Source: Azospirillum sp. (GTDB lineage Bacteria; Pseudomonadota; Alphaproteobacteria; CACIAM-22H2). From it: DNA of 40,198 nt. A program made the translations under genes and the position numbers. The stretch lies in assembly GCA_020249045.1 (NCBI GenBank), contig JADCGK010000033.1, positions 1 through 40,198 on the forward strand, read 5' to 3'. Within the stretch, counting starts at the first letter, position 1. The number at the start of each line of letters is the position of its first letter. Positions 1 to 40,198 of the stretch are shown piece by piece. Below the pieces are notes generated by a model, which saw only the letters and a program-made list of their open reading frames with translations, did no database searches and was not told the origin of the DNA.

Positions 1-616
1 AGCGCACGCGGTCGCCGAGCGCGAGCACGCGCGCATCGAACGCCGCGAGATGCGCAAGATGGGCTTCAACGATCGCCTTGCCGTAGGGATCGGCGGCCCC
101 TTCGCCGAGACCCAGCCGCGTTTCGATGCAATCGCACGGCGCGAGCGGCAGTTGCGACACGAGATTGAGCGAGACGACGTAATCGACGGTCGGGTCATCG
201 AGCCCGTAGCGGCTGCCCGGCGCGGGCCATGGGCGTTCGACCGAACCGGTCAAGCGCGCGGCGACGCCCGTGAGATCCACGCTCGCGCACGCGACATTCG
301 CGAAGCGCTTCGCGCGCCAGCGCACCTGCGGCAGATGCGCCGCGTCGACCAGCACCACGCGCGCGAACAGCCGCGACAATTCGGCCAGCGGCACGTCGGC
401 GAGCACGCCCGACCCAAGGACCAACGCGGTGCGCCGCCGCGCGCAGGCTTGCGCGCCCGCGATCACTTCGGCCCTCGTCCGTTCGAGATGCGGACGCCAG
501 GCGCGCGCGCAGCGCCGCGCGCGCGACCACAGCCGGACGGCCCCCTCGCGATAGCCCATCGTCCGCGCCCAGGGTTCGGCGCGCGTGAGGCCGTAGAGAA
601 TCCATTCCGCCAGCAT
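1..616 (-). CDS. Partial SAM-methyltransferase-like protein (3' end beyond window)
   Basis: An open minus-strand frame of 205 codons starts with ATG at 616 and runs off the left edge without a stop, so the C-terminus is missing. The protein begins MLAEWILYGLTRAEP. A glycine-containing strand-loop follows (TALVLGSGVLADVPL), then RVVLVDAAHLPQVRW, and later the segment VVSLNLVSQLPLAP. This order resembles the SAM-binding and post-motif strands of a class I methyltransferase, but I do not recognise a named family. The A of the ATG is also the last base of the hrpB stop (TGATG), so translation is probably coupled to hrpB. The overlapping plus-strand open frame is treated as a shadow. Confidence 0.7.
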   Translation of the reverse strand, partial: MLAEWILYGLTRAEPWARTMGYREGAVRLWSRARRCARAWRPHLERTRAEVIAGAQACARRRTALVLGSGVLADVPLAELSRLFARVVLVDAAHLPQVRWRAKRFANVACASVDLTGVAARLTGSVERPWPAPGSRYGLDDPTVDYVVSLNLVSQLPLAPCDCIETRLGLGEGAADPYGKAIVEAHLAHLAAFDARVLALGDRVR

Positions 617-3105
617 CAGGTTCCCCGGGGCTTGGCGCGCGCGGTCGGCGGCGCGCGCAGCGGATCGTCGGGCCACGCGTGCTTGGGGTACTGGCCTTTG
701 AGATCGCGTTTCACGTCCTTGTAGGTACCCGCCCAGAACCCGGCGAGATCGCGGGTGACCTGAACCGGACGCCGGGCGGGGCTGAGAAGATGCAACAGCG
801 CCTTGACCCTTCCGCCGGCGAGCGCGGGCGTATCGACGCAGCCGAACATCTCCTGCAGCCGGACGGCCAGAACGGGAATGTCGCCCTGCTCGTAATCGAC
901 CGCGATGCGCGAGCCGGAGGGCACATCGAGATGCGTAGGCGCTTCGCGGTCGAGGGCTTGGCGCATCGGCCAGTCGAGCCGCGCCAGCAGGGCTTCGTAC
1001 AGATCCAGATCGGCCAGATGCGCGCGCCGCGTCCGCCCGTCGAGAAACGGGCCGAGCCACGCATCGAGGTCGGCGAGCAACGCGAGATCCGACCAGTCCG
1101 GCCATTCGTCGCCCATCTCGCGGCGCAGGAAACCGACGCGCGCGCGCAACTGGATCGACGCCTTCGTCCACGGCAGACAGCCCAACCCCATCGCGCGCAC
1201 GCCCTCGAGCATCGCGGCCGTCGTCTCGCCGGGAGCGAGATCGGCGGCCGGCTTCTCCTCCAACGTCAGTGCGCCAAGGCGACGGCGGCGGACGGCGACG
1301 ACCGCCTCGGCGCGCGCGTCCCACGCCACGCGCCGTTCCTCGACGATGCGCGCGGCGAAAAGATCCTCGATGTCCGCGCGGGTCAGCGGCAGCGCCGAGT
1401 AGATCCGCGCCTCGCGCTCGCCCGCGTCCAGATCGCCGATCGCGACGTATTCCTCGGCCGACAGCGGCTCGGGTTCGACGAACGCCGCCCCCCGGCCCGA
1501 GGCGAGAAGATAGCTGCGCCCCGCCCCGCCCCGGCGCTTGGCCACCCGGTCGGGATAGGCGAGGGCGAGCGCTTCGCCCGCGCGCGCCAAGCCTTCGCCG
1601 TCCGCCGCCGCCCGCAAACGACGCCGCCACACCTTCGCGGCCTCGCGTGCGCGCATCAAAGCGCCCTTGTCCACGCTGGCGCCGCCGATGCCGCTCGCGT
1701 CGCGGCGCAGAAGCTCGAGCCGGGGACGCAGATCGGCCTCGCGAACGCCGCGGATCACGTCGCGCTCCTCGATCAACGCGGCGATGTCGGCGGCCAAGGC
1801 CGCGAGCCCGCGCGGCTGGGCCGCGATCATCATATGCGCAAGGCGCGGATGGGCGGCGAGTTCGGCCATCGCACGGCCATGCGCGGTCGCGCGCCCATCG
1901 GCGTCGAGCGCGCCGAGTTCGACGAGCAGCCCGCGCGCTTGGGCATAGGCGGCCGCAGGCGGCGGATCGAGAAGGGCGAGCGATGCGGGCTCGGCGTTCC
2001 CCCAGGCGGCGAGTTCGAGCGCGAGCGGCGCCAGATCGGCATCGGCAATCTCCGGCCTGTCGTAGCGCGCGAGTTGCCGGTGCTCGGCCTCGCTCCACAG
2101 CCGGTAGCACACGCCCGGCGCCGTGCGGCCCGCGCGGCCCGCGCGCTGCTCGGCCGAGGCTTGGCTGACGCGCAGCGTCTCGAGCTTCGACATGCCCGTG
2201 CGCGGATCGAAGCGCGGCGCGCGCTTCAAGCCGCCGTCGACGACGACGGTCGTGCCGTCGATCGTCAGGCTCGTTTCGGCGATCGACGTGGCGAGAACCA
2301 CTTTGCGCCGGCCGGGTGGACTCGGGCGGATCGCTCGATCCTGCTGCTCGGCGCTCAAATCGCCGTAAAGCGGCACCACATCGGTACCGGGTCCGAGGCC
2401 GTCGAGCCGTTCGGCCGCGCGCCGGATTTCCGCCACCCCGGGCAGGAAGACGAGCGCGTCGCCCGGATGCGTCGCCACCGCCCGGCGCACGGTGCGCGCC
2501 AGAACGTCGAGCCACGCGCGATCGTCGGGCCGATCCTGCCATTCGACGGCCACGGGAAAAGCCCGGCCGGGCGAGCGCACGACCGCGGCATCGCCGAGCA
2601 ACTTGGCGACCGCGACCCCATCGAGCGTCGCGGACATCACGAGGATGCGCAGATCCGGCCGCAGGGCTTTCTGCGCTTCAAGGGCGAGCGCCAACCCCAT
2701 GTCGCTTTCGAGGCCGCGCTCGTGGAACTCGTCGAACAGCAACGCCGCCACGCCCTCCAAAGCGGGATCGTTCTGGATGCGCCGGACGAACAGACCGTCG
2801 GTGACGACCTCCACGCGCGTGTTCGGGCCGACGCGCGAATCCAGGCGCACGCGATAGCCGACCGTCTCGGCGACGTTTTCGCCCAACGTCTGGGCCATGC
2901 GCCGTGCCGCCGCGCGCGCGGCGATCCGGCGCGGTTCGAGGACCAGGATTTTGCCGTCTTTCGCCCAGTCCGCGCCGAGCAGCGCGAGCGGCACGCGCGT
3001 TGTTTTCCCGGCCCCCGGCGGCGCCTCGAGCACGGCATTGGGACGCGCGGCGAGTGCCGCGAGCAATTCGGGCAAGGCCGTTTCGATGGGCAGGGACGCC
3101 GTCAT
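616..3105 (-). CDS. hrpB: ATP-dependent helicase HrpB
   Basis: This 829-residue DEAH-family RNA helicase-like protein has the usual length for HrpB. The N-terminal RecA-like domain carries Walker A (PPGAGKTT, residues 29-36), the Walker B variant DEFHER typical of HrpB, and motif III SATLD. The second RecA domain has TSIAETSLTIDG and the arginine-rich QRAGRAGR motif VI. An HrpB-specific C-terminal region ends near the conserved WAGTYKDVKRDLKGQYPKHAWPDDP-type tail. The cellular role of HrpB is poorly defined; the family is widespread in proteobacteria and not essential in E. coli. Its start overlaps the upstream DUF3572 stop by four bases (ATGA), so it belongs to the minus-strand operon 4248 to 1. 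Confidence 0.95.
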   Translation of the reverse strand: MTASLPIETALPELLAALAARPNAVLEAPPGAGKTTRVPLALLGADWAKDGKILVLEPRRIAARAAARRMAQTLGENVAETVGYRVRLDSRVGPNTRVEVVTDGLFVRRIQNDPALEGVAALLFDEFHERGLESDMGLALALEAQKALRPDLRILVMSATLDGVAVAKLLGDAAVVRSPGRAFPVAVEWQDRPDDRAWLDVLARTVRRAVATHPGDALVFLPGVAEIRRAAERLDGLGPGTDVVPLYGDLSAEQQDRAIRPSPPGRRKVVLATSIAETSLTIDGTTVVVDGGLKRAPRFDPRTGMSKLETLRVSQASAEQRAGRAGRTAPGVCYRLWSEAEHRQLARYDRPEIADADLAPLALELAAWGNAEPASLALLDPPPAAAYAQARGLLVELGALDADGRATAHGRAMAELAAHPRLAHMMIAAQPRGLAALAADIAALIEERDVIRGVREADLRPRLELLRRDASGIGGASVDKGALMRAREAAKVWRRRLRAAADGEGLARAGEALALAYPDRVAKRRGGAGRSYLLASGRGAAFVEPEPLSAEEYVAIGDLDAGEREARIYSALPLTRADIEDLFAARIVEERRVAWDARAEAVVAVRRRRLGALTLEEKPAADLAPGETTAAMLEGVRAMGLGCLPWTKASIQLRARVGFLRREMGDEWPDWSDLALLADLDAWLGPFLDGRTRRAHLADLDLYEALLARLDWPMRQALDREAPTHLDVPSGSRIAVDYEQGDIPVLAVRLQEMFGCVDTPALAGGRVKALLHLLSPARRPVQVTRDLAGFWAGTYKDVKRDLKGQYPKHAWPDDPLRAPPTARAKPRGT

Positions 3106-3398
3106 TCCCAGACCGGGGCGCCGGGCAAGTCCGCGCGCAGACGCGCCACGCTGGCGGGCTTCAAGCCGCTCGCCGCGCAGAATTCGAGCAGCAATGCCTC
3201 GTCCTCGAGGACGAAGTCGAGCACGCCGCCCAGGAAGGCCGGATCGCCCGCGCGCGCCTTGAGTTCGTCGACCGACACGCCCGCAAGCGCCATGAACCGC
3301 GCGAGGCGATCGGCGTCGCCCGCCACGAAGCCAAGCGCCTGCAACGCGGCGGTTTCGGCCGTGTCGTTCGGGCGTTCGGGACGTTCGCGAATCGGCAT
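3102..3398 (-). CDS. DUF3572 family protein
   Basis: This small acidic protein of 98 residues begins MPIRERPERPNDTAETAAL. It matches the pattern of the alphaproteobacterial DUF3572 family: a helix with ALQALGFVAGD, then RLARFMALAGVSVDELKARAGDPAFLGGVLDFVLEDE split over two helices, and a C-terminal LLLEFCAASGLKP segment. The function of the family is unknown. The frame stays open further upstream, but that part encodes a low-complexity tail overlapping the methyltransferase gene, so ATG 3398 is preferred. It lies 7 bp after the methyltransferase stop and overlaps the hrpB start by 4 bp. Confidence 0.85.
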   Translation of the reverse strand: MPIRERPERPNDTAETAALQALGFVAGDADRLARFMALAGVSVDELKARAGDPAFLGGVLDFVLEDEALLLEFCAASGLKPASVARLRADLPGAPVWE

Positions 3399-3405
3399 GC
3401 GAGGA

Positions 3406-4248
3406 CTATAGCGAGGCGGCGAACAGCATGTAGCGGGCACCGCCGCGCGCATGCAGCCGTTCGAGGGCGAGGCCACCTTCGTGCGAGCGCATCAACGCGC
3501 GCAACGGCGGCAAAAAACGCCGCGCGCGGGCGTTCCAGCGTTCGAGGCGCGCGCGCGTGCGCGGATCGCGATGCACCAGCCGGGCGGACAGATCGTCGGC
3601 GCGCTCGAGCCGCAAGTCCGCCGCCGCAAAGCCCGCGCGCCAGGCCGCTTCGTCGACGAAGCCGGGCGTCTGCCAGCCCGCGACGAAGATCGCCGCGTCC
3701 GGATCGTCGGGCGCGCAGACGCGCACATCGTCGATCGCGACGATTTTGCCGCCCGGGGCCAGCGTCCCGGCGAGAGCGCCGAGACTCGCGCCCAAATCGG
3801 GCGAATGGGCCAGCGATTCGACCGCGACGATCAGGTCGTAAGGTCCGCCCGGCGGCGCGTCGTAACTTGCGACCTCGAACCGCGCTTGCGCGGCGAGACC
3901 GCGCGCCGCCGCTTCGGCGCGCGCGCGCGCGATCTGCACGGGCGACAGCGCAATACCGGTCAACGCGCCCCCGAACCGTTGAAGCAGTGCGAGCCCGAGC
4001 CCGCCCAAGCCGCAGCCCGCGTCCAAGATGCGCGGTGCGTGCATCGCGCCTGCCGCCTCGGCGACCAGCAACTCGGCCGTGCGGGGGCTCGCGCGGCCGT
4101 CGGGTCCGATCAGCGCGCGTCGGACGGCCGCGACGTCGTCCCCGCCGCCCCAACCGAAACGCCGCGCGAGGCGCGTATAGCGCGCCAAACGGTCGTAATA
4201 GGCGGCAAGAGCGGGATTGGGGCTGGACATCGGCGGGTTCGCCGCCAT
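3406..4248 (-). CDS. Class I SAM-dependent methyltransferase
   Basis: The product is 280 residues and soluble. Motif I is ILDAGCGLGGLGLALL (about residues 94-109), followed by LTGIALSPVQIARAR (motif II region) and YDLIVAVESLAHSPD (motif IV). GGKIVAIDDVRV follows at the post-motif strand. The order resembles small-molecule methyltransferases of the tocopherol or sarcosine methyltransferase type, but the substrate is unknown. The N-terminus YYDRLARYTRLARRF is typical of enzymes acting on quinols or lipids; this is only an inference. An alternative start is the ATG at 4230 (MSSPNPAL). The gene is divergent from the DUF2842 gene with only 10 bp between the outermost start codons. Confidence 0.88.
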   Translation of the reverse strand: MAANPPMSSPNPALAAYYDRLARYTRLARRFGWGGGDDVAAVRRALIGPDGRASPRTAELLVAEAAGAMHAPRILDAGCGLGGLGLALLQRFGGALTGIALSPVQIARARAEAAARGLAAQARFEVASYDAPPGGPYDLIVAVESLAHSPDLGASLGALAGTLAPGGKIVAIDDVRVCAPDDPDAAIFVAGWQTPGFVDEAAWRAGFAAADLRLERADDLSARLVHRDPRTRARLERWNARARRFLPPLRALMRSHEGGLALERLHARGGARYMLFAASL

Positions 4249-4258
4249 CTATAGCGGT
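4249..4258. promoter_or_regulatory. Very short divergent start region with CTATAG palindrome
   Basis: Only 10 bp separate the ATG of the minus-strand methyltransferase (4248) and the ATG of the plus-strand DUF2842 gene (4259). The palindrome CTATAG fills 4249-4254. On the plus strand TATAGC would be a -10-like box placing the transcript start at or next to the ATG, which would give a leaderless mRNA. No good Shine-Dalgarno sequence fits on either side. If the methyltransferase really starts at 4230, the gap is 28 bp. The assignment is tentative. Confidence 0.3.
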
Positions 4259-4459
4259 ATGCCCACCGCCCGCTCCAGCCTCGCCTTCGCCGCGTTGATT
4301 TTGTTCCTGATCGCGTATGCCGTCGCCGTGGCCACGCTCGGGGATCTTCTGCCCGAGCATTGGGCGGCCGATCTGGTCTTTTATCTCGCCGCGGGCTTCG
4401 CGTGGGTGCCGGTCGCCGTGGCGTTACTCAAATGGGGCTATCGGACCCCGGCGCAATAG
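4259..4459 (+). CDS. DUF2842 small membrane protein
   Basis: This 66-residue protein has two predicted membrane segments, about residues 8-27 (LAFAALILFLIAYAVAVATL) and 39-57 (VFYLAAGFAWVPVAVALLKW). The loop LLPEHWAADLVFYLAAG and the WVPVAVALLKW end fit the DUF2842 family, which is common in alphaproteobacteria and has no known function. An upstream in-frame ATG at 4217 lies inside the divergent methyltransferase gene and is not used here. The RibD-like gene follows after 26 bp, so the two may be cotranscribed. Confidence 0.85.
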   Translation: MPTARSSLAFAALILFLIAYAVAVATLGDLLPEHWAADLVFYLAAGFAWVPVAVALLKWGYRTPAQ

Positions 4460-4485
4460 GTTTCGATGCGTTCGGCGGCCACCCC

Positions 4486-5343
4486 ATGATCCCGATACCA
4501 CAAGTCGAAATTCGCGCGGCGCCGCGTCGGTTGGACGAGGCGCAAGCCTGGCGCTTGGTTCTGGCCGCGCGCGCCGGCGGGCCGGGCAGGCACGGTCCTT
4601 TGGCGCTGGCCGACGACGGCGGCTGGCAATGCGCGGGACCGTTGTCGGCCGAGGCCGAGGCGGTGTTCGAGCTCTACCTGCCGCTGTTGACCGCGCGCGC
4701 GCGCGCCAAGCGCCCGTTCGTGGTGGCGTTGTTGGGGCAAAGCTTGGACGGACGGATCGCCACGCTTTCGGGCCACTCGCATTTCGTCAATTGCGACGCG
4801 GCGCTCGTGCACCTGCACCGGATGCGCGCGCTATGCGACGCGGTGCTTGTGGGTGCCGGCACGGTCGCGCTCGACGATCCGCGCCTGACCGTGAGGCGCT
4901 GCGAAGGCGCATCGCCGTTGCGGGCTGTCCTCGATCCCGACGGGCGCGCGCCGGCCGAGCGCAACGTATTCCGCGACCGGGCGGCACCCACGGTCGTCCT
5001 GCGCGCGACGGGGGCTTGCGCGGCACCCGCCGGCGAGGCGACGGTCATCGAAGTGGCGCGCGACGCCGACGGCGGGATTTCGATCCCCCAGGCGCTCGAC
5101 GCGCTGGCCGCGCATGGCTGCAAGCTTTTGCTCGTCGAAGGCGGCGGGCGTACGGTCTCCCGCTTCCTCGAAGCCAAGCGCGTGGACCGCCTGCAATTGG
5201 CCGTCGCACCGATGGTGATCGGGTCGGGCCGGCCGTCGATCGCGCTGCCGCCTATCGAAACGCTGGCCGACGCGCTGCGCCCGCCCACGCGGCGTGCCGC
5301 ACTGGGCGCGGACACGCTGTTCGAGTGCCGTCTTGGCGACTAG
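4486..5343 (+). CDS. RibD C-terminal-domain reductase (pyrimidine/pterin reductase-like)
   Basis: The 285-residue protein has an N-terminal extension of about 75 residues followed by a RibD-C/dihydrofolate-reductase-like NADPH domain. Visible signatures are SLDGRIAT (87-93), LVGAGTVALDDPRLTVR (about 121-137), the Gly-rich LLLVEGGGRTVSRFL and the late VAPMVIGSGRPS. The RibD deaminase domain (HAE and PCxxC zinc motifs) is absent, so this is a stand-alone reductase. Family members reduce the ribosylamino-pyrimidine of riboflavin synthesis or related pterin intermediates with NADPH. Its place in front of an MDR dehydrogenase, a PTPS-like protein, a glycosyltransferase and a methyltransferase suggests a dedicated pathway rather than riboflavin supply. 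ATG 4486 was chosen; an upstream in-frame ATG at 4360 lies inside the DUF2842 gene. Confidence 0.88.
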   Translation: MIPIPQVEIRAAPRRLDEAQAWRLVLAARAGGPGRHGPLALADDGGWQCAGPLSAEAEAVFELYLPLLTARARAKRPFVVALLGQSLDGRIATLSGHSHFVNCDAALVHLHRMRALCDAVLVGAGTVALDDPRLTVRRCEGASPLRAVLDPDGRAPAERNVFRDRAAPTVVLRATGACAAPAGEATVIEVARDADGGISIPQALDALAAHGCKLLLVEGGGRTVSRFLEAKRVDRLQLAVAPMVIGSGRPSIALPPIETLADALRPPTRRAALGADTLFECRLGD

Positions 5344-6280
5344 TTTCTGGATCGCGGGGCCCGCGCGCGGGGAATTGCGTGCGGCGGCGCTGGGTGCGCT
5401 GGCACCCGGCCATGTGCGCGTGAAGACCCGCTATTCGGGCATCAGCCGGGGTACCGAAAGACTGGTTTGGAACGGTCGCGTGCCGCCCGCCGAATACGAA
5501 CGCATGCGCGCGCCCTTCCAGGACGGTGCCTTCCCCTACCCGGTCAAATACGGCTATTGCGCCGTGGGACGCATCGTCGAGGGCCCGCGCGCAGGCGCGC
5601 GGGTCTTCGCGCTGCATCCGCATCAGGATCTCTTCGACGTGCCCGACGCCATGGCGCTTCCCATCCCCGACGGCGTGCCGGACGAGGCCGCCCCCCTCGC
5701 CGCGCATATGGAAACCGCGGTCAACGCGCTGTGGGACCATCCGGTGCGCGTGAGCGACCGGGTGGCGGTGGTGGGATTGGGGGCGGTCGGCCTGTGCGTG
5801 GCGCAACTCGCCGCGCGCGTACCCGGCGTCGATCTGGTCGCGATCGATCCCGCCCCGGCCGCGCGCGCCCGCGCACGCGCCGCAGGCTTGCGCATCGCAG
5901 AGGCCGCCGAAGGTTGCGATTTGGTCTTCCATGCCAGCGGCACCGCCGCCGGACTGGCCGCCGCGATCGCCGCGGCCGGGTTCGAGGCCACGATCGTCGA
6001 GCTTTCCTGGTACGGCGAAGGCACCGTGGCGGCCCCTTTGGGCGGCGCGTTCCACGCCAAGCGGCTGACCCTGGCCGCGAGCCAAGTCGGCGCCGTTTCG
6101 CCGTCGCGCCGCGCCACGCGCGATCATCTCGGCCGTCTGGCGCTCGCGCTCGCCTTGCTCGCCGAACCTTCGCTTCGTCCCGATCTGGGGCCCGCCCTGG
6201 CCTTCGCCGATCTGCCCGCGCGCTACGCCGAGGCGCTCGACGCGCATCCCTCGCCTTTGCCCCTCGTCGCCTACGATTGA
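5333..6280 (+). CDS. Zinc-independent MDR-type alcohol dehydrogenase
   Basis: This is a medium-chain dehydrogenase/reductase of about 315 residues. The N-terminal GroES-like part has VRVKTRYSGISRGTERLVW, and the central Rossmann fold has VAVVGLGAVGLCVAQLA. The Cys/His ligands of the catalytic zinc and the four-Cys structural zinc lobe are not visible, so it resembles the zinc-less bacterial enzymes annotated as theronine- or sorbitol-dehydrogenase-like. The start is uncertain: TTG 5333 fits the family N-terminus (LATSFWIAGPARGEL), while GTG 5294 is the longest possibility. Either way it overlaps the RibD-like stop at 5343. It probably oxidises or reduces an intermediate of the five-gene pathway; the substrate is unknown. 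Confidence 0.85.
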   Translation: MATSFWIAGPARGELRAAALGALAPGHVRVKTRYSGISRGTERLVWNGRVPPAEYERMRAPFQDGAFPYPVKYGYCAVGRIVEGPRAGARVFALHPHQDLFDVPDAMALPIPDGVPDEAAPLAAHMETAVNALWDHPVRVSDRVAVVGLGAVGLCVAQLAARVPGVDLVAIDPAPAARARARAAGLRIAEAAEGCDLVFHASGTAAGLAAAIAAAGFEATIVELSWYGEGTVAAPLGGAFHAKRLTLAASQVGAVSPSRRATRDHLGRLALALALLAEPSLRPDLGPALAFADLPARYAEALDAHPSPLPLVAYD

Positions 6281-6289
6281 AGGACCGCC

Positions 6290-6685
6290 ATGTACAGCCT
6301 CACCGTCCAGGACCACATCATGATCGCCCATTCGTTCAAGGGCGAGATCTTCGGGCCCGCGCAGCGCGTGCACGGCGCGACCTTCGTCGTCGAATGGGAA
6401 TTGCGCCGCCCGCGGCTCGACCAATACGGCCTGATCGCGGATATCGGCCTCATGAAGAAGGCGCTGCGCGCGGCGCTGGACGAGATCGACTACCGCAATC
6501 TCGACGAGATCGAGGCCCTCAAGGACGCCAACACGACGACCGAGTTCCTGTGCGGCCTCATTTTCGAATTGCTGAAGGCGCGCGTGGCGAAGGGCGAATT
6601 GCAGGCGGCCGATTTCGCCGCGATGAAGATCACGCTGCGCGAATCGCCGGTCGCCTGGGCGGCGTTCGAGGGCCCGCTTTCGTGA
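6290..6685 (+). CDS. 6-pyruvoyl-tetrahydropterin synthase/QueD-like protein with altered active site
   Basis: The protein is 131 residues, the normal length for the PTPS/QueD fold. His14 (IMIAHSF) matches the first zinc ligand and His28 (RVHGATF) the second. In normal enzymes the next pattern is Cys-x3-His-Gly-His; here the Cys position is Ala24 and the third zinc His is Ala30. The DANTTTEFL helix and the late RESPVAW segment with its Glu are kept. The fold is therefore convincing, but canonical PTPS or carboxytetrahydropterin synthase chemistry is doubtful. It lies 9 bp after the dehydrogenase and overlaps the glycosyltransferase start by 4 bp (GTGA). It may bind a pterin or catalyse a different step. 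Confidence 0.88.
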   Translation: MYSLTVQDHIMIAHSFKGEIFGPAQRVHGATFVVEWELRRPRLDQYGLIADIGLMKKALRAALDEIDYRNLDEIEALKDANTTTEFLCGLIFELLKARVAKGELQAADFAAMKITLRESPVAWAAFEGPLS

Positions 6686-7644
6686 GGCTGCGCCTGGTCA
6701 TTCCGGGTTCGATCGACCAGGCCACCGGCGGCTATCGCTACGCCAAGCGGATTCTCGGGGCCTGGGGCGACGGCCCCCTGCCGATCGTCGATGGCGAGCC
6801 GGCCACCTGCCTTGCGCGCCGTCGCGCGGGCGAAACCCTGCTGATCGACGGGCTCGCGCTTCCCGCACTCTACGACCGGCTTCCGCTGCCCGATTGCGCG
6901 GCGTTGATCCACCATCCGCTCGGCCTCGAAACGGGCCTCGCGCCCGCGCGCGCCCGCGCGCTGCTGGCGGCGGAGGCCGCAGCACTCGGCAAAGTCGCGC
7001 GGATCGTCACCACCAGCGAACCCACGCGGCGCGATCTGATCGCGATGGGTGTCGATGCGGCGAAGATCCGCGTCGTCGAACCGGGCACGCAAGGCGCCCG
7101 TGCGGCGTGCGCGCGTCGCGGCCTGCCCCGAATTCTTTGCGTGGCGACCCTCACGCCCCGCAAGGACCACCCGACGCTGCTGCGCGCGCTCGCGCGCGTG
7201 CGCGGCGCCCGATGGCGCGCGGTCTTCGTCGGGCCACTCGACCGCGATCCCGCGCAGACGCGCAAGGTTCGCGCGACGATCGCGGCCTTGCGGTTGGGGC
7301 GGCGGATCGTGCTGGCGGGCGAGCGCGGCGAGGCGGATCTCGCGCGGGCCTATGCGCGCGCGCATATCTTCGCCCTGCCGTCGCGTCATGAAGGTTACGG
7401 CATGGCGTTCGCCGAGGCGCTCGCCCACCGTCTGCCGGTCGCGGGTGTCGCGGCCGGTGCCGTTCCTTCGGTCGTCCCGCGCAAAGCGGGCATTCTGGTG
7501 CGGCCGGGCGATGCGCGGGCGCTCGCCCGCGCCCTCGCGGCGTTGCTGGGCCCCGCCAAGCGCCGCTATGCCGCCAACGCCGCACGGCTGCGCTTTCCCG
7601 ATTGGGCCGAACAAGCCCGCGCCTTGCGCGCGGCCCTGGCATGA
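6682..7644 (+). CDS. Glycosyltransferase family 4 (GT-B fold)
   Basis: The 320-residue GT-B enzyme begins at GTG 6682, overlapping the PTPS-like stop as GTGA. The N-terminal half starts RLRLVIPGSIDQATGGYRY, and VTTSEPTRRDL marks the linker. The C-terminal donor-binding half has ILCVATLTPRKDHPTLL and the EX7E motif in HEGYGMAFAEAL. These are standard GT4 retaining-glycosyltransferase signatures. The frame stays open well upstream, but that part is a shadow of the dehydrogenase. Together with the PTPS-like and RibD-like neighbours it could attach a sugar to a pterin-like product, as the pteridine glycosyltransferases of cyanobacteria do. The acceptor is inferred from context only. Confidence 0.88.
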   Translation: MRLRLVIPGSIDQATGGYRYAKRILGAWGDGPLPIVDGEPATCLARRRAGETLLIDGLALPALYDRLPLPDCAALIHHPLGLETGLAPARARALLAAEAAALGKVARIVTTSEPTRRDLIAMGVDAAKIRVVEPGTQGARAACARRGLPRILCVATLTPRKDHPTLLRALARVRGARWRAVFVGPLDRDPAQTRKVRATIAALRLGRRIVLAGERGEADLARAYARAHIFALPSRHEGYGMAFAEALAHRLPVAGVAAGAVPSVVPRKAGILVRPGDARALARALAALLGPAKRRYAANAARLRFPDWAEQARALRAALA

Positions 7645-8372
7645 GCGGGTTTTCCGCCGATTGGCTCGCCTTGCGCGAACCGGCCGACGCGCAAGCGCGC
7701 GCGGCCGATCTGGCCGGACGGTTCGCCCGCGCTCTGCCCCGAAAGGCGCGCATCGCCGATTTGGGCGCGGGTGCGGGCTCGATGGGACGCTGGCTCGCCC
7801 CCTTCCTGCCGAAGGACGCGCGGCTGTTTTCGGTCGACGGCGATGCGGCGCTGCTGGTCCATTCGGCGCCGCCGCGCTTGCGCCGCTCGTTGGGGGCGGC
7901 GATCCCGCGCGCCGACGCCTACGTCTCCAGCGCGCTCATCGATCTCGTCTCCGTCGGCTGGTTGCGCAAGCTGCTGCGCGCCGCGCGCGGACGGCCGGTT
8001 TTGATGTGCCTCGCCGTCGACGGACGGCACGGCGCGCGGCCGGCGCACCCGCGCGATCCGGCGTTCTTCGCGGCTTTCGCGCGCCATCAGCGCCGCTGGA
8101 AGGGCCTCGGGGCGGCACTCGGGCCCGACGCGCCGCTGGCGCTCGCGCGCGAAGCCCGGCGGCTCGGTTGGACGGTCCACGCGCGCCGCTCGGACTGGGT
8201 GCTACCCGCGGGCGATCTTGCGCGCGCGACGCTCGAAGGGATCGCGCACGCGGCGCGCGAGGTGCAGCCCGGCTTGACGGCGGCGTGGCCCGTCGGGCGC
8301 GGCCTCACCGTGGGGCATGCGGATGTTCTGCTGCTTCCGCATAGATGTCGCCGGACGGCGAGTCGGGCGTGA
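7641..8372 (+). CDS. SAM-dependent methyltransferase, last gene of the pterin-type cluster
   Basis: The 243-residue protein starts with ATG 7641, which overlaps the glycosyltransferase stop (ATGA). Motif I is IADLGAGAGSMGRWLAPFL, and RLFSVDGDAALL gives the acidic residue that binds the SAM ribose. The following region is divergent, with SSALIDLVSVGWLRKLL at the motif IV position. The C-terminal end, GLTVGHADVLLLPHR, overlaps by 68 bp on the opposite strand with the end of the FkbM fusion gene, so the two operons converge tail to tail. Substrate unknown; a glycosylated pterin-like compound is one guess. Confidence 0.85.
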   Translation: MSGFSADWLALREPADAQARAADLAGRFARALPRKARIADLGAGAGSMGRWLAPFLPKDARLFSVDGDAALLVHSAPPRLRRSLGAAIPRADAYVSSALIDLVSVGWLRKLLRAARGRPVLMCLAVDGRHGARPAHPRDPAFFAAFARHQRRWKGLGAALGPDAPLALAREARRLGWTVHARRSDWVLPAGDLARATLEGIAHAAREVQPGLTAAWPVGRGLTVGHADVLLLPHRCRRTASRA

Positions 8373-9741
8373 GCCCGTCGAGAAACGCCAGCATCGCCGG
8401 CCCGTCCAGCCACGCGTCGCCGACGAGGCGCAGATCCTCTCCGACCGCGCGGCTGAAGCGATAGCCCGCGAGCCGTCGCACGCAGGCGCGCGCGACCTCC
8501 CGGCTCGCCCAAGAGTACTCGAACGACAGCGCCGGAACGGCCGTCGACAACCCCGCGAGCACGTCGGCCTCGGCGCCCTCGACGTCGATCTTCACGAAGT
8601 CGGGCCTGCCATGACGCGCGATCAACGCCTCGAGCGTGGTCATCGGCACCTCGACCGCGCGGTTCCAGACGACGGCCTCATAGCCGGGCGCGGCACCGGC
8701 CGCGGCGACGAAATCGGGCGAAGCGCTGGTCACGGTCGGATGCCGGTCGCTGACGCGCAGCACGAGCGTGCCCTCGCGGCGGCCCACGGCGGTCCGTTCG
8801 AGGGCCACGTTCGCATCGTCGACGAACAACCGCGCGAGGAAATCGGCGAAAATCGGCTGCGGTTCGACCGCGACGACCGCGGCCCCCAAACGCCGCCAAC
8901 TCGCGGCCCGGTTACCGGCATGGCTGCCGATGTCGAAAGCGAGACCGCCCGGCTTGACCCAGCGCGCGTAAAACCGGTCGAGCTGCCCGGCCCGGCCCGG
9001 CACGAACCAATAGATCGCGATCGACCGCAAGAGGCCAAGATAAGGCGCCAGGCCGTTCTCCATCGCGCGCGTCGGCGCCGTGCGCCACAGCCAGCGGACA
9101 TCGACCGCGAAGGACCACAGCAGAGCGACCAATGCCGCCGCCCCCAGCCATGGCCCCGCGGGCCAGGGGACGAGGATGGCGATCAAGCCGAGACCCTGGA
9201 CGACGCAAACGATCCGTCGCCGCTCGCTGGGCGGCAATGGGGCCGACAGGAACGGCCAGGCGAACGCGGCCCCGATAAAGATGTAGCGCGGCAAACCGAG
9301 CGCCAGCGCCCAAATTCCTTCGACGCGCGCGGCGAGGACGGCCAGGGCCAGCATCAACGCGGAGTCGACCTCCATATCGAAGCGCGCGCCGAACGCCGAG
9401 GCCGTCCGATTGCGCCGCGCGAGCCATCCGTCGAAACCGTCGGCCGCGATCAACGCGCCCGCGAACACCGCCAGTGCGACGCGCGCGGTCTCGGTCATCG
9501 GCGCGGTCAAAAACGCGCAGATCGTCGCCAAGCCCACGCCGCGCGCGTAGGTCACGGCGTTCGCCGCGCCGAACCGCGCGAAAGGATGGTCGGCCAGGCC
9601 CCAGCGCGCGCCGGCCCACAACGCGACGCAAGCCAGCGCGTAAAGCCCCATACCTTCGACCGAGGCAAGCACCAAAGGAGCCGGGGCGAAGCACGCGGCC
9701 GCAAGGATCGCGAAGTTCCGCAGATCGGTCGTGCGGCTCAT
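8305..9741 (-). CDS. Fusion: CDP-alcohol phosphatidyltransferase + FkbM-family methyltransferase
   Basis: One uninterrupted 478-residue frame carries two domains. Residues about 10-215 form a multi-pass membrane CDP-alcohol phosphotransferase with the complete signature DG-x2-AR-x8-G-x3-D-x3-D at 104-126. Residues about 265-450 form an FkbM-type methyltransferase with LAFDIGSHAGNRAAS (motif I), VVAVEPQP and the FkbM hallmark DFVKIDVEGAEADVL. An internal Met227 could in principle start a separate methyltransferase, but no stop separates the domains. The start ATG 9741 overlaps the sulfatase stop (ATGA). The enzyme would transfer a phospho-alcohol head group from a CDP-activated donor and methylate a sugar or head-group hydroxyl in the same surface polymer; this is inferred. 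Confidence 0.85.
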   Translation of the reverse strand: MSRTTDLRNFAILAAACFAPAPLVLASVEGMGLYALACVALWAGARWGLADHPFARFGAANAVTYARGVGLATICAFLTAPMTETARVALAVFAGALIAADGFDGWLARRNRTASAFGARFDMEVDSALMLALAVLAARVEGIWALALGLPRYIFIGAAFAWPFLSAPLPPSERRRIVCVVQGLGLIAILVPWPAGPWLGAAALVALLWSFAVDVRWLWRTAPTRAMENGLAPYLGLLRSIAIYWFVPGRAGQLDRFYARWVKPGGLAFDIGSHAGNRAASWRRLGAAVVAVEPQPIFADFLARLFVDDANVALERTAVGRREGTLVLRVSDRHPTVTSASPDFVAAAGAAPGYEAVVWNRAVEVPMTTLEALIARHGRPDFVKIDVEGAEADVLAGLSTAVPALSFEYSWASREVARACVRRLAGYRFSRAVGEDLRLVGDAWLDGPAMLAFLDGLTPDSPSGDIYAEAAEHPHAPR

Positions 9742-11351
9742 TTCGGCGTCGAGAAATCGGCGAGGAACGCGCTCAGGAAATCCTCCATCGGCGCCGCCGC
9801 GTCGGGCACGGCGATACCGGCCGCATAACCGCGCCTCAGGAACGGCTCCACGGCCGCTTCGTCGCGCGCGAAGACATGGATCGGCACGGCGAAATCCCCC
9901 GTCCGCCGCGCGGTCGTCAGCGGCGGCTGATGGTCGCCGAGCACGACGAACAGCACGTCCTTGTCGGCGACGCGATCGGCGAAGCGGCCCACCGCGTCGA
10001 GCACGTAGTCGATCGCCGCGACATAGGCCTCGTCCTGATCGAATACGCGGCCCGCGCGGACCGGGAATTCCCTGACCGGCAACCCGGCGTAAACCGAGCC
10101 GTCGCCCAAGGCGTCCCAATCTTCGACGATCGCGGGCACGCGCTCGAACGGCGTATGGCTGGAGGCGAGCACGAGCTTCGCGAAGGTCGGCGCGCCGGCC
10201 AGATCGAGCGCGGCGACCCGTTCCAGCACCCATTGGTCGGGTAGGGATTCCCATGCGAAGCGCGGACCGCGATAGCCCAGATCGGGTTGGATGCGGATCG
10301 TTTCGAAGCCGAGCAGGCGCCCCTCGGGCCAGGGCTGATCGATGCGCGGCATCACGGCCGCGCTGCGCCAGCCGGCGGCGGCGAAGCGATGGGCGAGCGT
10401 CTTGGCGCCGGAGACGAGCATCACTTCGTAGGCGTCTTGGGCGGCGAGTTTGGCGCCGGTCAACAGCGTGCCGTGCGCCATCCACGACCCGCCGCCGGTG
10501 ATCGGCGAAACCAGCGCGGCCGAGGCGGCTGTGTAGCCGGCCGCCGCGAGACGGTCGGCGAGTTTGGCGCGCGCGGGATCGAGCGTCCGCGCGAAATCGG
10601 GGTTCGTCGCCGTGATCCGGCCGTAGGATTCGACGAAGATGAGCACGACATGCTTGCCGCGCAGCGCGGCGAGATCGGCATCCGCCGGCAAGGCGGCCTG
10701 CGCGGCGTCGATGCGCGCGCGATGCGCGCCGCGCAAGCCTTCGGCGGCCAGCACGTTGTCGACATTGCGCGCGACCGTCGCCGCGGCGTCGGCGGACAGG
10801 AACGGGCGCGGGCCCGGCGCCGAAGGCGCCGGCGGCAGCGCGAAGGCGGACGCGATCACGACGGCGAACCCGGGCAAGAGGCGTCCGGGTGCGCCGGCGG
10901 CGAGCGCGCGGAACGCAACACCGAACATCGCGCGCACGAGCCAGAGAACGGCGCACGCGACGAGGATCGCGCTTGCGACGAGCAGCCCGAATTCGACGGC
11001 CGGCATGGCGTCGGCCAGCAGCTTTGCGAATACCGGCACGAAGCGCGCGTCGATGGCGACGTTGAGATCGCGGCCGAAGAACCACGGCACGGCGAGTCCC
11101 AACGCGCGCACGCAGAAGCCGGCGACGAATACGAGCGCCAGCAACCAGCACAACGCCCCGGCCTTGCGCGCGCCGAGCAGGGCCGCAAGGCCGAGCAGTG
11201 CGAGCGCGCCGACCAATTCGAGCGCGACCGCCGAGGGCAGGATTTGGATCGGCGCTTCGATGAAATCGCCCGAGGAAACAAGCTGATTGAGGATCACGAC
11301 CGCGGCGGCGGCCGAGATTGTCCACGGCGGCTCGATCCGCCGCCGGCTCAC
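9738..11351 (-). CDS. Membrane sulfatase/LTA-synthase-like phosphotransferase
   Basis: The 537-residue protein starts at GTG 11351, which overlaps the GT2 stop as GTGA. Its first 170 residues hold about five membrane segments, for example 41-60, 65-85, 121-140 and 158-172. An alkaline-phosphatase-superfamily periplasmic domain follows. VVLIFVESYGR gives the metal-binding Glu241, ITGGGSWMAHGTLLTG contains the nucleophile position (Ser289 or the later Thr296), and LGDHQPP is the typical late metal-binding motif. Layout and length resemble phosphoglycerol or phosphoethanolamine transferases acting on surface glycans. Neighbouring GT2 and CDP-alcohol transferase genes support a role in decorating a polysaccharide. 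Confidence 0.87.
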   Translation of the reverse strand: MSRRRIEPPWTISAAAAVVILNQLVSSGDFIEAPIQILPSAVALELVGALALLGLAALLGARKAGALCWLLALVFVAGFCVRALGLAVPWFFGRDLNVAIDARFVPVFAKLLADAMPAVEFGLLVASAILVACAVLWLVRAMFGVAFRALAAGAPGRLLPGFAVVIASAFALPPAPSAPGPRPFLSADAAATVARNVDNVLAAEGLRGAHRARIDAAQAALPADADLAALRGKHVVLIFVESYGRITATNPDFARTLDPARAKLADRLAAAGYTAASAALVSPITGGGSWMAHGTLLTGAKLAAQDAYEVMLVSGAKTLAHRFAAAGWRSAAVMPRIDQPWPEGRLLGFETIRIQPDLGYRGPRFAWESLPDQWVLERVAALDLAGAPTFAKLVLASSHTPFERVPAIVEDWDALGDGSVYAGLPVREFPVRAGRVFDQDEAYVAAIDYVLDAVGRFADRVADKDVLFVVLGDHQPPLTTARRTGDFAVPIHVFARDEAAVEPFLRRGYAAGIAVPDAAAPMEDFLSAFLADFSTPK

Positions 11352-12295
11352 GCGTACGCCCCCACGCGCAGGATCGGCTTGATCTTCGGACCTTCGCCGA
11401 GCGCGTAGACGTCCATCGTGCGGGCGATCGCGTCGGCGGCCGCACCCGGCGGTCCCAGATAGGCGCGCAGATTGAGCCACGGATACTTGCTGGTCCATCC
11501 CAGACCGGCGGCGCGACGCGCGTATTTCCACGCCCGGCCGGCCGCGCGGCGGAAGGCGAGCTTGCCGTATGCCGCCTCCAATTCGGGATGCGCGCGCAGG
11601 AAGTGGACGATCGCCAGCGCGTAGTCGTGATGCGCCTGATGGCCTTGGCCGACCATGATCCGCGTTTCGTCCGCCGCAGGGCCCCAGGTGACGACGTGCT
11701 CCCAGCGCGCGATCTTGCCCAACCGCGCCACGCGCAACGCCAGCGAGAAATCCTCGACGAAAACGTCCGGATCGCACATGCCCGCGCGCTTGACCGTTTC
11801 GGTGCGGAAAATCGTCGGCGACGTGCCAGACACGCCGCGCCGGATCACCTCGGCGACCGGGTCGGCGGGCACCGTCGCGACGGTCCTCGCCGCCGCTTGC
11901 GCGTCGAAGACGATCTCGGACGGATCCTTGTAGAAACCGATGCGCCCGAATACGGCTTGCGCGCCGGTCGTTTCGGCGACCTGGATCAGCCGGTCGCATG
12001 CGTAGGGTGCCAACACGTCGTCCGAGCCGACGAGTTTGAGCCACGGCATGGTCGCAAGCTCGATGCCGGTGTTCGTCGCGGCCGACGGTCCGCCGTTCTT
12101 GCGTTCGACGATCCGGCAATTGGGCCAATCGCGGGTCAATTCGCGGACGATCGCGACCGACCGGTCGCGGCTGCCGTCGTCCACGAACAGGAACTCGCGC
12201 GGCCGGTCCGGCGACTGCCGCCAGATCGCCGCGATCACTTCCGGCAGGAAGCGTTCCTTGTTGTAGACGGTGCAAAGAAGGGTGACGCCCGACAT
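11348..12295 (-). CDS. Family 2 glycosyltransferase (GT-A fold)
   Basis: The 315-residue enzyme begins MSGVTLLCTVYNKERFLPEVI, the usual start of GT2 enzymes. FVDDGSRDRS and VGSDDVLAPYACDRL supply the nucleotide-binding Asp and the DxD-like metal motif. VFVEDFSLALRVAR corresponds to the ED motif with the likely catalytic base. There is no strong C-terminal membrane helix, so it probably works at the inner face of the membrane. It is the first gene of a three-gene minus-strand operon with the sulfatase and the CDP-alcohol/FkbM fusion. It is divergent from arfB across 53 bp. Confidence 0.92.
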   Translation of the reverse strand: MSGVTLLCTVYNKERFLPEVIAAIWRQSPDRPREFLFVDDGSRDRSVAIVRELTRDWPNCRIVERKNGGPSAATNTGIELATMPWLKLVGSDDVLAPYACDRLIQVAETTGAQAVFGRIGFYKDPSEIVFDAQAAARTVATVPADPVAEVIRRGVSGTSPTIFRTETVKRAGMCDPDVFVEDFSLALRVARLGKIARWEHVVTWGPAADETRIMVGQGHQAHHDYALAIVHFLRAHPELEAAYGKLAFRRAAGRAWKYARRAAGLGWTSKYPWLNLRAYLGPPGAAADAIARTMDVYALGEGPKIKPILRVGAYA

Positions 12296-12311
12296 GGGAA
12301 GGGTTTTACCG

Positions 12312-12332
12312 GCTTGCGGGCGCCGCGCAAGC
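12312..12332. repeat. Inverted repeat between GT2 gene and arfB
   Basis: GCTTGCG (12312-12318) and CGCAAGC (12326-12332) form a perfect 7-bp stem with a 7-base GC-rich loop. It lies between two divergent start codons, so it is more likely an operator or a 5'-leader hairpin than a terminator. There is no T-run. Confidence 0.4.
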
Positions 12333-12348
12333 GGGGCATGAACGGGGT

Positions 12349-12768
12349 ATGCCGCGCGTGATTCCCGAACTGGATCTCGACGACCGCGACCTGACTTGGC
12401 GCTTCGTGCGCGCCTCGGGGCCCGGCGGGCAGAACGTCAACAAAGTATCGAGCGCGGTGGAACTGCGCGTCGATCTGAAGGCGTGCCGCCTGTCGCCCGA
12501 AATTCTGGCGCGCTTGCGCGCGATCGCGGGGCGGCGGGTCTCGAACGAAGACATGCTGCTGGTCGAAGCGCAGGAGCATCGCGCCCAGGACGACAACCGC
12601 AAATCCGCGCTGGCGAAGCTGGCGGGACTGCTGCGCCGGGCGATGGAACGCCCGCGGCCGCGCAAGGCGACCAAGCCCACCAAGGGATCCCAGCGCCGGC
12701 GCGTGGCGAGCAAGATCAAGCGCGGCGCGGTCAAAGCCGGTCGGCGGAACGATTACGACGAGGCGTGA
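12349..12768 (+). CDS. arfB: Alternative ribosome-rescue factor ArfB (peptidyl-tRNA hydrolase)
   Basis: The 139-residue protein has the GGQ motif of class I release factors in ASGPGGQNVNKVSSAVELR (about residues 22-40). It lacks the codon-recognition domains. The C-terminal tail is rich in Lys and Arg (RPRPRKATKPTKGSQ, SKIKRGAVKAG), as needed to enter the empty mRNA channel of stalled ribosomes. ArfB hydrolyses peptidyl-tRNA on non-stop complexes, backing up tmRNA. It is a single gene, divergent from the GT2 gene and convergent with mcd, with no operon partner. The 54 bp to mcd shows no clear terminator. Confidence 0.95.
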   Translation: MPRVIPELDLDDRDLTWRFVRASGPGGQNVNKVSSAVELRVDLKACRLSPEILARLRAIAGRRVSNEDMLLVEAQEHRAQDDNRKSALAKLAGLLRRAMERPRPRKATKPTKGSQRRRVASKIKRGAVKAGRRNDYDEA

Positions 12769-12822
12769 GCGCAGACCCCGACCGGCGCGGGCACGGGACG
12801 GAGCCGGGCATGGCGCCCACCG

Positions 12823-14454
12823 TCAGTTCGCGCCCGCCATCAGGCGCCGCGCGATGACTTCGGCTTGGATTTCGGCGGCGCCTTCGAAGATCGCGAGAAT
12901 GCGCGCGTCGACCAAAAGACGCGAGACGGGATACTCGAGCGCGTAGCCGTTGCCGCCATGGATCTGCACGGCATTGTCCGCGCACGCCCACGCCACGCGG
13001 GCGGCCAGCAGCTTGGACATGCCCGCCTCCAGATCGCATCGGCCGCCGGCATCCTTGCGCCGGGCGGCGTGGCGCGCGAGCAGGCGCGCGGCCAGGATCT
13101 CGGCCGCCATCATCGCGATCTTATCCGCGACGCGCGCGAAGCCGAGGATCGGCTTGCCGAACTGCACGCGCGTGCGCGCGTAGGCGACGGACGCATCGAG
13201 CGCCGCGCGCGCCACGCCGACCGCGCGCGCGGCCGTCTGGATGCGCGCCGATTCGAACGTCCGCATCAACTGGCGGAACCCCTGCCCTTCGACGCCGCCC
13301 AGCAGGTTCTCGGCCTTCACCGCAAAGCCGTCGAAAGCGAGTTCGTATTCCTTCATGCCGCGATAGCCGAGCGTGCCGATCTCGGTTCCGCGCAAGCCCG
13401 CGACCGGAAACGGATCGGCGTCGGAGCCGCGCGGCTTCTCGGCCAGCAGCATCGATAGCCCCTCGTGGCCGCGCGCCGTCGGATCGGTGCGCACCAGCAG
13501 CGTCATCAGATCCGCGCGCGCGGCGTGGGTGATCCAGGTTTTCGCGCCGTACACGCGATAGACGTCGCCCTCGCGCACCGCGCGCGTGCGCAGCGAAGCG
13601 AGATCCGAGCCGATATCCGGCTCGGTGAACACGGCTGTCGGCAGGATGGCGCCCGACGCGAGACCGGGCAGGAAGCGGCTTTTCTGCGCCTCGGTGCCCG
13701 ATCCGAGGATCAACTCGGCCGCGATTTCCGCGCGCGTGCCCAGCGAGCCCGCGCCGAGATACCCGCGCGACAATTCGTCCGATACGGCGCACATCGCGGC
13801 CTTGCCCAGCCCCGCTCCGCCGTACGCCTCGGGCACCGTCAACCCGAACACGCCCAGTTCCGCCAGACGGTCGACGACCGCCATCGGGATGTAGGCGTCG
13901 TCCAGATGCCAGCGATGGCCCTGTTCGGCCAATTCGCGCGCGGCGAAATCGCGCATCGTGCGGCGCATCGCGGCGAGATCGGCATCCTCGCCTTCGGCGG
14001 GTTCGCGCCCTTCGGCCAACGCGGCGGCAAGGCGCGCGCGCGGCCCCGGCGCGTTGCGCGCGGCGGCGAAGGCGAGCAACGGGGCATCCAGCCGGGCCGC
14101 CACCGCCGCCGGATCGAGGCCGAGGTCGGTGGGCCGGACGATCTCGCCCGGGCTCATCGCTATGCCGCCGGCCATCTGGGCGAGATATTCGCCCAACGCG
14201 ACGCCGGCCAGATCGATCTCGAACCCGTCGAGCGCGCCGGCATGGGCCAAGTCTTCCACATGGGCGGCGATCGCGCGGATCGCCTCGGCATAGGTCGCGA
14301 ACCAGGCAAAGCCGTGGGTGGCGCGTTGGCGCAAATCGGCGGGTTCGCCGGCGTTCGCGGCCAGGGCCAGCTTGGCGTCGGCGAGCAGCGCGTCGGCGGC
14401 GGCGGCGGCCCGGCGTGCGTCGGCGAGGAAAGCGGCGGGGGAGTCGGCGTTCAT
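12823..14454 (-). CDS. mcd: Probable (2S)-methylsuccinyl-CoA dehydrogenase (acyl-CoA dehydrogenase family)
   Basis: The 543-residue protein is longer than ordinary acyl-CoA dehydrogenases (about 380). The extra N-terminal domain of about 150 residues contains FATYAEAIRAI and GEYLAQMAGGIAMSPGEIV, which I recognise as characteristic of Mcd of the ethylmalonyl-CoA pathway. The FAD dehydrogenase core has FTEPDIGSDLASLRT, GAKTWITHAARADLM, YARTRVQFGKPI and IFEGAAEIQ, the last carrying the Glu position used as catalytic base in acyl-CoA dehydrogenases. Mcd oxidises methylsuccinyl-CoA to mesaconyl-CoA during acetate assimilation without the glyoxylate shunt. No other pathway genes (ccr, ecm, mch) are nearby. 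The fallback is a generic acyl-CoA dehydrogenase. Confidence 0.8.
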   Translation of the reverse strand: MNADSPAAFLADARRAAAAADALLADAKLALAANAGEPADLRQRATHGFAWFATYAEAIRAIAAHVEDLAHAGALDGFEIDLAGVALGEYLAQMAGGIAMSPGEIVRPTDLGLDPAAVAARLDAPLLAFAAARNAPGPRARLAAALAEGREPAEGEDADLAAMRRTMRDFAARELAEQGHRWHLDDAYIPMAVVDRLAELGVFGLTVPEAYGGAGLGKAAMCAVSDELSRGYLGAGSLGTRAEIAAELILGSGTEAQKSRFLPGLASGAILPTAVFTEPDIGSDLASLRTRAVREGDVYRVYGAKTWITHAARADLMTLLVRTDPTARGHEGLSMLLAEKPRGSDADPFPVAGLRGTEIGTLGYRGMKEYELAFDGFAVKAENLLGGVEGQGFRQLMRTFESARIQTAARAVGVARAALDASVAYARTRVQFGKPILGFARVADKIAMMAAEILAARLLARHAARRKDAGGRCDLEAGMSKLLAARVAWACADNAVQIHGGNGYALEYPVSRLLVDARILAIFEGAAEIQAEVIARRLMAGAN

Positions 14455-14491
14455 GACGGGGGCGAATCTACACGTAAACTCGAACGCGGCG

Positions 14492-15382
14492 CTAAGCCTT
14501 CGATTCCCCGAGGAGGGCAGCGACCGCGCCGGGCAGCGCCAAGCGCCAATCGGGGGGTGCGGCATCGAAAACGCGCGCATAGCGCGCGCAATCGAGCACG
14601 GAGTTCGCGGGCCGCACGGCCGGCGTCGGGTAATCGACCGTCGCGATCCGCACGACCGGCGGGCGCGGATGGCCGTGCTTTGCGCCTTCGTCGAGGATCG
14701 CATCGGCGAACGCGGCCCATGTGACCGCGGGCCGGCCCTGGAAATGGAACAGGCCCGTCGCCTCCGCTTCGGCGGGATCGGCGAGTTTGGGCAGCATCCG
14801 GAAGATCGCGTCGGCGATGTCGAGCGCCGACGTCGGGCCGCCGCGCTGGTCGTCCACGACGCGCAATTCGGGCCGGGCGGCGGCCAGACGCAGCATCGTG
14901 CGCACGAAGTTGTTGCCCCACGGGGCGAAGACCCAGGACGTGCGCAGGATCGCCACGCGGCCGCCCGCGCGCCAGGCTGCGACCTCGCCCGCGCGCTTCG
15001 TGCTGCCATAGACCGAACGCGGCGCGCACGGATCGCTTTCCTTGTGCGGTACGCGTCCGTCGCCGGCGAAGACGTAGTCGGTCGAAACGTGCAGATAGGC
15101 GAGGCCCAAATCGGCGGCCACGCGCGCGTGCATGCCGGGCGCGTCGGCGTTGAGCGCGTGCGCGGCCTCGGGTTCGCTTTCGGCCCTGTCCACCGCGGTG
15201 TAGGCGGCGGCGTTGACCAGTGCTTGCGCGCCCGTCGTTTCGAGGGCCGCGCGCAGCATGGCTTCGTCGGTCGCATCGAGCCCGTCGCGCGGGAAGGCGT
15301 AGACGTCGTGGCCCATCGCGCCCGCGCGGGCATCGAGCGCGCGGCCGACTTGCCCGCCGCCGCCGAGCACGAGTACGCGCAT
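14492..15382 (-). CDS. rmlD: dTDP-4-dehydrorhamnose reductase
   Basis: The 296-residue short-chain dehydrogenase/reductase starts MRVLVLGGGGQVGRAL, the NADPH-binding glycine motif. NAAAYTAVDRAE, HVSTDYVFAG and the catalytic YGSTK (Tyr-x3-Lys) follow in the RmlD order. RTSWVFAPWGNNFV and the late FQGRPAVTWAAFA segment complete the family pattern. It carries out the last step of dTDP-L-rhamnose synthesis. It starts 3 bp after the rmlB stop, so rmlA-rmlB-rmlD form one operon. The mcd start follows 37 bp downstream of its stop. Confidence 0.95.
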   Translation of the reverse strand: MRVLVLGGGGQVGRALDARAGAMGHDVYAFPRDGLDATDEAMLRAALETTGAQALVNAAAYTAVDRAESEPEAAHALNADAPGMHARVAADLGLAYLHVSTDYVFAGDGRVPHKESDPCAPRSVYGSTKRAGEVAAWRAGGRVAILRTSWVFAPWGNNFVRTMLRLAAARPELRVVDDQRGGPTSALDIADAIFRMLPKLADPAEAEATGLFHFQGRPAVTWAAFADAILDEGAKHGHPRPPVVRIATVDYPTPAVRPANSVLDCARYARVFDAAPPDWRLALPGAVAALLGESKA

Positions 15383-15385
15383 CGG

Positions 15386-16447
15386 CTAGCCCGCGCCGAG
15401 GCGGCCGAGCGCGTATCGCTCGGCCTTGATGCGCGCGAGCCAATCCCCGGCCGCAAGATACCAGTCGACCGTGGCGTCGAGTCCGGTAGCGAAAGCGTGG
15501 GCCGGCCGCCAACCGAGCGCGCGCTGGGCCTTGGCCGCGTCGATCGCGTAGCGCCGATCGTGGCCGGGCCGGTCGGCGACGTGGGCGATCAAATCCGTGC
15601 GCGGACCTTCGGCGCGCGGACCGAGCTTCGCGTCCACGCGGGCGCAGATCGCGCGCACGACGTCGATATTCGCGACTTCCGCGTCGCCGCCGAACGCATA
15701 GACCTCGCCCGGCCGGCCGCGTTCGAGCGCCAAGGCAAGGCCATGCGCGTGATCGTCCACGTGCAGCCAGTCGCGGACTTGCCGCCCATCGCCGTAGACC
15801 GGCAGGGCTTCACCCGCCGCGGCCTTGGCGATCATCAGCGGAATCAGCTTTTCGGGAAACTGCCAAGGCCCGTAGTTGTTCGAGCAATTGGTGACGAGCG
15901 TGGGCAAGCCATAGGTCGCATGCCACGCGCGGACCAGATGATCGGACGCGGCCTTGCTGGCGGCATAGGGGCTGTTGGGCGCATAGGGCGTGGCTTCGGT
16001 GAACGGCGGATCGTCGGGCCCCAGCGCGCCGAACACCTCGTCGGTCGAGACGTGGTGGAAGCGGAAGACGGCTTGCGCCGCCGCGTCGAGCCCGCGCCAG
16101 TAGTCCAGCGTTTCGACCAACAGCCGCGCGGTGGCGCCGACATTGGTTTCGACGAAGGCGAGCGGCCCGTCGATCGACCGGTCGACATGGGTTTCGGCGG
16201 CGAAGTTCACGACCGCGGCGGGTTTGTGCCGGGCGAGGATGTCGCGCATCGCGCCGCGTTCGCCGATATCGGCCTTGTGGAACGCGTACAGCGGATCGGT
16301 CCGCGCGTCCTCCAGCGCTTCGGGATTGGCGGCGTAGCCCAACTTGTCGACGTTCACGACGGGCCGCCGGGCCGAGCGCAGCGCGCGCCGGATATAGGCC
16401 GAGCCGATGAAGCCGCAGCCCCCGGTGACGAGGATCGGCGCGGTCAT
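15386..16447 (-). CDS. rmlB: dTDP-glucose 4,6-dehydratase
   Basis: The 353-residue protein begins [19 protein letters not shown] with the NAD-binding GxxGxxG motif. [26 protein letters not shown] (the Thr-Asp-Glu active-site triad) and the catalytic [11 protein letters not shown] (Tyr-x3-Lys) match RmlB closely. [15 protein letters not shown] and [15 protein letters not shown] are further family hallmarks. The enzyme converts dTDP-glucose to dTDP-4-keto-6-deoxyglucose. ATG 16447 overlaps the rmlA stop by four bases (ATGA). The open frame upstream to 16654 is a shadow of rmlA. Confidence 0.96.
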
Positions 16448-17325
16448 GCGCGGCCGATCAGGCGAAGCAGATAATCGCCGTATCCGGATTTGCGCAGCGG
16501 CGCCGCCAAGGCGGCAAGGCGGCTCGCGTCGATCCAACCCTGACGCCAGGCGACCTCCTCGGGGCAGCCGATCTTCAGCCCCTGGCGGCGTTCGACGGCG
16601 GCGATGAAATTCGCCGCGTCGAGCAGCGAGTCTTGCGTGCCCGTATCGAGCCACGCCGTGCCCCGGCTCAACGTCTCCACGCGCAACGCGCCCTCGGCGA
16701 GATAGCCCGCGTTAAGATCGGTGATCTCGAGTTCCCCGCGCGGGGAGGGCTTCTGGCGCTTGGCGCGCGCGGATGCGGTCGGATCGTAGAAATAAAGCCC
16801 CGTGACGGCGAGATTCGAGCGCGGCGCGGCGGGCTTCTCGACGATGGCGCGGGGGGCGCCAGCGGCGTCGAGTTCGACCACGCCGTAGCGTTCGGGGTCG
16901 CGCACCGGATAGGCGAAAACCGTGGCGCCGGGCGCGGCGGCGGCGGCGATCGCCTGCAAGCGCCGGGAGAGCCCTTCGCCGTAGAAAAGATTGTCGCCCA
17001 GAATCAGCGCGCTGGGCGCGCCGTCGAGGAACGCTTCGGCGATGATGAGCGCTTGCGCCAGCCCTTCGGGCCGCGGCTGAACGGCATAGCGCAGATCGAC
17101 GCCGAACGCCGAACCGTCGCCCAGCACGCGCTCGAACGCCGGCAGATCCTGCGGCGTGGAAATCAGAAGAATTTCGCGAATACCCGCGAGCATCAGCGTG
17201 CTCAGCGGGTAATAGACCATCGGCTTGTCGTAGACCGGCAGCAATTGCTTGCTGACCGCCAGCGTCGACGGATGCAAGCGCGTGCCCGCGCCGCCGGCCA
17301 GCACGATTCCTTTTCTCGGTTTCAT
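16444..17325 (-). CDS. rmlA: Glucose-1-phosphate thymidylyltransferase
   Basis: The 293-residue nucleotidyltransferase starts [19 protein letters not shown], and [18 protein letters not shown] follows. [13 protein letters not shown] carries the metal-binding Asp, and YGVVELD and [20 protein letters not shown] complete the substrate-binding region. [17 protein letters not shown] is a family-specific late motif. It makes dTDP-glucose from dTTP and glucose 1-phosphate, the first step to dTDP-rhamnose. ATG 17325 gives the canonical N-terminus; an in-frame ATG at 17343 would add six residues. Confidence 0.95.
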
Positions 17326-17370
17326 GCCGGGTGCGTAGGTCAATTCGGAACCGCGATCAAGCCGGGCCGT

Positions 17371-17628
17371 TCAACGCGGGGCCGAGCCCGGCGGTGCCGG
17401 CCGCGTGAAGTACTCGACCGCATACCCCACGCCGGCGCCGACGGTGGCCCCGGCGATCATCGCCGTCGTGGCACCCGGCGCCCCGCTCACGACCGCCACG
17501 CCGAGCGCGCCGCCGGCCACGGCGCCGCCGCCCGTGAACAGATCGCGCCGGGAGACGTTCTCAAGGGCGCCGCAGCCCGCGAGGAGCCCCGACATACAAA
17601 TCACCGCCGCAATCCGCGCGCTTTTCAT
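17371..17628 (-). CDS. Small glycine-zipper-like lipoprotein
   Basis: The 85-residue protein starts MKSARIAAVICMSGLLAGC, a lipoprotein signal peptide with lipobox LAGC (Cys19 as lipidation site). The mature part has a Gly/Ala-rich hydrophobic stretch, GGGAVAGGALGVAVVSG and ATVGAGVGYAVEYF, resembling glycine-zipper segments. Pro-rich residues end the protein. A Shine-Dalgarno-like GGGAGAAG lies ahead of ATG 17628. Function unknown; it is probably anchored at the inner or outer membrane. The frame is open further upstream, but those residues are unlike a protein N-terminus. Confidence 0.75.
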   Translation of the reverse strand: MKSARIAAVICMSGLLAGCGALENVSRRDLFTGGGAVAGGALGVAVVSGAPGATTAMIAGATVGAGVGYAVEYFTRPAPPGSAPR

Positions 17629-17740
17629 GAGGCTTCTCCCCCGTTTCGAAATCGCTTTCCGGCGAACCCAGTAAAGCCTCGAACCGGGGAAAAAGCGAGT
17701 CCACGGCGGCACGAACGGGGAACGCGAGCAAGGTCGCGCA

Positions 17741-18643
17741 TCACGTCGCGTCGGTGGGCTCGCGCGCGGCCGCAGGTTTGGCGACACGCAAGCGGCTGCC
17801 GACGGCGACCACGCCGACGATCGCGACGGCGTAAAGGAGCATTTCGGCGTCGATCGCCTCGTCCAACAGCAGCGCCGAAGCGAAGAGCGTCAGAAACAGC
17901 TGCAGAAGCTGGGTCTGGCTCACACGCGCGATGCCGCCCAGCGACAAGCCGTGATACCAGGCGAAAAATCCGGCGAACTGACTGACCAGCGTGACATAGG
18001 CGAACCCGATCCACGCCGAGGGCGGGACCGCTTGCGTCGGCCATTCGACGCGCAAGACCGCGGCGACCGCCACGAGCGGCGTCGCGACGACGAGCGCCCA
18101 GCAAATGGTCTGCCAGCCACCCAAGCGGGCGGCAAGCTGGCCGCCTTTGGCGTATCCGACCGCCGCCGCCGCGACTGCGCCGAGCAGGGCGAGATCGGCG
18201 ACGACAAACCGCCCGCCCGAGCGGTCGAGAACGAACGCAAGCAAGATGCCCGTACCGATCAGACTCACCGCCCAAAACGCGCGGCTCGGGCGTTCGCCCG
18301 CGAGCAGAACGGCCGCCACGGCCGTCGACAAAGGAAGCAGCCCCACCACGATAGATCCGTGCGAGGCGGAAACATGCGACATGGCGAACGTCGTCAGCAG
18401 CGGAAAGCCGATCACCACGCCGCCGGCGATGACGAGAAGGGCCGCGAAATCCTCGCGCCGCGGGATGGGCTGGCGGGTCAGCGCCAAAACGGCGGCGGCG
18501 AGGATCGCGGCGCCCGCGGCGCGGCCGACGACGACGAAATCGACGCCGAGATGGGGCACGGCCGATCGCGTCGCCGGCAAGGTGAGACTGAACGACGCGA
18601 CGCCGATCAATCCCCAAAGCAAGCCCCGAACTTCGCGCGACAT
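17741..18643 (-). CDS. EamA/DMT-family transporter
   Basis: The 300-residue membrane protein shows about ten hydrophobic helices arranged as two EamA repeats. The first repeat begins GLLWGLIGVASFSLTLPATRSAV; the second includes WIGFAYVTLVSQFAGFFAWYHGL, a typical EamA segment. ATG 18643 is preferred because GGGAGG lies about 8 bases upstream. An in-frame start at 18682 is possible. Members export amino acids, nucleosides or other metabolites; the substrate cannot be read from the sequence. It stands alone on the minus strand, 112 bp from the lipoprotein gene. Confidence 0.88.
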   Translation of the reverse strand: MSREVRGLLWGLIGVASFSLTLPATRSAVPHLGVDFVVVGRAAGAAILAAAVLALTRQPIPRREDFAALLVIAGGVVIGFPLLTTFAMSHVSASHGSIVVGLLPLSTAVAAVLLAGERPSRAFWAVSLIGTGILLAFVLDRSGGRFVVADLALLGAVAAAAVGYAKGGQLAARLGGWQTICWALVVATPLVAVAAVLRVEWPTQAVPPSAWIGFAYVTLVSQFAGFFAWYHGLSLGGIARVSQTQLLQLFLTLFASALLLDEAIDAEMLLYAVAIVGVVAVGSRLRVAKPAAAREPTDAT

Positions 18644-18830
18644 CACCCCGACCTCCCAACCTCGCGCGCCGAACCTCACCAACCCGCGGCGAGTAGGACG
18701 CGACCTTACAATATCGACATACCGCTCCGATTGGCCGTCGTGATTATATTACTGTTTCCCGGTGTTGATTTCCGATGCGGCGGCGTCATATCCCTACGAC
18801 GTTCGCGTCATCCATCCGAAAGGCACCCCG
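18644..18830. promoter_or_regulatory. Divergent promoter region, EamA transporter / cytochrome c
   Basis: This 187-bp region is much more AT-rich than its surroundings. The minus strand has an exact TATAAT at 18748-18743 that could serve the transporter, and the plus strand has the overlapping TATATT at 18745-18750. No convincing -35 hexamer stands at the right distance for either. A TTGAT half-site (18765-18769) lacks a matching second half of an Fnr box. The cytochrome gene has AAGG about 8 bases before its ATG. Confidence 0.4.
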
Positions 18831-19208
18831 ATGAAATCGACGCTTGCCGCCCTCGCCGCCGCCTTCGCGTTTCTCCTCTTGGCCCAACCGGCCGCCGCCG
18901 CCGACGCGGCCGCGGGCGAACAGGTCTTCCGTCGCCTGTGCACGGCGTGCCATATCGCGACCGCCGAAGGCCGGCGCGGCGTCGGTCCCACGCTGTTCGG
19001 TGTCGTCGGACGGAAATCGGGATCGGTCGATGGCTTCCGGTACTCGACCGCCAACCAGAACGCCAACCTCGTGTGGACGCCCGAGGTTCTGGACAAGTAC
19101 CTGACCAACCCGCGCGAGGTCGTGCCGGGCACAACGATGGCGTTCGCAGGGATCCGCAACGACGCCGATCGGGCGAACGTGATCGCCTATCTGCAGACGC
19201 TGAAGTGA
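18831..19208 (+). CDS. Periplasmic class I cytochrome c (c2/c550-like)
   Basis: The 125-residue protein has a Sec signal peptide (MKSTLAALAAAFAFLLL, cleavage near AAA-AD at residue 24). The haem-binding site CTACH is at 37-41, and Met103 in GTTMAF is the likely sixth ligand. GVGPTLFGVVGRKSG and NVIAYLQTLK are typical of mitochondrial-type class I cytochromes c. Such proteins shuttle electrons between the bc1 complex and either the reaction centre or an oxidase. It ends 3 bp from the end of dxs, next to the photosynthesis superoperon, which fits a photosynthetic electron carrier, but a respiratory role is equally possible. Confidence 0.9.
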   Translation: MKSTLAALAAAFAFLLLAQPAAAADAAAGEQVFRRLCTACHIATAEGRRGVGPTLFGVVGRKSGSVDGFRYSTANQNANLVWTPEVLDKYLTNPREVVPGTTMAFAGIRNDADRANVIAYLQTLK

Positions 19209-19211
19209 CCC

Positions 19212-21128
19212 TCAGGCGCGGATGGGCCGCAGGCGGGCTTGCGTCCCGCCGAGCGCGCCCATCGCCGCGCCGACGATCGACGCGGCGTCCAAGCCGGCGG
19301 CCGCGTACATCCGGTCGGGCGCGTCCTGATCGATGAAGCGATCGGGCAGCGCCAGCGTGCGCACGCGCAGCCCCCGGTCGAGCGCCCCGATCCCGGCGAG
19401 ATGCTGGAGAACGAACGCGCCGAAGCCGCCTAGCGCTCCCTCCTCGACCGTGATCAGCATTTCGTGCTCGCGCGCCAAACGCGCGATCAGATCGGCGTCG
19501 AGGGGCTTGGCGAAGCGCGCATCCGCGACGGTCGTCGACAGGCCGCGCGCGGCCAACTCCTCGGCGGCCTTCAGACATTCGCCCAACCGCGTGCCGAGCG
19601 ACAGAAGCGCGACGCGACTGCCCTCGCGCACGATCCGGCCCTTGCCGATCGGCACCGTCTCGCCATAGGCGGGCAACGCCGCACCCGTGCCCTCGCCGCG
19701 CGGAAACCGCACGGCGCTGGGACCATCGTCGATCGCCGCGGCCGTGGCGATCATCCGCACCAACTCCGCTTCGTCGGACGGCGCCATGATCGTGAAGCCG
19801 GGCAACGCGCCGAGATAGCCGAGGTCGAAAGCGCCGGCATGCGTGGGGCCGTCGGCGCCGACCAAGCCCGCGCGGTCGATCGCGAAGCGCACCGGCAGGC
19901 TTTGCAGAGCGACGTCATGCACGACCTGGTCGTAGCCGCGCTGCAGGAAGGTCGAGTAGATCGCCGCGAACGGCTTGTAGCCTTCGCACGCCAGCCCGGC
20001 GGCGAAGGTGACGGCGTGCTGTTCGGCGATGCCGACGTCGAAACAGCGTTTGGGATGGCGCGCCTGGAAATGGTCGAGCCCCGTGCCCGAGGGCATCGCG
20101 GCGGTGATCGCGACGATCTTGGGATCGCGGTCGGCAGCGGCGATCAGGGAGTCGGCGAACACCTTGGTATAGGCGGGCGCGGCGGCCTTGGCCTTGACTT
20201 GCGCGCCGGTCACGACGTCGAACTTCGCCACGCCGTGATATTTGTCGGCGGCGGCTTCGGCGGGGGCGTAGCCTTTGCCCTTCTGCGTGACGACGTGGAT
20301 CAGCGTCGGTCCCTGGCGTTCGCTGTCGCGCGCGTTGCGCAGGATGGGGAGCAGATGGTCCAGATCGTGCCCGTCGATGGGCCCCAGATAGTAGAATCCG
20401 AGTTCCTCGAACAACGTGCCGCCGATCGCCATGCCGCGCGTGTAGGTGTCGAGCTTGCGTGCGGCCTCGTGCATCGGACGCGGCAATTGCCCGGACAGGC
20501 GCTTTCCGATCTCGCGCAGATGCACGAAGGCGGGCGAGGACAGCAGGCGCGAAAGATAGGCGCTCATCGCGCCCACGGGCCGGGCGATGGACATGTCGTT
20601 GTCGTTGAGGATGACGATCAGGCGCGACTTCATGGCGCCCGCGTTGTTCATCGCCTCGTAGGCCATGCCCGCGGACATCGCCCCGTCGCCGATGACGCAG
20701 ACCACATTGTTGGCGCGGCCATCCATGTCGCGCGCCACCGCCATGCCGAGCCCGGCCGAGATCGACGTGGAGGAATGCGCGGCGCCGAACGGGTCGTAGT
20801 CGCTTTCCGCGCGCTTGGTGAAGCCGGACAGCCCGCCGCCTTGGCGCAGCGTGCGGATCCGGTCGCGCCGCCCGGTCAGAATCTTGTGCGGATAGGCTTG
20901 ATGGCCCACGTCCCAGATCAACCGGTCGTGCGGCGTGTCGAAGACGCTATGCAGCGCGACGGTCAGTTCGACCACGCCCAGGCTCGCGCCCAGATGTCCC
21001 CCGGTGACCGAAACGGCCGCCACGGTTTCGCGCCGCAATTCCTCCGCGAGGACCGCGAGATCCGAATCCGGCAACCGGCGGAGGTCTTCGGGGGTCGTCA
21101 CGGCGTCGAGAATCGGTGTGGCGCTCAT
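19212..21128 (-). CDS. dxs: 1-deoxy-D-xylulose-5-phosphate synthase
   Basis: The 638-residue thiamine-diphosphate enzyme has the usual length. [31 protein letters not shown] and the TPP-binding [18 protein letters not shown] lie in the first half. [18 protein letters not shown], with the conserved Glu, and [18 protein letters not shown] follow in the transketolase-like second domain. It condenses pyruvate and glyceraldehyde 3-phosphate at the entry of the MEP isoprenoid pathway, feeding the bacteriochlorophyll tail and carotenoids. It is the last gene of the superoperon, 28 bp after hemA, with AGGAGG five bases before its ATG. Confidence 0.97.
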
Positions 21129-21139
21129 TTTCGCCTCCT

Positions 21140-21155
21140 CCGGACCGAAGTCCGG
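21140..21155 (-). other. Intercistronic UUCG-tetraloop hairpin between hemA and dxs
   Basis: Read on the transcribed minus strand this is CCGGAC-TTCG-GTCCGG: a perfect 6-bp GC-rich stem closed by the very stable C(UUCG)G tetraloop. It begins one base after the hemA stop codon, and its 3' arm directly abuts the AGGAGG Shine-Dalgarno sequence of dxs. There is no T-run after it, so it is not a simple terminator. mRNA stabilisation, processing or tuning of dxs translation are possible roles. Confidence 0.6.
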
Positions 21156-21156
21156 T

Positions 21157-22368
21157 TCAAGCCGCGCGTTGCAGGGACAGCCGTGACCAGATCGCCGTCA
21201 GCGAATCGACGAGATGCCGGATGTCGTCGGGTCCGTGCAGCGGCGTGGGCGTGATGCGCAGGCGCTCGGTCCCGCGCGGCACGGTCGGATAGTTGATCGG
21301 CTGCACGTAGATGCCGTAATCCGACATCAACTCGTCGCTGATCCGCTTGCACAGAACCGGATCGCCGACCATCACCGGCACGATGTGGCTGTCGTTGGCC
21401 ATCAACGGAATGCCCGCCTCCGTCAGGCGCTTGCGCACCTCGGCGACGGCCGCCTGCTGGCGGCGGCGCTCCTCGGCGCTTTCCTGCAGATGCCGCACGC
21501 TGGCAAGCGCGCCCGCGGCCACCGCCGGCGGCAACGAGGTCGTGAAGATGAACCCCGAGGCGAAGCTGCGCACGAAATCGCACAGCGCCGCGCTGGCGGC
21601 GATGTAGCCGCCGACCACGCCGAAGGCCTTGCCGAGGGTGCCCTCGATCACCGTCAGCCGGTGCGAAATGTTCTCGCGCTGGGCGATCCCGCCGCCGCGC
21701 GGGCCGTAAAGGCCGACCGCGTGCACCTCGTCGAGATAGGTCATGGCGCCGTGACGGTCGGCGACGTCGCACAATTCGGCGATGGGGGCGATGTCGCCGT
21801 CCATCGAATAGACCGATTCGAACGCCACCAGTTTGGCGCAGTCGCGCGGCAGATCGGCGAGCTTGCGGTCCAGATCGCGCGGATCGTTGTGCGCGAAGAT
21901 GCGTCGCGGCGCGCCCGAATGCCGGATGCCTTCGATCATGGAGGCGTGGTTGCCCGCATCGGACAGAACGACGCAATTGGGCAGGCGCGAGGCGAGCGTG
22001 GACAAAGAAGCCCAATTCGACACGTAGCCCGACGTGAACAGCAGCGCCGCCGGCTTGTCGTGCAGGCGGGCGAGTTCGCGTTCGAGCAGCACGTGATAGT
22101 GGTTGTTGCCCGAAATGTTGCGCGTGCCGCCGGCGCCGGCGCCGCATTTGTCGAGCGCCTCGTGCATGGCCGCGAGAACCTTCGGGTTCTGGCCCATGCC
22201 GAGATAGTCGTTCGAGCACCAGACGGTGACCTTGGCGGGGCCGCCGGACGCGTGGCTGACGGCGCTGGGAAACTCGCCGCGCTTGCGTTCGAGATCGGCG
22301 AACACGCGGTAGCGCCCCTCGCGGCGCAGGCCATCGAGCTTATCGGCGAAGAATTCCTCGTAGTTCAT
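21157..22368 (-). CDS. hemA: 5-aminolevulinate synthase
   Basis: The 403-residue PLP enzyme begins [49 protein letters not shown] and the aspartate-containing [13 protein letters not shown] are ALAS hallmarks. The PLP lysine is in [15 protein letters not shown]. It condenses glycine and succinyl-CoA to 5-aminolevulinate, the committed step to haem and bacteriochlorophyll. Placement between puhE and dxs in the photosynthesis operon suggests this copy serves pigment synthesis. ATG 22368 overlaps the puhE stop (ATGA). Confidence 0.97.
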
Positions 22369-23174
22369 GACGGCGTCCCCTCCCCTGGTCCTTGCGCGCC
22401 GGCGCCCCGCGCCCGCGCCGCCTCGCCGCTCCCCCAGAGCAGCGATTGCGGTATCGGCAGCACCATCAACAGGTGCTCGGCGATCGCCAGCGACAGCAGC
22501 GTCGCGACGATGGCCATTTGCGTCCCCTCGAAACCCGCCGCGCCGTGCGCGTAGGCGGATTTCCACAACGGCATGGCGACCAGCACGGCGAGCCCCACCG
22601 TGACCGGAAACAGCGGCGTCGCCGGCCCGCGCGAGAAATAACTGCCGAGATAGCGCAGATGTTCGGGCAGCAACTCGTCGCCGAGATTGGGCACGCCGAA
22701 ATGCAGGTTGAGCTTGGCCGACGCGCGCATGCACCACAGCACGGCGAAGACCCACAGCGCGGTCATGTTCGCCGCACCCCAAGTGGCGGCCAGCAGCGCC
22801 GCCCCGACCGCGAGCAGCGCGAGTTCGTGATAGAGCACCGCTTGGACCGCGAAGAACAGCCGCGCACGACCGGTCCCCGGCGGGCACGGCGCGCGCCGCG
22901 GGCCGACGACCGCACCGGTCAGAAACGCGAGTTCGACCCACGCCCACAGCAACAGCGCGCCCCCGAAGCCGACATAGGCGCCCGTGGCGCTCGCCTGGTC
23001 GGCGAACGCGATGACCGCGATCAGCCCCAGGATCGCCAGGACGCCGCCGGCCGCGAGACTCACCGGAAATGTCCGCCGCGGCAGCCGGTCGAGCCGCATG
23101 ATCGCCGCCGTGCCGATCCACCAGGCGGCGATCACCGCACCGGCGGGCGACAGGAAGGCGAGGGCTGTTTCCAC
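22365..23174 (-). CDS. puhE: Photosynthetic complex putative assembly protein PuhE
   Basis: The 269-residue integral membrane protein has about seven hydrophobic segments and opens [19 protein letters not shown]. The central [24 protein letters not shown] and [10 protein letters not shown] segments are strongly conserved in PuhE. The C-terminal 25 residues are Ala/Gly-rich and poorly conserved. PuhE acts in assembly of the reaction centre/light-harvesting 1 core; its exact activity is unknown. It follows acsF after 13 bp and overlaps hemA. Confidence 0.93.
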
Positions 23175-23187
23175 GGCGATCGTCTCC

Positions 23188-24252
23188 TCACCAAGCCGGC
23201 GCCATGCGCACGTTCTCGCGCGGCGCCACTTCGACCGTCGGCAGCAGGAACATCCGGCCGATGGTGAACGCGGCCGCCGCCGCGCAGCCCACCCGCGTCA
23301 AAGCCCCCATCACGCCGCCGCGCGCCTTCGCCGCCTCGTTGGCGTTCGAGATGCGGCACAGACGGTCGAGATTCGCCTTGAAGCGCGGATCGTCGATGTC
23401 GAGCACCAGCGGGAAGATCTGCTTGCAGCACTCGTTGGTGATGCGGAAGACCTGGAAGTCGTATTCGGTCGGATCGAGGCCGAGGGCCTTGTTCATGTGC
23501 GGGCGCATGTGGTCGCGCACGTACATGGTGGCGTAGACCGCAAGCTGGAAGAAACGGACCCACAGCCGGTTGCGGCCGCGCAGCAATTCGGGCTGGGCGC
23601 GCATCATCAACGCGAACGCTTCGCCGTGGCGGAACTCGTCGTTGCACCACTGGTGGAACCACAGGAAGATCGGATGGAAGCGCAGATGCGGGTTGCGCTC
23701 CAACTGGCGGAAGATCGAGATGTAGCGCGCGTAGCCGATCTTTTCGGACAGATAGACCGTGTACATGATGAATTTCGGGGAGAAGTACTTGTACTTCTTC
23801 ACCTCGCGCAGAAGCTTCAGATCGACCGCCAGATCGAAATCGCGCAGCGATTGGTTCAGGAAGTTCGCGTGGCGGGATTCGTCGCGGCTCATCAGGCCGA
23901 ACAGCTCGCGCATGCGCGGGTTCTTCGAGCGCTTCATGATCTCGGCGTAGAGGACGCAACCCGAGTATTCGGCCGTGCACGAGCTGACCAGGAAGTCGAG
24001 GAACTCCTCGCGCAGTTCGGGCGACAGCTTGGCGATCTCGGCGCGGAAATCGCGGTCGCGCTCGAAGTGTTCGACGTTCGCGTCCTTGCGGAACTCGTCC
24101 ATCATCGCTTCCCACTCGCCGTCGACGGCCGACAGATCGATCCGGTCCATCGCCGCATAGTCGGTCGTATAGAAATTGGGCGTCAGCACCGTGCTTTGCT
24201 TGGCGCGGGCGGTCGATTCGTTCAGGGCGGGGCCGGCGGCGATGTCGGTCAT
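23188..24252 (-). CDS. acsF: Aerobic Mg-protoporphyrin IX monomethyl ester oxidative cyclase
   Basis: The 354-residue protein is a ferritin-like di-iron oxygenase. Metal-ligand motifs are visible in [29 protein letters not shown] and [36 protein letters not shown] is a strongly conserved AcsF segment. The enzyme uses O2 to close the isocyclic E ring, forming protochlorophyllide. Its presence shows that pigment can be made with oxygen; the anaerobic cyclase BchE is not in this window. ATG 24252 overlaps the puhC stop by four bases. Confidence 0.97.
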
Positions 24253-24740
24253 CGGGTTTCTCCTGCGAGCGCGACGCCCGACCGCGGCAAAAGCCGCGCG
24301 AAGGCATCGCGGTTGGTCGCGCCGAAGGCGCGCAAATCGACGCGCCGGCCGGTGGCCGGATCGTCGAGAACGAGGCTGCCGTCGCGCCACAGCGACAGGC
24401 GGAACGGCGTTTCGGGGCCGAGATCGGCCTTCTTGCGGTCGCGCACCAGCCCGCGCAGCGTGGCGCGCGCGAAGCCGTCCTCGCCCGGCGCCATCGTCAG
24501 AAAGACGCGCCCGTCCGCCGCGTCGAGCACGTCGATGCCGCCGTCGGCGCGATCGACGAAACGCATCTCGCGCGCGGCGATCGGGGCTTCGACCGGCGCG
24601 ATCCCGTCGCCCGAGCGCCCCAGATCGGCGAACCGGCCGAGCCCGGCGCCGAGCAGCGACACCGCGAGCGTGACGGCGGCGGCGATCAGCAGCGGGCGCG
24701 GCAGGACGCGATCTTCGTGCGGCAGCGGGCGGGCGGTCAT
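24249..24740 (-). CDS. puhC: Photosynthetic complex assembly protein PuhC
   Basis: The 163-residue protein has one N-terminal membrane anchor (about residues 16-35, [18 protein letters not shown]) followed by a periplasmic domain. [20 protein letters not shown] and VLRG-like GLVRDRKK are characteristic of PuhC. It supports assembly and organisation of the reaction-centre/LH1 core. ATG 24740 overlaps the puhB stop (ATGA). The C-terminus overlaps the acsF start. Confidence 0.92.
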
Positions 24741-25408
24741 GCGGCGCTCGGGGTCAGGGTGCGGACGGGACGCGGGCCAGCGTCCTGGGCATCGCCGACG
24801 GCCTGGGCCGGCGCCGTTTGGGCGGGCGGCGTGCCGCCCAACGCGCGGGCGAGCGTGGCGGCGACCGCCCGCACTTCGGGAACCGCGCGCAGCACGGGCT
24901 CGGGCCGCGCCATGCGCCAGCCGCGCGCGTGCGGCCACAACGCCAGATATGCGATCCGGTCGCCCGGGCGCAGGGTCAGCGCGATTTCCCCCACGCCGTC
25001 CGCCGTGGCGCGCACCGCTGCCGCATCGATCCGCGAGAACGGCAGATTGATCGAGATCGGCAACGCCAACCCCACCCGAAGCACGAAGCGCTTGTCGGTC
25101 ATCGTGTAGACCGTCGTGCGCGCCACGAGTTCGGCGTAGCCGCGCACGATCCCGAGCGCGACCAGCGACAGCCCGCCGAAGGAAGCGGCGGCGGCCACGG
25201 CTTCGCGCGCGGATCCGCCGTCGAGAAGCGTCGATGCGACCACCCATGCGACGAGCGCGATGAAGTAGCCCGTCAGATGCGGCAAGCGCAGGAAGCGGTA
25301 GGCGAAGGCGCTCGCGTCCGGCGCGCCTTGCCACAGGATCCGCTCGCCCGGCGGCAACCGCTTGGGCAGCCCCCGGATCGGCTCGAAGTCGAAGTCGTCG
25401 TGGCTCAC
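24737..25408 (-). CDS. puhB: Photosynthetic complex putative assembly protein PuhB
   Basis: The 223-residue protein starts at GTG 25408, overlapping puhA as GTGA. The N-terminus [24 protein letters not shown] is diagnostic of PuhB. Two membrane segments lie at about 47-65 and 75-95, followed by the PH-like motif [16 protein letters not shown]. The tail from about residue 195 is Ala/Pro-rich. PuhB is a membrane assembly factor for the reaction centre. The open frame upstream of 25408 is a shadow of puhA. Confidence 0.94.
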
Positions 25409-26166
25409 AGCAACGGCTCCGCGCGTTGCGGCGTGGCGTAGAGCGTGCCCGCGCCGAAGTAGGCCATGACTTTTTCCTCCTCGAGCATGGTGATCGAGTC
25501 CTTCGCTTTGGTGCCGGGCACGCCCGCGAACTGCGCGGCGAGGATCGAGGCGACCTTGATGCGCTTGCCCTCGGCGTCGACGCGCGAGAAATTCACCGGC
25601 AGCAGCACGCTGCGCCCGCCGACATCCACCTCGAAATAGCGGAACAGCACTTCCGAACGGTCGACCCACGCGTCGGTCACCTTGCCGGCCACGTTGCCGT
25701 CGGCGCCGATGACCGCGAACCCGCGCGGATCGGGATCCTCGCCCGCGACCGTGAATTCCGGATCGGCGCGCAAGGGCACGATCTTCACCCGCCCGTCGGC
25801 GGTCAGGTCGGGCTTGTCCGCGCGCCGGGCCCACGCCCCCGGGCCGACGCCGGCGGTCATCGGATCGCCATTGGGCTCGATGGGCGCGCCGGGGAAGCGG
25901 CCGACCGGCGTGCCGTTCACCGTCTCGGGCGCTTCCTTGCGCGGCGCCAGCACGGTGCTGCCGTCGTGCAGATGGAAGGTCTTGGGTTCGGGGATCGGCG
26001 GGAACCCTTGCACCGTCACGTAGGGCGAACGGTCGGATTCGAGCGGATAGCCCTCGCGCTTGTTCTCGCGGTGAAGGTAGTAGATCAGCGCCGCGAAGAA
26101 CGCCCAGAAGACGTAAAGCGCGACTTGCGCGACGTCCATGTAACTGCCGAGAGATCCCTGTTCCAT
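25405..26166 (-). CDS. puhA: Photosynthetic reaction centre H subunit
   Basis: The 253-residue protein has one N-terminal transmembrane helix (about 10-31, VAQVALYVFWAFFAALIYYL) followed by a cytoplasmic beta-rich domain. REGYPLESD after the helix is the classic PuhA motif, and the PRC-barrel part holds GKVTDAWVDRSE and EVDVGGRSVLLPVNF. It caps the L/M core and helps proton delivery to QB. It has the best Shine-Dalgarno site in the operon (AAGGAGG, five bases from ATG), consistent with high demand for a structural subunit. Confidence 0.97.
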   Translation of the reverse strand: MEQGSLGSYMDVAQVALYVFWAFFAALIYYLHRENKREGYPLESDRSPYVTVQGFPPIPEPKTFHLHDGSTVLAPRKEAPETVNGTPVGRFPGAPIEPNGDPMTAGVGPGAWARRADKPDLTADGRVKIVPLRADPEFTVAGEDPDPRGFAVIGADGNVAGKVTDAWVDRSEVLFRYFEVDVGGRSVLLPVNFSRVDAEGKRIKVASILAAQFAGVPGTKAKDSITMLEEEKVMAYFGAGTLYATPQRAEPLL

Positions 26167-26171
26167 TTCAT

Positions 26172-26178
26172 CCTCCTT
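26172..26178 (-). promoter_or_regulatory. Strong ribosome-binding site of puhA
   Basis: On the minus strand AAGGAGG stands five bases before the puhA ATG at 26166, within the 21-bp lhaA-puhA gap. Most operon genes here start by stop-start overlap without a clear Shine-Dalgarno sequence, so this is a conspicuous exception and fixes the puhA start. Confidence 0.75.
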
Positions 26179-26187
26179 GCCTTCGGG

Positions 26188-27591
26188 TCAGCCGGGGAAT
26201 TCGGCCATTCCGAAGCGCGTCGAATTCGATCCGGCCGCCCGCCGCGAATGGGCCGCCAGCGGTCCGAGGACCGCGAGCGTCGCGAAGAGCAACAGGATCT
26301 CCAGGTGATAGACGAACGAATACCCCGCGATGACGCCCGCAACGGACCCCACCGCGTCGCCCAAGAACGCGCCCGCCGCGATCGCGGCGCCGGCGGCGGT
26401 GGCTTGCACCGCCCCCCAGCCGCCCAGCGCCGTGCCCAGATCGTCGGACGTGCCGAGATCCATCGCCGCCGCCAGCGTGGCGAGCATGAAAAGACCGCCG
26501 CCGAAGCCGATGCCGGCCACGCCGATGCGGAACAAGGCCGGCGCCGCCATCGGCGCCGAGAAGATCACGGCCGAGAACGACGCGATGCCCGCGAGCAAAC
26601 CGATCGCGGCCAGCCGGTGCGGGTCGAAGCGGCGCTCGAGCAACCGCGCGGCGATCGCGAAGGCGACAAGCGCGCCCATCGCGGCAAGCGCCGTCAGCTG
26701 CGTCGTATCGCCCACCGACAGACCCAGGACCTGTCCGCCGTAGGGTTCGAGCAGGATATCCTGCATGCCGAAGCCGAAAGTGCCCAGTGCGCTGGCGGCC
26801 AGCAGGCGCCGCGCGCCTTTGCGCCCGGCGAGAGCGGCCCAGGCCTGGGCGAACGTGGGGTGGACCGTGTCGTGACGCGTGCGCGCGGGGTCGCGCGCCT
26901 CCTGCTTCCAAAGCGCGATCACGTTCAGCACGACCGTCGCCAAAGCCGCACCCTGCACGACCTGGATCAGGCGCATCGGATCGAACTCGCCGAGCAGACG
27001 GCCGAACAGCAACCCGCTGGCCACCGTGCCGATCAGCAGCATCACGTAGAGCAGCGCGATCACGCGCGGCCGCTTGGCCTTCGGGGCGAGATCGCCCGCG
27101 AGCGCCAGGCCCGCGGTCTGCGCGGTCGCAAGGCCCGCCCCCACCAGCAGGAAAGCAAAGGCGGCGCCGAGCTTGCCGGCCCAAACCGGCCCTTCGCCCG
27201 TCCCCGAGAGCAACAGCAGCGCGAAGGGCATGATCGCGAAGCCGCCGAATTGCAGCAGCGTGCCCATCCAGATGAACGGCACGCGCCGCCAGCCGAGATA
27301 GGACCGGTGCGTATCCGAGCGATGGCCGATCAGCGCGCGGAACGGCGCGAAGACCATGGGCAACGCGACCATCGCGGCGACCAATGCCGCCGACATGCCC
27401 AATTCGACGATCATCACCCGGTTGAGCGTGCCGTTGAGCAGCACGACCGCCATTCCCGCCGTGACCTGGAACAGCGACAGACGCAACAAACGGCCGAGCG
27501 GAAACTCCGCGCTCGCGGCGTCGGCGAACGGCAGGAAGCGCGGACCCAGCGCCAGCCAGAACGTCGCGATGCGGGCGCGCGAACGGGTCAT
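26188..27591 (-). CDS. lhaA: Light-harvesting complex assembly protein LhaA (PucC family, MFS)
   Basis: The 467-residue polytopic protein has about twelve hydrophobic helices. LSLFQVTAGMAVVLLNGTLNRVMIVE, split by its helix end, is the standard PucC/LhaA start. FRALIGHRSDTHRSYLGWRR and FGFGMQDILLEPYGGQVL are further hallmarks. The family supports LH1 assembly, perhaps by delivering bacteriochlorophyll. The position downstream of bchM and ahead of puhA is the canonical place of lhaA. ATG 27591 overlaps the bchM stop (ATGA). Confidence 0.95.
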   Translation of the reverse strand: MTRSRARIATFWLALGPRFLPFADAASAEFPLGRLLRLSLFQVTAGMAVVLLNGTLNRVMIVELGMSAALVAAMVALPMVFAPFRALIGHRSDTHRSYLGWRRVPFIWMGTLLQFGGFAIMPFALLLLSGTGEGPVWAGKLGAAFAFLLVGAGLATAQTAGLALAGDLAPKAKRPRVIALLYVMLLIGTVASGLLFGRLLGEFDPMRLIQVVQGAALATVVLNVIALWKQEARDPARTRHDTVHPTFAQAWAALAGRKGARRLLAASALGTFGFGMQDILLEPYGGQVLGLSVGDTTQLTALAAMGALVAFAIAARLLERRFDPHRLAAIGLLAGIASFSAVIFSAPMAAPALFRIGVAGIGFGGGLFMLATLAAAMDLGTSDDLGTALGGWGAVQATAAGAAIAAGAFLGDAVGSVAGVIAGYSFVYHLEILLLFATLAVLGPLAAHSRRAAGSNSTRFGMAEFPG

Positions 27592-28291
27592 CGGCGGACC
27601 AGCTCCAACGCTTGGGATTGGTAGAAGCCGCTGGCCACGTGCAACGTGCGCGCGGGCGCCCAGCGCGCAAGGCCCGCTTCGCGCGCCAGCTCCGCGCGCA
27701 ACGCCTCGGGACGGACCGGTTCGATGGCCGGCGCCCGATCGCCGCGCGGGAACAGCCGCCCGACAGCGTGCATGGCGGCCAGAAGCTTGGTGCGCGGTGC
27801 GAAAGTGAAGGCGATCGACCCCGTGCAGTTGGCCGCGAAGGCGCCCAGCACGCGCACCGAGTCCGCCAACCGGTAATGGATCAGCGAATCCATCGCGACG
27901 ACATGGTCGAAGGGCCCCGCCGCGGCGGCGTCGGACATATCCCCGACGCGGAAATCGATCCGTCCGGCGCCCAAATCGGCGGGCAGCCGCTCGCGCGCGA
28001 GCCCCACAAGGGTCGGCGACAGGTCGATGGCGACCACATCGGCGCCGCGCCGGGCGGCTTCGACGGCGAAGGCGCCCGTGCCGCAGCCCGCATCGAGCAC
28101 CCGCGCGCCGCGCAGATCGTGCGGCAGCCAATCGAGCAGCGTCGTCCGCATCCGATCGCGGCCCGCGCGCACGGTCGCGCGGATGCGGCCCACGGGCGCA
28201 TCCGAGGTCAGGCGCGTCCACGCCTGTACGGCGGTGCGGTCGAAATAGGTTTCGATCCGCGTGCGCGATTCGCGATAGGTCGTGGTGTGCA

Positions 28292-28292
<1 letters not shown>
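27588..28292 (-). CDS. bchM: Magnesium-protoporphyrin IX methyltransferase
   Basis: The 234-residue SAM methyltransferase begins with RIETYFDRTAVQAWTRLT, a BchM/ChlM signature. Motif I is ARVLDAGCGTGAFAVEAAR, and VVAIDLSPTLVGLAR and DHVVAMDSLIHY follow. It methylates the C13 propionate of Mg-protoporphyrin IX, making the AcsF substrate. Its ATG shares one base with the bchL stop (TGATG), so translation is probably coupled. The frame stays open upstream but that is a bchL shadow. Confidence 0.96.
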
Positions 28293-32893
<4,601 letters not shown>

Positions 32894-32919
<26 letters not shown>

Positions 32920-34435
32920 CGTAAAGCGTCTCCACGGTGATGGACGATACGCCGCGTTCGGCGGCGAAGCGCTCGCAGTTGCGCCGCGCCTTGCCGCGCA
33001 CGAAGAACGGGATTTTCTTGAGTTCGCTTTCGGCTTCGGCCGTCCAGGCCGGGGAACCGTTGGCCGCGGCGGGCGGTGTGGCGATCACGATGGGCTTGCC
33101 GGCGGCGGCCAGCGTTCCGGGGCCGGCCCCCAGATGCGAGGGCGCCGCGTCGCCGTGGAATTCGAAATCCTCGCGGAACATCGACAGCAGATGTTCCTCC
33201 AGACCCATCGTCAGAGGATGGATCCAAGTGTCGAACAGCACGTTGGCCCCTTCGAAGCCCATCTGCGGGGAATAGCGCGCGGGGAAATCCTGAACGTGGA
33301 CGGGGGCCGAGATGACCGCGCACGGCACGCCCAGTCGCTTGGCGATGTGCCGCTCCATCTGCGTGCCGAGCACTAATTCCGGCTGGGCTTTGGTGATCGC
33401 GGCCTCGACCTCGAGATAGTCGTCGGCGATCAATGCCTCAATGCCGTAGCCGGCGGCGGCCGCGCGCACCTCGCGCGCGAATTCGCGCGAATAGGTGCCC
33501 AAACCCACCACGTCGAAGCCGATCTCGGTCGCGGCGACCCGGGCGGCGCCCAGCGCATGGGTCGCGTCGCCGAAGATGAAGACGCGCTTGCCGGTCAGAT
33601 AGTTCGAGTCGACCGAACGCGCGTACCAATCGGCGCGCGACGGACCCATATCGGGAACCGGATCGATGCCGGCCAGCGCGCTGATTTCCGCCACGAAATC
33701 GCGCGTCGCGCGCGCGCCGATCGGGATCGTGCGGGTGTAGGGCTGGCCGAAATGCTTTTCGAGGTATTTGGCGGCCGGCAGTGCGATTTCCGGATAGAGA
33801 ACGACGTTGAAATCCGCGTCGCCCAGGCGCGCGATGTCCTCGGGTGCCGCACCTGCGGGTGCGGCCACGCCGACGGCGATGCCCAGGGATTCGATCAGGC
33901 GGCGGATTTCGACGACGTCGTCGCGATTGCGGAAGCCGAGGGATGTGGCCCCGAGGATGTTGCACGTCCGCGTGCGGGCTCCGCGCGGTCGCGCCGGACC
34001 GGCAAGCGCGCGCACGATCCGATAGAAGGTTTCCGCCGCACCCCAGTTTTCCTTCTTGCTGTAGGAAGGCAATTCGAGCGGGATGGTCGGCACGTCGAGG
34101 CCCAGGGTGCGCGCGAGCCCGCCGGGATCGTCCTGCAGCAACTCGGCCGTGCACGAGGCGCCGACGAGCATCGCCTTCGGCGCGAAGCGCGCACGCGCGG
34201 CCGCGACGGCGTCCTTGAACAGTTCCGCCGTGTCCCCGCCCAGGTCGCGCGCCTGGAAGGTCGTGTAGGTGACCGGCGGGCGCCGGTCGTTGCGCTCGAT
34301 CATCGTGAACAGCAGATCGGCGTAGGTGTCGCCCTGGGGCGCGTGCAGGACGAAATGCACGTCGCGCATCGAGGCCGCAACGCGCATCGCGCCGACATGC
34401 GGGGGGCCCTCGTATGTCCAGAGCGTGAGTTCCAT
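32894..34435 (-). CDS. bchB: Light-independent protochlorophyllide reductase subunit B
   Basis: The 513-residue NifK-like subunit starts [18 protein letters not shown]. Asp36 (APQGD), the unusual cluster ligand of BchB, is at the expected position. [15 protein letters not shown] and [18 protein letters not shown] follow. The C-terminal tail is the BchB-specific domain with [18 protein letters not shown]. With BchN it forms the catalytic heterotetramer that reduces ring D of protochlorophyllide without light. It lies 4 bp after bchN. Confidence 0.97.
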
Positions 34436-34439
34436 GGCG

Positions 34440-36316
<1,877 letters not shown>

Positions 36317-36455
36317 GACGATATCCTTGCTTGGATGACGCGCGACGCGCGGCGGGGCCGCTGGAGCCCCGGTGTCGACGTCGGAAGGGTATGCATCGAT
36401 GTGCTCCCTCTTGCCGAGCGCGCGCCGCGGGAGGCGGCGCGCAAGACGTTCGAAC

Positions 36456-36489
36456 TGTCAGTCAACCCGAACGTCAATTCAACTTGACA
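36456..36489. promoter_or_regulatory. Tandem PpsR/CrtJ-like operator sites upstream of bchF
   Basis: Two near-matches to TGT-N12-ACA overlap by two bases. The first is TGTCAGTCAACCCGAACG (36456-36473, one mismatch, ACG for ACA). The second, at 36472-36489, runs CGTCAATT to CTTGACA (one mismatch, CGT for TGT) and has inverted arms CGTCAA and TTGACA. The outer ends TGTCA and TGACA are also inverted repeats of each other. The sites lie about 140-170 bp before the bchF ATG and 325-360 bp before ppsR. PpsR is known to bind paired sites cooperatively and repress aerobically. Confidence 0.65.
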
Positions 36490-36681
36490 CATTGGTCGGG
36501 GCGCAGGCAAGCTTTTTTCCGCGAGACCCACTTCGCCCCGGCGGCGACGCCATGCATCCGGGACGGAGCGGTACGGATACCGCGACCACGCCGAAACTCC
36601 GCCCGCGACCCTTCCCTCCCTCCGGCGACAGGCGGCGCCGTGCGCGCGGCGGCCGTGTGCGCGGCGATTGTATGTTCGGCA

Positions 36682-36718
36682 CGAGTCGGAGATAGTCGGG
36701 CATGGCGAGTCCGACTCG
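36682..36718. repeat. Perfect 9-bp inverted repeat upstream of ppsR
   Basis: CGAGTCGGA (36682-36690) and TCCGACTCG (36710-36718) are exact inverted copies with a 19-base spacer. The 3' copy ends 95 bp before the ppsR ATG. It could be an operator or a 5'-leader hairpin. There is no T-run, so a terminator is unlikely. Confidence 0.5.
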
Positions 36719-36813
36719 GAGCGGTCGGATCGCCGACAAACCGCGCGAGGGCGCGGGAACTGCGGCAACGGCTCGCGATCTTCCGAACGCCGATGCAGTT
36801 GGGGATCGTGGGT

Positions 36814-38223
36814 ATGTTCGAGTTGGCGGCCGCGAAAAAGCTGTTTGGAACGCTGTCCGGCGATGCCGCGATGCGGCTCGTGGTGGCCGCCTGCGACATC
36901 GCCCTCGTCGTCGATCGCGACGGCACGATCCGCGATGTGGCGGCGGCGAACGCGGATTTGATGGCCGTTCTCGGCGCGGGCGCCAAGTGGATCGGCAAAA
37001 AATGGTCCGACCTCGTCGTCGCCGACGGCCGCCCCAAGGTCGCCGCCTTGCTGCGCGAGGCCGCGGCCGCCGGTCCGCCCAAATGGCGTCACCTCAATTA
37101 TCCCGCGCGCAAACGCGGCCCCGACATTCCGATCCACCATGCCGGCGCCGCGCTCGCCGCCGACGGGCTCGCGATCGTTTTCGGGCGCGATTTGCGCGCG
37201 ATGGCGGGTCTTCAGCAACGCCTGACCGACGCGCAATTCGCCTTCGAGAACGAAATGGAGCGCGTGCGCACGGCCGAGCGGCGCTATCGCGCGCTGTTCC
37301 AGTCGCTGCCCGAACCGGTACTGATTTTGGAAGGGCGGCCCGCGCGGGTGGCCGACGCCAATCCTGCGGCGCAGACGGTCTACGACATCTCCGCCTTGCG
37401 CGCCGGCCCCAAGCCGGTCGCCGAATTCATGGCGCCCAACGCGCGCAAAGCGCTGGAAGCGGCGATCTCCGCCGCACGCAGCACGGGCCGCGAGGAGACG
37501 CTCGAAGCCGCCCCCGCCGGCCGCAAGACGCCCCTGCACCTCGCCGTTCTCGCAGCCGGACAAGCGCCCGACGCCACGGTTTTCCTGCGTGCGGCCCGCG
37601 CGGGCCATGAAACGGCAGGCGGCGGTGCCGACGATCTGGCCGACGCGGCCCCCGATGGGCTCGTCGCCGTCGGCCCCGACGGCCGCATCCGCCGCGCCAA
37701 CCGTGCCTTCGCCGAACTCGCCCAATTGGCGGCGCCCGAACAGGCGGTGGGCGAACCGATCGACCGCTGGCTGGGCCGCGATGGCATCGATCTGGACGTG
37801 CTGATCGCCAATCTGCGCCAGCGCGGTGCCGTGCGCCATTATCCCTCGCAGATCCGCGGCGAACGCGGGCTTTCGCGCGACGTGGAGGTGAACGCGGCCG
37901 CGCGCGGCACGGGGGCCGGCGCGGTGCATCTGTTCGCGCTGCGCGCGATCGAAGGCCGCATCGCGACTGCGCAGAACGACCGCGGGCGCGAGGGCGGGCG
38001 CACGCCCGAGCAGCTCGCCGAACTGATCGGGCGCGTCCCGCTCAAGGAACTGGTCCGCGAATCCACCGACGCGATCGAACGCATGTGCATCGAAGCGGCG
38101 CTCGAATTGACCGGCGACAACCGCGCCTCGGCCGCCGAAATGCTGGGACTCAGCCGGCAGTCGCTTTACGTGAAACTCCACCGGTACGGCTTGGCCACCG
38201 GCGACGAAGGCGACGATGGCTGA
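36814..38223 (+). CDS. ppsR: Transcriptional regulator PpsR/CrtJ
   Basis: The 469-residue protein matches PpsR length and architecture: an N-terminal domain starting MFELAAAKKLFGTLSGD, a PAS domain (IALVVDRDGTIRDVAAAN), a linker helix with QLTDAQFAFENEMERVRTAERRYR-like coiled coil, two further PAS domains (ALFQSLPEPVLIL; APDGLVAVGPDGRIRRANR), and a Fis-type helix-turn-helix, NRASAAEMLGLSRQSLYVKL. PpsR represses bch, crt and puc/puf genes under oxygen. The Cys before the HTH (MCIEAAL) is kept; no Cys is seen between the PAS domains. ATG 36814 has GGGGAT upstream; ATG 36793 is an alternative. The gene overlaps bchG by 8 bp. Confidence 0.94.
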   Translation: MFELAAAKKLFGTLSGDAAMRLVVAACDIALVVDRDGTIRDVAAANADLMAVLGAGAKWIGKKWSDLVVADGRPKVAALLREAAAAGPPKWRHLNYPARKRGPDIPIHHAGAALAADGLAIVFGRDLRAMAGLQQRLTDAQFAFENEMERVRTAERRYRALFQSLPEPVLILEGRPARVADANPAAQTVYDISALRAGPKPVAEFMAPNARKALEAAISAARSTGREETLEAAPAGRKTPLHLAVLAAGQAPDATVFLRAARAGHETAGGGADDLADAAPDGLVAVGPDGRIRRANRAFAELAQLAAPEQAVGEPIDRWLGRDGIDLDVLIANLRQRGAVRHYPSQIRGERGLSRDVEVNAAARGTGAGAVHLFALRAIEGRIATAQNDRGREGGRTPEQLAELIGRVPLKELVRESTDAIERMCIEAALELTGDNRASAAEMLGLSRQSLYVKLHRYGLATGDEGDDG

Positions 38224-39124
38224 TCCGGGCGTCTCCGTCGATCCCGGCCCCGGGCGCGGGCCGCAGCTCTCCGCGATTCTCGAACTGCTCAAGCCGATCA
38301 CGTGGTTCGCGCCGATGTGGGCATATGCCTGCGGCGTGATCTCCTCCGGCAGGTCGGTGTTCGACGATCCCGTGCCCGCGCTGCTCGGCGTCGTGCTCGC
38401 CGGCCCGCTGGTGTGCGCGACGAGCCAGGCGGTGAACGATTGGTTCGACCGCCACGTCGATGCGATCAACGAACCGCATCGCCCGATCCCCTCGGGCCGC
38501 TTGCCCGGCGCTTGGGGGCTTTACGTCGCCATTGCGTGGACGGCGATTTCATTGGCGGTGGGCGCGATGCTCGGCGCATGGGGCTTCGGCGCGACCATCG
38601 TCGGTCTCGCCCTCGCATGGGCCTACAGCGCGCCGCCGTTCCGACTCAAACGCGACGGTTGGCTGGGCAATTCGGCCGTTGCGGTCTGCTACGAAGGCCT
38701 GCCCTGGATCACCGGCGCCGCCGTGATGGGCACCGACATGCCCGACGCGCGCATTCTGCTGCTCGCCGGCCTCTACAGTTTCGGCGCGCACGGCATCATG
38801 ACGCTCAACGACTTCAAATCGGTGGAAGGCGATCTGCGCATGGGCATCGGATCCCTGCCCGCCAAGCTCGGCGTCGCGCGCGCCGCGCGTGTGGCGTGCG
38901 CTTTCATGGTAGCACCGCAGATCGCGGTGATCGCGGCGATGTGGCTTTGGGGCTTCGCACTCGCCGCGGCCGCGATCGCCGCGCTACTCGCCGCGCAAGG
39001 CATCTTGATGGTCAGGCTTTTGCGTGCGCCCAAGGCGCTCGCCCCTTGGTACAACGCGACCGGCACGACGCTCTATGTCCTCGGCATGCTCGTGTGCGCG
39101 ATCGCGATCGGCCATTTCGCGTGA
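38216..39124 (+). CDS. bchG: Bacteriochlorophyll synthase (geranylgeranyl/phytyl transferase)
   Basis: The 302-residue UbiA-family prenyltransferase has about eight membrane segments. The first Asp-rich motif is NDWFDRHVDAINEPHRPIPSG, cut at its end, and the second lies in LNDFKSVEGDLRMGIGSLP. WFAPMWAYACGVISSG near the start is typical of BchG/ChlG. It esterifies bacteriochlorophyllide a with the C20 tail. Its ATG lies inside the last codons of ppsR (8-bp overlap), which suggests co-translation of repressor and synthase. No bchP follows; a 369-bp gap leads to ppaA. Confidence 0.95.
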   Translation: MADPGVSVDPGPGRGPQLSAILELLKPITWFAPMWAYACGVISSGRSVFDDPVPALLGVVLAGPLVCATSQAVNDWFDRHVDAINEPHRPIPSGRLPGAWGLYVAIAWTAISLAVGAMLGAWGFGATIVGLALAWAYSAPPFRLKRDGWLGNSAVAVCYEGLPWITGAAVMGTDMPDARILLLAGLYSFGAHGIMTLNDFKSVEGDLRMGIGSLPAKLGVARAARVACAFMVAPQIAVIAAMWLWGFALAAAAIAALLAAQGILMVRLLRAPKALAPWYNATGTTLYVLGMLVCAIAIGHFA

Positions 39125-39340
39125 CCGCCGCGGCACCCGAATCCGCCCGCATGCGGCGCGTAAACCGCGCAAAAGGGTAGCGGGATAGTCGTTCGGACCC
39201 GCGCGCGGTACATTCGGCGAAAATTTATTTCAGGTTGCACCGCGATATCGGCTGCGCGGTACGCGCGCCCGCCTGCGGGCAAGCTCATGGATTCATGCGC
39301 GCAATCGACGCGGCGTTGCGGATCGCATCGGGCGTGCGGT

Positions 39341-39358
39341 GCCCTGAGGCCTCAGTGC
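39341..39358. repeat. Near-perfect 18-bp palindrome upstream of ppaA
   Basis: GCCCTGAGGCCTCAGTGC has a perfect 12-bp core, CTGAGGCCTCAG, and one mismatched pair in the outer arms. It ends 14 bp before the PpsR-type palindrome. It does not fit the PpsR consensus, so it may be the site of a second regulator. There is no T-run. Confidence 0.45.
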
Positions 39359-39372
39359 TGGTTCTAATCGTG

Positions 39373-39390
39373 TGTCAAGGCGCCTTGACA
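39373..39390. promoter_or_regulatory. Perfect PpsR/CrtJ-type operator palindrome
   Basis: TGTCAAGGCGCCTTGACA is a perfect 18-bp palindrome and an exact match to TGT-N12-ACA. It lies 104 bp before the ppaA ATG and contains TTGACA, so bound repressor would probably cover a -35 box. PpsR encoded 1.1-2.6 kb upstream is the obvious candidate ligand. Confidence 0.75.
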
Positions 39391-39493
39391 TCTTCCGATG
39401 TGCAGACGACGCTGTCCGCCATTCGGTATCGGATGCGCATTCGTCGGGGGACGTATGCGGCGTGTTTTCCGGACTGAGCCAAGGGGGGACATC

Positions 39494-40198
39494 ATGCGAT
39501 CGTTGGCGCGGGCGACGGAGCCGGAATCGGCTTCCGACGGCGAAATCGGCGTTCGTATGCCGCAAGGTCGTGCGGGGCGCGCGCGCCCCTTCAACGGACC
39601 GATCGAATCCCTGGTCGAGCAAGTGGTCATTCCGCGGCTGGCGCTCGCCCATCGCCGCGAGGCCGATGCGCGCGCGCGTCGCGCGCCGGACGCGCGCTTC
39701 GCCGCAGCCGACATCGAAACCTTCGTGGGCTTCGCGATCGCGCCCAGCGACGCGCAAGCGTCCCGCGCGATCGACGGGCTGCTCGACTCGGGCGTGTCCG
39801 TCGACGACATCTGCGTCTCGTTGCTGACGCCTGTCGCCCGCCGATTGGGCGCGCTGTGGGAGGACGACACGCTCGACTTCGCCGCCGTCACCGTCGGCAT
39901 GGGCCGTCTGCATCTGCTTTTGCACGCGATGGGCCGGCGCCACGGCGCAGGCGGGCGCCGGACCGGACGGCGCGTGTTGATCGCGGCCAATCCGGGCGAA
40001 ACCCATGTATTCGGCCCCGCGATGGTGGCCGAGCATTTCCGCCGCTCGGGCTGGGAGAGCAAATTCGACGCCGGCGCGACGACCGCGTCGCTGGTTCGCG
40101 ACGCTGAGTCTGGCCGCTATGCGGCGCTCGGCGTTTCCTGCGCGGGCGAACGCTTCCTCGGCGATCTGCAAACTTGCCTCAGCGCCGTCCGCCGGGCC
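39494..40198 (+). CDS. ppaA: Partial PpaA/AerR-type cobalamin-binding photosynthesis regulator
   Basis: The frame from ATG 39494 stays open for 235 codons to the right edge, so the C-terminus is missing. AGGGGGG lies six bases before the ATG. The first 60 residues are poorly conserved and Arg-rich. An AerR/PpaA-type helical part follows with LLTPVARRLGALWEDDTLDFAAVTVGMGRL, shown here by its ends. Then comes a B12-binding-like Rossmann part with RRVLIAANPGETHVFGPAMV, in which Glu-Thr-His-Val-Phe-Gly fits the E/D-x-H-x-x-G cobalamin motif, and VSCAGERFLGDL. AerR binds light-sensitive B12 and antagonises CrtJ/PpsR. A location near ppsR is typical. Confidence 0.87.
   Translation, partial: MRSLARATEPESASDGEIGVRMPQGRAGRARPFNGPIESLVEQVVIPRLALAHRREADARARRAPDARFAAADIETFVGFAIAPSDAQASRAIDGLLDSGVSVDDICVSLLTPVARRLGALWEDDTLDFAAVTVGMGRLHLLLHAMGRRHGAGGRRTGRRVLIAANPGETHVFGPAMVAEHFRRSGWESKFDAGATTASLVRDAESGRYAALGVSCAGERFLGDLQTCLSAVRRA

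Follow-up and report, generated by a model that had tools for sequence, protein, structure and literature searches.

Which product is made by the five consecutive genes located between positions 4486 and 8372 of the DNA stretch analyzed here (40,198 nucleotides of an Azospirillum sp. contig, hereafter the window)? The initial annotation described them as a cluster of genes on one strand, separated by overlaps or a 9-bp gap, and all five ORFs of this core (RibD_C, MDR, PTPS-like, GT4 and MT) were confirmed. Their junctions are overlaps of 11, 4 and 4 bp plus the single 9-bp gap; the 11-bp overlap between the RibD_C and MDR genes holds only for the chosen MDR start, TTG 5333. The limits given to the cluster were too narrow, as a CDPA/FkbM fusion gene and an LtaS-like gene had been overlooked. 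These minus-strand genes (8305-11351), convergent to the core, are part of the same conserved neighbourhood (Table 1). The adjacent GT2 gene was rejected as a conserved part, being found in 11 loci of close relatives only. Genes resembling rml are located at 14492-16447.

Table 1. Genes of the core and of its surroundings, with window coordinates.
Feature	Position	Strand	Evidence
RibD_C reductase, stand-alone	4486-5343	+	PF01872 2.4e-37
MDR-superfamily dehydrogenase, subfamily distantly BchC-like	5333-6280	+	weak PF00107; NCBIfam TIGR01202 below cut-off
PTPS-like T-fold protein, HGA subfamily (SCO6650 type)	6290-6685	+	PF01242 8e-23
GT4-type glycosyltransferase, GTG start	6682-7644	+	PF13692 3.2e-25
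Predicted class I SAM-dependent methyltransferase (MT)	7641-8372	+	AlphaFold2 + Foldseek; no Pfam match
CDP-alcohol phosphatidyltransferase (CDPA) + FkbM methyltransferase, fused	8305-9741	-	PF01066 3.7e-12, PF05050 3.1e-13
Predicted LtaS/LtaP/MCR-like membrane phosphotransferase, alkaline-phosphatase superfamily	9738-11351	-	AlphaFold2, Foldseek, conserved motifs
GT2 glycosyltransferase	11348-12295	-	PF00535 1.7e-22; 4-bp overlap with LtaS-like gene

Conserved co-occurrence of the families, the check proposed along with the cluster, was borne out. Among 397 other evenly drawn Pseudomonadota genomes, 26 carry this PTPS-like subfamily. Within about 10 kb of the PTPS-like gene, these unselected loci contain MDR (26/26), GT4 (25/26), MT (24/26) and RibD (22/26) relatives, whereas at the same threshold MDR, MT and RibD were found in none of 20 control stretches around ordinary PTPS matches. 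No RibD_C turned up in the other four loci or in the Streptomyces locus that was examined. Core relatives are also present in two phyla beyond Pseudomonadota, with differences in gene order and in the orientation of RibD. MT and PTPS-like relatives largely occur in the same genomes (24 in common, of 26 and 25), and the five families diverge in step (r 0.71-0.88; permutation maximum 0.15), to which common species ancestry contributes. As the association is kept over three phyla despite varying order and orientation, and as MT and PTPS-like genes are distributed together, the co-occurrence is not due to chance. The five genes are a real and widespread bacterial pathway of uncharacterised product, in agreement with the proposal that their activities belong together; no product assigned to it was found.

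We then considered the neighbours in the 106 loci that extend over 15 kb or more. The clusters of relatives variously include genes for GTP cyclohydrolase II (GCH2), creatininase, an MprF-type flippase domain or cytochrome b561. Flagellar, DksA, citrate synthase and four-carbon acid sugar kinase neighbours were set aside as probable Acetobacteraceae synteny. GCH2 is encoded in 28 of the 106 loci, and was rejected as a universal part on that count; creatininase is encoded in 15, 13 of them with GCH2. The cluster GCH2 proteins retain the metal-ligand cysteines. Both neighbours strengthen the GTP-derived pterin/pyrimidine theme already recognized in the initial annotation. The role of creatininase is uncertain, because Proteobacterial GCH2 proteins have Tyr, even beside creatininase, at the position of a particular Met residue linked to a formylated product. 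Among the readable proteins that Met is present in the Streptomyces example only, and a Met-switch GCH II was rejected as a rule. The window's own cluster includes no GCH2 gene and its genus shows only a PRK07198-type paralogue and a RibBA whose GCH II domain is degenerate, so that the source of the precursor in the window is uncertain.

Among solved structures, SCO6650 (PDB 3d7j) comes closest to the PTPS-like protein: the match is full-length (E 1.1e-62 over 132 positions) and the two have the HGA signature in common. The motif region of 103 relatives reads FGPAQxxHGA in 99 and FGPSQxxHGA in one, and was not parsed in three. Compared with the CxxxHGH motif of PTPS-I/QueD, the catalytic Cys position is occupied by Ala24 and the second His of HGH, among the three Zn-ligand His, by Ala30, while His9 is invariant; the motifs of PTPS-II (CxxxxxHGH) and PTPS-III (ExxHGH) are absent as well. 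As the catalytic Cys, one Zn His and the catalytic His are replaced across the subfamily, neither PTPS nor QueD activity is to be expected of the protein. Relatives are often annotated publicly as 6-carboxytetrahydropterin synthase, against which these residues argue. The COG0720/PF01242 T-fold profile scores above cut-off, and T84-E85 and Glu118, the latter putatively ring-anchoring, are invariant, so the putative ring-binding residues appear to be retained. Of the earlier assignment, the PTPS fold and the pterin/pyrimidine theme stand; read as PTPS or QueD activity, it is not supported.

No deaminase domain was detected in the RibD_C protein of the core. It retains the SLDGRIA, DDPxLTxR and EGGG motifs of ArfC/RibD_C reductases; its best solved relatives are 2azn and 6p8c, the latter named 2,5-diamino-6-ribosylaminopyrimidinone 5′-phosphate reductase, and it may act as a diaminopyrimidinone ribotide reductase. 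A separate RibD_C match lies in a 444-aa frame at G000:C22. The nearest NCBIfam model of the MDR protein is TIGR01202 (BchC), at 7.8e-14 and far under cut-off; SRGTE and the Rossmann glycines are conserved. The MT protein, without Pfam or NCBIfam match, is predicted to be a class I SAM-dependent methyltransferase: its AlphaFold2 model (pLDDT 93.4) retrieved many such enzymes with Foldseek.

The CDPA-FkbM fusion is a single 478-aa ORF, found likewise in nine other genomes of the family; elsewhere the two are separate genes. Its CDPA part presents the motif DxxDGxxAR...GxxxDxxxD, with D101, D104, G105, A108, R109, G118, D122 and D126 conserved in 40 relatives, and the nearest curated model of a separate CDPA relative is PgsA, the acceptor of which is a polyol phosphate. 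For the LtaS-like protein, AlphaFold2 (pLDDT 85) predicts the fold and N-terminal membrane helices, and the best Foldseek matches are LtaP, LtaS, MCR-1, GacH and EptC. ESYG and GDHQ are conserved, E241, D473 and H474 are invariant, and Ser289 is possibly the nucleophile; the relative scanned received no NCBIfam assignment. CDPA is present in 51 of the 106 loci (Pseudomonadota, Actinomycetota and Acidobacteria) and the LtaS-like gene in 32, 31 of these with CDPA; all 21 loci with the flippase domain have CDPA. In the 20 control stretches no CDPA, LtaS-like (SULF) or flippase-domain (LPGS) genes were found. Roughly half of the loci showed no CDPA nearby, which makes linkage to a lipid improbable as the core function. 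In this genome, the genes beside the core look able to join such a compound to a membrane lipid, and the fusion and the LtaS-like gene move the expected product away from a soluble pterin glycoside and towards one that may be lipid-linked.

Taking into account the observed gene set, its conservation and co-distribution, the folds predicted for MT and for the LtaS-like protein and the loss of PTPS catalytic residues, we infer substrates, products, step order and lipid linkage as follows, and give the whole slightly less than an even chance: the core would convert GTP into a pterin-like compound bearing a sugar and a methyl group, which would be linked to a lipid wherever the extra genes are present. 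GCH2, clustered in about a quarter of relatives, would convert GTP to 2,5-diamino-6-ribosylamino-4(3H)-pyrimidinone 5′-phosphate, in Streptomyces possibly through a formylated intermediate deformylated by the clustered creatininase. RibD_C, lacking the deaminase, would reduce this ribotide, or a pterin derived from it, with the 2-amino group kept. The PTPS-like protein would bind the 2-aminopyrimidinone/pterin ring via the conserved TTE and Glu118 and catalyze neither the PTPS nor the QueD reaction but another step, perhaps the closing of a ring or a rearrangement of the side chain. MDR may oxidize or reduce a side-chain hydroxyl; a sugar would be attached by GT4 and a methyl group by the SAM enzyme. 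In clusters that have these genes, the window's included, the PgsA-like CDPA could attach a phosphatidyl group to the polyol-phosphate product, FkbM could methylate the coupled product, and the LtaS/MCR-like enzyme could transfer a phospho-headgroup outside the membrane. In its most extended form, which we consider quite unlikely, several phyla would make a GTP-derived pterin/pyrimidine headgroup linked to a membrane lipid without GTP cyclohydrolase I or true PTPS, exposed or transferred outside the cytoplasmic membrane by an LtaS/MCR-like enzyme or MprF-type flippase, cytochrome b561 possibly serving as redox partner.

It is conceivable, if somewhat unlikely, that the product is only a soluble pterin or pyrimidine glycoside and that the genes for the phosphatidyltransferase, the LtaS-like protein and the flippase belong to an envelope pathway of their own in the same neighbourhood. 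The core does not appear to need CDPA, given the roughly half of loci mentioned above, and nearly all loci have GT4 and MT; however, CDPA is found alongside the core in three phyla and in different gene orders, and LtaS-like and flippase-domain genes hardly ever occur without CDPA and, like it, were not found in the controls. An unlikely order of steps is that RibD_C is a pterin reductase (dihydro- to tetrahydropterin) and that the PTPS-like protein closes the ribotide ring, thereby standing in for the latter half of the GTP cyclohydrolase I reaction. Such an order contests the reductase step only, the outline being common to both readings. The RibD_C fold is that of dihydrofolate reductase, a weak similarity to Rv2671 was detected and the T-fold keeps its ring-anchoring residues, but the closest solved relatives are ribotide reductases and DDPxLTxR is retained. 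We regard as improbable an exopolysaccharide or teichoic-acid-like polymer for which the RibD and PTPS-like proteins were recruited to sugar substrates: GT4, GT2, PgsA-like, LtaS-like and rml-like genes would fit it, but GCH2 and creatininase recur with the core and indicate a GTP-derived ring, and the minority of recurrent neighbours that were identified showed no family of polysaccharide polymerases. That the PTPS-like protein is a divergent QueD for queuosine synthesis with incidental neighbours, as the public annotation and its being the sole PTPS-family match in its genome might suggest, was rejected as extremely unlikely, since CxxxHGH is absent, the QueD equivalog score is 44 against a cut-off of 89, a second PTPS-family match accompanies it in six sampled genomes and its neighbours are conserved.

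Solving this pathway would give a function to the SCO6650-type proteins, uncharacterised in the PDB listing, and would reveal what the GTP cyclohydrolase II branch can serve beyond riboflavin. A product linked to a lipid, if that is what is made, would also be relevant to the passage of pterins across the membrane, considered an open question in a 2026 review (PMC13259868).

In the open-licence literature we found no description of the gene set, of its combination with lipid-attachment genes, of a SCO6650/SCO6655 pathway or of pterin lipids. Streptomyces coelicolor has, as the window does, a SCO6650-type protein. Studies exist on two proteins of this Streptomyces counterpart: SCO6650 itself, which reportedly lacks Zn and the PTPS triad, and SCO6655, a GTP cyclohydrolase II homologue yielding a formylated pyrimidine. 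We know of no pathway or product assigned to this locus. A Streptomyces plasmid relative groups PTPS-like, GCH II and creatininase genes. RibD_C was not seen in the Streptomyces locus examined; the window, for its part, carries the CDPA-FkbM fusion and the LtaS-like gene, and its cluster encodes no GCH II. Biopterin-type pterins are made through GTP cyclohydrolase I and true PTPS, neither of which the present cluster encodes. Such pterins are those glycosylated in Chlorobium (PMC5683033) and in cyanobacteria, where a pterin and a glycosyltransferase come together as proposed here. The analogy with cyanobacterial pteridine glycosides drawn in the initial annotation misfits the organism, as the photosynthesis genes of the window are of the purple-bacterial type (puhA, bchH, ppsR). 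COG0720 signatures are CxxxHGH (PTPS-I/QueD), CxxxxxHGH (PTPS-II) and ExxHGH (PTPS-III), and the function of PTPS-V is called unclear (PMC5041015). The T-fold, PF01242, TTE and Glu are common to these subfamilies and the PTPS-like protein, but its motif differs (A..HGA); its subfamily may be PTPS-V, for which that paper gives no motif to match. In the archaeal riboflavin route (ArfB, ArfC) and BrbF formamidase, creatininase-family enzymes deformylate the GTP cyclohydrolase product (PMC9478397). Those systems have in common with the clusters described here a creatininase-family enzyme and a stand-alone reductase, here a putative one, on a 2-amino ribotide; unlike them, the present cluster has no evident link to riboflavin, and the Streptomyces creatininase scores only 37 bits against the ArfB model. 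Sequence identity to PgsA-LtaS and EptA/MCR is low, but as in those systems the window combines a PgsA-like phosphatidyltransferase with a membrane enzyme of predicted LtaS/MCR fold.

The five-ORF set described in the initial annotation was borne out, in coordinates and arrangement, by ORF reading and by Pfam and NCBIfam scans. The methyltransferase matched neither Pfam nor NCBIfam profiles, and its AlphaFold2 model (pLDDT 93) resembles class I SAM methyltransferases in a structure search. A second SAM methyltransferase gene and a DUF2842 gene, the latter ending 26 bp ahead of RibD, lie upstream and are kept in close relatives. RmlD-like and RmlB-like genes, with a third gene beside them, are located near the glycosyltransferase genes of the cluster and possibly serve dTDP-sugar synthesis.

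Co-occurrence of the five families, the check proposed along with that annotation, was analyzed in 398 evenly drawn Pseudomonadota genomes. The PTPS-like subfamily (HGA proteins of the SCO6650 type) is present in 26 of them besides the window's own, with matches of about 180 bits or more, the remaining PTPS-family matches scoring 62 bits at most. Within about 10 kb, MDR is found in 26/26, GT4 in 25/26, the methyltransferase in 24/26 and RibD in 22/26. Of the 25 other genomes with the methyltransferase family, 24 are shared with the PTPS-like set (an overlap that we counted from two lists). As a control, 20 stretches around ordinary PTPS matches from the same sample were used, including one (L220) without a PTPS match; only four came from genomes also bearing the cluster. 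RibD, methyltransferase and MDR gave nothing above 40 bits in these stretches (one MDR match is printed as 40, at the threshold), and GTP cyclohydrolase II (GCH2) and GT4 exceeded it in one each; the profiles derive from the near set, and weaker relatives could escape detection in both sample and control.

Among 16 other PTPS-like-bearing genomes (up to 20 kb read in each), most loci with contigs long enough repeat the array RibD-MDR-PTPS-GT4-methyltransferase, with LtaS-like, CDP-alcohol phosphatidyltransferase (CDPA) and FkbM genes facing it from the opposite strand. A scan of genome contigs turned up 586 relatives or more; we kept the 80 best, a sample biased towards the query. Among 103 loci in all, many of them incomplete, our gene-calling script called MDR in 100, GT4 in 97, the methyltransferase in 87 and RibD in 86. 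Pairwise identities of the five families across 71 loci correlate at 0.71-0.88, versus a permutation maximum of 0.15, shared species ancestry being included in the figure. A four-carbon acid sugar kinase and a class II aldolase gene follow the cluster in L052 and more than 20 similar loci, apparently of Acetobacteraceae, either by synteny or as part of the pathway. An MdoH-like glucan glucosyltransferase gene adjoins the cluster in 11 loci (L020 and 10 others).

Coordinates of the features discussed, by stretch
Stretch	Coordinates	Strand	Feature
Window	3406-4459	- (methyltransferase)	Second SAM methyltransferase, DUF2842 gene
Window	4486	+	RibD_C start: this ATG or farther upstream
Window	5333	+	MDR start: TTG, our choice, on which the 11-bp overlap hinges
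Window	8305-9741		CDP-OH_P_transf and FkbM domains in one frame
Window	9738-11351	-	LtaS-like protein
Window	14492-17304		RmlD-like, RmlB-like and third gene (16444-17304)
Window	19212-38223		Photosynthesis genes of purple-bacterial type in one cluster: dxs-like, puhE, acsF, puhB, puhA, bchM, NifH/frxC-family, bchH, bchB, bchN, ppsR
L027 (contig C210)	7676-8941		RibBA
L028 (contig C155)	6043-7590		PRK07198-type paralogue
L052	14522-16533		Four-carbon acid sugar kinase, class II aldolase
L020	5079-6881		MdoH-like glucosyltransferase

We claim no link between the cluster and photosynthesis, because the photosynthesis genes of the window are of the purple-bacterial type and the cluster is also present in Halomonas and Streptomyces, carriers that we take to be non-phototrophs.

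Accessory genes found within about 10 kb in the 26 loci are CDPA (12), an MprF-type flippase domain (LPGS; 11), GCH2 (11), FkbM (8), cytochrome b561 (7), creatininase (6) and the LtaS-like enzyme (5). The CDPA-FkbM fusion of the window recurs in ten other loci, from nine other genomes (L034 and L047 look like a single contig), being two genes elsewhere; alignment of relatives shows the phosphatidyltransferase catalytic motif to be intact. The LtaS-like protein scores slightly below the Pfam sulfatase cut-off, and its model (pLDDT 85, 12-sequence alignment) matches LtaP, LtaS, MCR-1, GacH and EptC. Among 106 loci spanning 15 kb or more, CDPA accompanies the LtaS-like gene in 31/32 and LPGS in 21/21. 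These associations and the fusion favor a single subpathway made up of CDPA, FkbM and the LtaS-like protein; from its proximity to the core across three phyla, we infer that it would work on the core product.

Regarding precursor supply, GCH2 is found in 28 and creatininase in 15 of the 106 loci, 13 of these 15 also carrying GCH2. At the GCH II switch position, the Streptomyces locus carries Met and the Proteobacterial ones read carry Tyr, two being unreadable. No canonical GCH II was seen in the window's genus. The window's genome encodes a PRK07198-type paralogue and a RibBA whose GCH II domain is degenerate (alignment and model scan, this genome only); judged by match score, 10 congeners have a comparable pair or a single member of it. 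Five creatininase-family matches occur in the same genome (contigs C13, C46, C80, C132 and C53), none within the window. In the window's RibD_C reductase we detected no deaminase domain; its closest solved relatives are 6p8c (named 2-amino ribotide reductase) and 2azn (a putative archaeal reductase).

Our preferred reading is that the core product is a GTP-derived, glycosylated and methylated pterin-like compound, with a lipid linkage in loci that have CDPA; the chemistry assigned to each step is putative. The rival explanations diverge on two points: one is action of the lipid genes on the core product, the other is which of the reductase and T-fold steps comes first. Not all of these explanations exclude one another, so confidence in them does not add to that in the best explanation.

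The PTPS-like protein has none of the COG0720 signatures published in PMC5041015. When aligned with PTPS and QueD, Ala24 stands at the catalytic Cys, HGH is replaced by HGA, and the catalytic-His position is Y, F, L or M among PTPS-like proteins; the alignment to an E. coli reference and the PDB alignments concur. TTE and Glu118 are retained, and His9, invariant in the subfamily, could be an alternative ligand. The closest solved structure is SCO6650. This protein reportedly lacks both Zn and PTPS activity, and SCO6655 is said to give a formylated pyrimidine.
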